IMG/VR virus record: IMGVR_UViG_3300020446_000006
Span: 1-64,000 of that record
Reading direction: 5' to 3' (one strand)
Source: a virus
Length of the DNA: 64,000 nt
This document shows, in pieces, positions 1 through 64,000 of this stretch. Both the position numbers and the translations under genes were made by a program. The stretch's first letter is position 1; the number at the start of each line of letters is the position of its first letter. The notes beneath the pieces are model-generated. The model was given only the letters and a program-made list of their open reading frames with translations. It was not told where the DNA came from and ran no database searches.

Positions 1-641
1 GCATTTGCTCTATAATAAAATTCTTCTGAATCTGCTTGAGTAATTAGGAACTTACCTTCAGCGGTTCTAAAATCTAGTCCGGCAACGTCAATCGGTGTAC
101 CTACGACAAGATTGTGCTGATCGTTAGTCGTAACTTTAATTAAGTCTGAACCATTAACAGCTTCAATCTTTACGACATTGTTAAGTGCTGTGTCGCCGTC
201 AGCGACGTAAAATGATGGTACGTTATTTGAAAGTTCGAGTGTTTCCCATTTTGTTGGCTGCAAACCATATTCAAAGTCAGTATCGATTAGATTTTCAGGA
301 GTTGATACACGAATCTTATGTACGGGGTCGAGAAGCGCATCTGACACTTCCATTTCGTTTTCAGGATGATCTACAATAATTTGTAACTTAGAACTATCGT
401 TTAACCCTAATGCGGATAAATCTTGCTCTAATGTAATGGTTGTATGTTCTGTTTGCTGATTAAATGTGACTTCTTTATATCCTCTAGCGACATCAGCAAA
501 ATTAAAGAGTATAGTTCCTCCAGTTACGGGGTCAGCATGTGTAATTAATTGAAATTGTTCACCACGATAAAAACCTTTTATAGTAACCTTATCGCTATCT
601 ACATTCAATGAGTAATTTGTTGCGAGTAATTTTTTTGCCAT
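1..641 (-). CDS. Structural protein of marine T4-like phages, C-terminus beyond window
   Basis: Partial gene: the start codon is at 641 and the reading frame stays open to base 1 (about 213 residues seen), so it continues to the left of the window. The protein starts MAKKLLATNYSLN and is rich in beta-type sequence. It has an early segment typical of virion proteins, and the stretch ENLIDTDFEYGLQPTKWE, which I recall from large structural proteins of marine T4-like phages. It lies 4 bases after the preceding minus-strand gene, so it is probably the next member of the same late operon. A virion or baseplate-peripheral role is inferred from position and style only; no catalytic motif is visible. 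Confidence 0.6.
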   Translation of the reverse strand, partial: MAKKLLATNYSLNVDSDKVTIKGFYRGEQFQLITHADPVTGGTILFNFADVARGYKEVTFNQQTEHTTITLEQDLSALGLNDSSKLQIIVDHPENEMEVSDALLDPVHKIRVSTPENLIDTDFEYGLQPTKWETLELSNNVPSFYVADGDTALNNVVKIEAVNGSDLIKVTTNDQHNLVVGTPIDVAGLDFRTAEGKFLITQADSEEFYYRAN

Positions 642-645
642 GTTT

Positions 646-927
646 TTATCCTAATGCAATTGCGAATGCTATAGCGTTTGCTTGTGATACGCCACCACCC
701 CCACCGCCTGATAGGTTAGGTATACTAATTGTTTCACCTTGCGCACTTAAATTTTGTAAAGAAGCAAGACCAGTTACTTCAAGCTGCCCTTCAATATCCA
801 CATCGCCATCGACGTGTGCATTATTTGACATATGAATATCTCTAAATTTGAAAGCAGTATGACCAAGGTCAGCATTTGTGTGACCGGGAATTAATCCATC
901 TTCTACTCTGAACGCTGCTTTAGCCAT
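646..927 (-). CDS. Small Gly-rich virion/fibre-associated protein
   Basis: 93 residues. The N-terminal half (FRVEDGLIPGHTNADLG, then a DIHMSNNAHVDGDVDIEGQLEVTGL segment in two parts) resembles the N-terminal modules of marine phage fibre and baseplate proteins. It is followed by a poly-Gly stretch (GGGGGG) and a short hydrophobic tail. A good ribosome-binding site (AGGAG, 7 bases upstream) supports the start. A TATAAATA box at 947-954 lies just upstream, so this gene probably opens the late transcript that includes the partial gene at 1-641. The Gly run equals the hinge seen before the propeller adhesins, so it may be an adaptor that trimerises or tethers a fibre. Function is inferred. Confidence 0.6.
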   Translation of the reverse strand: MAKAAFRVEDGLIPGHTNADLGHTAFKFRDIHMSNNAHVDGDVDIEGQLEVTGLASLQNLSAQGETISIPNLSGGGGGGVSQANAIAFAIALG

Positions 928-946
928 GTGAACTCCTATTTAACCT

Positions 947-954
947 TATTTATA
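947..954 (-). promoter_or_regulatory. T4-type late promoter box
   Basis: Exact TATAAATA on the minus strand, about 20 bases upstream of the start codon at 927. It matches the -10 sequence used by T4 late sigma (gp55 family). Confidence 0.75.
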
Positions 955-1444
955 TCGTTTCGAGGGTGATTCTTTCTACACCAAATTTCATACCGGCAAA
1001 CCCTTGAGGATCGGCTTTTAAAGATATCGTACCACTGTTATACTCTGCATCATAAGTTACGATTGTACTAGCACCATGCAAAAGTGTTGCATAAGAAGTT
1101 AAGGTTGCAGTCGAATCATCATGTGATACTAATATCTCTTGTGTTTGATGCTGACTGTCGCCTGAAGTTTGTGCAGATACAATATACTTCGCTGTACGAA
1201 TAGATGCACCACTAAATGTATCAATGGTTGTTTCTGCAGAATCAGCAATTGTTTGTGTTCTTCTTCTGATATCTCCTCTTGCCTGAATATAATTTGAATC
1301 AATTGTCGAGAGATCTTGTCTTGCTCGAATGTAGGCAGAATCAATATGATCAGTGTTAGCAGGCGGTGCTAGTCCTGCTTTAATATCTACAGTGTCACCG
1401 TCTCGAGTCAGTATGCTTGCAAATAATCTAGCTTTTGATGGCAT
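950..1444 (-). CDS. Fibre-like structural protein with DSAYIRAR motifs
   Basis: 164 residues. Near residues 30-60 it carries two copies of the short peptide module seen in most fibre proteins here (IDSAYIRARQ and IDSNYIQARG). The rest is a predicted beta-rich domain with no recognisable enzyme motif. It lies between a tail-tube-fold protein and a small Gly-rich protein, with short gaps, and probably belongs to the same structural set. The module suggests a trimeric fibre or a fibre connector. The family is not recognised beyond that. Confidence 0.6.
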   Translation of the reverse strand: MPSKARLFASILTRDGDTVDIKAGLAPPANTDHIDSAYIRARQDLSTIDSNYIQARGDIRRRTQTIADSAETTIDTFSGASIRTAKYIVSAQTSGDSQHQTQEILVSHDDSTATLTSYATLLHGASTIVTYDAEYNSGTISLKADPQGFAGMKFGVERITLETI

Positions 1445-1454
1445 GGTTATGTCC

Positions 1455-2024
1455 TTAACTTAGTGTTGTACCGGTAACGCTAAATGTATCGGCAATTGAT
1501 CCTGTATTCGCATTGACCGTTTTCAATTCAAAGTAACTAAATCTAAATGTTGCAGTAAATGTAATAAATTCAGTTCCAGCCGCAGTAGATTCAAATTGTA
1601 TATCTCCGAGAGATGTTGGTATAGCATCAATATATCTGAATTGATTTGTTAAATTATTATGACTTGATAATATTGAAAGAGTAATATCTGCATTTGTTGG
1701 TGGATTACGAGTCGTACCACGATTCATAAACCCTTGACCTTCCATATCTGTAACTTGATTTCTTCTTAACCAGTTATACATTTCAGAATAACTTTCCATA
1801 TTCTCATCAAGAAGAATATTACATGAAAGCTCATTGATTGTAAGTGATTCTCCTGGAAAAGGTATTGACTGCAAACGTCTTACAGGCATTTCTGCTGCTG
1901 GCATGATGAGCCCGGGATGTGTAACATTTTGACAAAAGAACTCAAGGTTAGGAAAGTTCTTTCGATCAATAATCAGTTTAAAACTGGTAGGCTGTAAATA
2001 ATTAAAGTTAGTTGTAAGACTCAT
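1455..2024 (-). CDS. gp19-like tail-tube-fold protein (paralogue)
   Basis: 189 residues, starting MSLTTNFNYLQPTSFKL. The pattern of an initial 'sFkliidr.nfPnleFfcq.v..Pg' strand, a central ESLTINELSCNILLDEN strand and a following helix (YSEMYNWLRRNQ) matches the tail-tube fold shared by T4 gp19 and gp54. The comparable point in the true gp19 of this window (9637-10164) reads FAEWTTTIINDTDFAIRDAI. It is therefore a third tube-fold protein, beside gp19 and the gp54-like protein at 61637. Similar proteins occur in marine T4-like phages near fibre genes. Whether it forms rings in the tail or a collar/fibre connector is unknown. Confidence 0.65.
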   Translation of the reverse strand: MSLTTNFNYLQPTSFKLIIDRKNFPNLEFFCQNVTHPGLIMPAAEMPVRRLQSIPFPGESLTINELSCNILLDENMESYSEMYNWLRRNQVTDMEGQGFMNRGTTRNPPTNADITLSILSSHNNLTNQFRYIDAIPTSLGDIQFESTAAGTEFITFTATFRFSYFELKTVNANTGSIADTFSVTGTTLS

Positions 2025-2032
2025 TTTATTTC

Positions 2033-4207
2033 CTAAGCTGAATCAAATTCGATCATACCATTAAATTGATAGTGTGGGCTGGCATAAAATCTTGTTTCAG
2101 ATGAGAAGGCATGTGTTCCATGAGATACGTAACCTATGGCTCTATGACGGCCGTAACCATACACGTTTACACCGGACCCATGTCTCCAATTTTTGGCAGT
2201 ATATTCAGCATTATCTGAGTCTTTAGTGTATACGACTAGATTGCCATAGTCATCTCCGAAGCCACCATCGGGCCCAATTTGTCCACGGCCAGCGCTTACC
2301 AATATGGTGTTACCACTAGGACTCATGCCAACGGCTCCTCCATAATACCATGCATAGTTATAAGCTCCGTTTCCATAATCGGCATTCCATTGAACACCAT
2401 TAAACCCTGCTACACCATGACAATCCTGTGGTACAAGAACTTGTGTTATACTCCAAGTATCTCCTGTTCGTTCCATAACAAAAGCCGCACCTAGACTGTA
2501 ATTACTTCCGGACCCTCTGCCATATGTATATCCAGCTCCTGCCACTACTTTTGTGCCAGCATCATTCATTGCAAGACAATGACCTAAATTAATTCCATTT
2601 ACAGCAGATGCATCAATGTAAGGAACAACAGTTGATCCATCATTATATTTTGCGCCACTCCATACACCTGGATCAACTTCTATGTTACCTATATTGGACC
2701 AAGTAAAGTCATTTGCACTATCTCGTTTATAAAAAGAAACACCACCCATTGCCTGGCTTGACCAAGAACCGGTACCTTTTCTGTTCGGTTCACCAACTGC
2801 TAGAGTTAAGGCATCTCTTGACATATCCAAAGAGGTGCCAAAATAATTATTACTTTGAGAGACAGGACTTGTAATAAGTTGTCTGTGTGTTATAGCATTT
2901 GCTTCTGTTATTTTTTTAGTTTTATCTCTTGTTACAAATTCAACCGCACCTGCTCCACTCACACCATTATCCGCATACTTATTTGACCATACAATAAAGG
3001 TAGCAGAATCATTACATGCAACTTGAGTTGCATATGTATCCCCATGCATCTGTGAGGTGTAGTAATTTGTAAGTCTGCCTCTATATTGGCTAGTAGTGGT
3101 ATGTGATCCACTTCCTGAATTATAGGTATAAGATGGAAGCTCAATATCGCTATCAGATTGTTCAAAAATTAGAGGTCCGAGACTATACCCTATAGTTCCT
3201 CCAGCATTTTGTTGGGTGTCACTATTTGTGCCACCAATAAACATATAGTAATTGCCCGGTCCTCCACCACAAGCACCACCGGCACTTAAATGCTGGTGTG
3301 TATTTCCATGATATGTACTACCATAATCACCGTCAAGACTTGTATTGAACTCTTGTTTTGGATCAACGTAACTAGCGGATGATACAGTTCCTATAACACC
3401 ATGCTCATTTCTCTTCAACATGGAAAATCCACTAGACCAGTAGCTAGAGCTTCCACTGTAGTACTCATATGCACTTCCAAAAATACCTATACCGTTTGTT
3501 CTGTCAAAATAAGTATCAAGACCCGCAGTGTACGCATATGTCAGTCCTGCAGTTCCCATGTTTCTTTCACTTACACTGTCATAAGCAGTGACAGGTGTTC
3601 CATATTGCAGCTTAAAAGTAACGGCATTAGATACAGTAGTCGCACCATCATTTACACTAAATGTGACAACACCCGTTTCAGTGGTTGCATTCGCTTCTGA
3701 TTTAGGCGTGATTGTAAATATAGACGAGTCTTGTGTTATGGTTGCCATACCATCAAAGTTTGTATCCTTACTAAAACTAAAAGTAAGTACAGCAGCCGAA
3801 TCGGCATCAGTGGCTGTAAGCCTTACCTCAGTCGTTGCTCCATTTTTGGACAACGATACAATACCTTCTGGACTTACAGATAAAGATGGAGACTGATTTT
3901 GTGGAGTAACAGGAAACCAGCCTGTACCAACTGAATAGTACAACTTATTATTCTGTTCAACATAACCAAGACTTCCCTCATTTGATGCGGCTGATGTAGG
4001 TAAATCTGATAAGAGAGTGTATGATGTTACACCACCTCCACCTCCTCCACCTGCACGTGCAGAAACATAGTCTGAATCTATAAGAGCAAGTACCGCAGCA
4101 GAATCTGTGCCACCTAAAGTTTCTACAGTAGAAGAATCGTAAAAGTTCGCTTCAATTTTAAGACCAGCTGCACCTAAGAGACTTGCGATATTTCTATTCT
4201 TGCTCAT
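2033..4207 (-). CDS. FG-GAP beta-propeller adhesin (fibre) 1
   Basis: 724 residues. Domain order: an N-terminal phage module of about 50 residues ending in ALIDSDYVSARA; a poly-Gly hinge (GGGGGGG, about residues 53-59); a short domain with YVEQNNKLYYSVGTGWFPV (about 80-100); a cadherin-like beta domain (about 105-200, with LTATDADSAAVLTFSF); then a long propeller with FG-GAP-like blades, for example LDMSRDALTLAVGEP and VGMSPSGNTILVSAG. The layout is the same in the genes at 16766 and 18916. A receptor- or glycan-binding adhesin is the natural reading. It stands directly behind gp23, separated by a terminator and with its own late promoter at 4237-4244. Confidence 0.75.
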   Translation of the reverse strand: MSKNRNIASLLGAAGLKIEANFYDSSTVETLGGTDSAAVLALIDSDYVSARAGGGGGGGVTSYTLLSDLPTSAASNEGSLGYVEQNNKLYYSVGTGWFPVTPQNQSPSLSVSPEGIVSLSKNGATTEVRLTATDADSAAVLTFSFSKDTNFDGMATITQDSSIFTITPKSEANATTETGVVTFSVNDGATTVSNAVTFKLQYGTPVTAYDSVSERNMGTAGLTYAYTAGLDTYFDRTNGIGIFGSAYEYYSGSSSYWSSGFSMLKRNEHGVIGTVSSASYVDPKQEFNTSLDGDYGSTYHGNTHQHLSAGGACGGGPGNYYMFIGGTNSDTQQNAGGTIGYSLGPLIFEQSDSDIELPSYTYNSGSGSHTTTSQYRGRLTNYYTSQMHGDTYATQVACNDSATFIVWSNKYADNGVSGAGAVEFVTRDKTKKITEANAITHRQLITSPVSQSNNYFGTSLDMSRDALTLAVGEPNRKGTGSWSSQAMGGVSFYKRDSANDFTWSNIGNIEVDPGVWSGAKYNDGSTVVPYIDASAVNGINLGHCLAMNDAGTKVVAGAGYTYGRGSGSNYSLGAAFVMERTGDTWSITQVLVPQDCHGVAGFNGVQWNADYGNGAYNYAWYYGGAVGMSPSGNTILVSAGRGQIGPDGGFGDDYGNLVVYTKDSDNAEYTAKNWRHGSGVNVYGYGRHRAIGYVSHGTHAFSSETRFYASPHYQFNGMIEFDSA

Positions 4208-4236
4208 ATAACATTTCCTTCAAAAATACTTTACTC

Positions 4237-4244
4237 TATTTATA
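4237..4244 (-). promoter_or_regulatory. T4-type late promoter box
   Basis: Exact TATAAATA on the minus strand, about 30 bases upstream of the adhesin start at 4207 and just past the gp23 terminator, so the adhesin can be expressed independently of gp23. Confidence 0.75.
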
Positions 4245-4257
4245 CAAAAATGGTGTT

Positions 4258-4284
4258 AAAAAAAGAGGCAGCCGAAGCTGCCTC
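4258..4284 (-). terminator. Rho-independent terminator after gp23
   Basis: Read on the minus strand: GAGGCAGC, loop TTCG, GCTGCCTC, then seven T. This is an 8-bp GC-rich stem with a UUCG tetraloop and a U-tract, about 20 bases after the gp23 stop. It is a textbook intrinsic terminator and closes the head operon. Confidence 0.92.
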
Positions 4285-4305
4285 CTCTTTTCAAGAAGTA
4301 TTATC

Positions 4306-5646
4306 TTATGCGCCGAGGATGTTATCCACGCGGAAGATACGGTAGTACTGGTTTGTCTTAGACGCAGCCAGACCATCACGACCGGACATATTACCTGTAT
4401 CGACGAATGGGTTTGAAACCATGCCGTAACGGGTTTTAAATCCAATCTTTGGCTGGAATGTGTCTTCACCAACCGCACGAACCATTGTTAATGGTACGTA
4501 TGGACAGTAGAACAATCCGGCATCGTATGGGTTTGTACCCTTATAGCCAACGTTAATGAAGTCTTGTGTGGCATATGGGTCGATGTACACACGCATGCGA
4601 CCATTCAGTACACCTGCGAAGGTGTTTCCTGTGTCGTCTACGTTTAGTGTTGTTGTCATTGCAGGTGCGTAGTCCAACATGCCTGAAGCTGCGAGAGCAG
4701 AAGCTACGTCTGATGAACAGACGATAAAGTTACCTTTACCTCTCCGTGTCTCTTTAGCAATTGCATTGGCTTCACGCTCGATCTGCATGATCAGACCTTT
4801 GAACTTCTCAACTGACCAACGACCATCGGCATCTGTCTGTACGTCGAAGATACCATTGATTGCTGTGTTAGTTGTGTTTGCACCAGTCTTAGCTTGTGAG
4901 TTGATTGTACGTACAACTTCACGGTTGATTTCAGCCATGATTTCTGTTGACAGAATGTTTGCAAGCTCTGTCTCAGCATCCAGACCATGAATTGCTTTCA
5001 GGTCTTGTGCCAGTTCCAGAGTGTATTCTGCTTTCAGTGCACGTGACTTGGCAGTCACAGTTGCTTTTTCAATGGTGAAGCCCATTTCAGCAAAGTCAGA
5101 TGCACCTGTTGAACCAAGTGCTTCAGCTTTTGCTGTAGCCATACCACCACCGAAGTCAGGACCTTGACGCTCGTTATCGATGCTTGAGTCATTATTTGCA
5201 TCTACCTTATCGCCAAGACCAGAAGCGTCTGAGTCTTGTGTTCCGGCTGAATCACCTGCATAGCCTGTGATTGCTTCGCCGAATAGAGCTTCGTTGCCTG
5301 CAGTTGCACCTGCACGAGTTGTCTCGTACTGTGACTTCATGGCAAAGATCAAACCTGTTGGACCAGACATTGGCTGAACGCCACAAATATCATAAGCCAT
5401 CAAGTTTGGCATTGCACGACGGACAAGAGCGATAAGAACTGGGTTCCAGTTCGCTACGTCCGCAGTTGAGTTTGCTGGGACCGCTTCATGAAGCTGAGCA
5501 GACTGCTCTTTCATTTCGCGTTCCTGGTTTTCCAGAACAGCTGCTGTTACAGCTTTCCGGTGCTGATCTTGAATAGTGCCTGCTGACTCTTCGTTCAGTA
5601 CAGGTGCCCACTTTTCAATCAGCTGATCGTAAGATACGGTATTCAT
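4306..5646 (-). CDS. 23: Major capsid protein precursor gp23
   Basis: 446 residues (T4 gp23 has about 521). It forms the hexamers of the head shell. The signature VLIALVRRAMPNLMAYDICG and the following PMSGPTGLIFAMKSQY are diagnostic of gp23 in T4-like phages. The N-terminal region is a helical propeptide. A gp21 cleavage consensus (L-x-E) occurs as LHE at residues 52-54, just before AVPANS, so mature protein should begin near Ala55. The gene has a GGGAG ribosome-binding site and is followed by a strong terminator, in keeping with very high late expression. It sits last in the order gp20-67-68-21-22-23, as in T4. Confidence 0.97.
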   Translation of the reverse strand: MNTVSYDQLIEKWAPVLNEESAGTIQDQHRKAVTAAVLENQEREMKEQSAQLHEAVPANSTADVANWNPVLIALVRRAMPNLMAYDICGVQPMSGPTGLIFAMKSQYETTRAGATAGNEALFGEAITGYAGDSAGTQDSDASGLGDKVDANNDSSIDNERQGPDFGGGMATAKAEALGSTGASDFAEMGFTIEKATVTAKSRALKAEYTLELAQDLKAIHGLDAETELANILSTEIMAEINREVVRTINSQAKTGANTTNTAINGIFDVQTDADGRWSVEKFKGLIMQIEREANAIAKETRRGKGNFIVCSSDVASALAASGMLDYAPAMTTTLNVDDTGNTFAGVLNGRMRVYIDPYATQDFINVGYKGTNPYDAGLFYCPYVPLTMVRAVGEDTFQPKIGFKTRYGMVSNPFVDTGNMSGRDGLAASKTNQYYRIFRVDNILGA

Positions 5647-5660
5647 TATTGGACTCCCAA

Positions 5661-6728
5661 TTATTTGTTAGTGCGTTTAATCGCGTTAAGGTACTGAGCC
5701 ATAGAATCAGAAGCTTCGATCACGGCTTCACCGTCATCTGATTCTTCTTCAATGTCAGCAGACTCAGTTGCTTTCTTTGTGAAGTATGATTCTTTGATTG
5801 TGGAAACTTTTTCTGCAAATGTTTCTTCATCTTCAAAATCAATATCTTCGGCAAGTTTTTTCAGCTTTTCTACCTGAGTTTCAGCAAGACCTTCTGCTGC
5901 TTCACGAATAATCGCATCGCGCTTCAGCACTTCTAATTCTTCCTGCATTTCAAGTGACTTAGCAATTGCAGTGTTATGAGCTGTTTCCAGTTCTTCAACT
6001 TCTGCGGCTAGTTCATCGACTAAGTCGACTTTAGACTCAGGTACTTCGATGTATGACTCTGTAAACAGATCTTTCAGTGAAGTCATAAACTTCTCTGCAA
6101 TTTCTGTACGTAAGCCAGTTTCGATAGCAACTTTGTTGTCTTCCATCCACTGCTCAACTACGTAGTTAAGGTAATTGTCGACCTTTTCAACGAGATCTGC
6201 TTTTGTAGATTCAACTTCTTCAGCGAGCTCTTCGTTGTATTTTGTTTCGAGACGATCAATCTCTTCAGACAGCTTTGACTTAATTGCTGCTTCAAAGATT
6301 GTTTCTGCTTTCTGCTTGAACTCATCAGACAGTGTAGCTTCCTCATTGATCAACGCATTGAGATCTTCTGAGAAATCTGCTTGATAGTCAAACTCTTCTC
6401 CTTCAGCAATTGCTTCACCGTCGAAAGTATCTGCATCTGTACTCTGCATTAGAGTTGATAGAACGCCAGATAGTTTTTCTTTCGGCATACCCTGCATTGC
6501 GCCAACGGCAGCTGACATCATACCAGCTTTTGTCTTTGGCATTGGGTCTTGCTTAGTGTTGTCACCCTTACGAGCCGGAGCTTTCTTGGTGGCTTCACCT
6601 GCGGTGTCGGTAGCTTTTACTGACTGAGCTTCTGCATTTTTCGGATCGTGTGCTTCTTCCACAACTTCGTCTGTTACTTCGTCATGGAGTTCGACATCCT
6701 GATCTTCAATTTGATTTTCATCAGTCAT
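5661..6728 (-). CDS. 22: Prohead core scaffolding protein gp22
   Basis: 355 residues, highly charged and mostly helical, with long coiled-coil stretches between about residues 130 and 300, as expected of the internal scaffold on which the T4-like head assembles and which gp21 later degrades. It lies between the protease gp21 and the capsid gp23, the T4 position. It is longer than T4 gp22 (about 269), mainly through an acidic/Lys-rich N-terminal region of about 80 residues (many E, D, K and T) that looks disordered. Identity rests on synteny and composition rather than a motif. Confidence 0.9.
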   Translation of the reverse strand: MTDENQIEDQDVELHDEVTDEVVEEAHDPKNAEAQSVKATDTAGEATKKAPARKGDNTKQDPMPKTKAGMMSAAVGAMQGMPKEKLSGVLSTLMQSTDADTFDGEAIAEGEEFDYQADFSEDLNALINEEATLSDEFKQKAETIFEAAIKSKLSEEIDRLETKYNEELAEEVESTKADLVEKVDNYLNYVVEQWMEDNKVAIETGLRTEIAEKFMTSLKDLFTESYIEVPESKVDLVDELAAEVEELETAHNTAIAKSLEMQEELEVLKRDAIIREAAEGLAETQVEKLKKLAEDIDFEDEETFAEKVSTIKESYFTKKATESADIEEESDDGEAVIEASDSMAQYLNAIKRTNK

Positions 6729-6737
6729 AATTGACTC

Positions 6738-7397
6738 CTACATGTTAGATTTGAGTAACGAGAGGAAATTCTTAAACTCACGAACCTGTGTCTCATAGAG
6801 GTCGGTACGTGGAGCTTTCTTAATTTCAGTCTCCATTTGTTCAATATGTTTAGCTTCAATGATGCCGTTGTTCCATACCCACTCTACACCTTCCATAACC
6901 CCATTAACAAAAGCTGAGGGTGCAGATGGATCTTGTACGATGTCAACTGCGTTCAGGAGAAAATCATCCTTCACATACATCGCGTCACCACGTCTTTCTA
7001 AACTGCCCATACCACGAGTCGAGACGCCTAATCGAACGCCGCCATCGAGAAGACCTTTTACAATCTGTCCCATAGGAGTTTCCAATATAGTCGCCTTACC
7101 CACAACATCGTTACCTTTAAAATCTAGGCGTTCGATCTTGTGAGAAACTTTGTCTAAATTAACAGTCGGTCCTTCAGGGTGATTTAATTCACCAACAGCC
7201 CGTCCTTTGGACACTTGCTCTGTATTGTATTTGTTTAGAGCACTTTCCATGACTTCTTTCGGATATATACGACCGTTACGATTCTTTGCTTCTGCTTGCA
7301 TGAAGATACCTTCGATGGCATACTTCTTATTGCCCTTCTCGTCAGCCTCTGTTAAGACTTCAAGATTGTTCTCGGTATATTCTGCAATCAGTTTCAT
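6738..7397 (-). CDS. 21: Prohead maturation protease gp21
   Basis: 219 residues (T4 gp21 about 212). Serine protease of the herpesvirus-assemblin-like S77 family that cleaves head proteins after L/I-x-E. Visible active-site candidates are His73 in GELNHPEG, Ser126 in RLGVSTRGMGS and Asp152 in AVDIVQDPSAPS. The N-terminal AKNRNGRIYPKEVM is also characteristic. It overlaps the small gene upstream by 4 bases (ATGA), suggesting coupled translation with the core protein, and is followed by its main substrate genes gp22 and gp23. Confidence 0.95.
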   Translation of the reverse strand: MKLIAEYTENNLEVLTEADEKGNKKYAIEGIFMQAEAKNRNGRIYPKEVMESALNKYNTEQVSKGRAVGELNHPEGPTVNLDKVSHKIERLDFKGNDVVGKATILETPMGQIVKGLLDGGVRLGVSTRGMGSLERRGDAMYVKDDFLLNAVDIVQDPSAPSAFVNGVMEGVEWVWNNGIIEAKHIEQMETEIKKAPRTDLYETQVREFKNFLSLLKSNM

Positions 7398-7606
7398 TTC
7401 TTTAATACCTTTATAAATTCGGTAGCGGCTTTTTCAGCCTCTGCCTTTGACTTATAAGCGTCTAAACGATCACCATCTATATAGGCCACAAACATAAGGC
7501 GGTCTTTATAAATCATGATCTGGATCCGACCTATCTTTTTGTTTAGAACAAGCTGTCCTGCGGGTCTTCTTCCAGTTAGTTCTCTTAATTGATCAAAGGT
7601 TTTCAT
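7394..7606 (-). CDS. 68: Small prohead core protein, gp68-like by position
   Basis: 70 residues, basic, one compact alpha/beta domain (KKIGRIQIMIYKDRLMFVAY, then a helical KSKAEAEKAATEFIKVLKK). It sits exactly where gene 68 lies in T4, between gp67 and gp21, and overlaps gp21 by 4 bases. T4 gp68 is longer (about 141), so the name rests on synteny; sequence similarity cannot be judged here. It has its own TATAAATA box upstream at 7617-7624. Confidence 0.7.
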   Translation of the reverse strand: MKTFDQLRELTGRRPAGQLVLNKKIGRIQIMIYKDRLMFVAYIDGDRLDAYKSKAEAEKAATEFIKVLKK

Positions 7607-7616
7607 TTGTTACCTT

Positions 7617-7624
7617 TATTTATA
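7617..7624 (-). promoter_or_regulatory. T4-type late promoter box
   Basis: Exact TATAAATA on the minus strand, about 11 bases before the start of the gp68-like gene. It would drive gp68-21-22-23, the head scaffold, protease and capsid set, apart from gp20-67. Confidence 0.75.
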
Positions 7625-7640
7625 CTTAAGTTACTTTCCA

Positions 7641-8021
7641 CTAAGACTCATTTTCGTCTTCTTCGTCTTCTTCATATTCTTCGATATCATCATCTAGATC
7701 TTCTTCATAATCAAATGCTTCCTCTTCTTCTTCATCGTCGGACTCAAGTTCTTCCTCTTCAGCCTCTCCTCCCGATTCAGACTCATCTTCTCCTTCAAGG
7801 TCAAGGTCGAGCTGCTCAGCACCATCCTCATCCCCCATGACGTCATCTTCATCTCCCATGGCATCTTCGACTCCATTATAAATTTGATCTGCTAATCTTA
7901 TTTTTTCTTGATCAAGAACGTCAGTCATCTTTACAGACATAATATCCATAAAAGTCTTATTCGCATCATTATAATCTTGACCAATAGCGTTATTGATCAG
8001 ATCTTTTACTGCTTCACTCAT
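7641..8021 (-). CDS. 67: Acidic prohead core protein gp67
   Basis: 126 residues. The N-terminal 50 (SEAVKDLINNAIGQDYNDAN, QEKIRLADQIYNG) form the helical part conserved in marine T4-like phages. The remaining 75 are almost entirely Asp, Glu, Gly and Ser with essentially no basic residue. It lies between portal gp20 (4-base overlap) and the gp68-like gene, the T4 position. A DLE-G sequence in the acidic part could be a gp21 cleavage site. T4 gp67 is shorter (80) but has the same role as an internal core peptide precursor. Confidence 0.85.
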   Translation of the reverse strand: MSEAVKDLINNAIGQDYNDANKTFMDIMSVKMTDVLDQEKIRLADQIYNGVEDAMGDEDDVMGDEDGAEQLDLDLEGEDESESGGEAEEEELESDDEEEEEAFDYEEDLDDDIEEYEEDEEDENES

Positions 8022-9577
8022 TGTTCATCTCCTGCTACAGGTTTAAGTTCAAAGCGTTGTGCTGATGGAGGTGTATCCTGTTGTTCTTCGTCAGGTTCTT
8101 CTTCACCTTCACCAGCAATATCTTTTTTCATTTGTTCAATAGTTTCGTCATCAAGCATAAGTACATTTTTCTGTACCCATTCTTTTGAGAAATATTCGCC
8201 TACGTATTGCTGTATCATATCCATAGACTGTAGTCTTTCACGAAGCATTTCTGCATCACGAAGTTCTGCAAAATGGTTGTCTTTTACATAGTCAACCGTA
8301 ATATCATTTTTCCACTCTTCCCAATCTTCTTCAGTAATAACACCCTTCATGATTAGTTGCTTCTTAAGGATGCCATAGAAGAGATGTGAGAATCTCATAC
8401 GAAGTCTGTCAATAAACTTCTGGAATTTAAGTTCATCACGATTGACTTCAGTAGATCTACCTAAGAAACCTTGTACGGCTTCTGTATCCATACGAGAGAT
8501 CGGTACGTTTAATGACCGATACATTCTCTTTTGAAAATATACAATGTCTTCGATTTGACCAAGGTTCTCGCCACCAGGTAAAGTAGTAATCTCTGTTCCT
8601 CTACCACCCTCTCTACGCGGCAGCCAAAAATCTTCGAGCAACGATTGATGTTTACGATCGTCTCGTATCTCACCAGTCTTGGCATCGTATACAAGTTTGT
8701 TACGATACTTTGCCATAATGTCTTTCATATATTGTTCTGACTTGCCGCGAGGTAAGTTGCCAACATCAATATAAAAGATACGACGCTCAGGTGCACGCGC
8801 CAAACGATAGATGACAAGCGCATCTTCCATCATGCGAAGTTGATTAATTGGTTTCAGTGCTTTATGAATGTGTGATACAATTTTTTTACGATCTTCTGTA
8901 AGAAGACCTGATGTAACATAGGAAACAGAATCGTTTGTCATCTTAATACCAGAAGTTGACTGTCCTGGTTTTTCTTGATAGATAAAGAACTCATCTGTTT
9001 TTTCTACGATTTTAGCTCCAGTAATCGGATCTTTCTTGTATTTTACTTTCTTGACCTTACGCATCTTTGCAGAGTCCATAGGACGAATCTCTTGAATGCC
9101 ATCTTTCGGTCTGTCTTCGTTTACTACAAGATGATGATATAAACGACCGTCAATATACCAACGTCGGAAGATATCATGGCCTAGTTCTTTAAAGTTCAAC
9201 ATACCATAAATGTTATCGAACTCTTCTTTAATTAATTTTTTGACTCGGTCTGGTGCTTTAACTTCGTCAAGATTCAGTTCGAGTGTTTGACTCATCTCAC
9301 TACCGGTAATTGATTCATTAACAATGTCTTCGATTGCAGCATCAACTTCAGGATGCATTGCATTACCACGATATTTCATAATCAATTGATAATTATCTTT
9401 TGAATCGTCACCGTCTAGATTCAGATATTGTCCATAATGTGTACCAGCAGCAGTTGCATAACTACCGCCTTCGTCGTCACGTGGCGGAACGACAGATGGA
9501 AGCTTTTTGTCTTCAGCATCTTTTCTGGCTCTTTTAATTTCAAAGCCAAATAGTTTTAAACCATCATTTTCTGCCAT
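8018..9577 (-). CDS. 20: Portal vertex protein gp20
   Basis: 519 residues (T4 524). Forms the dodecameric portal through which DNA is packaged and to which the neck binds. Clear family features: EVDAAIEDIVNESI near the N-terminus, RAPERRIFYIDVGNLPRGKS in the middle, NVPISRMDTE near residue 365 and the FQKFIDRLRMRFSHLF helix after it. It is preceded by a ribosome-binding AGGATA and followed with a 4-base overlap by gp67. The C-terminal 35 residues are acidic and Gln/Pro-rich. Confidence 0.97.
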   Translation of the reverse strand: MAENDGLKLFGFEIKRARKDAEDKKLPSVVPPRDDEGGSYATAAGTHYGQYLNLDGDDSKDNYQLIMKYRGNAMHPEVDAAIEDIVNESITGSEMSQTLELNLDEVKAPDRVKKLIKEEFDNIYGMLNFKELGHDIFRRWYIDGRLYHHLVVNEDRPKDGIQEIRPMDSAKMRKVKKVKYKKDPITGAKIVEKTDEFFIYQEKPGQSTSGIKMTNDSVSYVTSGLLTEDRKKIVSHIHKALKPINQLRMMEDALVIYRLARAPERRIFYIDVGNLPRGKSEQYMKDIMAKYRNKLVYDAKTGEIRDDRKHQSLLEDFWLPRREGGRGTEITTLPGGENLGQIEDIVYFQKRMYRSLNVPISRMDTEAVQGFLGRSTEVNRDELKFQKFIDRLRMRFSHLFYGILKKQLIMKGVITEEDWEEWKNDITVDYVKDNHFAELRDAEMLRERLQSMDMIQQYVGEYFSKEWVQKNVLMLDDETIEQMKKDIAGEGEEEPDEEQQDTPPSAQRFELKPVAGDEQ

Positions 9578-9597
9578 ATTGTTATCCTAGCTAGAGA

Positions 9598-9627
9598 AAG
9601 CTAGCCGAAGAGATTTCCGGCTAGCTT
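9598..9627 (-). terminator. Inverted repeat between gp19 and gp20
   Basis: Perfect 10-bp arms AAGCTAGCCG and CGGCTAGCTT with a 10-base loop, 10 bases after the gp19 stop. On the minus strand only a weak U-rich tract follows, so it may be a leaky terminator or a processing/stability hairpin that lowers gp20 relative to gp19, rather than a full stop. Confidence 0.6.
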
Positions 9628-9636
9628 ACTATTTAT

Positions 9637-10164
9637 TTAGGTTGTGGTGTTTGATTCCCAGTACTGGAATGCCCAAGTACAACTGAATCTTTCAATCTGA
9701 TCATTGTCTGCATATGACAGAGCGATCGGTGAAAGATCTTGTGGATATGCTCCACGAAAGTTGTATGTTTTAAGTATGTCACCACTACGATCAAGTTGTT
9801 CAACCTTAAGATCAGCTTCGTATGAAATCGGAACTGAAAGACCGGTATTTGCAGAGTGTGCATTAATACCGTTCATCCAACGCTCAATTGCATCGCGAAT
9901 CGCAAAGTCAGTATCGTTAATGATGGTTGTTGTCCATTCTGCGAATGTACGATCACCAGCCATCTTTAATACACGACCTCTGAAATTTACTGGAATCTGA
10001 CCGAAAGTCGATCCTGGTAGTTCAGCAGCTTCACAAAGGAATGATGTTAATTCAGGATCACCATTAGCGAAACCTGGATAGTTGATCGTTGCCTGAAAGA
10101 GGTTAGGGCGTGCGCCACCGCCTCTCAGCTTTGACTTAAAGTCGTCTACTCCGAGAATTGCCAT
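9637..10164 (-). CDS. 19: Tail tube protein gp19
   Basis: 175 residues (T4 gp19 163). Forms the stacked hexameric rings of the inner tail tube. The N-terminus (GVDDFKSKLRGGGARPNLFQ), the ELPGSTFGQIPVNFRGR segment and FAEWTTTIINDTDFAIRDAI are typical of the family. It has a strong AGGAGG ribosome-binding site and follows sheath gp18 by 14 bases, as in T4. The stable hairpin after its stop fits the need for high expression of a tube subunit. Confidence 0.97.
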   Translation of the reverse strand: MAILGVDDFKSKLRGGGARPNLFQATINYPGFANGDPELTSFLCEAAELPGSTFGQIPVNFRGRVLKMAGDRTFAEWTTTIINDTDFAIRDAIERWMNGINAHSANTGLSVPISYEADLKVEQLDRSGDILKTYNFRGAYPQDLSPIALSYADNDQIERFSCTWAFQYWESNTTT

Positions 10165-10178
10165 TGTTCATTACCTCC

Positions 10179-11933
10179 TTACACTGTGCCTACGACTTCT
10201 TCGAAGTCAACACCGGTACGAACAGCTACAAAGTTCAGAGTAACAAAGTTAATCGAGCGCGCTGGCTTGATAAAGATGTTAGCGATGAACTCGTTGCGAT
10301 CTACAACAGCCGGAGTATTGTTGGTTTCATCACAGACAACTCTAAAGTCTGTAATACCACGCCGACCTTGTACTTCACGAAGTACTGGTTCTACGATATT
10401 GACGAACTCAGCTCGAGTAAACTCATCGTTAAACTCGAACATTACTTGTTCAGCTGCGCGACCAATTGCTCTTTCAAGTACAAGGAACAAACGACGTACG
10501 TTAATTCGGTCAAATGCTGAAGGTCGACCAAGCTTCGTCTTATCGCCGAAGAGAAGTACACCTTGACCTGGAATGTTAGCAATCGGATTCACACTTGCTT
10601 TATACAGAGTATCTCTCTGTGATTTTGTTGGTGAGAATGCAATCGCAGTAATTCCAAGATATTGACCGCGTCGTGAACCTGCGGGTGAGAACCATGGTGC
10701 ACGATTAAGATCGGTAGCAGCCATAATTCCAGCAGTTGATGATGCAGCAGGAATATTAATAAACTGATCATTATACTTGTCGTATATCTTCAAGAAATTT
10801 CCGTCATTGACAAGATATGATGAGTTTGTGAATGTATTTGCTGTTGTTACAATGTTATTTGTCATTGTAGCAGTATTAGTTAGACCAAGAATATCTGTAC
10901 GTGCAGGTGACGCTGCAACCACACAATCTTTACGAAGTGATTGTGCTGTCGCTATCAAGTCATTTACGATAGTTGTCTGATCTGCACGAGCATTTAGTGA
11001 AGGAGAAATTAAGAAGTCAACTTCTACAATATCCTTATCTTCGTATAGATCATATCCTTGTAGATATTCAGATACACCAAGCATTCCGGAATTTACACCT
11101 TTTGCAAAGTTAAAATCTGTATCTGTATTTAGTGCAGTCATAAACGTATCGCCACTATCTATTTGTGTTGATGCTCCTGCTGCCTGATAGTCTGAGTCCC
11201 AATTAACCATCCATACGTATCCGGAACGGTTATTGATAATGTCTTTTCCATAGTTAGTTGTTCCATCTGCATTCTTTGCATCATCAGCAATTGATACAAA
11301 TGGATATGTTTCAAGTACAGCACCTTTGGTTCCTGTAAACTCTCCACCTTTATCAACAACTACCATGTGTACTTCATCATTTGCAGCATTACGATCTGCT
11401 GCATAGTCTGATGTACCTGGTGGTGCATCGAATTCATCTTTATATGACCATGCATTAAATGCAGAATCACTCGGCGGACAGATTGAAACTTGAAGTGAAT
11501 TACCTAACTCGCCTGGAAAACGAGCGATAAATGTATGTGAATCTGAATCAAGACCTGCTGTTTGTGCTTCGAAGTCTTGTGTATTCTTTACTAATTCTGT
11601 TGGTAGACTTCCATCGGAATCAGTTCCTAACTGACCACGAACTGAACGTGAATTTAGCGCGCTACCATCTACTTCTCTTGTTACAAACAGTGAACCTGAA
11701 TAACGTAAGAAATAAACAGCCGAATGGAAATCGATGGTGTTGTCTGAGTCAGGCACAGCAAAGGTATTAACAAGAGTTGCCTCATTGTCTACCAATACTC
11801 TTTCTTCGGCAGGACCCCAACGATAATTGCCAACAATTGCGCCTGTAGTCGACTGTACGTTCGGAACGCCACCAGTCAGATCTATCTCTTTGACGACAAC
11901 CGCTGGACTTGCAGACGGTGTACCTAATGCCAT
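10179..11933 (-). CDS. 18: Contractile tail sheath protein gp18
   Basis: 584 residues (T4 659). Forms the contractile sheath around the gp19 tube. The N-terminus carries PAVVVKEIDLTGGVPNV and GAIVGNYRWGPAEE, and the C-terminal domain ends with FRVVCDETNNTPAVVDRNEF and IKPARSINFVTLNFVAVRTG, the conserved sheath core that inserts the terminal arms. The middle (about 90-250) is the variable outer domain. Order gp17-gp18-gp19 is as in T4. A late promoter box lies 60 bases upstream. Confidence 0.97.
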   Translation of the reverse strand: MALGTPSASPAVVVKEIDLTGGVPNVQSTTGAIVGNYRWGPAEERVLVDNEATLVNTFAVPDSDNTIDFHSAVYFLRYSGSLFVTREVDGSALNSRSVRGQLGTDSDGSLPTELVKNTQDFEAQTAGLDSDSHTFIARFPGELGNSLQVSICPPSDSAFNAWSYKDEFDAPPGTSDYAADRNAANDEVHMVVVDKGGEFTGTKGAVLETYPFVSIADDAKNADGTTNYGKDIINNRSGYVWMVNWDSDYQAAGASTQIDSGDTFMTALNTDTDFNFAKGVNSGMLGVSEYLQGYDLYEDKDIVEVDFLISPSLNARADQTTIVNDLIATAQSLRKDCVVAASPARTDILGLTNTATMTNNIVTTANTFTNSSYLVNDGNFLKIYDKYNDQFINIPAASSTAGIMAATDLNRAPWFSPAGSRRGQYLGITAIAFSPTKSQRDTLYKASVNPIANIPGQGVLLFGDKTKLGRPSAFDRINVRRLFLVLERAIGRAAEQVMFEFNDEFTRAEFVNIVEPVLREVQGRRGITDFRVVCDETNNTPAVVDRNEFIANIFIKPARSINFVTLNFVAVRTGVDFEEVVGTV

Positions 11934-11992
11934 TTTATCTTCCTTCGATTAAAAATTATATGGTTCCATAATACGATTAGTCAACTTGCTAT

Positions 11993-12000
11993 TATTTATA
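11993..12000 (-). promoter_or_regulatory. T4-type late promoter box
   Basis: Exact TATAAATA on the minus strand in the 78-base gap between gp17 and gp18, about 60 bases before the gp18 start, giving sheath and tube their own strong late transcript. Confidence 0.75.
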
Positions 12001-12011
12001 ACTTTGTTACT

Positions 12012-13634
12012 CTACAGATCTTCAGGTTCAAATATGAATCGTTGTGTGTCTTCTTCTCGTATTGCCCATGGATCTTGTTCTCTTTCAATCGCATTAATTG
12101 CTTCTGTACCATCATCAATAAATCCAAATGGTACCACATCATCTTCGATCTCTTTCATCTTTTGTTTAAAGAGCATGTCTTTTAAATTAATATCGGTCAT
12201 GTCAGCAAAGTACTGTGTAGATACAAAATAGCCAAACATTACAAGGTTCATCATGAGATCATCGTGATTACCATCAGATGCTTCGTATGACTGACCTCGA
12301 GCTTCAAACGTAGAAATCTCAAGAATTGTTTGTTCATCTACAATTTTAAGTTTATTATTTTCTAGAATGTCTTTGATAGCAGAACAGCCAAGTCTTTTGG
12401 ACTTGCGTGTTATCTCTATGCCGATCGCATTTGCTTTTACTGAGGACTCAACGTGGACATTTTCATATTCTAAATCGTGGTAAAGTCCATTGCAGACAAC
12501 TGACCCTTGGTCATTTGATTCAATTACAACATAAGCATCATTGTAGACTTTTGCGTACTTATATATAATGTTAGGGAAGAGTATTGGAGAAATAGTGTTG
12601 TTGCGATATACAGCAACCTGTCTAAACGGGCGAACGCTTATATCGATCAAGTTGAATGTAGAATAATCCTGGCCTCTTCCCTTGCTTACATCAACAGTCA
12701 TAATATAATCTTTTTTCTTATTGGGCTCCTCATATATTTTAAGGTGCCCACCTTCTAGAAGCTTCTTATAACGACCTGCTCTGAATCCCATTAATGTTTC
12801 TGCATTAATGAGCGTATCGCCTGTACCAAAGAATGTATTGCCAAATTCCTGGTCAAACTGTAATTGACTCGTATTTGATATAGTTTGTTTTTTCCAATCT
12901 TCGTCTCGACCAGGTACATCCCACCAATCAACTCGAAAAGATTGAAACTCATTTACATTTTGTACCGCCCCTTCCCAGATCTTATGAAATTGATTCCCGA
13001 TTCCGTTTGCCGTCGAGGTGATGATAACTTTTGTGTCTTTACCTGCTGAGACAACCGGATAGGTAGAAGTGTAGAACTCAGCTGCACGCTCAACGAAAGC
13101 AAACTCGTCAAGATAAAGAAGGTTGACAGACATACCGCGTATACTAGAGCCAGAAGTAGCAGCAGCAATGATCCGAGAATTATTGCTAAACTCAAGAGAA
13201 CCTTTGTTAAGAGCCTTTGACCCAGGCTGCAGAAAAAACGGAATATTCTCGAGCATAAGCGTAATCCTCGATAACATTTCACGCGCAGTAGCGCCTTTGT
13301 TAGCGAGTATAGCGATCGTTTTTTCAGGGTTGAAGAGCGCATACCAAAGCAAATACGCGCATGCGGATATTGATTTACCAGATTGACGACATGCGAGAAC
13401 GACATTAAATCTATTTTCCTCGAAGTGTTTAAACATTTGCTTTTGATATGGATATAAATGAAAAGGCACTAAGCCGGAATCAAGTGCAATTACTTTCACA
13501 TACTCCTCAGCAAAGTGTATAGGATTAATCATACACTTTTTATATTCTTTTAGAAGATCAGGTGTCCATTTTTGTAATACACCATCTCTTTTTACATTAG
13601 GATTTCCGAGATACGACTCGTTCTGGCTCAGCAT
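12012..13634 (-). CDS. 17: Terminase large subunit gp17
   Basis: 540 residues (T4 610). The DNA-packaging motor. ATPase domain: Walker A CRQSGKS (residues 82-88), Walker B LLYLDE (172-177, catalytic Glu177), coupling motif STAN (207-210). RNase H-like nuclease domain: Asp315 in TVDVSKGRGQDYS, Glu372 in VVIESNDQGS, and Asp458/459 in DGNHDD. All key residues are present, so it should be active. It overlaps gp16 by 38 bases, so the two subunits are translationally linked; the predicted ATG has only a weak Shine-Dalgarno, which suggests dependence on gp16 translation. Confidence 0.97.
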   Translation of the reverse strand: MLSQNESYLGNPNVKRDGVLQKWTPDLLKEYKKCMINPIHFAEEYVKVIALDSGLVPFHLYPYQKQMFKHFEENRFNVVLACRQSGKSISACAYLLWYALFNPEKTIAILANKGATAREMLSRITLMLENIPFFLQPGSKALNKGSLEFSNNSRIIAAATSGSSIRGMSVNLLYLDEFAFVERAAEFYTSTYPVVSAGKDTKVIITSTANGIGNQFHKIWEGAVQNVNEFQSFRVDWWDVPGRDEDWKKQTISNTSQLQFDQEFGNTFFGTGDTLINAETLMGFRAGRYKKLLEGGHLKIYEEPNKKKDYIMTVDVSKGRGQDYSTFNLIDISVRPFRQVAVYRNNTISPILFPNIIYKYAKVYNDAYVVIESNDQGSVVCNGLYHDLEYENVHVESSVKANAIGIEITRKSKRLGCSAIKDILENNKLKIVDEQTILEISTFEARGQSYEASDGNHDDLMMNLVMFGYFVSTQYFADMTDINLKDMLFKQKMKEIEDDVVPFGFIDDGTEAINAIEREQDPWAIREEDTQRFIFEPEDL

Positions 13635-13962
13635 CTATAACATCATCTTGTTTTAACATTTTCTGTATATCGGTAGTAGAACCAAGAAAGTAATTATTCT
13701 GCTGGTTCTCTACTTGTTTCACATCATCTTTTCTATCCATCTCTTTTTGTTTCTTATTAAGATCCATAAGTCGATCATTTACATCAGAAACATTTTTAAT
13801 CATGCCTGATAAAACTTCATAAGCTCTTGGATGCTCAGACTCGCGAGCAACCTCAATCATATTTTCGAGAGCATCTTTACCTTTTTCGATTAGCTCATAA
13901 TATGTTTCACGTGAGTAATCGTAATCACTACTTACATTATCTTTTTCGTTAGACATATTCAA
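13597..13962 (-). CDS. 16: Terminase small subunit gp16
   Basis: 121 residues (T4 164). It regulates DNA recognition and stimulates the gp17 ATPase, forming an oligomeric ring. A central coiled-coil pair (residues about 25-80: YYELIEKGKDALENMIEVAR and SGMIKNVSDVNDRLMDLNKK) is typical of T4-like small terminases, followed by a polar tail with NYFLGSTTDIQKML. It lies between gp15 and gp17 as in T4 and overlaps gp17 by 38 bases. Confidence 0.93.
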   Translation of the reverse strand: MNMSNEKDNVSSDYDYSRETYYELIEKGKDALENMIEVARESEHPRAYEVLSGMIKNVSDVNDRLMDLNKKQKEMDRKDDVKQVENQQNNYFLGSTTDIQKMLKQDDVIDAEPERVVSRKS

Positions 13963-13968
13963 TCCTAA

Positions 13969-14763
13969 TTATATCGGCGCGTTTGCACTATCTATTGTTA
14001 TATCAAATCCAAAATCACTATCAGGCATACCGATTATAGTAGTAGGATCTGGAGTTACAATCAATCTTTCTGCTTTAATATCAGAATCACCACCTGCTCC
14101 AGTATCCATAAAGAAAAGATCAGCAACAGACTTACGAATGATATCGCTGTTTGCGATCGGACCGTAGAAGCTGACTTTCATTTCGAAAGAAAGAGTATAT
14201 ATAATCGTTCTTCTTGCTTCTTGTTGTCCTTCAAAATCGTCGCTGAATGTTAAACCTTGTATAATAATCGGAATGTCTTCTTTAAAATCCGGATAATCGT
14301 CAGGAAAAGGTTTAATCGTTAATGTGTATTGCGGATTAAAAGTCGGTATAATTTGCTCTACAATCTGCAATGCGTCGTCTTGACTCTTAGCATATACGTT
14401 TAAATCAAAATTAATATTATATGGTACAGGCGAATAAAACTTTGTTCTTTGTGCAGTCGTTTGTCCTAATGTTTTAAAGGTTGAAACTTTTGTAAGTTGC
14501 CGTGTATTGTCATACGTAAACGAAGTAATTTCAAATGACATTCTCGGTAATTTAATTGCTGTCTTTGTATCAGTATCTAAGTCAGGCTGTTGTCTGATTC
14601 TTTCAAGGTACTTCATTCTCGGTGCATAAGCTAGCGGCACTTTTAGTTGGTTTAGTACACCGCCTGCAGAGTTCTTACGAACAACATAAATGTTGTTAAA
14701 GAGTCTGCCAAATATTGAAACAGACTTTCGAATCTTCTCATGATAAAAATGTGTACCAAACAT
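13969..14763 (-). CDS. 15: Tail completion and sheath stabiliser gp15
   Basis: 264 residues (T4 272). Caps the tail end and joins it to the neck. The start MFGTHFYHEKIRKSVSIFG, RMSFEITSFTYD and QYTLTIKPFPDD are typical of gp15, including the central beta domain used to form the hexameric ring. It shares one base with gp14 upstream and is 6 bases from gp16, in T4 order. Confidence 0.96.
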   Translation of the reverse strand: MFGTHFYHEKIRKSVSIFGRLFNNIYVVRKNSAGGVLNQLKVPLAYAPRMKYLERIRQQPDLDTDTKTAIKLPRMSFEITSFTYDNTRQLTKVSTFKTLGQTTAQRTKFYSPVPYNINFDLNVYAKSQDDALQIVEQIIPTFNPQYTLTIKPFPDDYPDFKEDIPIIIQGLTFSDDFEGQQEARRTIIYTLSFEMKVSFYGPIANSDIIRKSVADLFFMDTGAGGDSDIKAERLIVTPDPTTIIGMPDSDFGFDITIDSANAPI

Positions 14764-15959
14764 TAGTTATTCTCCGGATCACCGAATGGATTATCTTCAC
14801 TAAAGTCAAGGAAGTCATCGACGGTAGTTGCTGAGAATATCTCATTCTGTTCGGTTTCTGATATCTTATTCAATTCTACAACGCTCTTTATTTCAAGACC
14901 AGTAATACTGTTATTAGTACTATTTATTAGTACACCATCGGCCGCGGCAAACGGAGGTAATGCTGAATCTTGTATGAATGTATGATACAATCCGTCATCA
15001 GCACCGACATGTGCAAGATAGATATGTCTAGATGAATCACCAGAAGAATCGAGTAGGATTCTTTGTATTTCACCAGACATCTTCACACCACTTGAGAATG
15101 TCTGTGTTACTGTATCGCCGACTGCAAAATCACTATCGACAGCAGATCCACCGATAAAGTTAATCGTAGGTGGTACACTATAACCATCTCCAGAGTCTGT
15201 AATCGTAATTGTACCGATTGCACCAAATGAATCAACTGTTGCCGTTGCTGCCGCGCTATCTCCAAGTACGATTGTATCACTGCTATCTGCAATAATTTGC
15301 AGAGTTGGCGGTGTTGTGTAATATCTGCCACCTTGTATTAGTGTAATTGCGCCAACATGATCACTGTCTAGAGTAATCGTAGCTGTAGCTTTCTTCGGCG
15401 CTTTTACTTCAATTACATATTGATATGTGCCAGACTGTTCGATATCTTGAATTGCAGCAATACTTGTATCGAAATCTTCTCCACTGTATTCGAAAAGGTT
15501 ACAGCGAAGTTTAAAAACCGGAAGATTTTCAATCTGATAGAATGGTTGTTCATGTTCTACATGGCCTATTTCAAACATTTTGTTTGTCAATGGTATGTAG
15601 ATCAAGTCACCTTCAACAGGTCTGTCTGCCACAATATCGTTATCAGGTCTACTAACCTGTGCTGCAAACCGAGAACGTGCAACTACGAGAGTTACTTCAT
15701 CTCGTATCTCAACACCGAACCTTGTAAATAAATCTCCTTCACCGTCAAAGCCTTCGACATTCTCAATGTACATTTCAATTTTATGAGATGTCGGAAAGCG
15801 AGATGTTGGATCTTCTCCAAGAAGAACATCTTCGCTTACAAGATCTCTTGGTAAATAATAAACGTCTTGACCATATATCTTGAGAGCCTCAATTACGAGG
15901 TTCTCATACATGTCCATTTCTGATCTGACTTTTTCTGAGAAGTAAAAGTTACGAGCCAT
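14763..15959 (-). CDS. 14: Neck protein gp14 with inserted beta domain
   Basis: 398 residues, clearly longer than T4 gp14 (about 256). The N-terminus (ARNFYFSEKVRSEMDMYENL, ALKIYGQDVYYLPRD, SHKIEMYIENVEGFDGEGD) is standard gp14, and the gp14 core runs to about residue 185 (FKLRCNLFEYSGEDFDT). From about 195 to 345 lies an insertion with two similar units, GGRYYTTPPTLQI and GDGYSVPPTINF, i.e. a tandem beta module, before the C-terminal tail with DFLDFSEDNPFGDPEN. The module resembles repeats in the baseplate protein at 46311, so it may be a decoration exposed at the neck. The gp14 call is secure; the insert function is unknown. Confidence 0.95.
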   Translation of the reverse strand: MARNFYFSEKVRSEMDMYENLVIEALKIYGQDVYYLPRDLVSEDVLLGEDPTSRFPTSHKIEMYIENVEGFDGEGDLFTRFGVEIRDEVTLVVARSRFAAQVSRPDNDIVADRPVEGDLIYIPLTNKMFEIGHVEHEQPFYQIENLPVFKLRCNLFEYSGEDFDTSIAAIQDIEQSGTYQYVIEVKAPKKATATITLDSDHVGAITLIQGGRYYTTPPTLQIIADSSDTIVLGDSAAATATVDSFGAIGTITITDSGDGYSVPPTINFIGGSAVDSDFAVGDTVTQTFSSGVKMSGEIQRILLDSSGDSSRHIYLAHVGADDGLYHTFIQDSALPPFAAADGVLINSTNNSITGLEIKSVVELNKISETEQNEIFSATTVDDFLDFSEDNPFGDPENN

Positions 15960-15963
15960 AATA

Positions 15964-16719
15964 TTATCCTATAAAGAAATCAGCTGGCATTTCAAACTCT
16001 AGTCTAATTCTTTCTCGCAACCTTTCTATTTCTGCTGTTGCATCGTCATAGATTTGACGACCGTTAAATGTGACACCACCCGGCAACTGTACACCTTCAA
16101 ACTTAATTAAGTTCATTCCCCATTGTTGTTTAATTAATGCTACAGAATATTCTTTCAGCCACATATCATTATAAATGGATGTATGAGTATCTGGATCTAT
16201 AAGTGTATAGACTTCTGCAACAACAAATTCACCGACTTTAAGATCTTCATCTGCAAAATCCCCAAAGATGTGAAGTCTGTCCTGATGCCGTGACCACTGC
16301 ACTTGAGCAGTACCGTTAAGCTTCATGTCTAGCAATGATAGATATTGTTGCATTTGTTCATAATAAGCAAGATCGCCTGCAAAATTCTGAAGATCAGCAA
16401 TATCATTTAACATCATCTGATATTTAATGTCGAAGAAGTTAAAAGATGAATTAAACGAAGATGCGATCGGAAATAGGCGTGATACTGTGAGCACATTACT
16501 TGGAATTGGTATGTACTCATTATTAATATCTGTCTGAGTAATCTGGTGTTTCAGATATGTTCGAACTGTGGCATCAGAGTGAAACTCTTGCCAATACTGA
16601 ATTGCCTCATCGATACGATCTTCAATCTGATCCTCGTCAACATTAATTTCGAGAACCGGATCTCCGAGCCGACGTAGACAATAATCAATCAGTTCTTGTC
16701 TGGTTGCTGGGTTCGCCAT
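15964..16719 (-). CDS. 13: Neck protein gp13
   Basis: 251 residues (T4 309). With gp14 it forms the connector between portal and tail. Recognised by ATRQELIDYCLRRLGDPVLE, EDQIEDRIDEAIQYWQEFHS and the C-terminal LIKQQWGMNLIKFEGVQLPG. It lies at the head of the gp13-to-gp20 series, preceded by a TATAAATA box at 16754-16761, so it likely starts a long late transcript. Confidence 0.96.
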   Translation of the reverse strand: MANPATRQELIDYCLRRLGDPVLEINVDEDQIEDRIDEAIQYWQEFHSDATVRTYLKHQITQTDINNEYIPIPSNVLTVSRLFPIASSFNSSFNFFDIKYQMMLNDIADLQNFAGDLAYYEQMQQYLSLLDMKLNGTAQVQWSRHQDRLHIFGDFADEDLKVGEFVVAEVYTLIDPDTHTSIYNDMWLKEYSVALIKQQWGMNLIKFEGVQLPGGVTFNGRQIYDDATAEIERLRERIRLEFEMPADFFIG

Positions 16720-16753
16720 AAAATAGTCTCCGACATGTAAAAAATCTTTTGAC

Positions 16754-16761
16754 TATTTATA
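16754..16761 (-). promoter_or_regulatory. T4-type late promoter box
   Basis: Exact TATAAATA on the minus strand, about 35 bases before the gp13 start, at the end of the adhesin gene upstream. It probably drives gp13-14-15-16-17. Confidence 0.75.
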
Positions 16762-16765
16762 TGTT

Positions 16766-18889
16766 TTAGGATCCTGAGTCGAACCAATTAAATCCATCAT
16801 TCCCGGTTTGCATGTAGTTATGAAGATTTGCTGCCGCAACAATTACGTTATTGTCCATGATAAGTGCGCCATTAAAAGATCCATTAGAACCTTCGGTACC
16901 AACGACGCCAGCAGCCGCCAATCCATTATTTACCACATCACCATGAATTATATTAGTTAATGAATATTTAGCACTGTCTAAGTTGTAAATATAAATCTGT
17001 CCCGCGCTGGCGCGTATCTCGGTACCGTCAGCAGATTCGGCTGCTGCGTAAGGAGCACCTACAATAATTGTATTTCCATCTGCAGACACGTCAAGAGAAG
17101 CACCATAGTATCTGTTTTCAACGCCCGTGCTATTCCCAGCAGAGTCTGGATATAACTCTTGAAATAGACTATATGCATCTGATCCAGTTGCTCCATCACT
17201 ATCTCTTTTCCATATCTGAACTCCACCGCAGTATACGTTATTACCAGGATTTTGGTTGTTATCTGCGTTTACTGCAAACACATTTGAGTTTGATCCTGGC
17301 GGATACATGCCTGTAGTCGGTCTTAAATGCGGCAATGACCATGCAATAATTTCGGCATCGCTGTCCATTGAAACGGTTTGTGAGTGCGTAAGACCATTGC
17401 TATTTCCAGACATAAATTTACTGGCATTAGACCCTGAATTTACAGGCCAAAGCTTTTGTTGATATTGCCACATCGAAGATCCCGAAGCAGCAATTCTTTT
17501 GTAGACATAACAGGCTCCGGTTTTTAAAGCCGTTCGAGGAACGGCTGATCCATACGTATTAGCTGTTGCTGCCATCCAATTTCCGTCTGCAGATATTGAT
17601 AGACTAGCACCAAATTTTCCATTTGCTACAACATCTGGACATTCAATAACTTGTTGAACAACTGGGTTCCATCCAGTTCCAGTTCCAGTTCTATTAAAAC
17701 AAATTAAAGCTCCCGCCTGAGCTTGATTATTTGCATACCAATAAGTATCACCTAAAGCCCAGTAATTACCTCCTGCATCAGTATCCATTTCTCCGACTTG
17801 ATCCATATCATTATTTACACATGAGGATGGAAGAGATCCAAAGACAGATGTAACGGCGTCGTTTAATTGATAATTCGTAGCGGTACTAAATGAGGTACGA
17901 TTTGGATATGCTCCTTGTATTTGTCCAATTCGTAGAGTATGACTAGGCCTATTATCAGTGGTGATTGCAAAATAATCTCCGCCTACAGCCACTGCAGCAC
18001 CACATTGCCAGCCTCCGTTACCTATAGACGGTCTATGCCATTGACTGTTCCAACTTCTAGAATTATCTTCCCAAGTTATTAGTTCAACGTTTCCATAATT
18101 AGTATAGCCTGATGCGCTTTGTGAAAATGGAGCGCCTGCAATAAATTCAATATGGCCTGGAGCTTTATTCTTTTTCAATCTATGAAATGACTGTTTGTTA
18201 GTGCCTGAACTCGCAGGTGTACCATGTAATTTATAATTGAATGTAGGACTATTCCATTGTGGTGCAAAAGAACCATCGGCATTTTGACCTGCTGTACCAA
18301 AGTTAAGATTGAGATCTCGAGCTATTGATGAAATTGCAACTCCGTCATTAACATTAAACGTCAAGGTTGCATTCGTAGTAGTAGCCGATCCTTGTGCTTT
18401 AGGTGTTACAACAAATCGTGCAGAATCATTTGCTTGTGTTAAAGCACCAGTCGCTAGTCCACTGAAATTACCATCTGAATCGACGGTAAATGTAAGTGGA
18501 TTTGTACTGTCATTTCCTGTTATAATAAATGTTGTAGTAGTAGCTCCATCTTTTGCAAGATTTACAGTTCCTTGTGGAGTTACCGCAATTGTAGGATCTT
18601 GATTTGTTAATTCATTCTTAAACCAATTTATTCCATTCGAGAAGTAAAATCGATTCTGATTTTGAGCATAGTAAATTTGTCCTTCATTATCACCTGCATT
18701 AGGAAGAACATTTGCCGCAGATATGACTTCAACACCAGGAGCTGATCGATTTGCTATATAACCTGAATCAATCAGAGCAATAATATTATCTGAATCCGTA
18801 CCTTCACCTAAAGCCAACAGCCTTAAGTTTGTAGGATTTTCTGCCTCTGTGGCACCCAGAAATCTTGCAATATCTCTACTTCTTGACAT
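16766..18889 (-). CDS. FG-GAP beta-propeller adhesin (fibre) 2
   Basis: 707 residues, paralogue of the genes at 2033 and 18916. N-terminal module with SRDIARFLGATEAENP and IALIDSGYIANRS (the DSxYxxxR peptide), a short phage domain ending IYYAQNQNRFYFSNGINWF (about residue 75-95), a cadherin-like domain (about 100-195, DGATTTTFIITGNDSTNPLT) and a propeller with blades such as FGASLSISADGNWMAATANT and YGASLDVSADGNTIIVGAPY. It occupies the place where T4 has fibritin (wac) just before gp13. Unlike the other two it lacks the poly-Gly hinge. Role as receptor-binding or collar-associated adhesin is inferred. Confidence 0.75.
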   Translation of the reverse strand: MSRSRDIARFLGATEAENPTNLRLLALGEGTDSDNIIALIDSGYIANRSAPGVEVISAANVLPNAGDNEGQIYYAQNQNRFYFSNGINWFKNELTNQDPTIAVTPQGTVNLAKDGATTTTFIITGNDSTNPLTFTVDSDGNFSGLATGALTQANDSARFVVTPKAQGSATTTNATLTFNVNDGVAISSIARDLNLNFGTAGQNADGSFAPQWNSPTFNYKLHGTPASSGTNKQSFHRLKKNKAPGHIEFIAGAPFSQSASGYTNYGNVELITWEDNSRSWNSQWHRPSIGNGGWQCGAAVAVGGDYFAITTDNRPSHTLRIGQIQGAYPNRTSFSTATNYQLNDAVTSVFGSLPSSCVNNDMDQVGEMDTDAGGNYWALGDTYWYANNQAQAGALICFNRTGTGTGWNPVVQQVIECPDVVANGKFGASLSISADGNWMAATANTYGSAVPRTALKTGACYVYKRIAASGSSMWQYQQKLWPVNSGSNASKFMSGNSNGLTHSQTVSMDSDAEIIAWSLPHLRPTTGMYPPGSNSNVFAVNADNNQNPGNNVYCGGVQIWKRDSDGATGSDAYSLFQELYPDSAGNSTGVENRYYGASLDVSADGNTIIVGAPYAAAESADGTEIRASAGQIYIYNLDSAKYSLTNIIHGDVVNNGLAAAGVVGTEGSNGSFNGALIMDNNVIVAAANLHNYMQTGNDGFNWFDSGS

Positions 18890-18907
18890 CTTATATCCTT
18901 TTGACTT

Positions 18908-18915
18908 TATTTATA
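18908..18915 (-). promoter_or_regulatory. T4-type late promoter box
   Basis: Exact TATAAATA on the minus strand, about 20 bases before the start of the adhesin gene ending at 18889 and abutting the stop of the next gene. Confidence 0.75.
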
Positions 18916-20817
18916 TTACGCTGAGTCATACAATTTATTTAGAACGCCGTTATAATACGGACTTGAAGCCACTCCAATATCTGTAATGAATTTAGCTTTA
19001 CCTATGTATCCAATTGGTACATAACCATGTGCATACGAAGTATTCTGACTGCCTTCAACCCAGTTACGAGCTAAGAACGGTCCGCTCGAAGAATCTTGAC
19101 TGTAGAACATTCCTACCCCACCGACGCCACTTCTTCCTGATGTTTTATAATTGGTATCACTAGGAGCTCCAATAAAAACTACATTGCCTTGACCGTTTAT
19201 ACAAACTGTAGTTCCAAAATACATACCTTCTGCCTTATAGTCATAGTTCTGAGAGGATGGATCACCAATGCCCTCAAACTCAACCGGATGTAAAGTCTGA
19301 AAATGATTCCATGTTGTACCCGTTCTTTTATAAATCAGTGCAGCTCCTTGTATGTAATTAGAAGTTGAATATCTACTACGAGGAAAGCCACCGATTATGA
19401 GTGTGTTACCATCATCACTTATTCCGATATCGTGTCCCCACTGTACGGGGTTTGCATCAACGCCATTCGGTACTCGATTCCAGTTACTATTATGAGCAGC
19501 AACAGCTTGAGTAGTAAAGACATTATCCCAATCACTGACTAGTGGTTGAATTGATGCCTGAATTTCAAACTCATCTGAACCTGCACTATCTCTTGTATAT
19601 ACATGAACTTTACCGTATGTTGACGCTGAAAAAGGTGAAGGACCTTCTGCATTCCTTTCACCAACAGCTAGAGTTAATCCGTCTTCTGTCATTGCCAATG
19701 CATTTCCAAATTGATTATTTGATCCTGATTGAGGAGATGGAAATTGTTGGACTTCTGTCCATGTATCTGCTCCATCGTCTCTACGATAAAAAGATACTAC
19801 TCCAGATACACCACCATTTTGGCCGTCCTGTGCCTGACCCAGAATGACAATATCTCCAGAGGAATCACATGCAAGTGGAGCTCCATATGAGTACGAGAAA
19901 TTACCGCTGGAATTTGCTGGTGTAGAAAATGCACTGCTAGCCAGACCTGTCAATGACGATCCATTAATTTTCCAAGCATATGGTTTATTGTAAGTTGTGG
20001 CAGATGTAGCTGTATAATTGGCAAAAATATAATTACGGCTACATGCCATAGCACCGTAAGCTGTTCCATAGTATTGATCTGTTCTGCCAGAAACGTCGTT
20101 GATGCTATGATAACTTCGGTATGTCCAAATACCATTAACGAGCTGATACCAGCCGAAGGCTCCATATTGTTGTGGATTATAACTATTACCGATCATCATC
20201 ACGCCAGCAGATCTACACACTGCATAATTTGTACCACACTGATTGGTATGACCTCCTGCACCTAAGTCGGTTTCTTGTATTGTTTCATAAGTTGGTCCAC
20301 CAGTACCAAAAAGAAGTCTTAGTGTTCTTTGCGAAGATGCAATCGACTGTCCATCAGAAACTCTAAAAGTCAACTGAGAAAAGTTAGTAGTGGCAGCTGC
20401 TTGACTTTTAGGAGTGATTGTAAAGACAGAGGAATCTTGTGACACTGTACCAAGACCACCGAAATTACCGTCGGATTCTACAGAGAAAGTTAATGTAGCG
20501 CCTGAATCTGCGTCAGTCGCTGTGAGTCTGACAGTTGTCGATGTAGTATCAGTTGCAAGAATAATAATACCTTCAGGAGAAACTGAAAGAGTAGGATCTT
20601 GATTTACGACTGCCATCGGAAACCATGCATCTCCGATTGACACATAAACTTTATTTGCGTCATCTACATAAGCAAGACTACCTTCAGCTCCAGAAGAAGG
20701 AGGTAAAGAAGCTAAAGTGTTGTAAACGGTGATTCCAGCACCTCCGCCTCCACCACCGCCCGTAGCAGCATCGACTGCTGAATCAACTAAACCTCGTATT
20801 GATGTAAGTGTTGCCAT
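18916..20817 (-). CDS. FG-GAP beta-propeller adhesin (fibre) 3
   Basis: 633 residues. Short N-terminus (TLTSIRGLVDSAVDAAT) running into GGGGGGG (about residue 21), then the same VYNTLASLPPSSGAEGSLAY and KVYVSIGDAWFPM phage domain, a cadherin-like domain (about 75-170, TDADSGATLTFSVESDGNFG) and a propeller with FGNALAMTEDGLTLAVGERN, IGISDDGNTLIIGG and FGTTVCINGQGNVVFIGAPS blades. One base separates it from the long tail fibre upstream, so both are co-translated. The three adhesins share the cadherin-like domain most strongly and diverge in the propeller, as expected for receptor-binding variation. Confidence 0.75.
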   Translation of the reverse strand: MATLTSIRGLVDSAVDAATGGGGGGGAGITVYNTLASLPPSSGAEGSLAYVDDANKVYVSIGDAWFPMAVVNQDPTLSVSPEGIIILATDTTSTTVRLTATDADSGATLTFSVESDGNFGGLGTVSQDSSVFTITPKSQAAATTNFSQLTFRVSDGQSIASSQRTLRLLFGTGGPTYETIQETDLGAGGHTNQCGTNYAVCRSAGVMMIGNSYNPQQYGAFGWYQLVNGIWTYRSYHSINDVSGRTDQYYGTAYGAMACSRNYIFANYTATSATTYNKPYAWKINGSSLTGLASSAFSTPANSSGNFSYSYGAPLACDSSGDIVILGQAQDGQNGGVSGVVSFYRRDDGADTWTEVQQFPSPQSGSNNQFGNALAMTEDGLTLAVGERNAEGPSPFSASTYGKVHVYTRDSAGSDEFEIQASIQPLVSDWDNVFTTQAVAAHNSNWNRVPNGVDANPVQWGHDIGISDDGNTLIIGGFPRSRYSTSNYIQGAALIYKRTGTTWNHFQTLHPVEFEGIGDPSSQNYDYKAEGMYFGTTVCINGQGNVVFIGAPSDTNYKTSGRSGVGGVGMFYSQDSSSGPFLARNWVEGSQNTSYAHGYVPIGYIGKAKFITDIGVASSPYYNGVLNKLYDSA

Positions 20818-20818
20818 A

Positions 20819-23800
20819 TTAGTTCTCTGTTAATATCCAACCGTTCGAGTCATTGTAATATACAAGACCGATCGCGGCTCGGTTAATGTTAATAATTAGA
20901 TCACTATCACTGCCTAAAATCTTTTGTGTACTCTGAATAGTGATATTGTTTGTAGCAGCATTGCCATATCCATCGATAATTCTTACTTCATCACCCAATG
21001 TTGCGCCAGCTTGTAGAGTTATGACTTTACCTGACGTTTTAGTATTTACTATCTTGCGATCACCTGGCACGGCGATAAACGATGATGCAGCTTCAGTCCA
21101 TGTTAATCTTTTGTTGATAGCTGAATCTGCAATAGAATCTGCGAGCGGAGTAACCACAGATATAATTTGACTTGAATCAAGACCTGCTGTGATTGTAATT
21201 GTCTTTGTACCAGAACCATTGCCGGTTGCTACGACACCGCTTCCTACAAAATCAAGAGTAGTAGCTGAAACTGTAAGAGGCGTACCTTCATTTGAAATTG
21301 TAAATCCTGCGGCTGCTCCAAGTCGAGCAGCAACATATGCCGAATCAACAAGAGTAAACATATCATTTGAATCAAGTCCAGGTAGTGGAGAATTACCTAA
21401 AAATCTTTCAACAAGTAAAACATCACCACTATCTGCCGCTTCTGTAAGAGTTACAGAACTACTGTTTGTTGCTGTAAAATCGGATGAGCTTAGTAATAAA
21501 CCGTTTAAGTAAACTGCAATTTTTCCAGGATTATATTCTAGATTTGATCCATTATTATCTGTGCCAGAAAATGCAGTTTGACCAGGAGATGCTGTAAATT
21601 CGAATTGAGTTCTTGTTATTGGCTGTTGTATTCCAGCATCAAATACAATATCTCCAAAGGCAATGAACTGTACATCGTCTCCTGCCGCTGCAGCTTCATT
21701 TAGTGTAAATGACGAACCGTTTGATGCTGTAAAATCTGTAGGAGCAAGAAGAATACCATTAACGTATACTAATTTAGAGCCTGTGTTTGAATATACAACC
21801 TCTTTACCAGTATCATCTAATCCTACAAAATTTGTTTGACCAGAATCCGCGGTAAAGTAATAAGCATTTGCTCTATCATTTGCTGCAGTAAAGACAGAAA
21901 CAATATAAACATCCGAACTAATAGATGTTGGCGTAATTGTAATTGAATTACCATTTGCTGTAGTATAATCAGTTGAGCTAAGCAGTACACCGTTTTTATG
22001 GACTTGTACTTGATTATTACCAAATGACATGCCTTGACCGGTCAGTACTGCTGATCCCGTATATCCTGTGAACTTATATTCACGGTAATTCATTCCAGCA
22101 ATATTGTTTGATACAACATTTACAATTGAAAGAAAGTCGTCAGAATCTGCAGCAAGATTAAGAGTGATTGAAGTGTTTGTTGCAACATAGTCATTTTGCT
22201 CTGAAAGTAAAATACCATTCAAGTAAACTTCAGAAATGCCGGTTGCAAGATTTAGATTCGTACCATGATCATCTGCACCTGTGAATAAAGTTTGTCCAGA
22301 GTCTGCAGTAAATTCATATGCATTTGAGAAAAGAGTTGATCTTCCGACTCTACCAGTTGTTTCAATAACTGTTAAAGAATATCCACTATCAGCTGCTTCT
22401 GCGAGAGTAATAGAACTATCGGTAGCGGTAAAGTCTGTAGTGTCTTCGAGTAGGATACCGTTTAGATAGACTTCAATATGATCAGTTGATACTGATAGAA
22501 CGTTACCAAATTTATCACTGTCAGTAAATAAGGTCTGACCTGAATCAGCTTCATATATAAATTTTGTGACAGAAAGAACACCTCTTGTAAGATCTTCTAT
22601 TTTAGTGGCGATATAACTCGAATCAATCGTTTGATTAATAATTGTTATTGTAGCTGAAGAGTCAACACCAGATGCAGGAGTAACTGCATTATGGTCAAAA
22701 ATCTGTAATATATCGTTTGAATCTGCACCGGTTGCTAATGTAAGTGTGCTGCTATCTGTTTCAGTATAGTCATCAGTTTCTACAAGAAGAATACCGTTTA
22801 AGAAGACCTGTAAATTTGCAAGATGTTTTTCATATGATAATACAGAACCATTATCGTCTGAATCAGTAAAGACTGTTTGACCTGCCGTTGCAGTATACTT
22901 GAATCCATCAAGTGCATTAGCTGCATCTCCGCCGCTACTTCCACCAGATCCACTGGCGTTAATTGTAATTGTTTTTGTCGTACCTGTTCCACTAGCTGAA
23001 ACGCCTGATCCAACAAAGTTTAAAGTAGTAGCGGCAGTAGATAAAGAAGATCCTTCATCTTGAACTATAATAGTTGATCCGCCTCCACCTCCGCCTGAAT
23101 TTGCTTCACGCAGTGCAACATAGTCAGAATCAACTGTTGCTGTGATAAGAGCTATAGTTGCGGCTGAATCGACGCCACCGCCTCCACCTGAGATATCACT
23201 AAGTAATGCTAATGTACCACTATTGTTTGGTAGATTAATAGTTCTGTCTGCAGTTGGATTAATTGCTTGTAGTTTTACTTCATATGCATTTGACGAATCA
23301 CCTTCAAACGAAATACTAGTAATGCTGTTAATATTCTGATCAAGTTCTAATGTGACATTGTTTGCCGCGATACCAGCATTGATTTGACCGGTAGTTCCTA
23401 AGAACGTTAGCGTTTCTGTTGCGGTGTTAAATGTATGTGTTCCAGTATTAGCGGCAAGACCGAAGGTGCCTCCACCTGATGGAGCTCTTGCTGCAACATA
23501 TGCACTGTCAACTACACTTTCAACACGAGCATTTGTATAATATAGGTTCGAGCCTTCGCTAAGATTAGATGTTGTAAACCCTGTTAAATTACGAGTTTGC
23601 ACAAAGATTGCATTACCCATCAATCCGTGGTTTTGACACTGATAATGCAAGACAGACGGTGTATCGTCTGTAATTTCAATTTCTACATACGAGCCAGACT
23701 GACCAGCAGATATACCACTTGTAGTTACGTTTGTCGTATACTGATCATTTTTGCCTGCATCATAATAAAAACGTATCGGATGATTAGAATTAGTGACATT

Positions 23801-25603
23801 TGATTGGTCAAAGCGATACTTATTACCTGGAACCATCTGAATAAATGGTGATTCCATGCCATTGACTGTGTACCCAAGTGAAGAACCCTGCCCTTCATAA
23901 CGATGCCCTTGAGTTTTTGAAGCAACTAAAACGGTAAATACTGTAGCATCAGAATCATGCACATACATAATTCTTTCAAGATTCTTAATACCTTCAGTAC
24001 TAATTGTTTCGTCAAAAAGATCGAGGACCTGTGAAGAATCAAGAACACTCGGCACATTTGAGAAGTTTGTGTAATTTAGATAGTAAGTTCCATCTTGTCC
24101 ATCAAGCTCATCCGCATTAACACCTAGAGCATCAATAGTTGCTTTATCAACTGTCGGTATCGAAGGTGTGCCTTGTAGATTGTTATAGTCAAGATAATGA
24201 GAAGCACTTTCACCATTCAGTGTAAATGCGTTAATGCCGCCAACCGTCTTAATATAAGCACTATCAACCGCATCACCGCTGACACGAGCATTTACATAAG
24301 CAGAGTCGACTGTCGATTCTAAAGATAACCAAGTACCCTCAAATCCTTTATTAAATACAAACTTATCGCCTGATGCTGCATATAGTAAAGTTGCATTTGC
24401 ACCTGCAATTGTAATACCCGCACCGTCTGCAGCAGCAGCGTTTGCAGCACTGTCTGCAAGAACTAAGTTCTTATCATTAAGACTTACTGTAGTTGAATTA
24501 ATGGTTGTGGTTGTACCTTCAACTTGAAGATTACCAAGAATTTGTACCGTACCAGAATCTGTGCCGACCCGAGCCGGGTCGATAATCATATTCGCAGGCC
24601 CAGCGATATAACCACCGACTGTTAGATTTGAATCAATAGTTAGACTACCGACCATTGAATCAGATTGATCGCTGCGTAAGAATTGTGTACTGTTACGTCC
24701 ATCAAGAGTATCTGCATTTACTCCTAAGGCATCTACAAATGCTTTATCAACATCTTGAGCGATTCTATTTGATACGTCGACAAGATCAAGTACAGCAGGT
24801 ACATTTTGTAGATTATTATAATCACGGTAATAACTGCCGTGCTGTCCGTCAAGCAGATCTGCATCGATACCACCTACAGTTTTAATATAATCAGAGTCTA
24901 CAATTGCTAGCACACCAGCAGAATCTACTGATCCACCACTAGTACGAGCATTAATATAAGCAGAGTCAATAATTGCAGTAACTTGTGCAGAATCCACCGT
25001 TGATACACGAGCATTCACGTATGCAGAATCGATAAGATTAATTGCATCAACACTATCAAGGAATGGAGCCTCTGCTACACGAGCAAGTACATATGCACTA
25101 TCAACTTTATCTTCAATTACATTGTTAATTGTAATTGTGACAGTATTACCAGAATCGTTAAGAGACGCGGCAATGTCTGAGTCTGTCCTTGCTTTTGTAT
25201 AATATAAGTTCGATCCTTCTGAAAGATCTGACGTTGATTTGGCAGCAAAGTCTGTACTAAAATCTGATGTGGTATAATGATCTGCTCTTGCGTTTACATA
25301 AGCAGAGTCGATTAAACCTTCGAGATATGATAAAGGAACACGAGCTTGTACGTAGGCAGAATCAACAAGATTTGTAACTTCGGCTGAATCTAATTGAGCT
25401 AGAGCAACAACTTCAACTGCAGCTGCGATCGCTTCGACACGCGCAGAATCTACGAATGCTTTGATATTATTACCGGTATCTTTATAGTAGATCTTTCCGT
25501 CTTCGAAGTTAATAGCGAGTTCGCCATACTCCAAATCACCTGCGACTGGTACCTTCCCTGCTACGGAAGATCTTTTAAGTAATACTTTTGGTGTCGTTGC
25601 CAT
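20819..25603 (-). CDS. Very long modular tail fibre with cupredoxin domain
   Basis: About 1594 residues from ATG 25603; this start is preferred over an upstream TTG at 25621 because it follows the previous stop by 2 bases. N-terminal fibre-attachment domain (VLLKRSSVAGKVPVAGDLEY). Residues to about 550 carry many DSAYVxAR peptides and a GNLQVEGTTTTINSTT module. A cupredoxin-like domain (about 547-670) has His608, Cys656, His659 and Met662 in NSNHPIRF and HYQCQNHGLMG. Then come a Gly-rich stretch, six tandem repeats of about 80 residues (about 899-1400) built on 'sGQT.F...L.VylNGilL...Dyta.nss.tL' and a C-terminal region without a chaperone motif. Probably the main long or side tail fibre. Confidence 0.8.
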   Translation of the reverse strand: MATTPKVLLKRSSVAGKVPVAGDLEYGELAINFEDGKIYYKDTGNNIKAFVDSARVEAIAAAVEVVALAQLDSAEVTNLVDSAYVQARVPLSYLEGLIDSAYVNARADHYTTSDFSTDFAAKSTSDLSEGSNLYYTKARTDSDIAASLNDSGNTVTITINNVIEDKVDSAYVLARVAEAPFLDSVDAINLIDSAYVNARVSTVDSAQVTAIIDSAYINARTSGGSVDSAGVLAIVDSDYIKTVGGIDADLLDGQHGSYYRDYNNLQNVPAVLDLVDVSNRIAQDVDKAFVDALGVNADTLDGRNSTQFLRSDQSDSMVGSLTIDSNLTVGGYIAGPANMIIDPARVGTDSGTVQILGNLQVEGTTTTINSTTVSLNDKNLVLADSAANAAAADGAGITIAGANATLLYAASGDKFVFNKGFEGTWLSLESTVDSAYVNARVSGDAVDSAYIKTVGGINAFTLNGESASHYLDYNNLQGTPSIPTVDKATIDALGVNADELDGQDGTYYLNYTNFSNVPSVLDSSQVLDLFDETISTEGIKNLERIMYVHDSDATVFTVLVASKTQGHRYEGQGSSLGYTVNGMESPFIQMVPGNKYRFDQSNVTNSNHPIRFYYDAGKNDQYTTNVTTSGISAGQSGSYVEIEITDDTPSVLHYQCQNHGLMGNAIFVQTRNLTGFTTSNLSEGSNLYYTNARVESVVDSAYVAARAPSGGGTFGLAANTGTHTFNTATETLTFLGTTGQINAGIAANNVTLELDQNINSITSISFEGDSSNAYEVKLQAINPTADRTINLPNNSGTLALLSDISGGGGGVDSAATIALITATVDSDYVALREANSGGGGGGSTIIVQDEGSSLSTAATTLNFVGSGVSASGTGTTKTITINASGSGGSSGGDAANALDGFKYTATAGQTVFTDSDDNGSVLSYEKHLANLQVFLNGILLVETDDYTETDSSTLTLATGADSNDILQIFDHNAVTPASGVDSSATITIINQTIDSSYIATKIEDLTRGVLSVTKFIYEADSGQTLFTDSDKFGNVLSVSTDHIEVYLNGILLEDTTDFTATDSSITLAEAADSGYSLTVIETTGRVGRSTLFSNAYEFTADSGQTLFTGADDHGTNLNLATGISEVYLNGILLSEQNDYVATNTSITLNLAADSDDFLSIVNVVSNNIAGMNYREYKFTGYTGSAVLTGQGMSFGNNQVQVHKNGVLLSSTDYTTANGNSITITPTSISSDVYIVSVFTAANDRANAYYFTADSGQTNFVGLDDTGKEVVYSNTGSKLVYVNGILLAPTDFTASNGSSFTLNEAAAAGDDVQFIAFGDIVFDAGIQQPITRTQFEFTASPGQTAFSGTDNNGSNLEYNPGKIAVYLNGLLLSSSDFTATNSSSVTLTEAADSGDVLLVERFLGNSPLPGLDSNDMFTLVDSAYVAARLGAAAGFTISNEGTPLTVSATTLDFVGSGVVATGNGSGTKTITITAGLDSSQIISVVTPLADSIADSAINKRLTWTEAASSFIAVPGDRKIVNTKTSGKVITLQAGATLGDEVRIIDGYGNAATNNITIQSTQKILGSDSDLIININRAAIGLVYYNDSNGWILTEN
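21395..22910 (-). repeat. Six tandem fibre-domain repeats (coding)
   Basis: Six degenerate in-frame repeats of 73-115 codons in the long fibre. Landmarks on the protein: TATAGQTVFTDSDD, EADSGQTLFTDSDK, TADSGQTLFTGADD, TGYTGSAVLTG, TADSGQTNFVGLDD and TASPGQTAFSGTDN, each followed by a 'VYLNGILL' strand and a 'DFTATNSSS' strand. The fourth unit is the most diverged. This is a repeat type seen in other phage fibre shafts. Confidence 0.75.
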
Positions 25604-25605
25604 CT

Positions 25606-27138
25606 TTAGTAAGTCCCGCAATCAATAGTTGCTATTTCTACCTGCCCTGCTGTAACTAAGAAGTCTTGAGAATCAAATGCAGCTACGCCTAAAGCAGACG
25701 AAGTGGATGCTACTCCAGCAATTGCTCCTGTTGCAGAACTATACGATATTCCGTTTGACGCAGTCAGCGCATGCTTTGCAGCGCTATCTGCTCTTGCGTC
25801 TGTATAATATAAGTTTGAACCTTCAGGTAATTGCCCAGTATTCGCATCACCTAAGTCTGAATCAAAATTGGCCTTAGAGTAAACTTGCTCAACATCAATA
25901 CTAAATCTACCTGCAGCCGAATCATATGTAAGATCTCCAGCAGCACTGAAATGAGATCTGACTTCGGTTGCACTTGGTCCTGTAAATGTAAATCTTCCGT
26001 TTGCAGAATCATATGTTAATGATCCATCTCCACCAACATCTACAACATTTAGAGCATTTCTTACTCGCTGTGTTGTGTGATATAGATTTGAACCTTCTGT
26101 AAGATCACTAGTAGTTTTCTGTGCAAAATCAGAATCAAATCCTAAATAGCGTCCACTGAATGTTGTTGTACTAATCGTGCCAGAAACATCGATGTTCGGC
26201 GCTAAGAATGTCTTATTTGCATGCCATGCATCGTTTGACGCCTTATAAAAGATATTTGCGCCGGCTCCGACTACATGAATGCCTGCAGAATCTGCAGCCG
26301 CAGGGTTTGCTGCGCCCGATGCCAATGTAATATTTTTATCGTCAACTTCAAGAGTCGTAGAATTAATTGTAGTAGTTGTACCATCAACCTGTAAATTACC
26401 TTGAATGATTAAAGTACCGGCTGTACCTGTAGGACTTGGATCAATCGTAATATCGCCGCTTGTTGAGACAATACTATTACCGTCAATTGTAATATTATCA
26501 ACTTGAAGTGATGATAGAGCAGTAACGTTCGAGTCAAGATGTATGTCGACTCTTGTGCCGGTTACTAGGTCTTGTAGCTTAGTGTGTATGTTAGTTGCAC
26601 CATATATCTGCAACTTTTCACCCATTGTAAGAACACCGGTGCCACTAGCGGTATTTCCATCGACGTCAAGAACGTTACGAGTATCTACATAATTTTTTGT
26701 AGCAGCATCTTGTGCACTTGAAGGATCTACAACATTTGATATTGTAGAAGTACTTGCATCAATTATGCCGCTTGATGGGTTTACTGTAAGATTGCCTGTA
26801 GCAGAGATCTCATTACCGTCGATACTTACATTATCTACATTTAGTATATCAATCTTACTATTTGCATCAGTAATAATTGCACTTGATGGTTTTAACTGAC
26901 CCTTAGGATGGTCCATCATGTCTGTGTAATATTTACCGCCAATTGTATGAATCGAGTTTGCAAAGCCGTTTGGCGAATCATTTCCACCTGCACCTATGAA
27001 AAGACGATCGCCACCTGCCGAATCACCGGCAGCATGAGTATAAGCAAGTTCTCCACTTTTTAATATATTATCTGATACATTAATAGTGGCTGTAGTACTA
27101 GATTGTTTAAGAATAAATTTAATATCTGTAGAAGACAT
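25606..27138 (-). CDS. Modular tail fibre protein
   Basis: 510 residues. The N-terminal domain (IKFILKQSSTTATINVSDNI, SGELAYTHAAGDS, RLFIGAGG) is the same attachment type as in the long fibre downstream. It is followed by a GNLQVDGTTTTINSTTLEVD module, which both fibres share nearly word for word, and by units with TSDLTEGSNLYHTTQRV and LPEGSNLYYTDARADS. The two adjacent fibres clearly share ancestry. It overlaps the 72-residue gene upstream by one base. Likely a fibre segment or a shorter fibre assembled with the long one. Confidence 0.75.
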   Translation of the reverse strand: MSSTDIKFILKQSSTTATINVSDNILKSGELAYTHAAGDSAGGDRLFIGAGGNDSPNGFANSIHTIGGKYYTDMMDHPKGQLKPSSAIITDANSKIDILNVDNVSIDGNEISATGNLTVNPSSGIIDASTSTISNVVDPSSAQDAATKNYVDTRNVLDVDGNTASGTGVLTMGEKLQIYGATNIHTKLQDLVTGTRVDIHLDSNVTALSSLQVDNITIDGNSIVSTSGDITIDPSPTGTAGTLIIQGNLQVDGTTTTINSTTLEVDDKNITLASGAANPAAADSAGIHVVGAGANIFYKASNDAWHANKTFLAPNIDVSGTISTTTFSGRYLGFDSDFAQKTTSDLTEGSNLYHTTQRVRNALNVVDVGGDGSLTYDSANGRFTFTGPSATEVRSHFSAAGDLTYDSAAGRFSIDVEQVYSKANFDSDLGDANTGQLPEGSNLYYTDARADSAAKHALTASNGISYSSATGAIAGVASTSSALGVAAFDSQDFLVTAGQVEIATIDCGTY

Positions 27139-27356
27139 TAGAAACTACCTCCACTCAATGTAAGAGTTTGAGGAAGAGTTGTCACTTCGAATTTACCGGT
27201 ACTGATATTAAATTGTAATATACCATCATCGACTAGAGCAGATGTATCAACATCAGTCAAGTCACCAATTGCTTGTGCTTGTGCACCGGTTACCTTACGA
27301 ACCGGAGTACCAATGGTAATTTTTCGAATGTGAGTCTGTACTGGAGGTGTTGTCAT
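27138..27356 (-). CDS. Small fibre-associated protein
   Basis: 72 residues, with TIGTPVRKVTGAQAQAIGDL and LQFNISTGKFEVTTL segments of the kind found at the start of marine phage fibre proteins. It overlaps the fibre gene that follows by one base and abuts the gene before it, so translation is coupled. Probably a small attachment or adaptor subunit. No motif allows a firmer call. Confidence 0.55.
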   Translation of the reverse strand: MTTPPVQTHIRKITIGTPVRKVTGAQAQAIGDLTDVDTSALVDDGILQFNISTGKFEVTTLPQTLTLSGGSF

Positions 27357-27701
27357 TTATGTCACCGATGGGCTAACGCGTATCTTTCCTTCAAGGATTC
27401 TCTCAATTACAGTTGATCCGTTTGAATCAACATAAGAGATCTCCACATCATATACATAGTTACCAACACGAAGTGCGTCTGATTGAATGTTATTCAAGGA
27501 AAGAGTTACGATACCATCAGTGGGCTGAATAGCAACGGCAAAATCTGTAGTGTCTGCTGAATCTGAATTGTAGTTCCGCTTCATTTTAGCGGCTGCAGAA
27601 TAGTTTGTAAGATCTTTAATGTTACCCGACGGGTCAACAAGTTCTAACTGCACTGCTATGTCCGACCCCTTGTCGAACGTAAATTTCTCGTATTCTGCCA
27701 T
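27357..27701 (-). CDS. BppU/Ig-like small virion protein
   Basis: 114 residues, beta-sandwich type: FDKGSDIAVQLELVDPSGN, LTNYSAAAKMKRNY, GIVTLSLNNIQSDALRVGNY, VYDVEISYVDSNGS. The pattern 'kGsd..v.l.l.d..G...dLtg' matches the N-terminal domain of baseplate-upper-protein-like (BppU) families, which anchor receptor-binding proteins to the baseplate. It is the first gene of the fibre transcript, with a TATAAATA box at 27748-27755. A fibre-baseplate adaptor is the most likely role. Confidence 0.6.
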   Translation of the reverse strand: MAEYEKFTFDKGSDIAVQLELVDPSGNIKDLTNYSAAAKMKRNYNSDSADTTDFAVAIQPTDGIVTLSLNNIQSDALRVGNYVYDVEISYVDSNGSTVIERILEGKIRVSPSVT

Positions 27702-27747
27702 TTTTCCAATCTCGATACTAAGTAACTCGACATGATAATCTTACTCT

Positions 27748-27755
27748 TATTTATA
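27748..27755 (-). promoter_or_regulatory. T4-type late promoter box (fibre operon)
   Basis: Exact TATAAATA on the minus strand about 47 bases before the start at 27701, in the divergent gap before the enzyme island. It would drive the fibre genes at 27701 down to 18916. Confidence 0.75.
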
Positions 27756-27773
27756 CAGAAACCCGTTTGCATG

Positions 27774-27784
27774 TATAATAAATA
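27774..27784 (+). promoter_or_regulatory. Putative promoter of the enzyme island
   Basis: Plus-strand TATAATAAATA, about 30 bases before the first island gene. It contains both a sigma70-like TATAAT and AATAAATA, one mismatch from the late octamer. No convincing -35 is visible, so a late or middle type of promoter is as likely as a host sigma70 one. Confidence 0.4.
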
Positions 27785-27813
27785 GTAATGCATGTCAACT
27801 CAAGGAGAAAAAA

Positions 27814-28668
27814 GTGGATAGACAAACACGTATCAAAAAGATGTTTTATGGTTGGGATGATGAAATGGATATTATGCGTGATATCCAAAAATGCCAAAGA
27901 AACTGGGATTACTCTAAAGAAGTACATCATGAAATTAGAGACTATCTATTATGGACAGCGTTAAATGCGCCATCAAAACAACATGAGGCTTATTACGATG
28001 TCTATTGGTCTACTGATCGCGACGTTATACAAGAGTGTTCTCGTTATACGTGGGGATGTACACACAGCCGAAATCCTCCTTCGACATGGAGAAATGCACA
28101 AGCAAATGCAAACATGTATATGCTTTTTGTTGCAAAAGAACCGGATACAAATCAAAACTGTAATGCAGATGGTACAGAGAAATCTAATAAATCTTCAGCT
28201 CGATGGGAAAATGCATATGTAAGTATCGGTATCGCAGTTGGATTAGTACTTAGAGCTGCCGCAAAATATGGATTCGCCACTGGTTGTAATAAAAGTCATG
28301 GCGATTTAAATGGTGATAAGTTTTGGGAAAAAAAATTAGGTATCTTAGAAGAAGTCGAAGCAGGTGAAAAAAAGATAGCATACGGTATTGGTATCGGATA
28401 TCCTAATGAACATCGACCTCGTTGGGAATCTGATGATCTTGAGTTGGCTTTAGGTGCTGGAAATGGTAGCAATTTGGCAACTGATACAAATCTTACAGAA
28501 AATGAAAAAGGTAAACCATACAGACATATTAAAATTATTAATGTCGCTGAACATGCAGGTGAAACTCTCTTAGATCCATATGGTAATAAGCACGAAATTC
28601 CTGATGTAGCTGAAATTAAAATTAATACTATGCGTAAAAGAAACATTGAGGCTATAGAAATAAAATGA
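27814..28668 (+). CDS. Nitroreductase-like protein 1
   Basis: 284 residues from a GTG with a GGAG site 6 bases before it. The segments LWTALNAPSKQHEAYYDVYW (the 'aPS..N.qPw' FMN-binding region, altered) and SIGIAVGLVLRAAAKYGFATGCNKS in two parts (the 'iA...l.l.A.e.G.....c' helix) mark the FMN-dependent nitroreductase fold. This copy is longer than the usual 200 or so and divergent. First of three adjacent members and first gene of the island; the next start overlaps its stop (ATGA). Expected role: flavin-dependent reduction or oxidation of an island substrate. The substrate is unknown, and cofactor binding is inferred from the fold alone. Confidence 0.65.
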   Translation: MDRQTRIKKMFYGWDDEMDIMRDIQKCQRNWDYSKEVHHEIRDYLLWTALNAPSKQHEAYYDVYWSTDRDVIQECSRYTWGCTHSRNPPSTWRNAQANANMYMLFVAKEPDTNQNCNADGTEKSNKSSARWENAYVSIGIAVGLVLRAAAKYGFATGCNKSHGDLNGDKFWEKKLGILEEVEAGEKKIAYGIGIGYPNEHRPRWESDDLELALGAGNGSNLATDTNLTENEKGKPYRHIKIINVAEHAGETLLDPYGNKHEIPDVAEIKINTMRKRNIEAIEIK

Positions 28669-29336
28669 GTGTGTATGACATTTTAAAAAAAAGAAAATAT
28701 GTACTAGATTACGAAACGCATGCAGAAATAGATAAAGAATTAATTATAGATCTTTTACAAAAAGCATGGAAAGTCACTCCTTCGAAAAATAATTTTATGC
28801 CTTATAAGGTTCATGTAATAGGACCAGAACGTAGAAAATTAAAAGAAAGTATTTTTTTAAAAAGTTTAAAACATGAAGGTGCAGCAGACAATATAGATGT
28901 TATTGAAAGATATGAAAACCGTGGAAAATTACCTAATTATAGAAATATTCGGTCATGTTCTTATCTTTTAATTTTTACGTTAAGACAAGAAACTGATCCA
29001 AATCCATTTCAAAAATGGTTATTTGAACAGGGACATAACTATCCTGCAATGCGTAATGTGGAAGAGTGTTATGGAGATGCGTTACTAGAAATGGGAATGT
29101 TTTCAACCGCCTTTGGAGCTATGTGTTTAGAACATGATATCGACATTGCTCCTGTTGGCTGTTATCCTAAAGATTTAAAGGATTGGTGGGATGTACCGTT
29201 TATAAAATACCCGCCAATAGGTTTACTAACGGTTGGGAAGGGAAAATATTACAGACAAAATCCTGCATTTCCTGGACGCGAAAAAGATGATTGGAAACCA
29301 AACTTTAGCAAAGTGGTTAATATAGAGAATATTTAA
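28665..29336 (+). CDS. Nitroreductase-like protein 2
   Basis: 223 residues. MSVYDILKKRKYVLDY corresponds to the N-terminal 'RrSvR.y' of nitroreductases, KAWKVTPSKNNFMPYKVHVI to the 'aPSa.N.QPw.f.vi' loop, and LLEMGMFSTAFGAMCLEHDI to the core helix before the conserved Gly-containing C-terminal strand (IGLLTVGKG). About the usual family length. It is a near paralogue of the next gene, with which it shares MSVYD at the start, and it abuts it without a gap. The canonical Asn is present (PSKNN). Confidence 0.75.
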   Translation: MSVYDILKKRKYVLDYETHAEIDKELIIDLLQKAWKVTPSKNNFMPYKVHVIGPERRKLKESIFLKSLKHEGAADNIDVIERYENRGKLPNYRNIRSCSYLLIFTLRQETDPNPFQKWLFEQGHNYPAMRNVEECYGDALLEMGMFSTAFGAMCLEHDIDIAPVGCYPKDLKDWWDVPFIKYPPIGLLTVGKGKYYRQNPAFPGREKDDWKPNFSKVVNIENI

Positions 29337-30059
29337 ATGAGTGTGTATGATCTTTTTCAAACTCGACATCATGTACTGGAATATGCGCCAGAACCAGTAG
29401 ATGAGAGTTTACTAAATACTCTATTATGGAAAGCATGGAAGATAACACCTTCAAAAAGCAACGCTATGCCTTACAATGTAAATGTTTTAGGTCCAAAGGA
29501 TCAAATAGAAAAAAATAAGATTTATGATCAAGTTTCAGGGAATCACAAATTCTATGATGAGGTAGGACTTGATTACAATACTAAAGATAATCCTAAACTT
29601 CAAAAAGAATACAAATTTAAAGTTAATCCATTCTATGGACATGTAAAGAATAATTCACATTTGTTAGTATTTTCTTCAAGAGTTGCAAAACCAAATGCGT
29701 TTTATAAAGATACAATCTGGCGAGAAGCCCATTTTTTTGAACAGGCTGAAGAAGATCAGGTGACTGATATAGCTGAAAGTGTGAGTGTTGAATGCGGCTT
29801 TTTCGCAACACATCTTGCAGGTTTATGTAGAGAGCAAAACATCGATGTATCTTTTACCGCCTGTTTGCCAAAGAGCATAGACAAATGGAAGGCTTTTCCG
29901 TATTTATGGTATAACTATGAAAAGCAGACAGCAAAAATACATCTTATAATGAGCATCGGTTATGCCGAAAAATATAGATATGAATGGTTAACAGAAATTA
30001 GAAGAACTAAAGACGATATAAAACCAGAATTTACTGAGGTAGTGAAATTTATTAAATGA
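29337..30059 (+). CDS. Nitroreductase-like protein 3
   Basis: 240 residues, paralogue of the preceding gene: MSVYDLFQTRHHVLEY, KAWKITPSKSNAMPYNVNVL and VECGFFATHLAGLCREQNID are the same three landmarks. It begins directly after the previous stop, so the pair arose by tandem duplication and is co-translated. Divergence between the two suggests different substrates or a heterodimer, as nitroreductases act as dimers with the FMN at the interface. No partner enzyme for FMN reduction is seen in the window. Confidence 0.75.
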   Translation: MSVYDLFQTRHHVLEYAPEPVDESLLNTLLWKAWKITPSKSNAMPYNVNVLGPKDQIEKNKIYDQVSGNHKFYDEVGLDYNTKDNPKLQKEYKFKVNPFYGHVKNNSHLLVFSSRVAKPNAFYKDTIWREAHFFEQAEEDQVTDIAESVSVECGFFATHLAGLCREQNIDVSFTACLPKSIDKWKAFPYLWYNYEKQTAKIHLIMSIGYAEKYRYEWLTEIRRTKDDIKPEFTEVVKFIK

Positions 30060-30868
30060 TAAACGTTGTATGTACGAGTAAACCATGTGATGGTTTACTG
30101 TATTATAGTTATGAATATGCATCGCTGCTTGATGCAAAACTAATTATTATACCAAATCCTAAATTTACGGAACAAGACTATCTTAATTCAATTCAACACA
30201 AGTATATTCACTGTAAGAACGTTGAATTTGATTATTATGGTGGAAATGATATTACCCTTATTATGGGTAGAAGCATGCTTACACTAGCATATCGAGATTT
30301 TAAAAATTATTCTGATGACGCAAAGATGTCATTAATAGAGTTGTTTCGAAATCCACTGATATCTGTATATTCAAATAATCATCCTAATGAATATTCACTT
30401 GCACTTGAATTTTTTAAACCATCTCAAGTAACCGATCTTTGTGATCATGAAGTTTATTCAGATGGTGTTGGTGAAAACTTTATTAAGAGAATCAATTTTG
30501 ATATTTACAAAGAGTCTGTCGAAGATGTACAGTTCGAGCATCTATTTCTTGGTACAAATAACGAGTACTATCAAGCAGCACTCGATAACATGAAACCAGA
30601 TTCTCGTATTCTAGTTTATAAATATGTAGATGAAAAGAGTCTTGTAGTTCCTGTCGATAACATACTCGGCATGTTTAATACATATGTTTATACGAAGCCA
30701 TCGTTTGATCCTGCACCAAGATTATTGCAAGAAAGTATGTACTTTTCGAAGAAAGTATGTTATAATAGAGATAAAAATATAAAAGACGGCGGCAGTGTTT
30801 ACTTCAATCGTAAGATTGAAAAGCCGTCTATTGAGGTAATACAGAATGTGGCAAAGACAATACGATAA
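30056..30868 (+). CDS. GT-B-like glycosyltransferase-related protein
   Basis: 270 residues. The N-terminal half (MINVVCTSKPCDGLLYYSYE) and middle are Rossmann-like. The C-terminal part with FDPAPRLLQESMYFSKKVCY and KDGGSVYFNR resembles the C-terminal donor-site half of GT-B glycosyltransferases and of related genes in polysaccharide clusters of marine viruses. No DxD motif is visible, as expected for GT-B. The start overlaps the preceding stop (ATGA) and its own end overlaps the aminotransferase by 23 bases. Sugar-nucleotide transferase activity is inferred. Confidence 0.55.
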   Translation: MINVVCTSKPCDGLLYYSYEYASLLDAKLIIIPNPKFTEQDYLNSIQHKYIHCKNVEFDYYGGNDITLIMGRSMLTLAYRDFKNYSDDAKMSLIELFRNPLISVYSNNHPNEYSLALEFFKPSQVTDLCDHEVYSDGVGENFIKRINFDIYKESVEDVQFEHLFLGTNNEYYQAALDNMKPDSRILVYKYVDEKSLVVPVDNILGMFNTYVYTKPSFDPAPRLLQESMYFSKKVCYNRDKNIKDGGSVYFNRKIEKPSIEVIQNVAKTIR

Positions 30869-31877
30869 ATATGAAGACGCATATTTACAGATATTTGAAA
30901 ATGCGTTATCACAAAATCCAGAATCGAATGTAGAATTTTTAGAAAAAAACGTAAAGAAAGTTGCACAAAGAGAGTACGCAGTTGCATGTAATTCCGCGAC
31001 AGATGCTCTTATGTTTTCACTTGTGGCAAATGACATTGGTCCGGGTGATGAAGTACTTGTTACAAATTTTTCATGGATATCGACTGCGTCATGTATCGCC
31101 ATGGCAGGAGCAACTCCTGTCTTTTGTGATATTGATTTTGATACACGACATATCTCAATTGATAGTATCAAGAGAATGCAATCACCAAAAGTAAAGGCGA
31201 TTATATACACTCACCTCTTTGGCTCAATGTCAGATACTACAGAGATTGAACAGTGGTGTAAAGAATCAAACGTGCTCTTTATTGAAGATGCTGCACAATC
31301 GATAGGTTCAAGTTATAATGGCAAAGTTGCTGGAAGTATTGGCGATTGTAGTTCATATAGTTTTAATGCAAATAAAGTCATAAGCGGAATATCAGGTGGT
31401 GGCATGTTTATGACTGATAGTAAAGAAATGGCAGAAAAAGTAAAGAAGCTTAGGAAACACGGTAAGGATGATCGTGATGGTTATATTACTCTTGGTGTCA
31501 ATTCAAAAATGTATGTGCTAAATGCTATGATGATTGATTTCAGACTTAAACAATTAGAATCTGAAAGAGAACGCAGAAAAGAAATAGCAATGATATACGA
31601 TTCTATTTTAGATCAAACACACGAACAACCAGGCTTGATTCATAACTATCATAAATACACTTACCTGACAGATAAAAGAAATCTCTTAGATTTGCAGATA
31701 CATTATGATAGACCTTTATCGGCACATCCGATGTGGCAAGGTATTCATCATAGAGCAGATGATACACCAAATGCAAGAGAGGTAAGTCAGAAAATAGTAT
31801 CATTACCGATTGATGCGTTCATGACTGATAATGAGGCAAAAGATGTCGCAACCAAAATCTATAAAACAGTTGAATGA
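30846..31877 (+). CDS. DegT/DnrJ/EryC1-type sugar aminotransferase
   Basis: 343 residues, PLP-dependent fold type I. Landmarks: ACNSATDALMFSLVANDIGP (PLP phosphate-binding N-terminal part), PVFCDIDFDT, IEDAAQSIGSSYNGK with Asp148 that pairs with the pyridine nitrogen, and the Schiff-base Lys177 in YSFNANKVISG. These enzymes add an amino group to keto-sugar nucleotides. The family usually runs 360-390 residues; this one has a shorter C-terminal part. It has a good GAGGT site (8 bases). It is the clearest pointer to amino-sugar biosynthesis in the island. Confidence 0.88.
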   Translation: MWQRQYDKYEDAYLQIFENALSQNPESNVEFLEKNVKKVAQREYAVACNSATDALMFSLVANDIGPGDEVLVTNFSWISTASCIAMAGATPVFCDIDFDTRHISIDSIKRMQSPKVKAIIYTHLFGSMSDTTEIEQWCKESNVLFIEDAAQSIGSSYNGKVAGSIGDCSSYSFNANKVISGISGGGMFMTDSKEMAEKVKKLRKHGKDDRDGYITLGVNSKMYVLNAMMIDFRLKQLESERERRKEIAMIYDSILDQTHEQPGLIHNYHKYTYLTDKRNLLDLQIHYDRPLSAHPMWQGIHHRADDTPNAREVSQKIVSLPIDAFMTDNEAKDVATKIYKTVE

Positions 31878-32667
31878 AGAAAATTATCTAGCTATCGATT
31901 TTTATCTATCGAAGTCATGTAATAAATCTTGTCATTACTGCACTGCATGGACACTTGAGATGCGCAATCTCGATGTCGATATGGATTTTTTAAGTCGTAC
32001 TCTAGAATATTTTTCTCCGTACAAGGCACGCATACAGTTATTAGGCGGCGAACCAGGTCTTATTAAAAACCTAGATGAAGTTGTTGCTGAGATCAAGAAG
32101 CATAAGAATCTTGTACCATCTGTTCTATCAAATTCCTTTGTTCGTAAGCGTTATCCACATATGCTCGAAGACCCAGAGATTCTATATCAAGAACACTTAG
32201 TCTTAGATTTCTATGAAGATAAGATTGAGAAGCTCGGTAACTTTGATTTCTTTGAAGAGAACGATCTGAACAATTACAATATCATTATCATGACTCCAAA
32301 CTATTTTAAGTACCGAGAGAAATATGACTTATCGATTGTAGACCATAAGAATACACAGTTTAAGGCATTCAATTCTCGCTCACCTAATTGGACAGAAACA
32401 AAGCAAGCACCTGAGTTCGATCGTCGTATGTGCGCAGCATTTCCAAAAGTACCGGTTGTTGACTTCGAGCTTCAAAAGATTCGACACTGTAGTAAGAAGG
32501 TAATTAAAGGCTCTCGTCAATATGCAGTAACAAAAGAGAATATCGATAAGATGATGAACTTTGAATTGTTTCGTTTCGAAGAGTATTGTAAGAGGTGCAC
32601 AGAAGATATTGAAAAAAGATCGCACGATCAGATACTGAGGATAATGGAAGCTGGTGCAGTCATATGA
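31843..32667 (+). CDS. Radical SAM enzyme with C-terminal Cys cluster
   Basis: 274 residues from ATG 31843, chosen because GAGG lies 6 bases before it; an ATG at 31831 is also in frame. The [4Fe-4S]-SAM motif is Cys26-x3-Cys30-x2-Cys33 (CNKSCHYC), followed by LGGEP at 67-71. Four further Cys (197, 216, 249, 252, the last two as YCKRC) could hold an auxiliary cluster as in SPASM-type proteins. It overlaps the aminotransferase by 35 bases. It could modify a sugar (dehydration, epimerisation or C-methylation) or a peptide. Substrate unknown. Confidence 0.88.
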   Translation: MSQPKSIKQLNEENYLAIDFYLSKSCNKSCHYCTAWTLEMRNLDVDMDFLSRTLEYFSPYKARIQLLGGEPGLIKNLDEVVAEIKKHKNLVPSVLSNSFVRKRYPHMLEDPEILYQEHLVLDFYEDKIEKLGNFDFFEENDLNNYNIIIMTPNYFKYREKYDLSIVDHKNTQFKAFNSRSPNWTETKQAPEFDRRMCAAFPKVPVVDFELQKIRHCSKKVIKGSRQYAVTKENIDKMMNFELFRFEEYCKRCTEDIEKRSHDQILRIMEAGAVI

Positions 32668-33407
32668 GTAAAAAGTATTTGATAGCTTCTGGTTGCAGTT
32701 GGACTGATGCAAATTTTAGTTCAGAATTTGACCGGTCAATAGATTGTAGTTGGCCTAAATGGCCAGAAATACTAGCAGGCAAATTGTGTATGAAGTCAAT
32801 CAATTTAGGCTATAGTGGTTCAGGTCAGGAAGGAATATACTCTAGAGCACTAGACAAGATTTCTTCATTTGATCCAAAAGACATTGGACTTGTTATCGTT
32901 GGATGGTCACAGTGTCAAAGAAGAGATTTTGAATATGAATTAATGCATGACAAAGACGAATCTCTTTGTTGGTCAAATGAAAGAGTCGACCCTAAGGGAG
33001 ATCTATATTATTATATTCGAAGAACTCTTAGGTATATGTACAGTCTACAACAGGTCTGTGAAAGCTTAAATATACCATATAAACAATTTCAAATGATACC
33101 TTTATTTACACATTATATCTACCAAGCACGTGAGTATGGTATTAACTTTGATCATACAATTGGACATTTACGAAAAGCTATGCCTAATAGAATAGATGCT
33201 GTTGGCTATTTGGTGGAGTCACCTTATTGGGATTTAATTAACAAAGAGAATTTTATAGGATGGCCGTTAATAGATGAGGGAAATGGATTCAATATTCAAG
33301 ATAAATTTGTAAAAAATGATTTAGATTTGACTGTATCTAAAGAAGATGTACATCCTAACGAAAAAGGTCACAGGTTAATAGCAGAAAAAATTTATGAATA
33401 TCTTTAG
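32664..33407 (+). CDS. SGNH-like hydrolase
   Basis: 247 residues. Block I is SGCSWTD with Ser12 as the likely nucleophile (GCS in place of GDS); block II Gly lies in NLGYSGSGQEG; block III GxN is replaced by GWSQ near 80-83; the C-terminal catalytic Asp/His appear as DVHPNEKGH (Asp228, His230). This is the SGNH (GDSL) esterase/acetyltransferase-associated fold, but with the oxyanion Asn missing. It overlaps neighbours by 4 and 14 bases. It may add or remove an acyl group on the island's product. Confidence 0.75.
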   Translation: MSKKYLIASGCSWTDANFSSEFDRSIDCSWPKWPEILAGKLCMKSINLGYSGSGQEGIYSRALDKISSFDPKDIGLVIVGWSQCQRRDFEYELMHDKDESLCWSNERVDPKGDLYYYIRRTLRYMYSLQQVCESLNIPYKQFQMIPLFTHYIYQAREYGINFDHTIGHLRKAMPNRIDAVGYLVESPYWDLINKENFIGWPLIDEGNGFNIQDKFVKNDLDLTVSKEDVHPNEKGHRLIAEKIYEYL

Positions 33408-34884
33408 TATTGCACTCGGCCCACATGATCAAAATACATATGATGGCTCTTTTCATAATCAAATAGAACGATTTAGTAGAAAAAAGCACAACGTACCATG
33501 GCATCATGACGTGTATCCACATCATTCTGAATTGACAAGAATGAACCGTGATGATAACAGATACATGATGAAGTTTTATAATGAGTATTGGAAACCAGAA
33601 GATCATGAAATCTTTTGTTTTACCACAACAGTCGGTGGTATGAAGATGCTTCGAAACGGTAATCAAAACATTGATCAAGATTTTTTAGATTTTAAACCAA
33701 AAAAACTGTGGGATTATTTTCGAAAAGATAACATATACTATATCGATCATCATCAGTCGCATGCAGCATATGCCTTCTTATCTTCTTGCTTTACAGAGTC
33801 AGATATCTTATCGATTGACGGTCGAGGCTGGCATTATAACTGCGTCTTCTTTGATAAGAACGGAAACATGACAGATCTATCTGATAAGATGGGTATCGGT
33901 ATACTTTGGGATTATTTTTCGAAAGCAGTCGGGTTCGGTCCTCTTGGTGCTGGAAAGTTAATGGGTCTTGCTGCACATGGCAGTTATTCTCCTGAATTTC
34001 ATATGATTATTGATTACTATTCGAATAATAATTTTAATTTTCCTGAGTTTGATATATCGAAGTTTAAACAAGAAGACATCGCGTATACGCTACAGTATGC
34101 AACTCAAGAATTAGTTAATGAACATGTGATACCTTTACAGTCATGTGATAATATATGTGTTGCTGGTGGCGTGGCATACAATGGCTATATGAATGAAGAG
34201 TTTACAAAGTACTACAGTGGTGTACATGTACCACCTGCACCAGGAGATGAAGGACAATCACTTGGCACTTATATGCATGCCGATTATGTTCTAAATAAAA
34301 ATAAACATGTGCCGAATGTGTATGCTGGAAAAGAATATACATTCGATGAAGGTGATGAGATTACTTCTCGAGAAGTTGCAGAAGCAATCGCAAATGGTAA
34401 AATTGTCGGTTGGTTTAACGGCAAATCCGAATCAGGTAATCGAGCACTCGGCAATCGAAGTATACTTGCAGATCCTCGTAATCCGAATATCAAAGACATT
34501 ATTAACCATACGATAAAACAAAGAGAAGATTTTAGACCATTTGCTCCAGCAGTACTTGAGCATCATGCACAAACATTCTTTGACACAAATCAGCCAAGTC
34601 CTTATATGTCTCGTATCATGCCGGTAAAATCAGATAAAATACCGGGTGTAACACATCTTGATAACACTGCGAGAATACAGACCGTAAGCCGTATACAAAA
34701 TGAAAATTTCTATAGACTCATTGAAGACTTTTATCAATATACCGGCATGCCGATGTTATTGAATACGAGTTTTAATTGTAAAGAGCCGATAGTTGAAACG
34801 CCTGAAGATGCGATCAACACATTTAACAGAACTAAACTTGACATGTTGGTAATTAATGGACGTAGTGTGCGTAAAATGGGGTGA
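33394..34884 (+). CDS. NodU/TobZ-type carbamoyltransferase
   Basis: 496 residues. Landmarks: DHHQSHAAYAF (118-128, the metal/ATP-site His cluster), GAGKLMGLAAHG (185-196), the 'laGGva.N' strand (CVAGGVAYNGYMNEE), and the YrdC-type C-terminal motif GNRALGNRSILADPR. These enzymes use carbamoyl phosphate and ATP to make a carbamoyladenylate and transfer the carbamoyl group to a hydroxyl. The N-terminal GPHDQNTYDG is degenerate compared with the usual 'GHd.sA' start. Possible acceptors are a sugar hydroxyl or, as reported for some phages, 5-hydroxymethylcytosine in DNA. No hydroxymethylase gene lies in this window. Confidence 0.88.
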   Translation: MNIFSIALGPHDQNTYDGSFHNQIERFSRKKHNVPWHHDVYPHHSELTRMNRDDNRYMMKFYNEYWKPEDHEIFCFTTTVGGMKMLRNGNQNIDQDFLDFKPKKLWDYFRKDNIYYIDHHQSHAAYAFLSSCFTESDILSIDGRGWHYNCVFFDKNGNMTDLSDKMGIGILWDYFSKAVGFGPLGAGKLMGLAAHGSYSPEFHMIIDYYSNNNFNFPEFDISKFKQEDIAYTLQYATQELVNEHVIPLQSCDNICVAGGVAYNGYMNEEFTKYYSGVHVPPAPGDEGQSLGTYMHADYVLNKNKHVPNVYAGKEYTFDEGDEITSREVAEAIANGKIVGWFNGKSESGNRALGNRSILADPRNPNIKDIINHTIKQREDFRPFAPAVLEHHAQTFFDTNQPSPYMSRIMPVKSDKIPGVTHLDNTARIQTVSRIQNENFYRLIEDFYQYTGMPMLLNTSFNCKEPIVETPEDAINTFNRTKLDMLVINGRSVRKMG

Positions 34885-35530
34885 CAAGTTTAGTCACGAG
34901 CATGTCAATCGATTGTATCGAATGGTATGTAAAAACTTTCATACTGATTTTAGATTTGTATGTCATACAGATAATCCTGAAGGGATACATAATGACGTAC
35001 ACATTATACCTTTGCCAGACTATGATCTCGAAAAGTGGTGGTGGAAATTAGCGCTATTCGAAAACATTTCAGAAACTCAAATATATTTAGATTTAGATGT
35101 CATAATACAAAAAGACTTTACACATTTTCAAGATTATGTCGTAGAAGATAAATTATGTTTAGTAAAAGCATATTGGAAACCATATGTAAGTGATGTAAAG
35201 TTTGAATTCGATGTCGATATCAATTCATCTATTATGATATGGAAAGGCGATCTTCGACATATATGGAAAGATTACGATGTAGAATACTGCAAATTTAAAT
35301 ATGAAGGAATAGATAGATATCTTTACTATGACAAAGGTGAACATTTAGTGTATATACCAGAAGGTGAATTATATTCTCGTAGATATGGTTTAGATTGGGA
35401 AAACTTTAATTTATTTGGGCTCGAAGATAAATTATACAAAGACGAAGACAAAACAATCTGTATCTTTGATGGGTGGAAATTAAGATTTGGAGATGAGGCA
35501 TATGATGGATTCGAAGAATACTATAATTGA
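34856..35530 (+). CDS. GT-A glycosyltransferase 1
   Basis: 224 residues. GT-A fold with DLD (residues 79-81 in QIYLDLDVII), the metal-binding DxD that follows the Rossmann-like N-terminus (DVVCVKWGDKFSHEHVNRLY). Similar to GT8/GT32-type transferases, with short N-terminal length. It overlaps the carbamoyltransferase by 29 bases. The ATG has no strong Shine-Dalgarno, so coupling to the upstream gene is likely. It could transfer the island's sugar to an acceptor; which one cannot be told. Confidence 0.7.
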   Translation: MDVVCVKWGDKFSHEHVNRLYRMVCKNFHTDFRFVCHTDNPEGIHNDVHIIPLPDYDLEKWWWKLALFENISETQIYLDLDVIIQKDFTHFQDYVVEDKLCLVKAYWKPYVSDVKFEFDVDINSSIMIWKGDLRHIWKDYDVEYCKFKYEGIDRYLYYDKGEHLVYIPEGELYSRRYGLDWENFNLFGLEDKLYKDEDKTICIFDGWKLRFGDEAYDGFEEYYN

Positions 35531-36191
35531 TCCTATATATTTTAATGTCTGGTGGGAAGCAATACAAAAAGGCTATGACGCTAAGACTTTGTTGTATAGT
35601 ATAGGCCCTGATCAGTTAGAATCAAAAAACCATTTGTTTAAATTGTTAACAACACCATTGCCTGGAAAAAGAGAATACTGTCCTGCTACAGAATTATATT
35701 ACAAAAAAGATCTACATATACAGATTTATGGCGGCTGGTTTGGATATCCTTTAATTGACATGCTTGTTGATACCTTTTCAAATATATCTAGAATTACTAA
35801 TATCGATATAGACTCGAAAGCTTTAGATCTTTGTAGGAAATTTACTGTGGAAAAAAATCTAAGTGATATAGTATTTTTTAAAGAAAGAAATGTTGCTGAT
35901 ATTATTGAGACATCACATAATAAAGACAGAGACATTCGACTTGTAATTAACACATCATCTGAACATATGCCCGATTTACCTGTATTGATACAAAATAAAA
36001 CATATACAGATAATTGTGTCTTTGCGCTACAAAGTAATAATATGTTTCATGTTGTAGATCAACATATAAATTGTTCTAACAGTTTAAACGAATTTGTAGA
36101 GAAAACAGGACTGACAAAAATATTTGTTGCTGACACATATAAAATGCAGAATGGTTATGAGAGATATACTGTTATAGGAAATCATGAATAG
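35505..36191 (+). CDS. SAM-dependent methyltransferase-like protein
   Basis: About 229 residues from ATG 35505, preferred because GGAGATGAGG lies directly upstream (GAGG with 6-base spacing); starts at 35502 and a TTG at 35487 are also in frame. The SAM-binding Rossmann part is IQIYGGWFGYPLIDML, then the ITNIDIDSKALDLC acidic strand and VFFKERNVADII. The glycine-rich loop is IYGGWFG. It lies between two glycosyltransferases with 26- and 8-base overlaps. Methylation of the island's sugar is plausible. Confidence 0.65.
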   Translation: MDSKNTIIDPIYFNVWWEAIQKGYDAKTLLYSIGPDQLESKNHLFKLLTTPLPGKREYCPATELYYKKDLHIQIYGGWFGYPLIDMLVDTFSNISRITNIDIDSKALDLCRKFTVEKNLSDIVFFKERNVADIIETSHNKDRDIRLVINTSSEHMPDLPVLIQNKTYTDNCVFALQSNNMFHVVDQHINCSNSLNEFVEKTGLTKIFVADTYKMQNGYERYTVIGNHE

Positions 36192-37029
36192 AACAATCAT
36201 AAGTCTTTATATTGACATACCAAAAGAAAACCTGGTATCTCATCATGAATCAAAACTGAAGTTTAACGATAACCACGCCTGGCTCGTAGATAAACAAGAA
36301 GAGTATGCAGATAAAATCGGTGTAGATTTTTCTCATTTCGAATATGAAGATGGCTATGAGGAATATCGTGATTGGTTTCAAAAAGAATATCCTGAAGTTT
36401 CTGAATATAACATAGTAAATTTCTTTAAGATCAAATTACTATATGATATGACTGAGTTATATGATGAGATTCTGTATCTTGACATTGATGTGATTCCTGT
36501 AACAAATGAAAACTTCTTTGATGTGTTTGATTTAAACAAAGGATTCGCCATACTGACAGGAACTGCAAGATCGCAAAGAGCATGGATTAATCCACTAACA
36601 GAGGCTGTAGTAGGCAGACATGGAGTAAGATCTCCTTTAGCAAAATATTGGAATACCAAATTAATGTTATCGATGGAAGGTCATAGTAGAGATTCTGAAG
36701 TATTCAATACAGGTATTATCGGCATTACTAGTAAGCAACTTAAAGAACTTGACTATTTTTCAGAATTTAGATCATTACTTGATTATATGACAGAGATACA
36801 AAACAATAGTGAGATACCCGATAACCTCAGAAAGCTGTGTGGTTACGATAACGAGACGATATGGGGCTACAAAACTTTACTTAAAAATCTTTCTTATCAG
36901 GAGCTCGGTGAGTATTGGCATGTGTTTATGGATAACCATAGCTTTGTACCAGAAAAAGCAAAGTTGGTGCACTGTGTAAATAAAGATTTTGATTATGTGA
37001 GAAACTGGTGTGAAAAGAATAATATTTAG
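36184..37029 (+). CDS. GT-A glycosyltransferase 2
   Basis: 281 residues. DxD at residues 100-102 in EILYLDIDVIP; the N-terminal strand (TIISLYIDIPKENL) and C-terminal KLVHCVNKDFDYVRNW (a His in the metal-site region) resemble GT8-like transferases. It has an AGGAAA site 5 bases upstream. It shares the LYLDxDVIP motif with the two other GT-A proteins of the island, so the three probably descend from one ancestor by duplication and assemble successive links. Confidence 0.7.
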   Translation: MNRTIISLYIDIPKENLVSHHESKLKFNDNHAWLVDKQEEYADKIGVDFSHFEYEDGYEEYRDWFQKEYPEVSEYNIVNFFKIKLLYDMTELYDEILYLDIDVIPVTNENFFDVFDLNKGFAILTGTARSQRAWINPLTEAVVGRHGVRSPLAKYWNTKLMLSMEGHSRDSEVFNTGIIGITSKQLKELDYFSEFRSLLDYMTEIQNNSEIPDNLRKLCGYDNETIWGYKTLLKNLSYQELGEYWHVFMDNHSFVPEKAKLVHCVNKDFDYVRNWCEKNNI

Positions 37030-37606
37030 CATATGGCAAGACACAGACTGGCGTGACTATAAAGATCTGTTAGTAAACAAGCAACGAGAATACGCAGAGT
37101 TTTGTGATGCCGATTATCATTGTATCGAGTATGACAGCTTTGAGTTTAGTCGATTACAGTTCGAAAAACTTAACTGGGCAGATCATTATTTAGATTTTTA
37201 TGATGAAGTATTATATCTCGATTTAGATGTAATACCTCGAAAGAACATGTCATTCTTTGAAAAACATGATCTCAATACATTTTGTGTTCATTATACAATG
37301 AAGCCTGATTGGAAGATTAAAGCGAAAAACGATGCGCTAGGCTATCAAGGTAAGAATAAGATTGCAAATACAGGTGTTTTTGGTTTAAATCAAAATCTTA
37401 AGGGTATGCTAACAAAGGAACATAACTTCGATAACAACGAAGTTTTTGTATCATACCTAATTGAAAAGGATAAAATCCCTTGCACTGAAATTTCAGGTGC
37501 GTGGAACTTTATCCTTGATAAAAATTATCGTAAGTATAGTGAAGCTCACTATTTCTTACATGTATCTAATAAAGATTTTATTTCCTACCCGCTAGAGCGA
37601 TACTAA
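37010..37606 (+). CDS. GT-A glycosyltransferase 3
   Basis: 198 residues, GTG start inside the end of the preceding gene. DxD at residues 71-73 in EVLYLDLDVIPRKN, with a following segment (WNFILDKNYRKY and HYFLHVSNKDF) like that of the neighbour. Shorter than its paralogues. It is the last gene of the island and its end overlaps the next minus-strand gene by 29 bases, so two opposite transcripts meet here. Confidence 0.65.
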   Translation: MKRIIFSIWQDTDWRDYKDLLVNKQREYAEFCDADYHCIEYDSFEFSRLQFEKLNWADHYLDFYDEVLYLDLDVIPRKNMSFFEKHDLNTFCVHYTMKPDWKIKAKNDALGYQGKNKIANTGVFGLNQNLKGMLTKEHNFDNNEVFVSYLIEKDKIPCTEISGAWNFILDKNYRKYSEAHYFLHVSNKDFISYPLERY

Positions 37607-38078
37607 GAGCGGCATGAGTTGCTTCCATAAAATCTTTAGACTTACGAAGTGCTGCCTTCGCATCACGATTTTCTGATTCTTTAATAATCGGTTGCTCGAA
37701 TAGTTGAAGCTTATATAAGAACAAGGCTTCTTTATCTTTTTTAGAATTAAAATCATATGTAAGAAGCGTCTTAGAGACCTCTTGCCAAAAGTCATTTGTA
37801 AATGTTTTACCGTCGTAAAGAATACCTAGATCAGTTGCAGTTTTTATAGCCATCGACTGAAATGCTTGGGTTTGTAACTTAATATTCTTATATGTTTGTT
37901 CGTGTAAATCATCTAAAGTTATAAGCTCTAGAAGTTCAGTATAATGTGGATTGTCATCTTCTGCAACAATGTGAAAAGGTATGGTTCTCATATCATCTTG
38001 GTGTTGCCACAAAGATTCGATAACTGTTCTATTATCGTCAATAAAGTATGCATTTAAAAATTTTGCGTTTTCAACCAT
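37578..38078 (-). CDS. Conserved virion-region protein, function unknown
   Basis: 166 residues, helical and soluble, no signal peptide or membrane segment. The start and stop overlap neighbours (1 base with the fibre-type protein upstream; 29 bases with the island's last gene on the other strand). Sequence landmarks are MVENAKFLNAYFIDDNRTVI and IIKESENRDAKAALRKSKDF. I do not recognise the family. Its position at the end of the fibre/baseplate operon suggests an assembly factor or a small fibre component. Confidence 0.55.
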   Translation of the reverse strand: MVENAKFLNAYFIDDNRTVIESLWQHQDDMRTIPFHIVAEDDNPHYTELLELITLDDLHEQTYKNIKLQTQAFQSMAIKTATDLGILYDGKTFTNDFWQEVSKTLLTYDFNSKKDKEALFLYKLQLFEQPIIKESENRDAKAALRKSKDFMEATHAALSIALAGRK

Positions 38079-39019
38079 TATGTTCTCTCCACTTTTAGCG
38101 AGTATGTTGTGTCTGTGTTAATCGTGCCGCTAGGCTGAAGCTGTGAAATGTATTCGTCTGGATCTGTATCGCTCGGATCTGTTACTCGATCTGCTTGAGT
38201 CGAGCTTTCAAAAAATGTATCAATCATAACAGATCCTTTTGTTGTTCCGGAACCATTAATATTAAACCGAAGCATATAACCAGGTTCAGCATAAATGTAA
38301 TGACGAATCAATCTTTGGAAGTATGTATCAAACTCTGTAGTTGTCATATGTCTTAATCCGACAGTTCCGTCAATAATCAAAGGTGTACGATAGGTTTGTG
38401 CAAATCCTTTAATTCTTTTTAAATAATAAGTGTTGATTGTATTTGTATTTGTGAACTGTTCGCCTGCTCCGGTAAGCAAAGGATAATTGCCAAACCCAAC
38501 AGATCTTGTATCTGTATAAACAATTCCTAAGTTGTCTTGATTTGATTCAGATAGCGTTGTACTAATACGATAAGAACCTGCTGCTAATGCCACAAAATTA
38601 TTTCCAGTTACCATACCACTTACTACAGGATCGATAAATGTATCGACAACATCTTGTTCAGTCATTTCATGAACGCCATTATTGCCATCAACTCGCACAG
38701 GCTTTAGTGTATAAGCCGGCTTTGTTTCTGTAGTATCAAAGCTTTGTTGTATTTTATCATAAAATACATCATCTATAACAACAGGGTCTGTAGCTGTACC
38801 AAAGGCTGTATCACTTAAATCCGCGGATGTGCCAGTAAAATATCTTCGATCTCTCATCTGTGGTGAGATACTTCCACCTGAAGACACAACAACAAGAGAT
38901 ACAGTTGGATTAGAGTAATATAGATAACCAATCTGTCTAAGTTGTTTTTGATATTCACTAGATGTACATTCTTTAATTCTAATATTGTTATCTGATACTA
39001 GAGGTCGATAAACTGTCAT
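38078..39019 (-). CDS. Beta-rich structural protein
   Basis: 313 residues, beta-type sequence with no enzyme motif. Landmarks: MTVYRPLVSDNNIRIKECTS, QIGYLYYSNPTVSLVVVSS, VEMTEQ-type turns, and a repeated VGLRHMTTTEFDTYF near residue 225. It lies between two members of the MARK-fibre family and the unknown gene at 37578, and belongs to the peripheral baseplate/fibre block. Precise role unknown. Confidence 0.55.
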   Translation of the reverse strand: MTVYRPLVSDNNIRIKECTSSEYQKQLRQIGYLYYSNPTVSLVVVSSGGSISPQMRDRRYFTGTSADLSDTAFGTATDPVVIDDVFYDKIQQSFDTTETKPAYTLKPVRVDGNNGVHEMTEQDVVDTFIDPVVSGMVTGNNFVALAAGSYRISTTLSESNQDNLGIVYTDTRSVGFGNYPLLTGAGEQFTNTNTINTYYLKRIKGFAQTYRTPLIIDGTVGLRHMTTTEFDTYFQRLIRHYIYAEPGYMLRFNINGSGTTKGSVMIDTFFESSTQADRVTDPSDTDPDEYISQLQPSGTINTDTTYSLKVERT

Positions 39020-39029
39020 AATAAAACCT

Positions 39030-39707
39030 TTATGCTACTGTTGGATCGTTACTCGTAGATAAAAAATATCCGTCTAATACTATAGTTCCGGTTTCATCTT
39101 TTACTGTAAATCGCTTTGCATTATCAAGTTCATATCGATCGCTATCCATAATTAATTTTGTAACTTCTAAATTTGTTATGGTTGCACTATCAATCACTGC
39201 GCTATCGATATCTGCAAACCCAGCTGTCAAACGATTTACTCTTGCCGAATCAATTGCCAAAGATGTAATTGTTGCATTTGAAATTGTGGCGCTATCAATA
39301 GTTAGAATTGCTCCTGGATCTACGCCGATACTATCGACATTAATTGTTGCAAATCTTGCACTATCTGCAGTCATCAGTCCGGTTACGTCTAGATTCCGAA
39401 TAGTCGCTGAGTCTATCGTAGCACTGTCTGCTGTGAGAGTACCAACTCGAAGTCTTTTAAAGGTTGCAGAATCTCCGTCAAATCCTGTAACTAGCAATGT
39501 GCCTGGAGGAGTACCGAATAGTTTATTGTTAATACTATCAAAACTTATAGCCAACTGATTCATAGCAGAAACTAAGTTTGAATCTGAATTTAGAAAAAAG
39601 GCAGCATCTAAATCATCAAGATCGCCCATAAAATCAGACATGAGATTTGTCTTGGCCATAAAGGTGCCAATTGCATCTACGAGATCTACGTGTATTTTTC
39701 TAGCCAT
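39030..39707 (-). CDS. MARK-type fibre-like protein A
   Basis: 225 residues. Start MARKIHVDLVDAIGTFMAKT, MGDLDDLDAAF and DSNLVSAMNQLAIS are shared with the next gene (39719), a tandem duplication. The second half is built of degenerate 'DSATI..' beta-strand repeats (DSATIDSATIRNLDVTGLMT, DSATISNATITSLAIDSARV) like those of the long fibres, and probably forms a beta-helical shaft. It belongs to the fibre/baseplate block. Confidence 0.6.
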   Translation of the reverse strand: MARKIHVDLVDAIGTFMAKTNLMSDFMGDLDDLDAAFFLNSDSNLVSAMNQLAISFDSINNKLFGTPPGTLLVTGFDGDSATFKRLRVGTLTADSATIDSATIRNLDVTGLMTADSARFATINVDSIGVDPGAILTIDSATISNATITSLAIDSARVNRLTAGFADIDSAVIDSATITNLEVTKLIMDSDRYELDNAKRFTVKDETGTIVLDGYFLSTSNDPTVA

Positions 39708-39718
39708 TTTGTATTCCT

Positions 39719-40540
39719 TTAGATACTATCTATATCGAGTTGGATAGCCGCAAAATAATTTTCTGTACTTGTTGAATCAGTTAATAAGAAAGGCCTTGCG
39801 TGTTGAAATGTAATCGGTCCTTGAGAATCATTTAAAGTCAATCGTTTAACTCCTGTTGTACCGATTGTCGCCTTTGTAATATTAACACCTGAATCGCCAC
39901 CACTATCCGATATAAACTGACCAATAGTAATTTTACTTAATACTAATGCACTGTCAACTGTAACATCTTCACCTTTCATTGACAAATTTTTAAATCTTAT
40001 AGTACTAGTACTATCAAGAGCAGTAAGCCTTCCTATGACTCCGCTGTCTCCAACATACAAGCGAGTCATAGACATACTGTCTGGATAATTATCTAATTCT
40101 ATTACAGTTAAATTTCTAAATCTGGTACTGTCAGAGAAATAATCATGACTGATACCACCATCAGAATCACCGAACCATAAATTTGCTGCTTGCCCTTGAA
40201 AATCACCGGGACCTGGCATAGCGCTATCATAATTGTATAAAGACCTAACTGTAATTTTATCAAACTTGCCAGAGTCTGCACCGATTTTTGCTTTAAATCC
40301 AGTGATCTTTTCGGTACCATTAATTAAGCCATCAAGTATGTTTTTAAGATTATCAGCAAAGAGATTCATGCCGCTGACGAGATTTGAATCTCGATCAATT
40401 AGACCTGAATAAGGTGGATCTCCAGGATCAAATGTAGTATCAAGATCATCTAGATCTCCGATATAATCGGACATCTCGTTGACTTTTTGTCTCCATACGT
40501 CAATTGTATTTGCTAAATTGATTGTGACTTTACGTGCCAT
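39719..40540 (-). CDS. MARK-type fibre-like protein B
   Basis: 273 residues, paralogue of the gene at 39030 in its first 100 residues (MARKVTINLANTIDVW, IGDLDDLDTTFD, DSNLVSGMNLFADNL). The C-terminal part has shorter beta repeats with frequent DS (GGDSGVNITKATIGTTG). Stop and start overlap the small gene upstream by one base. It probably assembles with its paralogue in a fibre stalk. Confidence 0.6.
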   Translation of the reverse strand: MARKVTINLANTIDVWRQKVNEMSDYIGDLDDLDTTFDPGDPPYSGLIDRDSNLVSGMNLFADNLKNILDGLINGTEKITGFKAKIGADSGKFDKITVRSLYNYDSAMPGPGDFQGQAANLWFGDSDGGISHDYFSDSTRFRNLTVIELDNYPDSMSMTRLYVGDSGVIGRLTALDSTSTIRFKNLSMKGEDVTVDSALVLSKITIGQFISDSGGDSGVNITKATIGTTGVKRLTLNDSQGPITFQHARPFLLTDSTSTENYFAAIQLDIDSI

Positions 40541-40740
40541 TATAACTTCTCTAAGATCTGTTTCATCATATGTTTGAGCTCAGACACGTCAGTCTTTAAC
40601 TCTTGGAGTTCCGCCTGTTTTTCTTTCCATGCCTTCTTTCTGGCTCTTGCTGCTTCTATCTCTGTCGAGTTTGTATTCAATACAACACCGTCTTCATTTT
40701 TAATTAGGCCTTGATGGCCGTCAACATTTTTCCATTTCAT
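40540..40740 (-). CDS. Small coiled-coil protein
   Basis: 66 residues, with a long amphipathic helix from about residue 27 (EIEAARARKKAWKEKQAELQ then ELKTDVSELKHMMKQILEKL). It overlaps neighbours by one base on both sides, so it is translated with them. A short coiled-coil spacer or trimerisation element of the fibre/baseplate complex is plausible. Confidence 0.55.
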   Translation of the reverse strand: MKWKNVDGHQGLIKNEDGVVLNTNSTEIEAARARKKAWKEKQAELQELKTDVSELKHMMKQILEKL

Positions 40741-42314
40741 TATACACTCAATGCGATCGCTCTTAAATCCTTAATAATCGGTACCTTTGCTGAATTTGTT
40801 GATGTCATTACAATTTTAAGCTGAAACTTTGTAAATGCAGGAAGCTGGCCACCCTGTCCGCCAATTAGATATTCATATTCTCTAAAGACGTTTTGATTTT
40901 CATCAGGAGGATTGTTTCCTTCTTCTGCTACATATGTCCATTGTTGTACATTAATTGCATCTGTTTCAGTCGCAACTCTCCAATACAATTTCAAACCTGC
41001 TGCTTTAGGTCTATGTGCTGTAATAAAGACTTTAAGTCCTACTGCTGAATTTGCGAGTGTTGTAACTTTAGTAATATGCTTTGCCGCAGAAGACCCGCGC
41101 TTTGCATCTTCTTCATCTACAAAACTCATTGGAACATTAAATCCACTTGTTGCAGCAGAGTCTTGATTGTCAATAATGTTATCTACTAGAGTAAGAGAAG
41201 ATCTTTGTAAATCAATCATAGGAGCAACAAACTCATTGTCTGTTGCCATTCCCATTCTCATTGTTGCAGTTTTTGCTCCTACAGCAATTTCATCTTCTGC
41301 AATGCTGTCACATGCAACTACATAGTTATGCTCTAAAGCATAGTTATTTTTGTTAAGATTGATTGATGTAAATCCTGCATCAACCTGATAAGGTGATTCG
41401 GTACCAGCAAATGACTTACCACTAGTGCCTTTATATGAAGCAAAGACATTTGTGCCGTTTGGTTTTAGTAAAGATATGTGTGGCCAAACAAGTGAGTACG
41501 GAATATTCTTTGTGCTTTCGACCAAAGATCCTCCACCAATAGCACTTGAATCTGCTGTTGAGTTTGCTTTAAATTCAAATCCACTCGCATCTATCTTTGT
41601 AATTGTATGATCACCGTTAACTGTTAAACCACCAACTGTCGCAGCACCGGTAATTGAGACTGTATCATTTACTTGCAAGCCGTGATTTATATTAGTGACT
41701 CTGACATCACTATCACCTGCAAACGTTTGAATCGGATTTGGATTTAGAAGTTTGCGTGGAACACTGGCATTATTTAAGAAAGCCGTAGCAGATCCTGGTG
41801 TAAACTTCGCTCTTATTAATTCAAATTTAAGATCTTGTTTTTGATCGGCAGAAAATGTAGCACCGTTTTGAGAGTAGAATAAAGAACCAAGATTAGGATT
41901 AATATTTACTCGAGCAGAGGCGGAACCTATAATTTGCTCATCGATCTCTGAAATATAAATCTCATATTCTGGTGTTTCTGCATATACAACAATAGCAAAA
42001 TCTGATAGACCCTTCAGATAAATAGGCTCATCGAATTCAAATGTTGTTGCAACAGTCGCATCAGCAGAAGTATTTACATCGCTATACTCGACATAGACTG
42101 TGGATCCAGGTACAATCTCCACATCAGAAGGCATGCCGTTTCTCATCGGTCTAAGGTGTAAAGAAACAGGAAGCTGTAAGTTGGCTGTTGGCGTAAATGT
42201 AGATGCAAAATAGAGATTTATTTTTGTTGCATATATACCTCGAGCCTCGTCAACATAGAAAGACTGAGCAATTGGATTTTTATTTCTCTTATAACCGAGA
42301 CTATTTAAGGACAT
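40740..42314 (-). CDS. Large baseplate/fibre structural protein
   Basis: 524 residues from ATG 42314. I prefer this start over a GTG at 42323, because AGGAG lies 8 bases before the ATG and overlaps the GTG. The start codon shares one base with the preceding stop (TAATG). N-terminus: LNSLGYKRNKNPIAQSFYVD; beta-type body. Landmarks: GLQVNDTVSITGAATVGGLT and LKPNGTNVFASYKGTSGKSF. The type is common in marine T4-like phages next to the DUF4815 protein. Structural role, exact position unknown. Confidence 0.7.
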   Translation of the reverse strand: MSLNSLGYKRNKNPIAQSFYVDEARGIYATKINLYFASTFTPTANLQLPVSLHLRPMRNGMPSDVEIVPGSTVYVEYSDVNTSADATVATTFEFDEPIYLKGLSDFAIVVYAETPEYEIYISEIDEQIIGSASARVNINPNLGSLFYSQNGATFSADQKQDLKFELIRAKFTPGSATAFLNNASVPRKLLNPNPIQTFAGDSDVRVTNINHGLQVNDTVSITGAATVGGLTVNGDHTITKIDASGFEFKANSTADSSAIGGGSLVESTKNIPYSLVWPHISLLKPNGTNVFASYKGTSGKSFAGTESPYQVDAGFTSINLNKNNYALEHNYVVACDSIAEDEIAVGAKTATMRMGMATDNEFVAPMIDLQRSSLTLVDNIIDNQDSAATSGFNVPMSFVDEEDAKRGSSAAKHITKVTTLANSAVGLKVFITAHRPKAAGLKLYWRVATETDAINVQQWTYVAEEGNNPPDENQNVFREYEYLIGGQGGQLPAFTKFQLKIVMTSTNSAKVPIIKDLRAIALSV

Positions 42315-45300
42315 TATAACCACTCCTCTTTGAGTTTCATCACCATTGATTTGTATATATCATAAGCGTTCTGTGAATTTCCATTATCAATTTCAATAAT
42401 GGCTAAATCAATTTGCTCACCTATCCAATTCCAAGTTTCATGTTCCTCTGGTATTGCAGCAACAATTGCAGGAGCAATTTTATAATATTCATTAAGATCA
42501 TCTGAGTTGCGTCCACCCATAAATGTATCACGGAATTTTCTAAGTTTTGTTAGTGTTACGCCATCATCAGCCTCACCTCTACGTTCAACAATTGCAGTAG
42601 TAATGAAACAGAAACTACCACCACCGCCACCGGTGTCTGGATTATCTGGACGACTTGGAGGAGCATCTGGTGTCGAAGGTGGCCCGCCAAATTCACCGTA
42701 ATAACCAACACCATAATCATCTGACGGATTATTTGTCCAAGAACTACCGACACCATTTTGAATCGTAACACCTTGTCCGCTGTAGTTGTCATCACCTCCG
42801 TCATTATTATGAGTATAAGGTAGTGCAGTATTAATAGACGTCTTTGTACCTTCAACTTCGAGTATGCGAGTTGATAAAACATCTTGATGAACTGTATCTA
42901 AGAATCCTTGTGCAGTATAATTTGCTCGAGCAATTGTGCCAGAAACTTTTTCATCGTTAATGTTGACATCCATTAATTTAATTTCATGCACACCAGCTCT
43001 AAATCTGAAAGTATCGTTATTCGGAATTTGGAATGATATTTCAACTTTACCTGCCTGATCTGTTTCGAGTGCAGAAGATCCATCTCTATGAGCAGTTTGA
43101 TTCTTTAGACGGTTACCAAAATCTTCTGTAGTTTCAGAATATCTTTCGAATGGAGCCTCTCGAACAAAGTCTGCCATATTTTTGCCATCAAAGAATAAGA
43201 ACACAGTCGCGTTTGGTCTTAATCCATTTGCTTTAATGCTTACAACTCTAGATCTAATAAATGGTAAAAGTGCAACTTGAAGTACTCTTGATCCAATAAC
43301 CTCTTCAACGACTTCTTCTGAAATAACTTTATTAACCGTCTTAGACTCAAAATTTCTACTTGTTTTTGTAATAGTATTTGTCTTATCGCCGACTTCAAGA
43401 TCTTCAAGATCTTTTCCGCCCCAGTTCCATTCCCAACTATTCCAGTTAGCAGCAAGATTAGTAGAAAGTTTCGTTCCACCATCAATTACTGTTCTAGATG
43501 CTACGTTAGTGTCTCTCCATTCATCTGAAGCAGGAGATACCACTAGGTTTCCGTCATACACTGAAGTCGTATATGGATTAATCTCTACAGCCTTTGTCGC
43601 AAATGGCTGATTGATATAGGTTTCATCTGTGAAATTCATATAGACATTATCACCTTTACGAACCACGCCAGTAGAATTATCAGAGTCGAAGATCATACGA
43701 ATATTATCTTCACTAAAAGCAGGTCGCAATATTCCTGATGAAGGATCAATTGATGCTCTATATGAAGGATTCGAAAGATCAGCTAAAATATGAGTTGTAA
43801 AGTTATCTACAAAGAATCCTGATTTAGTACGATTTAGTCCAGCAGAATCAAGTACTTCAAAATTACTTGTTTGAAGTTCGAGCATACTTAAAGAAGCAAT
43901 CTCTTCGAGATCTTGGATTCTCCTATCTAAGAAGTTAATGTCGTCCATCGTATACCGACGATGATCGATCTTCTTTACAGATACATCATTCTCATCAAGA
44001 GTGTTTGGATTTAATCTAAAATTATAAAGCGGAAGAGTTCCACTTGGTGCATCTGGATATGCTGGATTAAATGCGTCTTGACCATTAATAATATCAAAGT
44101 TGCCTTCGCGATCTATTACAAGTTTATAAGATCTTGCAAGATAATATGTATTATCAGAAGTAATCAAATCACTAGGCTGAGGAAGATACGCAATATTCGC
44201 TTCTGTAAAATTACTTGATGCATTAATCACAGGTCTCATATCAATCGCGTCGCGTAGGTTAAGCTTTATCCCACTTGAGAATCTGTAATCCGGAATCTCA
44301 TCATAGTCAACAACACCAGTATAAGAGTTAACGGCAAAGAAGTTACCTGCACCATGTCCAAAGTGATCAAACTTTACATAAACGTTTCCTGAAGGAGCCG
44401 TTTGACCAGATTTTAGAACCATACGACCGAGACCGTAGAAGTTATCTCTTTGACCGTTATCGAGTTCAAACTTATATGACACATCGGTGCCATCAGAATC
44501 AACAAGAGTTGTTCTATGAACTCTGAAAATATCTGGAACACCGAGATTAATAAACTGTTCGCCTGTTACAGAGTTTGTTGATACAGTCGTTGTTACAGTT
44601 GCATTTGTTGTAAGTGTCTTGGCTCGTACAACAGGTGAAGATGTTGATGCGTACACATAAGCTTTAATTGGTGCGCTGGTTGGAAGTCCAGTAACTGTTG
44701 TCGTACTTGAACCGGTTGTAAGTCCACCTAAACCGCTATTGGCAAGCCGTCCGCCATTTGCATCGTCTGTAAAGAACAGCCAATCACTTGCATTATCAAG
44801 TGTGTAGTTAGTAGGCACTGAGATTGTAAAATTACCTGCACCATCTGAAGTACCTGATCTTAAAATCTGAACTTCAATCTGTTGAGGATCAACTGTTTGT
44901 GGACGATTGAAAGGTGTAGGATATATAAGCGTGTTATTTAGTGGATCACCAATAACTGTATTTGTACCTGACTGAATTGGATTGAAATAGTTATCAGAAT
45001 CTGTACCAATCGACTTCGCATCTCGGAAGTTCTGTCCTGCATTCATTGCAATATCAAAGATGTGATACCTTATGTTTGCTCCATTCTCATGTACGGCTCT
45101 AACTCGTACTTCACCAATTTTGTTTCCATCAAAGTTACGAGCATCCATAATATCTTGTGCAGCAAATGTCTTAATATCTGGACCACCAATGGCAGAGTCT
45201 GATAAGACATCAATAAAGTTTCCATAATTTACTGGAATAAATTCGCCTTCGACTTCAAGTGTTTCAGCAGGTTTTAAGATTCTAAGATCTGTTGGTGCAA

Positions 45301-46300
45301 AACGTGCTGCGCGATATCCATCAACAACTACAATACCATCACTTGCTTTTAGAAGTAGATGTGAATTTGCAGAGTCTGGATCAAATGACATTCTAAATGG
45401 TTTTACGATATAGTCACCAGAGTTTTCACGAATACGAGTCGCAACCATATCTCTTGGTATATTATACTGTAAATTTTGTTGAGCTGAAACGGCAGTAAAG
45501 ATAGCTCCCTCTTTAACCGTAGCGACATGAATAAAATTTTCTGATGCTGTTAATGCAGCTCTTGTAGTAAGTTCTAATTTGATATAATATCTGTGAGCAC
45601 CTGGAGCAGAAAGATTTGGTAGCGCACCTTGATTATCGTATAAAGACTGATCATCATCTTCTGTAAATACAGACTGAGTAATTTTAAAACCGACATCCGC
45701 ATCTGGTGCGTCATCATATTTTGAAACAATAGTTGTTTGTGATTCTGTAAATACAAAGAATCCTTGAGTGAAGTATATACTTTGACCGACAGTTGCACGA
45801 GTGCCTTTACCAATAGCTGGATTTGCCACAGTGTTTGTAATTTGTACAATACGTCCACTTCCTAGGCTTTCGCCTGCCTGGAATCTAGGTGAAGTATTTG
45901 TTATCGATGAGGAAGACGTATTTACATATCTTAAGAAGTAAGTAACAGGATCTGTAGCAGTCGCTGCAGCAATTTCAAGTACTTCCGCCTGTACACCAGA
46001 TGTAACGCCTGTTAAGACATCACCAACGTTTGCAACTGTTGATGTCGAAGTATTATCGAGCTTTACAAATTCATATCCTGTATCAATTGAAAGGCCACCT
46101 GGTTTTACAACGGCGCCTTCTTTAAAGATATTATTACCGAAGCGTTCAACCTGCTTGTTAATAATTGTCTGCATCTGTGTAAGTTCACGAGCCTGCAGAG
46201 TTCTACCTGGATTAAACAGGATTCTATAATATCCTGCACTGTCGGTAAAATCATCTTTATATCGAGTATCAAATAAGGTATCGGTATATGTAATTGCCAT
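42314..46300 (-). CDS. Giant baseplate/fibre protein, DUF4815-type, CFI-box end
   Basis: 1328 residues. N-terminal domain (TLFDTRYKDDFTDSAGYYRI, GRTLQARELTQMQTIINKQV) is the DUF4815 type of marine phage structural proteins. Central long beta body. Near residue 1220 a poly-Gly stretch precedes a C-terminal domain of about 100 residues beginning SFCFITTAIVERRG and continuing LRKFRDTFM, resembling the CFI-box C-terminal domain found in some bacterial surface proteins. It is the largest protein of the baseplate periphery, flanked by other structural genes. It could be the equivalent of gp10 or a baseplate-fibre hub; this is inferred. Confidence 0.75.
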   Translation of the reverse strand: MAITYTDTLFDTRYKDDFTDSAGYYRILFNPGRTLQARELTQMQTIINKQVERFGNNIFKEGAVVKPGGLSIDTGYEFVKLDNTSTSTVANVGDVLTGVTSGVQAEVLEIAAATATDPVTYFLRYVNTSSSSITNTSPRFQAGESLGSGRIVQITNTVANPAIGKGTRATVGQSIYFTQGFFVFTESQTTIVSKYDDAPDADVGFKITQSVFTEDDDQSLYDNQGALPNLSAPGAHRYYIKLELTTRAALTASENFIHVATVKEGAIFTAVSAQQNLQYNIPRDMVATRIRENSGDYIVKPFRMSFDPDSANSHLLLKASDGIVVVDGYRAARFAPTDLRILKPAETLEVEGEFIPVNYGNFIDVLSDSAIGGPDIKTFAAQDIMDARNFDGNKIGEVRVRAVHENGANIRYHIFDIAMNAGQNFRDAKSIGTDSDNYFNPIQSGTNTVIGDPLNNTLIYPTPFNRPQTVDPQQIEVQILRSGTSDGAGNFTISVPTNYTLDNASDWLFFTDDANGGRLANSGLGGLTTGSSTTTVTGLPTSAPIKAYVYASTSSPVVRAKTLTTNATVTTTVSTNSVTGEQFINLGVPDIFRVHRTTLVDSDGTDVSYKFELDNGQRDNFYGLGRMVLKSGQTAPSGNVYVKFDHFGHGAGNFFAVNSYTGVVDYDEIPDYRFSSGIKLNLRDAIDMRPVINASSNFTEANIAYLPQPSDLITSDNTYYLARSYKLVIDREGNFDIINGQDAFNPAYPDAPSGTLPLYNFRLNPNTLDENDVSVKKIDHRRYTMDDINFLDRRIQDLEEIASLSMLELQTSNFEVLDSAGLNRTKSGFFVDNFTTHILADLSNPSYRASIDPSSGILRPAFSEDNIRMIFDSDNSTGVVRKGDNVYMNFTDETYINQPFATKAVEINPYTTSVYDGNLVVSPASDEWRDTNVASRTVIDGGTKLSTNLAANWNSWEWNWGGKDLEDLEVGDKTNTITKTSRNFESKTVNKVISEEVVEEVIGSRVLQVALLPFIRSRVVSIKANGLRPNATVFLFFDGKNMADFVREAPFERYSETTEDFGNRLKNQTAHRDGSSALETDQAGKVEISFQIPNNDTFRFRAGVHEIKLMDVNINDEKVSGTIARANYTAQGFLDTVHQDVLSTRILEVEGTKTSINTALPYTHNNDGGDDNYSGQGVTIQNGVGSSWTNNPSDDYGVGYYGEFGGPPSTPDAPPSRPDNPDTGGGGGSFCFITTAIVERRGEADDGVTLTKLRKFRDTFMGGRNSDDLNEYYKIAPAIVAAIPEEHETWNWIGEQIDLAIIEIDNGNSQNAYDIYKSMVMKLKEEWL

Positions 46301-46310
46301 TTTCTAGCCC

Positions 46311-47657
46311 TTAGAATTGAATAATAACTTTGATGTCTTCTGCTTGCGAAGTTGTACGTGAAACAGGCGCTCTGTTGTCTATGTATAGTAGATCTCCGGA
46401 CTGTTTATCGACTTGAGATTGTATTAAACTCGAATCGATAATGCCTTGACCGGCTCCATTGAGCTCTTCAATAACTTCACCATCTTGAAACGGAGTAAAT
46501 CCAGTTTCGTCTGTTTGGTGGTAATAAATTTCATTTGAATCAATAAAGTCGACATACGCTTGTGCGTTTGAAGTTTGACCTTCAAGTATCTTATCGACAG
46601 TAAAGTTTGTCACAATGCTTGAAAGAGTCATATGATTTAGAGCGTTACCTGTTGTATTTGTAAAGAGGTTTCCGTTTTTATCTCGTGGATTTTTCAATAG
46701 ACCAATTTGTCTAAAGTCCTGATTCACATAGAAATTACTGTCAGTTCCCTCAATCATAGTATGGAACATGACAGCAGAAGACTTAAGATCTACTCGTGGA
46801 TCAGCACCGACACCCGAATCTGAGAATGGTAAAATTGCTCGAGCTGTAGCTCCGGAGCCGCCACCTCCACTGATTGTTACAGTGGCTGTAGAGTAACCAC
46901 TACCATGTGCAAGTGTAGAACTATCTGGATCCATTTGTATACGAGTTACTTCTCCAGTTGCAGAATCAATTACTGCCGATGCCGATGCTCCTGTACCAAA
47001 TCCTCCGATTGTAACAGTTGGATTTGATGTATAATTCTGTCCGTTTGATGTTAATACGATCGAAAGAACTGCTCCACTAATTGCATGATCTTGCACTTCA
47101 GCTTGTTTTAACTCAATACCAGTTGAATTTGAGTCTGTGGCACCTTGTAATTTAACAGGAATAAAATTAGATGATTGAAATTTTTCTTGATCAGCCGCAG
47201 AAATTGTATACATAAATTTCCATACATATCCATCTGCTGTACGGAAAGAATGTATATTTGAACCAGTTGGTTCTACAGTTGATGGCTGTGCAACACCTTG
47301 TTTATTACGACCGACTTCAAGACAAACATAAACTTGATTATTATCAGTTTTTACGTAATAAGGAAGTGTTGGATATCCTTGTACACGATCGTCATACGGA
47401 GAATAAATACGACCATTTGACCAGTTATTACGTGGTGCTACAAGTGAAGACCCTTGCATTCTTTTAATTGATTGCAAACCATCTCTAAAATCTGATTGAG
47501 TTTCAGGATTATTAGTTGGAGTCGGAACAGTTTCGAAAGAATCCCACTGTTCTGATCGACCAATACCTACATAATAGTTTGCTGTTCCTAGCGAGAACTG
47601 GTCAAAGAAGTCTCGAGCAATCTGTCTTTTAAGTGTATCTGTAATTACTGCTGGCAT
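46311..47657 (-). CDS. Baseplate wedge-associated structural protein
   Basis: 448 residues. N-terminal landmarks ITDTLKRQIARDFFDQFS, NYYVGIGRSEQWDSFE and SYSPYDD-like region are typical of a baseplate/fibre family in marine T4-like phages. Two copies of the 'GxxY...PTV' beta unit (NGQNYTSNPTVTIGG, about 206; GSGYSTATVTISGGG, about 256) match those inserted in gp14. The C-terminal half includes FTVDKILEGQTSNAQAYV. No enzyme motif. Located between the DUF4815 protein and a fibre-type protein. Confidence 0.65.
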   Translation of the reverse strand: MPAVITDTLKRQIARDFFDQFSLGTANYYVGIGRSEQWDSFETVPTPTNNPETQSDFRDGLQSIKRMQGSSLVAPRNNWSNGRIYSPYDDRVQGYPTLPYYVKTDNNQVYVCLEVGRNKQGVAQPSTVEPTGSNIHSFRTADGYVWKFMYTISAADQEKFQSSNFIPVKLQGATDSNSTGIELKQAEVQDHAISGAVLSIVLTSNGQNYTSNPTVTIGGFGTGASASAVIDSATGEVTRIQMDPDSSTLAHGSGYSTATVTISGGGGSGATARAILPFSDSGVGADPRVDLKSSAVMFHTMIEGTDSNFYVNQDFRQIGLLKNPRDKNGNLFTNTTGNALNHMTLSSIVTNFTVDKILEGQTSNAQAYVDFIDSNEIYYHQTDETGFTPFQDGEVIEELNGAGQGIIDSSLIQSQVDKQSGDLLYIDNRAPVSRTTSQAEDIKVIIQF

Positions 47658-47670
47658 TTTCTATATCCTA

Positions 47671-48906
47671 TTAAGTACTAATTGCGGCGCCAAGCGCAAT
47701 ACGCTTGTAAGAACCTGCATCGCTATCAAAAACCGCAAGACATGGATTACCTGATGCGCCATTTGATACGAAAATTAATTTACCATGTTCACCTGTTGGA
47801 ACTGTATTAACTGTGTAATTTCGAAGATCAACTTCAACTGCACGCGCTTTTACATAATCAGAATCAACTGTAGCAGGTATATCATCGGCAGCAATCATAT
47901 CTCTCTTAATTGAGAACCATCCTTGATCATCGTATAAATTAAATCGATTTGAATCCTTATGATAAGATATTGATCCCTTACCTCTGAATTTAGACAAGTT
48001 AATGGTTGAGGTAAGACCAGCAGTATTGACTGTAGGTACTGCTAATGTTCCTGTATTATTAGTTGAATCAAATCCAAAATTAAATACGGTTTGATTTGTA
48101 ACCAGTTCACTTGTTACAATCTCATCAACAGTGGCAAGTTGAATTGTGTTACCACCAAACAGCAAGCCTCCGCCATTTGTAGAAGCATAGCTTCCTGTTC
48201 TGTCCGGACCGGTAAGAAATCCTGCACCAACAAAGAATCCGTTTGATGAATCTATAGAAACGTTATTTTCGCCTAAAGAAACCGGTTGTGAGAACGTAAA
48301 GTTTGTTCCATCAAATCCAAGTCTTTCGCCTGCAAGATGAATTGTAGTACCAGAAAGATACAGGTCTTTCCACTTAAAGTTTGAATCACCTAAGTCGTAT
48401 GTGCTATCGACAGATGGAACAATGTGGCCTGCATGTGCTGTGAGGTTTGGTGCATCAACTCTTAAATTGACATATGCAGAATCGACAATTAAAGCTACTT
48501 CGGCAGAATCAACAGAATTAGATTGAATAAGTGTAAGAGTACTGGCAGAATCAAATGCTGTACCAGTAAGCAGTGAAATATAAGTAGAATCAACAATACT
48601 TGTAATGTCAGCTGTAAGAGCGACAGTACCTGAACTATCAGGCAATACAATTAAATTATCACCAGTCGGATCGATTACACCAAGTGATGTTTCATGTGAG
48701 TCTGCTGTAACACCTTCGAATACAATGACCTTTGTTCCAAAGGCGATACCGTCTAGACCGCCTGCAGAACCAGATGCAACTTGTAATGCCGCAACATCTG
48801 TATACAGCTCGTCGAAGTTGTCATTAATTTTAATCGCACCAGTCCGGAGATCATCACCAGTTCCATCATTACCGGATGTGCCTATGTCGATAATTTGTCT
48901 TGCCAT
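47671..48906 (-). CDS. Fibre-type structural protein with DSAYV motifs
   Basis: 411 residues. The start ARQIIDIGTSGNDGTGDDLR and IKINDNFDELYTDVAAL is a widely shared phage-fibre N-terminal domain. It carries VDSTYISLLTG, VDSAYVNLRVD and VDSDYVKARAVEVDLR peptides and a DSNFKWKDLYLSGTT module. A short fibre or baseplate appendage is likely. Its late promoter box is at 48932-48939. Confidence 0.65.
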   Translation of the reverse strand: MARQIIDIGTSGNDGTGDDLRTGAIKINDNFDELYTDVAALQVASGSAGGLDGIAFGTKVIVFEGVTADSHETSLGVIDPTGDNLIVLPDSSGTVALTADITSIVDSTYISLLTGTAFDSASTLTLIQSNSVDSAEVALIVDSAYVNLRVDAPNLTAHAGHIVPSVDSTYDLGDSNFKWKDLYLSGTTIHLAGERLGFDGTNFTFSQPVSLGENNVSIDSSNGFFVGAGFLTGPDRTGSYASTNGGGLLFGGNTIQLATVDEIVTSELVTNQTVFNFGFDSTNNTGTLAVPTVNTAGLTSTINLSKFRGKGSISYHKDSNRFNLYDDQGWFSIKRDMIAADDIPATVDSDYVKARAVEVDLRNYTVNTVPTGEHGKLIFVSNGASGNPCLAVFDSDAGSYKRIALGAAIST

Positions 48907-48931
48907 ATCTTATCCTATAAAACTATAACTC

Positions 48932-48939
48932 TATTTATA
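48932..48939 (-). promoter_or_regulatory. T4-type late promoter box
   Basis: Exact TATAAATA on the minus strand, about 26 bases before the start at 48906. It would drive the peripheral baseplate genes separately from gp25-gp6. Confidence 0.75.
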
Positions 48940-48949
48940 ATAGAAATCA

Positions 48950-49924
48950 TCACTTTCTAAAATATACTCTTGAACTAAAGTCATCTAATGTTGATGAGAA
49001 GCGAATTGCAGATGCATTTGCTGAATCAGCAAAATCGTCAAACGATGCATAGAATCCGCCCCATTCATAAACCTTATTGTAGTATTTTTGCACATCTGCA
49101 ATCGTAAGACCAGGATAGTCATTAAGATTGCGATATATGCTATAACGATCACGCAGTGTGTCACTATCAAGACCATCGTAAAGCGGTGAAAGAGAAGGCG
49201 GTTCTGATAGTGCACCAATTACCTCACCTTCTGCATTACTCGTAAGAGTTGCTTGTGAGTGAAGAAGGCTTCTACCTGTATTTGGATCAGAAATCGATTC
49301 TGCTGTACCGATAGTTAATTGAGGCTGAGCTTCGAGTGTAACGGATGCTCCGAGAAAAAATCCAGCAGGATGTACAAAGTTTCTATAAAGTTCTTCCCAT
49401 TCAACAATTGGTAAAGGTGCTTTAATTAATGTCGAAAAGATTTGATTTATTCCACCATCTTGTAGCTTAAATCCTTCTTCTTCACCTATCGATGATTGTG
49501 ATACTCGAAACAGTTTTTCTTTCGGATATATAATTTCAATTTCTTCTTGGAAGAAAGCTCTAAAGAAACCATGTACAGAATATTCAGAACCTTTAACCCG
49601 AAAGAAATTACCGAAGTTGCGAAGTGCTTCTCTTGGATTTGTGAAGAAACTGTTTGAAACACCAAGAGCAATCTCATCAAACATAAAGTCAAGAAATTCA
49701 AGTTTTGCATCTTCAACGTCTCGAATTGTTTGTAGCTCTTGAATAATACCGCCGAAAGTATCTGCTGAATCAAGATGTTCGTAATATGCATCTAAAAAAG
49801 TTACGAGATTCGGATAATCTTCTCGAAAATGTTCTGGTAAAACTTCATCTACCAGACTCTTTCTTATATTTGTACCTATGCGACCGTAGTCGCGAGTGGT
49901 CTGTGCAAAACCTGTATGAGCCAT
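48950..49924 (-). CDS. Baseplate wedge-region protein
   Basis: 324 residues, helical first half (VLPEHFREDYPNLVTFLDAY, GGIIQELQTIRDVEDAKLEF, NFFRVKGSEYSVHGFFRAFF, EEIEIIYPKEKLFR) followed by a beta part and FFLGASVTLEAQPQL. It shares one base with gp6 upstream. This protein type follows gp6 in marine T4-like phages, where T4 has gp7. I cannot confirm homology with gp7. Its place in the gp25-gp6 transcript argues for a wedge component. Confidence 0.65.
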   Translation of the reverse strand: MAHTGFAQTTRDYGRIGTNIRKSLVDEVLPEHFREDYPNLVTFLDAYYEHLDSADTFGGIIQELQTIRDVEDAKLEFLDFMFDEIALGVSNSFFTNPREALRNFGNFFRVKGSEYSVHGFFRAFFQEEIEIIYPKEKLFRVSQSSIGEEEGFKLQDGGINQIFSTLIKAPLPIVEWEELYRNFVHPAGFFLGASVTLEAQPQLTIGTAESISDPNTGRSLLHSQATLTSNAEGEVIGALSEPPSLSPLYDGLDSDTLRDRYSIYRNLNDYPGLTIADVQKYYNKVYEWGGFYASFDDFADSANASAIRFSSTLDDFSSRVYFRK

Positions 49925-51762
49925 TATGTCACCACTAGAGTATTATTCTGTCTGTCAATTCTTGCTGTTGCAGATGTTTCTGTCTGATCGAGTCTTAGAA
50001 TGTAGTTACGTAAAGGACGAATCACAGAAGGATTATCAGGCGTTACAGAAACTTTAATGAATGTATCACCACCAATAAATCCTTCAGGCGCAAAGCCAAT
50101 AATATCAACTTTACCATTTACACCATCATACTGTCCTACATTATCAAGTAAAACATTACCATCAACGTCAATAATTTGCAATCGATTTGAATTAAGTTGA
50201 TTTTTGATAGATGCAACTGCTCCGTTAAATTGGAAGATTGAAGAAGATACCGAATGTACTTCATCATCTGGATTTACAATTTTCATTGGGAAAGCAAGCG
50301 CATGAGATTCTGTTACTCCTATTGTAGGAGAAAATCTTAACTGTGCTTTCACATCCATTCTGCTTGACAAGATCGCTGTATCTAAAGCATCAATCTCTGT
50401 CAAGAGATTACTGCGTCTAAATATTCTATTGAATGCGTTAAGATTTGTATTAAAATAACGATTAATAAAATTAAACACACTTATTTCGGTAGCAGCTACG
50501 GTAAAACCTGTTTCTGCAGGATCAAAGTCAAAATCAGTTTGAAGCTCTAAGAAAACATTTGTAGGTTCAACAAATTTTGTTGTCATTGAAACAACTGAAA
50601 GATTATCCGTAAAGTTTGTAACAATATTCGCCTGTACAACATCTTTAGTTGTTTGTGAAGTATTTACTGGGAAATTTAATGCAACATAGACTGCGCCATA
50701 ATCAATCGGTACATTTTGATCTCCTGACCAAACATTACAATCCGTTACTTCAGGGAAGTTACTAAGAATAATTCCCTTGTAGTCAAGCGCAGTTACAAGT
50801 CTTTGTTGTGCAGCATATGCAATAGGTGCAAGCTGACGTACACTTTCAATCGATTGTTTAAATGCGCCACCTGTCGATTCGTTTGTTGTTGCAACACTTA
50901 CTGTATAATTAATTCCATCTACATTAATATTTGATCCAGAAACAAATACGTCACCAGCGTTTGCAGCAGGTCCTGAAGAAGAAAGATAAGTTACAACAAC
51001 TTTATTGCCAGGATCTGGTTTCTTACCGAAAGATACTCCATCTCCAAAGTTTACTTCGTAGAAACCATTTGGTGCTTCACGAATTGAATATACAGTTGAA
51101 TCTTTATCGATTGTATTTGCTTCAGATAGTTTTGTATATGTAACAAAGTTAGAAGAACCTGCAGTATCAAATACTCTGACTTTTGCTGTTGACGTATCAA
51201 TAGTTGTATCAGGAATAATAAAGACCTGTCTTTCATCTGTTTCTCCAGACAAAAACGTTTTAGTCTTTTGAACTCCCTCAAAGATTGGTATGTCAGCAGA
51301 TCCAGTAGATGTTTGGAATTGATATAAACCTGAACCATTATCTCTTGCAAAAAATGTTTCAAGTGTTGTAAATGTATAGGTAATTCCATCAATCGAAGAG
51401 TTGAATGTAAATCCATTCGGCAGCTGTATTTGCGGTGGTCGACCTGCCACACCAGAAAGATTAACTGTAAGATTCACTAACGCTTTTGCTGTAGTGCGAG
51501 AACGCACCTGATATCCTAATGTTTCTGCATGCGAAACAACTGATGATCGAAGCTGAGCTGTCGGTAAGAAAGCTTCATTTAATGCAAAGTTTGCAGTTAA
51601 ACCATTAATATGCGTATTGTATGCTAACACGTCTAAAATGTTGTTTAGACCTGACGCATCAAAATCATAGTCAGCAAACTGTTGATCTGACTTAAGAAAA
51701 TTTTTCAGACCTGCTTTGATATTTTGAAAGTCAAGATCGGTTGATTTTACGGTAGTTGCCAT
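49924..51762 (-). CDS. 6: Baseplate wedge protein gp6
   Basis: 612 residues (T4 gp6 about 660). Core of the wedge ring that holds the baseplate together. The start FQNIKAGLKNFLKSDQQFAD, ILDVLAYNTHINGLTANFAL and EAFLPTAQLRSSVVSHAETL is characteristic. It directly follows gp25 as in marine T4-like phages and overlaps the next gene by one base. The AlgaeGp6-type C-terminal part (LRFSPTIGVTESHALAF) is present, so the protein looks complete. Confidence 0.94.
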   Translation of the reverse strand: MATTVKSTDLDFQNIKAGLKNFLKSDQQFADYDFDASGLNNILDVLAYNTHINGLTANFALNEAFLPTAQLRSSVVSHAETLGYQVRSRTTAKALVNLTVNLSGVAGRPPQIQLPNGFTFNSSIDGITYTFTTLETFFARDNGSGLYQFQTSTGSADIPIFEGVQKTKTFLSGETDERQVFIIPDTTIDTSTAKVRVFDTAGSSNFVTYTKLSEANTIDKDSTVYSIREAPNGFYEVNFGDGVSFGKKPDPGNKVVVTYLSSSGPAANAGDVFVSGSNINVDGINYTVSVATTNESTGGAFKQSIESVRQLAPIAYAAQQRLVTALDYKGIILSNFPEVTDCNVWSGDQNVPIDYGAVYVALNFPVNTSQTTKDVVQANIVTNFTDNLSVVSMTTKFVEPTNVFLELQTDFDFDPAETGFTVAATEISVFNFINRYFNTNLNAFNRIFRRSNLLTEIDALDTAILSSRMDVKAQLRFSPTIGVTESHALAFPMKIVNPDDEVHSVSSSIFQFNGAVASIKNQLNSNRLQIIDVDGNVLLDNVGQYDGVNGKVDIIGFAPEGFIGGDTFIKVSVTPDNPSVIRPLRNYILRLDQTETSATARIDRQNNTLVVT

Positions 51763-52203
51763 TTATCTGAGCCTCGCTAATGAAACATCTACAGATACTA
51801 TTTCATTCGTATTTACAACCTGAAATTGAATTGTTGCATCAAGTGAATTACGGTCTGGTTTGAGATTTAAAGAAATAGAAAGTACTCTTGCTCTCGGTTC
51901 ATAATTCTTGATAGCATCTGCTATTAAATCTTGTATAAAGTCTGGATCATAATCTGTATCAAGTGCAAATAATGCACTGTTTAGATTTGCTCCAAAGTTC
52001 GGCTGAAAGGGTTTTTCATACCGACTTGTAAGTAATAAATTTTTTACAGACTGTTTAACGGCAGCAGCATCTACTTTCTTAAAGATATCTCCTGAAGGTC
52101 GAGCTGTAAAAGAAAGGTCAATATCAGTATATTGTCGAGCTCTTGTTGTAACAATCGAGCTAGATAAATTACCGTCTTCAATTGAAAATGCTTTAACTGC
52201 CAT
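51763..52203 (-). CDS. 25: Baseplate wedge protein gp25
   Basis: 146 residues (T4 132). Lysozyme-like fold that starts sheath polymerisation, found in all contractile systems. NLLLTSRYEKPFQPNFGANL and DFIQDLIADAIKNYEPRARV are the diagnostic 'llt..gE.p..P.~G..l' and 'I..~I..~EPR~...' motifs. It immediately precedes gp6. A late promoter box lies at 52221-52228. Confidence 0.95.
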   Translation of the reverse strand: MAVKAFSIEDGNLSSSIVTTRARQYTDIDLSFTARPSGDIFKKVDAAAVKQSVKNLLLTSRYEKPFQPNFGANLNSALFALDTDYDPDFIQDLIADAIKNYEPRARVLSISLNLKPDRNSLDATIQFQVVNTNEIVSVDVSLARLR

Positions 52204-52220
52204 CTAAAAATCCTTTGAAC

Positions 52221-52228
52221 TATTTATA
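52221..52228 (-). promoter_or_regulatory. T4-type late promoter box
   Basis: Exact TATAAATA on the minus strand, about 18 bases before the gp25 start and overlapping the stop of the spike gene. Confidence 0.75.
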
Positions 52229-54248
52229 ACAGTTCTATAAGTTCGCCGTTCGTTTGAACGTAGTTATTATAACGAGTTTCGATTTCATTTTCATATACAA
52301 CAGTCCATTGTGCTGTTACAGTTGGCATCACTAAAATAATTTGTACGTTTAATTCTCCATTCGGATTATAAGTATCGTAATCGAGTATCATCTTTTCGAA
52401 ATTATAAAAATCTTTTATATGTGTTGCAAGATCAAATGTATGCTGTATCGGTATTATACCATTACGATCTCTAAGTTCGTATACAACACACTGTCCCTTT
52501 GACATTTTATAATTTAAACTATCAACTTCGAGTTCCTCTGTAGGTGTATAGAATCCTTCGACCACTTGTAAAGAATAACGATTACGATCGTTTAAATGTT
52601 CTTGAATTGAATACATAAATTCTGCATGCAGATAAAGATTCTTTGCAATTTGTACTCGCTCTGTATCGTCTGTAATTGCATTTAATGTCTGTGGATCACC
52701 GTGTCCACCTAAGAATCTACCGACTTTAACTCCCTTTGCCAGAGCAGTTTTTGCATCAATTACACCGTCTCGTATAAATTGTGCTTCAGGATTATAAAGC
52801 TGAGAGGGCACAAGAGTAGTTACTTTTCTTAAATTATTTGTAGCTTCAATTTTTTCTGTAGGATCTGTGCCAGGAAATAATGTCTTAGGATCAACTTTAC
52901 GTGCAGAACCTTCTGAGTTTTCGATTCTACCTACCTCAAATCCGCTTGGCTTTTGATCTATATAAGATGCAGATAAAAGACCTTCTGCTTGTGCACGACC
53001 AATAAATCTTGCATTACGTGCCGTTAATGGATCACGCAACTTTGATCTGACTTCGCGTGTAGTTAGAGTTGCTTTTGATATTCCACCGTATTCTGTAGAT
53101 TTATTGATCTCATCTCGAATTACATCACCTACATCAATATCTACAATGCGATATCCGTATCCTGTTTGTGTAAGATAATCGTTCAGCCATGATGCATCAG
53201 GCCCAGGTGCAGGGAAAGATGTTCGAATGCTTGTATCAGTATCAACGTGTGTATTGGATCCTGGGTTTCCAGCCACTCCTAATGGAGCTTGACCTGCAGA
53301 GGTAGCAAAATCTGCTTGATTGGCATCATCTGCCTTACCAGTTAAATCTCCGCTAAATGTTGGTGCGGTAACACCGGCCGTAAATGTGGCCGATGTTCCG
53401 TAATAGTTTTTAGCATAATAAAACACATTATCACCGCCGATCATGCCGGTGGTAGACTGTACCACCATGTCATTCGCTGCTAAGTTTGCGTTCTTTGTCG
53501 ACATCGAAAATTCAGATTCAGATGTAATGAGTGTATCTTCACCTGCAAACTGATTGATATTTTTTTCGACTCGAGTTGTATGGTCTCCTTTTACAATAAG
53601 ATTATTATCAGTAAGGATAGTATCGGTATTTGTACCCAGTACGAAGCTTGACTTATTTTCAGTAACGCTTGTTTCATGGTTCTCTCCTACCTTTTGCTGG
53701 TAGTTACCACGTATATCTTCGCGCTTATCTCCATGCACTTTAAGATTGTAGTTTCCACCAACCTCTACGTCCATATCACCGCTTACATTAAGTTTTAAAT
53801 TTCCATGATAAAAGATTTCGCCATCACCTTGGACTATAACTTTCTGATCTCCACCAGTAATCTCAATGCGATTATAACGAGTATTGATAATGACAGTACC
53901 GTCAGGTCTCATATCAATACCTGAACCGGTAGAGTGCTTAAATAATACACGCTCGCGACCAGGTGTATCATCGTACTCTGTAACGTGTCCAGCAATTGTT
54001 TCACGAACTTGATTCAAAGGATACTCACTAGGCGGTAGATCTTTAATATTAAGATTAAGATCAGTAGTAGATCCACCGTATATCAGTTCATTCTGCTCTA
54101 GACCACGAGCAGCAAAGTTTGTAGAAGCTACATTAAGATACTTTTCTCTTGGAAAGATACCGCCGCTTAGATCTTTGTAAGGCGATTCGACATACTTTAC
54201 ATCTTGCAGAGCATCTGCTACTTGTTCATCATTACGATCATCAGCCAT
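52224..54248 (-). CDS. gp5-like central spike (beta-helix) with extra C-terminal domain
   Basis: 674 residues. Residues about 85-270 (SGIDMRPDGTVIINTRYNRI, NLKLNVSGDMDVEVGGNYNL, DKREDIRGNYQQKVGENHET) are repeats of the gp5/VgrG-type triple-stranded beta-helix that forms the tail needle. After this come polar linkers and a second part (about 490-674) with an M15-peptidase-like outline, LHAEFMYSIQEHL and EGFYTPTEEL, whose metal ligands appear to be missing. In T4 the needle is the C-terminal part of gp5; here it is a separate gene. It overlaps the next upstream gene by 8 bases. Confidence 0.75.
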   Translation of the reverse strand: MADDRNDEQVADALQDVKYVESPYKDLSGGIFPREKYLNVASTNFAARGLEQNELIYGGSTTDLNLNIKDLPPSEYPLNQVRETIAGHVTEYDDTPGRERVLFKHSTGSGIDMRPDGTVIINTRYNRIEITGGDQKVIVQGDGEIFYHGNLKLNVSGDMDVEVGGNYNLKVHGDKREDIRGNYQQKVGENHETSVTENKSSFVLGTNTDTILTDNNLIVKGDHTTRVEKNINQFAGEDTLITSESEFSMSTKNANLAANDMVVQSTTGMIGGDNVFYYAKNYYGTSATFTAGVTAPTFSGDLTGKADDANQADFATSAGQAPLGVAGNPGSNTHVDTDTSIRTSFPAPGPDASWLNDYLTQTGYGYRIVDIDVGDVIRDEINKSTEYGGISKATLTTREVRSKLRDPLTARNARFIGRAQAEGLLSASYIDQKPSGFEVGRIENSEGSARKVDPKTLFPGTDPTEKIEATNNLRKVTTLVPSQLYNPEAQFIRDGVIDAKTALAKGVKVGRFLGGHGDPQTLNAITDDTERVQIAKNLYLHAEFMYSIQEHLNDRNRYSLQVVEGFYTPTEELEVDSLNYKMSKGQCVVYELRDRNGIIPIQHTFDLATHIKDFYNFEKMILDYDTYNPNGELNVQIILVMPTVTAQWTVVYENEIETRYNNYVQTNGELIELL

Positions 54249-56259
54249 CTTTAAATATTCCTTTTACAGAGTCGAATACTTTATTATTCTTAAGATTGTC
54301 AAGTTTAAATTGTTGTGTTGATTTAAGCAGACCATCTGATTGTGTTACGCTACGTGCAATGTTTCCAACAATACTTCCAGCGATATTGCCGATTGGTCCG
54401 CCAATTGCATTTGATATTAGGCTTTGCGATAAACCTGGTAAAGCTGAACTGAGTGAAGTTCCTGCAGCAAGCTTTGCAATTCCAATTTGTGTAGTCAGAC
54501 CACTTCCTGTTGCCAAATCAAGAGCTGCGATTGAACTCTTCTTTGTCTTAAGTAGATCAAGTGCACGCTTTTGACTGTCTTGATATTGTTGCGGTGTAAG
54601 CTGAGGTGCTGCTTCTCTGTTTTTTAATCCTGCAATTCTACTAATACTCGGTCTTGCATTAATTGTATGAGGCTTTGGTGGTAGAACAACATTTTTAGGT
54701 TTTGCGTCAACAAGATCTTTTGCAGGTGGTACCACCGCCTTTTCATTTTCTTCTGTAACAGAAGGTTTATCGAAGGAAGATGCCATAAAGTCTCTTACAT
54801 TAAAATATGGTACGTTTGAATATGTTACATGATCATGCACATCTTTGAGACCTAAGATTTCTATGCCTGGAAAATCGATTGCTACAACTTTTAAAAGCTT
54901 TTGTACAATTTTAAGTTGTTGCTGAGATATTTTATTACGCCCACTTCCAGATCCTTCAATAAAGATATGAAGTGAACCAGGGAATACATTATCTCCGACA
55001 GGTTCCTTTCCGAATTCTTTTGGTATTTCTTGATTAAACGGCGTCATAATTTTAATGTTACCAAGTCTGTTTACAAACAAATGTGCAGGAAAGACAAATG
55101 TCTTTGGATCTGCTGTAACAGCCGCCTCTCCAAACTGTTTGACAAGTTTTTTACGAAATGCAATGTGTATATCTTCTGCTTCATATTTCGTATTCAATTC
55201 TTTAGCGTGATGTCGAATGATTACATTTGTAAACTCTCTTTCCATTGCCAAGATTTCTGCTTTTAAATCACTTCGACCATATGACATTGGTAATAAGTAA
55301 GTGCCACCTTCAGCAACACCTAATTTACTTTCTCGTTCAGCGAATCCTTCAAATGCTGGGTGATCTTTACCAAATTTACCGTAATTATAACCTCTTAATT
55401 TGGTCGCAATACCTTTGTAACCATTTGTTCTTTGACCTGGTTTAATTGTATCTGGCAAGCGCTTTACAAGTTGATTTTCAAGTTTTGATTTTGCTACAGA
55501 TAAAGCAAGATTTGTAGTACCGTTACCGTTCATCAGGTTTGGAGTCGGTATTGTAGCACCTGTAAGATCTTTTACAAAGTCTGTTCCTGCTGATTTAATC
55601 GCTTTAAGTGGATCTGTAAACTTACCGACAGCAGAAGAGTTCTGTGAAGTTACTTGTGCCATAATATTTCCGAATGAGCTGCCTATAGAACCAAATGGAT
55701 TAATTGAACCAAATGGCTTTCCGACTTCTACTGAAACCTGTATCGATTTCTTTGCAACTTCAGCACCTGCTTTAGCAGCAACACCGCCGCTTAATTCAGT
55801 CTTTACTGCATTTTTTGCCTGTGAAGGTATAGGAGATGATTCAGCGATAGCAGCTTCAATTTGTCTATCATTTAATTTTACAATAGACTTAAACGCCTTT
55901 GTAATACCTTTCGGTGATGCTTGTACAATTGTTTCATTTAGTACAGCAGATTGTCCGCTTGTTCCACCAGTCACACTACTTAATTTTGCTGCCGCTGCAA
56001 CTGTTTTCGTAACGTTGCCTTGTTTAATGTTTGCACCCATAATTGCAATTGCAGGACCTTCATTCGCATTACCTTTTGTAGTGGCAGCAGTAAGTGAAGT
56101 GAATCCATCTTTTTCATTACCGACTGTAACATTAAGAGTTGAGCCTTCTGCGGCGATTCTCTCGGTAATTGAGATATCGACTTTTTCTTTTAGTTCTTTT
56201 ACAGCAACCGAACTTTTTGCTAGTGCATTGTCAAGCGCCTGTTTTGGTATAAAACTCAT
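54241..56259 (-). CDS. Tail-hub-region protein with amidase-2-like domain
   Basis: 672 residues. N-terminal 300 are low-complexity and Ala/Ser/Lys-rich. From about 323 a domain follows the amidase-2 (T7 lysozyme-like) outline: EFTNVIIRHHAKELNTKYEA, FPAHLFVNRLGNI, LHIFIEGSGSGRN and PYFNVRDF. The T7 lysozyme positions of two zinc ligands (His122, Cys130) correspond to Lys/Leu and Val here, and the catalytic Tyr46 position to Ala, so activity is doubtful. The gene lies between the gp5 lysozyme gene (4-base overlap) and the needle gene. Function: hub component, possibly peptidoglycan-binding. Confidence 0.55.
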   Translation of the reverse strand: MSFIPKQALDNALAKSSVAVKELKEKVDISITERIAAEGSTLNVTVGNEKDGFTSLTAATTKGNANEGPAIAIMGANIKQGNVTKTVAAAAKLSSVTGGTSGQSAVLNETIVQASPKGITKAFKSIVKLNDRQIEAAIAESSPIPSQAKNAVKTELSGGVAAKAGAEVAKKSIQVSVEVGKPFGSINPFGSIGSSFGNIMAQVTSQNSSAVGKFTDPLKAIKSAGTDFVKDLTGATIPTPNLMNGNGTTNLALSVAKSKLENQLVKRLPDTIKPGQRTNGYKGIATKLRGYNYGKFGKDHPAFEGFAERESKLGVAEGGTYLLPMSYGRSDLKAEILAMEREFTNVIIRHHAKELNTKYEAEDIHIAFRKKLVKQFGEAAVTADPKTFVFPAHLFVNRLGNIKIMTPFNQEIPKEFGKEPVGDNVFPGSLHIFIEGSGSGRNKISQQQLKIVQKLLKVVAIDFPGIEILGLKDVHDHVTYSNVPYFNVRDFMASSFDKPSVTEENEKAVVPPAKDLVDAKPKNVVLPPKPHTINARPSISRIAGLKNREAAPQLTPQQYQDSQKRALDLLKTKKSSIAALDLATGSGLTTQIGIAKLAAGTSLSSALPGLSQSLISNAIGGPIGNIAGSIVGNIARSVTQSDGLLKSTQQFKLDNLKNNKVFDSVKGIFKDG

Positions 56260-57125
56260 ACGAACACCTCAAAGTAATTGCGAGATTGTTTTTTTCTTTC
56301 ATCTGTAGAACCTTTTGCAGGTCTGAGATATTTTTTTTCAAATACAAGTGAAGCGTCATCAACCGTCTGTGCTGCAATTAAGTCTGCAATACCTAAAAAT
56401 TTATATTTGTACAACTCGTATTTCGTAAATTGTAATTGTGCATAAAGAGATTTGTAGTCAAGTCCATTCTTTGTAGAAAAATCAAGTAATTCTGCATATC
56501 GTGTTAATCCACCAGCAATGTTTGCTGCTCTTGGTGCATCATTCCATTGTGCAAGTCCATATGCTCGAGCGCCATCAGCCTCTACTACACTTGCATCTGG
56601 ATCGAAATCTTTATCGTTACGTAAGTTGACTCCATTCTCTACATGAAAGTTGCCTATAATCCCGCATGCCTGTTCTGCTGTAAATCCTCCACCTTCAGGA
56701 GATGTAAAGAAGTTGAACGCTTTTTCGATTCGAGTACCGCCGATCATAAATGTATTATCTGGATCTTTTGTTGCAATATCTCCTTCATTACGTATACGTC
56801 CATCTGAAGACTCAATTTTCGGTATTGAACCAATTACTAAGGGAAGTTGTGAGTTTTTGCCATCGATAAAAATACCAAACACCTGCGCTAATGGTTTAAT
56901 TCCTGTATTTGCTCCAATACCAGAACTACCGCCTTCTGTAACTGGCGCCACAACATGTGCCCATGGCAAATCCTCATGTGGTATGTCTATAGTATCATTT
57001 GAATGTATACCAAAGATACGAACCTGTACACGTCCTAATTCTTCTGGATCATTAAAAGATAAAACAGTACCAACAAACCATCTTGTTTCATCTCCATAAT
57101 ATTCTTTGTATGAATTTGGTATCAT
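56256..57125 (-). CDS. 5: gp5-like hub protein: OB domain plus tail lysozyme
   Basis: 289 residues, about half of T4 gp5 (575). The N-terminal OB-type domain (RWFVGTVLSFNDPEELGRVQ, RIFGIHSNDT) is that of gp5/VgrG. From about residue 135 a phage_lysozyme2-type domain follows, FFTSPEGGGFTAEQACGIIG and NFHVENGV, with Glu163 as likely catalytic acid, then AYGLAQWND. The beta-helix needle is absent here and sits in the gene at 52224. It cuts cell-wall glycan during infection. It overlaps gp27 upstream only by proximity (1-base gap) and the next gene by 4 bases. Confidence 0.88.
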   Translation of the reverse strand: MIPNSYKEYYGDETRWFVGTVLSFNDPEELGRVQVRIFGIHSNDTIDIPHEDLPWAHVVAPVTEGGSSGIGANTGIKPLAQVFGIFIDGKNSQLPLVIGSIPKIESSDGRIRNEGDIATKDPDNTFMIGGTRIEKAFNFFTSPEGGGFTAEQACGIIGNFHVENGVNLRNDKDFDPDASVVEADGARAYGLAQWNDAPRAANIAGGLTRYAELLDFSTKNGLDYKSLYAQLQFTKYELYKYKFLGIADLIAAQTVDDASLVFEKKYLRPAKGSTDERKKQSRNYFEVFV

Positions 57126-57126
57126 A

Positions 57127-58464
57127 TTAACCTACCGGATAACTATCATCATTGTAGTTTGCAATCTTACTAATTAACAAAATAGAAAAACATTTCTCAA
57201 CAGAGAAGACATGCCGCGCAGAATGTATTATATAATCGCCTGACATCTTTCTATCTATCTTTACAGATGGACCATCATCTGCAGTGCCTTTAAATATCAC
57301 TTTAATATTATTGCCAATCGAATAGTTTGATGAACCATTTAGAAACTCTCGACCTTCAACAGTAATTTCCATTGGTGCTTTTGTCAATAAATGTTTCATC
57401 GCATTTGCCACAATACTTCTTTTCGCTTCACCTCTTGTATTCTCTTCACCATACGACTTAGCGTCGTTAAAACTTCTAGTTGCAAAAACATTACTAATGT
57501 TACGTGACTCAAAGTCTGATAAAACCTTATCTTTATGTTTTAACTCAGTAGATACTAAAGGCCGTTTTTGTCTTCTATTAAATTCAATCTTATTGTAAAT
57601 ATCAAAGTGAATATCGAACTTTATTGTTTGACTTGATCCTGTCGTAACGTTATGAAAACTATGATTTGCACCGATATAACCTGCATGAATAAGACTCGAT
57701 ATATTTTCTACATTTGCAAGCTTATAGTCATGAATCTTAAATAAACGTGATCCTGTTTCAGATACTTCAACGCCTTGTGAATATGTGAATGCAGCATCTT
57801 TATTAATTACAGGCTGAGATAAAAGAGAACCAAGATCCATTAGATAATATTTGTTTACTGCAAATGTAGAATATAAAAAGAAAGGATATCCTTCTACTGT
57901 TGTCGATCTATTCTTCAACCAAGCCATGGCTTCAATCGGAGAAAGATTTGGTATAATCACTCGCATAGAGTTTTCAACATTGTCTTCTGCGTTATCGATA
58001 ATATCTTTATCCAAATATTCAGCAGCAATCTTTTGCATGATTGTTTGAGGCTGACCGGTATAAGATCGATTTACATTTGTCAACACATCACTAAAACCAA
58101 CATCCTCAATTAGATGTAGCATTAATGTTTGTACAGTTTCATTTACACGGCCGGCATCGATGACTTCGTCAACTATAAACGTTTTTGTAATAGATGGAAT
58201 TTTTTGATTGTGAGATCTTGCAATATCAACAGTAAATGTTTCACCACCTTGAAAATCAAATCTTTCATAAACACGTTGTGCGTCGTTAACTACGAGTTTA
58301 CCTGTAATATACGGTTTATCGATATGTTCATATACTTCGAAATCAGTAATTACATTTCGAATATCAAGAGGCTGAAACGCTCTACTTGAATTGAGCTCAG
58401 CTCTTATAAATTTCCAATCAGAAGAATGCTCAGCATTCAGCTGTGATATATTTACTTCAGACAT
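57127..58464 (-). CDS. 27: Baseplate hub protein gp27
   Basis: 445 residues (T4 391). Forms the trimeric hub ring that holds gp5 and meets the tail tube. Landmarks: FQPLDIRNVITDFEVYEHID, YITGKLVVNDAQRVYERFDF, LSPIEAMAWLKNRSTTVEGY, and KMSGDYIIHSARHVFS at the end, which match gp27/VgrG type domains. It lies between gp53 and the gp5 lysozyme gene with a 1-base overlap to gp53. Confidence 0.92.
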   Translation of the reverse strand: MSEVNISQLNAEHSSDWKFIRAELNSSRAFQPLDIRNVITDFEVYEHIDKPYITGKLVVNDAQRVYERFDFQGGETFTVDIARSHNQKIPSITKTFIVDEVIDAGRVNETVQTLMLHLIEDVGFSDVLTNVNRSYTGQPQTIMQKIAAEYLDKDIIDNAEDNVENSMRVIIPNLSPIEAMAWLKNRSTTVEGYPFFLYSTFAVNKYYLMDLGSLLSQPVINKDAAFTYSQGVEVSETGSRLFKIHDYKLANVENISSLIHAGYIGANHSFHNVTTGSSQTIKFDIHFDIYNKIEFNRRQKRPLVSTELKHKDKVLSDFESRNISNVFATRSFNDAKSYGEENTRGEAKRSIVANAMKHLLTKAPMEITVEGREFLNGSSNYSIGNNIKVIFKGTADDGPSVKIDRKMSGDYIIHSARHVFSVEKCFSILLISKIANYNDDSYPVG

Positions 58465-59216
58465 TAAACAGCTCTCATGGTCTGAAAGTACGAACCAACA
58501 ACATCGTTAATTGCATCAGGTCGAATTACAGAAATACTTTTTAGTTTATCATTTTCTTCTATGTAATGATCGTATTGAGTTACTTCTGTAAGTAACGCAC
58601 CTGGTCCTACAGCAGGATCGATATCGACTTGTTCATTACTACTATTTTTATAATAGCGCGGCATATTATATTCAAAGCCTGTAGCGTTTACTGATATTGC
58701 TTGTGTAATACCCGAATATGTAGCTACTGAAGCCTGTTCACCTTGCTGAAATGGTTGAGGTGAATCAACAACAATTGTGCCAATATCGAGATTACGCTTA
58801 AGAATAATACCGTTACCGCTTGACTGTGCACCCACTGCTCTTTCACCGACCAAAAAGATTCCTGTTAAATCTGCTCTTGTTTCTATATATTGATGTGGAA
58901 AATCTCTTTTCACTTTATCATCAAGCTCATTTACAGAAAGTGGCCAACCGAATTGTCTAATATTATCATTCATCATAAAGAACGTCCAGTGATATGCAGG
59001 CGTACCATAAATCTTCTGTGACACAATATCCGGTCTATCATTTTCAAGAATATAATACTTACTATAAAAAGAAGCATTTTGTCTTATGTTATCAATAATA
59101 TCTACATAAGCACCGAGATCATGTGTAATCTCAAATATAGTATCTCCACCACCACTCTTTTCAAATTCATCGCCGAATTTATAATCGACTCTCGGGAAAT
59201 TTCGAAAGTATTCCAT
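58464..59216 (-). CDS. 53: Baseplate wedge protein gp53
   Basis: 250 residues (T4 196). Joins the wedges to the hub. Landmarks: MEYFRNFPRVDYKFGDEFEK, SFYSKYYILENDRPDIVSQK and YHWTFFMMNDNIRQFGWPLS are typical of gp53 and of its contractile-system relatives (LysM-like). A C-terminal addition of about 60 residues follows the core. It lies between gp48 and gp27. Confidence 0.94.
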   Translation of the reverse strand: MEYFRNFPRVDYKFGDEFEKSGGGDTIFEITHDLGAYVDIIDNIRQNASFYSKYYILENDRPDIVSQKIYGTPAYHWTFFMMNDNIRQFGWPLSVNELDDKVKRDFPHQYIETRADLTGIFLVGERAVGAQSSGNGIILKRNLDIGTIVVDSPQPFQQGEQASVATYSGITQAISVNATGFEYNMPRYYKNSSNEQVDIDPAVGPGALLTEVTQYDHYIEENDKLKSISVIRPDAINDVVGSYFQTMRAV

Positions 59217-59217
59217 C

Positions 59218-60498
59218 TTAGTGTCCCTTCTCGATATCTTCTCTTGTAAGAGCTCTGAACTCTTGGAATATCAAAGTCATTTGAATATGTGTAGCATTTC
59301 CGTCTGCATGAAATGCCATACTACCAGGATTATAAACAGTCTGAACATCTTTTAAGTGACAAAGAATTGGTTGAGGTATCGGCATTTCTGCATCACCCCA
59401 TCTGAATTTAATTTCAAAAAGATTTGGAAACTTATAACCAATCGGTATCGATGCTTCTTCTCGACCGAATGTCGAAGGATATAATTCTGTTCTAAAATGT
59501 CTTATGATTCTTTTAATTTGCTCTGCCTCAACTGCAGATGTTGCAACAAAGTCATATTGAAAAGTAAACATACGAATGTTAACACCGTTAAACACTGTAC
59601 GCTGATTAGGATTTATTTTTACTTGTAGACCAATTTGAGCTGCAGCTTCAATTCCTTGTGGTAACATTGTAGCCGCTCGAGAAGCAGCAAGCTGTGCAGC
59701 CTGTGGTCTCGAAGTATTAAATAAATCTGTCAAAGGTGCAAATGTATTATCAAGAGCAGCCTTTGCCGCATCCATTAATCCGCCTGCATTATTCAAAGCA
59801 GATAACACACCAGCTCCTGCAGCTCCAAGCTCAGGTGTTTGATAATCAACCATGTCATTCATATTCAAAGCCATTGGCATATAAAGACTGATTTGATTTG
59901 CACCAGGTACATATGATGTACGAATGCCGAGAAGACCTTTATCGGCCTGTGCTTCCGCTTTTTCTCTTTCTTTCTTTCTCTCAGAAAAATTAGCTGCCTC
60001 GCCACCTGCTGCAGACATGGCGTCTTCGTCATCGGCTAACCGAGCACGTGCTGCAGCTTCAGCGTCTGCAGTAGATTGTCCTTCATTTAATCCTTCACTT
60101 ATATTTTGTGAAGAGAAACGATCTCCACCATCTGATACACGTGCATTTTTTCCTTCTTGTTCTTTATTTAGAATGTCATATGCATCCATCAAAAGATTTT
60201 TTTCAAAGACTTGTTTTGCTGCAACTGCATCTACATCCCATGGATTAATTTGTTTCATTCGAAATGTCATACTGGCAAAATAGCTGTTTTGACTTATAGG
60301 ATAACGAAGTAATTCGCCTTGAGGCTCTGCAGCAACGACGTCTGCTCCTTGAGGTTTAGCAATTTGCTTTGTATTTACATCTCCTTGTTGTGTTGCATTG
60401 GTTGTATTTGGAACAACCGGATCTCCTGCACCACCGAATGGATCTAAATCAGCTTTTGCTTTAGCGGCTCTTGAACCCGCTGCTGTAGATAAGGCCAT
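59218..60498 (-). CDS. 48: Baseplate tail-tube initiator gp48
   Basis: 426 residues (T4 364). Caps the hub and starts tube assembly with gp54. The C-terminal core has LKDVQTVYNPGSMAFHADGN and LIFQEFRALTREDI, the family signature, and LFEIKFRWGDAEMP. The N-terminal 150 residues are low-complexity and Ala/Asp/Glu-rich. It is the first gene of the leftward hub operon; a late box at 60533-60540 lies 38 bases upstream. Confidence 0.94.
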   Translation of the reverse strand: MALSTAAGSRAAKAKADLDPFGGAGDPVVPNTTNATQQGDVNTKQIAKPQGADVVAAEPQGELLRYPISQNSYFASMTFRMKQINPWDVDAVAAKQVFEKNLLMDAYDILNKEQEGKNARVSDGGDRFSSQNISEGLNEGQSTADAEAAARARLADDEDAMSAAGGEAANFSERKKEREKAEAQADKGLLGIRTSYVPGANQISLYMPMALNMNDMVDYQTPELGAAGAGVLSALNNAGGLMDAAKAALDNTFAPLTDLFNTSRPQAAQLAASRAATMLPQGIEAAAQIGLQVKINPNQRTVFNGVNIRMFTFQYDFVATSAVEAEQIKRIIRHFRTELYPSTFGREEASIPIGYKFPNLFEIKFRWGDAEMPIPQPILCHLKDVQTVYNPGSMAFHADGNATHIQMTLIFQEFRALTREDIEKGH

Positions 60499-60510
60499 AT
60501 TAAAATCCTC

Positions 60511-60518
60511 TATAAATA
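60511..60518 (+). promoter_or_regulatory. T4-type late promoter box (plus strand)
   Basis: Exact TATAAATA on the plus strand, about 33 bases before the gp4 start. It faces the minus-strand box at 60533-60540 with only 14 bases between. Confidence 0.75.
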
Positions 60519-60532
60519 AAAATTCGTAAAAC

Positions 60533-60540
60533 TATTTATA
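60533..60540 (-). promoter_or_regulatory. T4-type late promoter box (minus strand)
   Basis: Exact TATAAATA on the minus strand, about 38 bases before the gp48 start. Its start point and that of the plus-strand box nearly coincide near 60525. Confidence 0.75.
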
Positions 60541-60547
60541 TGAAAAA

Positions 60548-61033
60548 ATGGCATATTCTGGAAGATATAAACCGAAGAATCTGAAGAAGTATAGAGGTGA
60601 TCCTGATAAGATTGTATATCGATCTTCATGGGAAAAGGCCTGCTTTGTATGGTGTGATCAGAATCCAAATATAAAAGGATGGTCATCAGAAGAAGTTGTA
60701 ATACCTTATCTTTGGGAAGTCGATAAGAAGATGCATCGATACTTTGTAGATCTCAAAATTATGTTTAACGACGGTAAAACAATCTTAGTAGAAATTAAAC
60801 CACAAAAAGAAACAGAATTACCGAAACGACCTGATAAATCAAAGAGATATATCGGTGAAGCAATGACATACGTCAAGAACATGAATAAGTGGGAAGCAGC
60901 AAATGAATATGCAAAGGATCGAGGCTGGGAGTTTCAGATATGGACAGAAGAAACTCTATATAGCATGAAGATACTGAAAAGATTGAAACCTCTGAAACCT
61001 CTGAAACCATACCGCAAAAAGAAGAAAAAGTGA
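60548..61033 (+). CDS. 4: Head completion protein gp4
   Basis: 161 residues (T4 about 150). Acts on the packaged head before tail joining. Landmarks: GRYKPKNLKKYRGDPDKIVY, SSWEKACFVWCDQNPNIKGW and LVEIKPQKET; the residues E, D, E and K fit a nuclease-like fold described for this family (TnsA/endonuclease-like). The C-terminus is a basic tail with three LKP units and KKKKK, likely a DNA-binding tail. Confidence 0.95.
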   Translation: MAYSGRYKPKNLKKYRGDPDKIVYRSSWEKACFVWCDQNPNIKGWSSEEVVIPYLWEVDKKMHRYFVDLKIMFNDGKTILVEIKPQKETELPKRPDKSKRYIGEAMTYVKNMNKWEAANEYAKDRGWEFQIWTEETLYSMKILKRLKPLKPLKPYRKKKKK

Positions 61034-61041
61034 TATAAATA
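61034..61041 (+). promoter_or_regulatory. Late-promoter-like box 6 bases before a start codon
   Basis: Exact TATAAATA on the plus strand directly after the gp4 stop, ending 5 bases before the ATG at 61047. If active, the transcript would start at or near the ATG itself. Confidence 0.45.
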
Positions 61042-61046
61042 CTGTT

Positions 61047-61637
61047 ATGAGTAATCTATTCACAAAAATTGGCTATGATGCTTTTCGTGCTGGTATTAAT
61101 CCGCGCACACGTCAGTCGCGCGATTGGTTTCGTAAAAGAGTACAAAGTCTTCGTCGTATCAATCGAACAGAATTGTTACAATCAGATGAACTAAAACTTG
61201 TAAATAAATCGAATCCATTAATTGGTTCTATGAATATGTTTTTCTATGACCCAAAGCACAAAGAGACTTTGCCATACTACGATAGATTCCCGCTAATTAT
61301 CATTGTGGGCCCTGCTAAGGGTGGATTTATGGGTTTAAATCTACATTATTTGGCACCGATATTGCGCGCAAAGTTTCTTGATGAACTTCTGAATATTACA
61401 AATAATAAAAAATACGATGAGACTACACGCTTTCAAATATCATATAAAATGTTACAAGCGACAACGAAGATGAGATACTTTAAACCTTGTATCAAGCATT
61501 ATCTTTTTTCTCAGGTAAAGTCGCGACTTGCAAGAGTTCATGCACCTGAATGGGAGATTGCTACATTTTTACCGACAGCAGATTTTGCAAAAGCTTCTGC
61601 TACTAGTGTATATCGAGAATCAAGGAAGGCGATTTAA
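61047..61637 (+). CDS. Conserved T4-like protein (gp2-position)
   Basis: 196 residues, basic. Landmarks: NPRTRQSRDWFRKRVQSLRR, MNMFFYDPKHKETLPYYDRF and GFMGLNLHYLAPILRAKF, a family that I recall from marine T4-like phages next to gp4. In T4 the gene next to gp4 is gene 2 (DNA end protector), so a similar role is possible but not shown by sequence. The C-terminal segment (EIATFLPTADFAKASA) is conserved in type. It shares one base with the next gene. Confidence 0.6.
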   Translation: MSNLFTKIGYDAFRAGINPRTRQSRDWFRKRVQSLRRINRTELLQSDELKLVNKSNPLIGSMNMFFYDPKHKETLPYYDRFPLIIIVGPAKGGFMGLNLHYLAPILRAKFLDELLNITNNKKYDETTRFQISYKMLQATTKMRYFKPCIKHYLFSQVKSRLARVHAPEWEIATFLPTADFAKASATSVYRESRKAI

Positions 61638-62329
61638 TGTCTATCAATGACCTTAAAAGTATGGCATCAGGCAAACTTGGCTTTGCAAGAACAAATCAGT
61701 TTGCTGTACAACTTCCATCTGAATTTGCAGGTGGTAATCTTCTTTCTTCGATCACATCATTTGCTTTAACAGGACAAATGGGTGGTGGAGATCTAAATAT
61801 TCTATGCACACAAGCGTCATTGCCAGGCAAACAAGTACTAGTACAAGATCGTCGTATTGGTATGGAATATCAGAAGGTTGCAAATGGATATGCAGTTGAT
61901 GATGTATCATTAACCTTTTATGTGTTAAACGATTATGGAATTAAAGATTACTTTGATAATTGGTATGGTTCAGTTGTAATTGACGACTTTAGTGTAGCGC
62001 CATATAAAAGCGAATATGCACGTGATATTAAGATATTACAGTTAAGAAGACCGATTACGTCAAAGTCTTTTAATGTTGGACCTATAAATATTGGTGCAGA
62101 TATTGGAGGTGGTACTGCATATGCATGTCAACTTATCGATGCATTTCCAACCACAATACAAGCAATTGATTTAAGTAACGAATTAGATGGACTTGTACAA
62201 CTTACTGTACAACTTTCTTACACAAACTGGAAACCTGCATCTACAGGATTCCTTGGTGGTTTGATTGCACCAAACTTTGGAGTGAATTTGGGAAGTGGAA
62301 TTGGATCTTCCCTTGGCCGATTATTATAA
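61637..62329 (+). CDS. 54: Tail-tube-fold protein, gp54-like
   Basis: 230 residues (T4 gp54 320). Tube fold: SLTFYVLNDYGIKDYFDNWY corresponds to the central strand and helix of gp19. The N-terminal SINDLKSMASGKLGFARTNQ and QASLPGKQVLVQDRRIGM lie where a tube initiator has them. It sits beside gp26 in a plus-strand operon. It probably forms the ring on gp48 from which gp19 polymerises. The name is by position and fold; sequence divergence from T4 is large. Confidence 0.7.
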   Translation: MSINDLKSMASGKLGFARTNQFAVQLPSEFAGGNLLSSITSFALTGQMGGGDLNILCTQASLPGKQVLVQDRRIGMEYQKVANGYAVDDVSLTFYVLNDYGIKDYFDNWYGSVVIDDFSVAPYKSEYARDIKILQLRRPITSKSFNVGPINIGADIGGGTAYACQLIDAFPTTIQAIDLSNELDGLVQLTVQLSYTNWKPASTGFLGGLIAPNFGVNLGSGIGSSLGRLL

Positions 62330-62338
62330 GGAGTTATA

Positions 62339-63052
62339 ATGGCACTACCGCGATTGAATGAACAGCCACAGTATGAATTAACGATACCATCAACAGGACA
62401 GTTAGTACAATACAGGCCGTTTCTGGTAAAAGAGCAAAAAGTTTTGATTATGGCACTAGAGTCTCAAGATCAGAGACAGCAACTGAACGCAATATTAAAT
62501 TCAATTAATGCATGTGTTCAAGATGTTGATGTACATAAACTTGCAACGTTTGATGTTGAATATGTGTTTACGCAGATTCGTACAAAATCTGTAGGTGAAA
62601 CTACAAAAATTGTAATGAAATGTGCAGAATGTAGTGCAGACAAAACTGTATCTATCGATCTTGAGCAGGTAAAACTTGACGAAGAACCTAAAATAAAAAA
62701 TAAAGTTGTAAATCTAACAAAGGATATTTCTGTTGAATTAAAATATCCAACTTACAATGAGTTTTTAAGAAATACGAATGAACAGTCTTCTGCTGTCGAT
62801 ATGGTCTTTTCATTAATGGGTACATGTATCTCTGCAATTATATTAAATGAAGAAGAGAGAATTGATATTAAAGATGAAACACCAGAAGAGATTGAAAATT
62901 TTATTAACTCTTTAAACGCAGAGCAATTTGAGAAATTAAGAAACTTTGTTGATGAGATACCAAAGATTAGTTTAGATGTAGAATTTGAATGTGAAGCTTG
63001 TAATGCAAAGAACAAACGAACACTGGAGGGCTTAAACGATTTTTTTTCCTAA
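62339..63052 (+). CDS. 26: Baseplate hub-assembly protein gp26 (0-frame product)
   Basis: 237 residues (T4 208). Landmarks: MALPRLNEQPQYELTIPSTG, YRPFLVKEQKVLIMALESQD and FVDEIPKISLDVEFECEACN. Two pairs of Cys (CAEC near residue 98, CEAC near 219) could bind zinc. The family is PF12322-type, T4 baseplate/hub assembly. The last codons hold the slippery heptamer T TTT TTT (63040-63046), and a -1 shift there would give a 295-residue fusion. The next gene is the tape measure, matching the G/GT-tape measure order of other tailed phages. Confidence 0.92.
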   Translation: MALPRLNEQPQYELTIPSTGQLVQYRPFLVKEQKVLIMALESQDQRQQLNAILNSINACVQDVDVHKLATFDVEYVFTQIRTKSVGETTKIVMKCAECSADKTVSIDLEQVKLDEEPKIKNKVVNLTKDISVELKYPTYNEFLRNTNEQSSAVDMVFSLMGTCISAIILNEEERIDIKDETPEEIENFINSLNAEQFEKLRNFVDEIPKISLDVEFECEACNAKNKRTLEGLNDFFS

Positions 63053-63077
63053 ACCTTTCTCATGAGACGCTTGAGAA
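63025..63077 (+). promoter_or_regulatory. Programmed -1 ribosomal frameshift signal
   Basis: Slippery heptamer T TTT TTT at 63040-63046, in register with gp26 codons. An SD-like GGAGGG at 63025-63030 lies 9 bases before it, as in dnaX. Downstream, TTCTCA (63057-63062) and TGAGAA (63072-63077) can pair as a weak 6-bp stem, 10 bases after the heptamer. The 0 frame stops 4 bases after the heptamer, at 63050. Confidence 0.75.
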
Positions 63078-63225
63078 TTTTTACCAGACTAATTACCAGT
63101 TGTTGCAAAATTTTAATTATTCTCTAGCTGATCTTGATAGTATGATACCATGGGAAAGGGAAATATATCTTGCAATGCTCGTAAATGAATTAAGGGAAAA
63201 AGAGTTAGCAGCAAATAGTAGGTAA
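63046..63225 (+). CDS. gp26 frameshift extension (-1 frame)
   Basis: 59 codons in the -1 frame, from the slip site to the stop at 63223, coding FLNLSHETLENFYQTNYQLL, then QNFNYSLADLDSMIPWEREI and YLAMLVNELREKE. The sequence looks like a real protein and not random. No normal start codon is in this frame before 63142, and the frame is closed upstream at 63003, so it can only be made through frameshifting. The product would be gp26 with a 59-residue tail, like the GT form of lambdoid tail chaperones. Confidence 0.72.
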   Translation, partial: FLNLSHETLENFYQTNYQLLQNFNYSLADLDSMIPWEREIYLAMLVNELREKELAANSR

Positions 63226-63229
63226 CGAT

Positions 63230-64000
63230 ATGGCTATTACAATTACACCCACTGGCAGAACTGGAATGAATGTTGGACTATCTGACATTGCTAGCATTCT
63301 ATCTGAGCAAAATCAAGTCTTAGCACAAACTGCAGTATCACAAGAAAAGTTAACTACTGCATTTAAAGATTATTTGACTATGTTAGCCGGCAATCAAATG
63401 GATGATCTACAAGACGAAAGACGTGCCGAAGCCGAATCAAGAAGTGAAGGTGGCAGAGGTATGTCCGGAATATCCAATGCTTTTAGTATGAGCGGAGTTG
63501 TAGGCGGAGTGGGTAGTTACATAGCTGGATTTGCGAAGCGTTTATTACCGGTAGCTCTCGGTCTTTTATTCGGTGATGAGTTGTTAAATGGCATAAGAGC
63601 AGCAATTAATAAGTATTTTGAAAAAGATATATCTGGCGATGTATTTGATGCAATTAAATTAGCTGTTGTAGGTGGTCTCGGTGGATTCTTATTTGGCGGA
63701 GTAAAAGGCGGATTGTATGGTATGCTATTCGGTGTGATGTTCTCGCCGATGGTAAGACAAAAAATTGCTGATGGGTTAGAAACAATTCTAGGCAGAGAAA
63801 TTGACGCAACCGATCCTGCTACATTTGTCACAGCTGGAGCAATTGCTCTTTTACTTCCTGCTGCAATTAAAGCCGCTTTACCGAGTCTACTTGGATTTTT
63901 ATTCTCTCCTACTGGTTTACTTGTTGTAGCCGCAGGATTAACAGCAACTGCTGCATTCAAATATTATACTGACGATAAGTTCAGAGCTGAGATTGATAAA
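63230..64000 (+). CDS. Tape-measure protein (partial, gp29-like position)
   Basis: The first 257 residues of a gene that runs past the window end. It begins ATG 63230 with an AGGTAA site. The N-terminus is polar (ITPTGRTGMNVGLSDIASIL); then come three long hydrophobic stretches (GVGSYIAGFAKRLLPVALGL, LAVVGGLGGFLFGGVKGGLY and a third near residue 210-245), typical of membrane-inserting regions in tape-measure proteins. It follows the gp26 frameshift unit directly, the classical place for the tape measure; in T4 the tape-measure is gp29. Full length cannot be seen. Confidence 0.7.
   Translation, partial: MAITITPTGRTGMNVGLSDIASILSEQNQVLAQTAVSQEKLTTAFKDYLTMLAGNQMDDLQDERRAEAESRSEGGRGMSGISNAFSMSGVVGGVGSYIAGFAKRLLPVALGLLFGDELLNGIRAAINKYFEKDISGDVFDAIKLAVVGGLGGFLFGGVKGGLYGMLFGVMFSPMVRQKIADGLETILGREIDATDPATFVTAGAIALLLPAAIKAALPSLLGFLFSPTGLLVVAAGLTATAAFKYYTDDKFRAEIDK

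What the first reader, a model, noticed from the sequence alone, without database searches (positions are those of the whole stretch)
27814..37606. Twelve-gene enzyme island embedded in the tail-fibre region
Seen: twelve plus-strand genes with 4-35 base overlaps (or no gap) and no internal promoter box, flanked on both sides by minus-strand fibre genes. Products: three nitroreductase-like proteins, GT-B-like and three GT-A glycosyltransferases, a DegT aminotransferase, a radical SAM protein, an SGNH hydrolase, a NodU-type carbamoyltransferase and a methyltransferase. Known: such enzymes occur together in amino-sugar and antibiotic-glycoside pathways. Inference: it makes and attaches a heavily modified sugar or related group, maybe to fibres, host surface glycan, DNA or a small molecule. 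The combination with three flavin-type reductases in a virion-gene region is new to me.
Basis: partly seen in the sequence, partly recalled or inferred. Interest (0 to 1): 0.82.

Follow-up and report, generated by a model that had tools for sequence, protein, structure and literature searches.

The report
Phage sugar-tailoring operon among tail-fibre genes
A marine virus related to those infecting the abundant ocean bacterium SAR11 carries, among its tail-fibre genes, a 12-gene operon that looks built to make and attach an unusual decorated sugar; many related viruses carry the same operon with interchangeable parts, and its product is unknown.

Summary
Twelve overlapping plus-strand genes (27814-37606) sit between minus-strand fibre genes of a T4-like marine myovirus (78-kb IMG/VR record) related to pelagimyophages. 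The host is inferred, not shown. The site is the known pelagimyophage 'host recognition cluster' (PMC7029224), and isolate Mosig EXVC030M has a homologous operon. Among 126 non-redundant viral loci, 107 carry at least five of its families; DegT-rSAM-carbamoyltransferase-MT order holds in 72 of 73. Nitroreductases, SGNH hydrolases, split radical-SAM/SPASM pairs and a PP-loop ATPase are swapped in and out. No stops and dN/dS of 0.02-0.28 in the seven genes tested argue against decay; GT-B and radical-SAM families were found in sampled bacteria only on phage-like contigs. A T4-type late-promoter motif precedes the operon (24 of 48 loci; shuffles 4.1, maximum 11). Nearest solved relatives of the radical SAM (BtrN), DegT (scyllo-inositol transaminase) and carbamoyltransferase (TobZ) act on cyclitols or aminoglycosides. 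Best reading: a late-expressed operon that aminates, carbamoylates and methylates a sugar and attaches it, marginally more likely to virion fibres than host LPS. Acceptor and product are inferred. DNA modification is weakened, not excluded. New variant of a known kind.

The parts
27748..27755 (-). T4-type late promoter motif TATAAATA (reads TATTTATA on +) for the leftward fibre genes, just upstream of the start at 27701
   Evidence: nine of ten exact minus-strand copies in the window lie within 70 bases upstream of a minus-strand gene start
27777..27784 (+). Late-promoter-like AATAAATA (7 of 8) 29 bases before the first island gene; AAGGAG ribosome site at 27803-27808
   Evidence: [TA]ATAAATA upstream of the first island gene in 24 of 48 loci, shuffles mean 4.1, max 11
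27814..28668 (+). NTR1: nitroreductase-fold flavoprotein (284 aa)
   Evidence: Pfam 0.002; profile to 8cqt 3.5e-5; in 54 of 107 related islands
28665..29336 (+). NTR2: nitroreductase-like (223 aa)
   Evidence: family profile to 3ge6 1.7e-8
29337..30059 (+). NTR3: nitroreductase-like (240 aa)
   Evidence: Pfam 0.0095 alone, 11 of 23 family members match, best 4.7e-9
30056..30868 (+). GTB: GT-B-fold glycosyltransferase (270 aa), a core gene
   Evidence: AlphaFold model pLDDT 93.5; GT-B enzymes (HepE, WbnH) among the top fold matches; sampled bacteria match only on phage-like contigs
30846..31877 (+). DegT/StrS sugar or cyclitol aminotransferase (343 aa), core; SFNANK has the expected PLP lysine
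   Evidence: Pfam 1.7e-76; nearest solved: glutamine-scyllo-inositol transaminase 4.6e-46, QdtB, perosamine synthase
31831..32667 (+). Radical SAM enzyme with four-cysteine auxiliary (twitch-like) domain (278 aa), core
   Evidence: CxxxCxxC C30/34/37 and C201, C220, C253, C256 invariant in 22 sequences; best fold matches BtrN, SuiB, SpeY
32664..33407 (+). SGNH hydrolase-like protein (247 aa), exchangeable cassette
   Evidence: Pfam Lipase_GDSL_2 1.2e-4; invariant G10, S12, D228, H230
33394..34884 (+). NodU/TobZ-type O-carbamoyltransferase (496 aa), core
   Evidence: Pfam 9.3e-66, PHROG Nol-like carbamoyltransferase 3.8e-105, TobZ 5.4e-48
34856..35530 (+). GT-A glycosyltransferase 1 (224 aa)
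   Evidence: PHROG glycosyltransferase 1.9e-10
35487..36191 (+). SAM-dependent methyltransferase-fold protein (234 aa), core
   Evidence: profile to spermidine synthase 3.2e-5 and MJ0882 4.8e-5
36184..37029 (+). GT8-like glycosyltransferase (281 aa), core in most
   Evidence: Pfam Glyco_transf_8 5.1e-6, above cut-off
37010..37606 (+). GT-A glycosyltransferase 3 (198 aa), diverged relative of the previous gene
   Evidence: 29% identity, same family cluster
37578..38078 (-). Conserved convergent neighbour (166 aa, unknown); marks the right edge of the island
   Evidence: homologue in 54 of 107 island loci and in island-less phage C48C1
27357..27701 (-). L-shaped tail fibre assembly-like protein; left edge of the island
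   Evidence: phrog_3304 3e-14; 62% identical in C48C1

Best explanation
The island is one late-transcribed operon that builds a modified carbohydrate and attaches it to an acceptor reachable from the cytoplasm. Proposed route: a radical-SAM dehydrogenase of the BtrN/SpeY kind oxidises a hydroxyl of a sugar or cyclitol to a ketone. The neighbouring DegT enzyme turns that ketone into an amine, so no NDP-sugar dehydratase is needed. The TobZ-type enzyme carbamoylates another hydroxyl and the methyltransferase caps a further group. The nitroreductases and SGNH hydrolase are exchangeable tailoring modules. The GT-B and GT-A enzymes assemble and transfer the glycan. Because of the late-promoter motif and the position between fibre genes, the likeliest acceptor is the phage's own fibre or other virion protein, with host LPS core close behind. 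Shown by computation: operon structure, enzyme families, order conservation, purifying selection in seven of the genes, late-promoter motif, cassette exchange. Inferred: every reaction step, the substrate and the acceptor.
For: Enzyme families and active-site residues. BtrN is the top fold match of the radical SAM (1.4e-4; SpeY 8.4e-4), and four invariant cysteines in the auxiliary domain resemble BtrN rather than MoaA, whose auxiliary cluster has three (PMC9012708). DegT's best solved match is glutamine-scyllo-inositol transaminase; the carbamoyltransferase's is TobZ. DegT and radical SAM are consecutive core genes in 86 of the 89 loci that have DegT. A 470-aa radical SAM protein is fused to the carbamoyltransferase in 14 fetched loci, some of them overlapping or near-identical contigs. 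Late-promoter motif in 24 of 48 upstream regions against 4.1 expected, max 11. No hydrophobic segment strong enough to suggest a membrane span, so no flippase or Gtr-type partner in the operon. Purifying selection, dN/dS 0.02-0.28 and no stops in the seven island genes compared. A second cluster of GT25 x2, methyltransferases x2, sulfotransferase and GT8 at about 70-76 kb of the same record.
Against: No enzyme activity, product or acceptor is known. The BtrN match is moderate (TMq 0.44, 15% identity; model pLDDT 83 with a low-confidence loop at 29-39), and SPASM peptide maturases and viperin score close behind, so the radical SAM could act on a peptide or nucleotide. Nearest-solved-structure arguments are biased by what has been solved. 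Some complete islands lack one or more core genes in this gene call. The published inference for glycosyltransferases at this site is host O-chain modification (PMC7029224).
Confidence: 0.42

Rival explanations
1. Host surface conversion: the operon alters the lipopolysaccharide of the infected cell from the cytoplasmic face, blocking adsorption by competing phages or rebinding of released progeny.
For: Published inference for pelagimyophage glycosyltransferases (PMC7029224). GT8 and GT25 are LPS-type families. A second cluster adds a sulfotransferase and O-methyltransferases.
Against: No membrane enzyme, lipid-carrier transferase or flippase in the operon. The late-promoter motif points to expression with virion genes, late for exclusion, although SAR11 infections are slow (own knowledge).
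Confidence: 0.33
2. Phage DNA hypermodification: the island makes and transfers groups to DNA bases to resist restriction.
For: Phages are known to hypermodify DNA bases, including with sugars (own knowledge); radical SAM, aminotransferase and glycosyltransferase combinations occur there.
Against: The isolate with the homologous operon has no thymidylate-synthase/dCMP-hydroxymethylase family member although controls ring. No Tet/JBP match, but that search had no positive control. Only one of more than 100 SAR11 genomes encodes restriction-modification (PMC7029224). The operon sits among fibre genes, not DNA-metabolism genes.
Confidence: 0.07
3. Peptide or small-molecule pathway: radical SAM/SPASM, nitroreductases and the PP-loop ATPase modify a peptide or make a diffusible compound rather than a surface glycan.
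For: Split radical SAM + SPASM pairs are common in related islands (33 and 29 of 38 complete islands). A small domain is found fused to DegT or near it. SuiB and other peptide maturases are close fold matches.
Against: No obvious precursor peptide was noticed (not searched systematically). Several glycosyltransferases per island. DegT is firmly of the sugar/cyclitol type. The window island itself lacks the split pair.
Confidence: 0.1
4. Captured host genes in decay, or a binning or assembly chimera.
For: The island has lower G+C than the window average (0.341 against 0.379).
Against: The same order in over 100 contigs and in a cultured phage; no stops, dN/dS 0.02-0.28 in seven genes; GTB and radical SAM profiles match, among 247 genomes of the order and about 300-400 of the phylum, only one MAG, on a contig carrying the island gene run.
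Confidence: 0.02

Closest known systems
Pelagimyophage host recognition cluster (HRC; Zaragoza-Solas et al. 2020, PMC7029224)
   Same: Same location between VrlC and the neck genes, fibre genes mixed with glycosyltransferases, radical-SAM cassettes noted, high variability.
   Different: The main text does not name nitroreductase, carbamoyltransferase or aminotransferase and, in the passages read, does not describe an ordered enzyme operon; it reports that late-promoter prediction failed, whereas the motif is clear in this window.
Pelagibacter phage Mosig EXVC030M, 60990-71305 (MT647606)
   Same: Homologues of all core genes, same orientation opposite to fibre-region genes; carbamoyltransferase 59%, radical SAM 63%, NTR1 58% identical.
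   Different: Extra split radical SAM + SPASM pair, different positions of NTR1 and SGNH, one GT of another family; its genes are annotated singly and the part of the genome announcement read does not discuss the operon.
Butirosin/nebramycin-type aminocyclitol tailoring (BtrN, DegT aminotransferase, TobZ)
   Same: Radical-SAM dehydrogenase-like fold, DegT aminotransferase and O-carbamoyltransferase in one gene set.
   Different: No cyclitol synthase in the operon; sequence identity is low; no evidence for an antibiotic; embedded in a phage virion region. These activities come from different antibiotic pathways, not one.
Virion glycosylation in mycobacteriophages (Che8, Rita; cited in PMC11256854)
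   Same: Phage-encoded glycosyltransferases linked to glycans on phage capsid proteins.
   Different: Here a tailoring pathway accompanies the transferases, and virion glycans are not shown.

Membership tests
Pelagimyophage host recognition cluster | Lies between VrlC and the neck genes of a T4-like marine myovirus | tested here: met
   Window 42314-46300/40740-42323 match Mosig VrlC; 14763-15959 and 15964-16719 match Mosig neck proteins; the island lies between
Pelagimyophage host recognition cluster | Fibre genes mixed with glycosyltransferases, variable content between close relatives | tested here: met
   sister contig L008 (88% DNA identity over 13 kb) has a split radical SAM + SPASM pair and a 48%-identical DegT between GTB and rSAM
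Pelagimyophage host recognition cluster | Host is SAR11 | not tested
   Host of this contig unknown; portal is 67% identical to Phage C48C1 (host not given), 52% to Mosig
BtrN-type twitch radical-SAM dehydrogenase | CxxxCxxC cluster motif plus four cysteines for an auxiliary cluster | tested here: met
   C30, C34, C37 and C201, C220, C253, C256 invariant; cluster binding itself not shown
BtrN-type twitch radical-SAM dehydrogenase | Fold closest to BtrN/SpeY rather than MoaA, viperin or SPASM enzymes | tested here: inconclusive
   BtrN first (1.4e-4) but SuiB 1.9e-4 and a viperin-like enzyme 7e-4 close; TM about 0.4-0.5
TobZ/NodU O-carbamoyltransferase | Carbam_trans N and C domains and the HHxxHAA region | tested here: met
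   (HHQSHAAYA aligned with TobZ HHLAHAASA)
Nitroreductase superfamily | FMN-binding nitroreductase fold | tested here: inconclusive
   Profile matches 1.7e-8 and 3.5e-5; single proteins below the Pfam cut-off; FMN binding and substrate untested
O-antigen conversion (Gtr-type) module | Membrane glycosyltransferase and flippase partners | tested here: not met
   No island protein has a hydrophobic segment typical of a membrane span; partners elsewhere in the genome not searched
Phage DNA hypermodification system | Base-hydroxymethylating synthase (thymidylate-synthase family) in the genome | tested here: not met
   Absent in the Mosig record (draft, CheckV 76% by its authors) and in the own 78-kb fragment, with positive controls

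The most novel reading that the evidence does not exclude
A virus lineage maintains, without a detected bacterial source, a modular late-expressed pathway that oxidises, aminates, carbamoylates and methylates a sugar by aminoglycoside-type chemistry and puts it on its own fibres, with exchangeable radical-SAM, nitroreductase and PP-loop cassettes giving each phage its own surface glycan.
Probability: 0.25. Interest if true: 0.85.

Novelty: new variant of a known kind. Interest (0 to 1): 0.55.

Why it matters
SAR11 is among the most abundant cells on Earth and its large phages devote many genes in the fibre region to unassigned enzymes. An ordered operon with a cultured carrier (Mosig on HTCC1062) turns 'assorted glycosyltransferases' into a defined pathway hypothesis testable by mass spectrometry. 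If the glycan sits on virions, it would be a phage-made surface chemistry that may affect adsorption; if on host LPS, a competition mechanism among pelagiphages. The GT-B and radical SAM families appear phage-specific in the genomes sampled and may be new enzymes.

Tried and rejected
Close DNA relatives in GenBank phages: none. NTR3 alone as a probe of viral contigs: no confirmed relative, so the carbamoyltransferase, NTR1 and radical SAM were used. Recent host transfer: GTB and radical SAM profiles found in sampled genomes of the MAG's order and phylum only on one MAG contig; two other MAG contigs carry phage neighbours. The NTR1 search of the same order found nothing but had no positive control, so it is not used. 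PDB sequence profiles for GTB, SGNH and GT8-like families gave nothing. Tet/JBP search uninformative because controls did not ring. Literature searches for the combination found no description, within an open-access library only. The PP-loop family resembles NAD synthase/QueC/GMP synthase only weakly and was not assigned. My gene calling was mechanical (longest ORFs), so per-island presence counts are approximate and fused genes are undercounted there.
Full report
WHAT IS THERE. The window is part of a 78,038-base IMG/VR record of a T4-like marine myovirus. Portal, sheath, terminase and baseplate genes match T4-type PHROGs. The portal is 67% identical to 'Phage C48C1' and 52% to Pelagibacter phage Mosig EXVC030M. 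The host of this contig is unknown; SAR11 is an inference from its relatives. Twelve plus-strand ORFs fill 27814-37606 with overlaps or no gaps, between minus-strand fibre-region genes. Enzyme calls range from firm (DegT, carbamoyltransferase, radical SAM, GT8) to profile- or structure-supported (nitroreductases, methyltransferase, GT-B, SGNH) to homology only (the last GT).

LOCATION. The island lies between a VrlC homologue, here split into 42314-46300 and 40740-42323, and neck genes homologous to Mosig's. This is the defining site of the pelagimyophage 'host recognition cluster' described by Zaragoza-Solas et al. (PMC7029224), who noted glycosyltransferases and radical-SAM cassettes there and proposed host O-chain modification. 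Phage C48C1, the closest by portal, has homologues of both edge genes but only two genes between them: one reads as a glycosyltransferase-like and one as a 2OG-dioxygenase-like protein (my reading of the sequences, not a family search). So the site holds alternative contents.

CONSERVATION. Scans of viral contigs with the carbamoyltransferase, NTR1 and radical SAM proteins returned 80 (of 196), 47 and 80 (of 94) loci. After removing redundancy, 107 of 126 loci carry at least five island families. These loci were gathered with island genes as probes, so the count measures order and co-occurrence, not how common the island is among such phages. Consecutive core pairs are rSAM>Carb 92, Carb>MT 91, DegT>rSAM 86, GTB>DegT 71 and MT>GTA2 65, and DegT<rSAM<Carb<MT holds in 72 of 73 loci with all four. 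In 38 islands bounded on both sides, the median is 13 genes and 10.5 kb, and 79% of neighbouring genes overlap or abut. Exchangeable modules are the nitroreductases, SGNH, a ~220-aa radical SAM plus ~120-aa SPASM pair, a 470-aa radical SAM, a PP-loop protein and extra GTs. The isolate Mosig has a homologous operon at 60990-71305.

CASSETTE EXCHANGE AND SELECTION. Contig L008 is 88% identical to the window over 31861-44879 and 84% over most of GTB. Between them, however, it has a split radical SAM + SPASM pair and a DegT only 48% identical in protein. Synonymous distances across neighbouring genes range from 0.16 to 1.6, which suggests gene-level exchange. The seven island genes compared have no stops and dN/dS of 0.02-0.28. 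The NTRs, GTB and DegT were not in that comparison.

ORIGIN. The GTB profile matched 1 of 247 genomes of the order of a Pelagibacter MAG and 1 of 398 of its phylum, the same MAG each time. The radical SAM profile gave the same single genome. That MAG's contig carries only the island gene run. The two other MAG contigs found also carry phage edge genes. So no chromosomal source was seen in the sample. Absence elsewhere is not shown.

EXPRESSION. TATAAATA occurs ten times on the minus strand of the window, nine of them within 70 bases upstream of a minus-strand gene start. Divergent copies sit in the 112-base gap before the island: exact for the fibre genes at 27748-27755 and 7 of 8 for the island at 27777-27784. 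Across related islands, [TA]ATAAATA lies within 80 bases of the first island gene in 24 of 48 (shuffles 4.1, max 11). Mosig encodes a late sigma factor and a late-promoter accessory protein. Late transcription is therefore likely but not measured. One exact motif inside gene 4 leaves an internal promoter possible.

CHEMISTRY. The radical SAM model (pLDDT 83) finds BtrN first, then SuiB, a viperin-like enzyme and SpeY. Its auxiliary domain keeps four cysteines, as BtrN does; MoaA uses three (PMC9012708). BtrN oxidises an aminocyclitol alcohol to a ketone. DegT's nearest solved relatives are glutamine-scyllo-inositol transaminase and QdtB. The carbamoyltransferase is closest to TobZ of tobramycin-type antibiotics. 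Fusions of the 470-aa radical SAM to the carbamoyltransferase in 14 fetched loci (some overlapping or near-identical contigs) link these activities. I therefore propose oxidation, transamination, carbamoylation and methylation of a sugar or cyclitol, with transfer by the GT-B and GT-A enzymes. Each step is inferred.

ACCEPTOR. No island protein has a hydrophobic segment typical of a membrane span, so a complete O-antigen conversion module is not present in the operon. Late control and position favour a virion protein. The LPS-type GT families, the published inference, and a second cluster (two GT25, two methyltransferases, a sulfotransferase, a GT8 at about 70-76 kb of the record; a comparable set in Mosig at 124.8-130.7 kb) keep LPS close. 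Virion glycans linked to phage transferases have a precedent in mycobacteriophages (PMC11256854). DNA modification is weakened by the absence of a thymidylate-synthase-family gene in Mosig, but that genome is a draft, Mosig has many 2OG oxygenases and the Tet/JBP search was uninformative.

VERDICT. The kind of thing (glycan genes in the host recognition cluster) is known. The ordered, cassette-bearing amino-sugar-type operon within it appears undescribed in the literature I could search. It is a new variant of a known kind, with the product and acceptor open.

Noticed in passing
G000 contig positions about 70.1-76.2 kb (L207:10112-16220, outside the window): A second, minus-strand glycan-modification cluster: two GT25-like, two methyltransferase-like, a sulfotransferase and a GT8-like gene; Mosig annotates a comparable set at 124832-130666.
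   Followed up: partly
40740-42323 and 42314-46300 (-): The VrlC baseplate homologue, one 2045-aa ORF in Mosig, is two overlapping ORFs (1328 and 527 aa) here.
   Followed up: partly
window minus strand: 954, 4244, 12000, 16761, 18915, 27755, 48939, 52228, 60540: Exact TATAAATA late-promoter motifs right upstream of virion genes, although PMC7029224 reports that late-promoter prediction failed in pelagimyophages.
   Followed up: partly
L020:1593-4508, L024, L040, L041, L057, L059, L064, L065, L069, L070, L074, L188, L193, L195: Natural fusions of a ~470-aa radical SAM protein to the carbamoyltransferase.
   Followed up: yes
L042:6631-7905 and others; stand-alone form L192:9675-9977: A ~70-aa domain of unknown function (IYDYIVEK...KLKIAFNKFY) is either fused to the C-terminus of DegT or encoded as a separate ~100-aa protein nearby; absent from the window.
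   Followed up: partly
L054:4658-5521 and family (alignment A6): A PP-loop ATPase family (SGGxDSA, C-terminal CxxC) recurs in 40 related loci (13 of 38 complete islands); weakly like NAD synthase/QueC, function unassigned.
   Followed up: partly
L082:4702-10955 (Mosig 54701-60954, minus strand): Opposite the Mosig operon lies a run of dioxygenases, acetyltransferase, peroxiredoxin, FMN reductase, aminotransferase and a fatty-acid desaturase-like gene.
   Followed up: no
L203 and L204 (genome contigs MAGs labelled Rhodobiaceae and Gammaproteobacteria): Phage contigs with this operon and its phage edge genes appear to have been binned into bacterial MAGs.
   Followed up: partly
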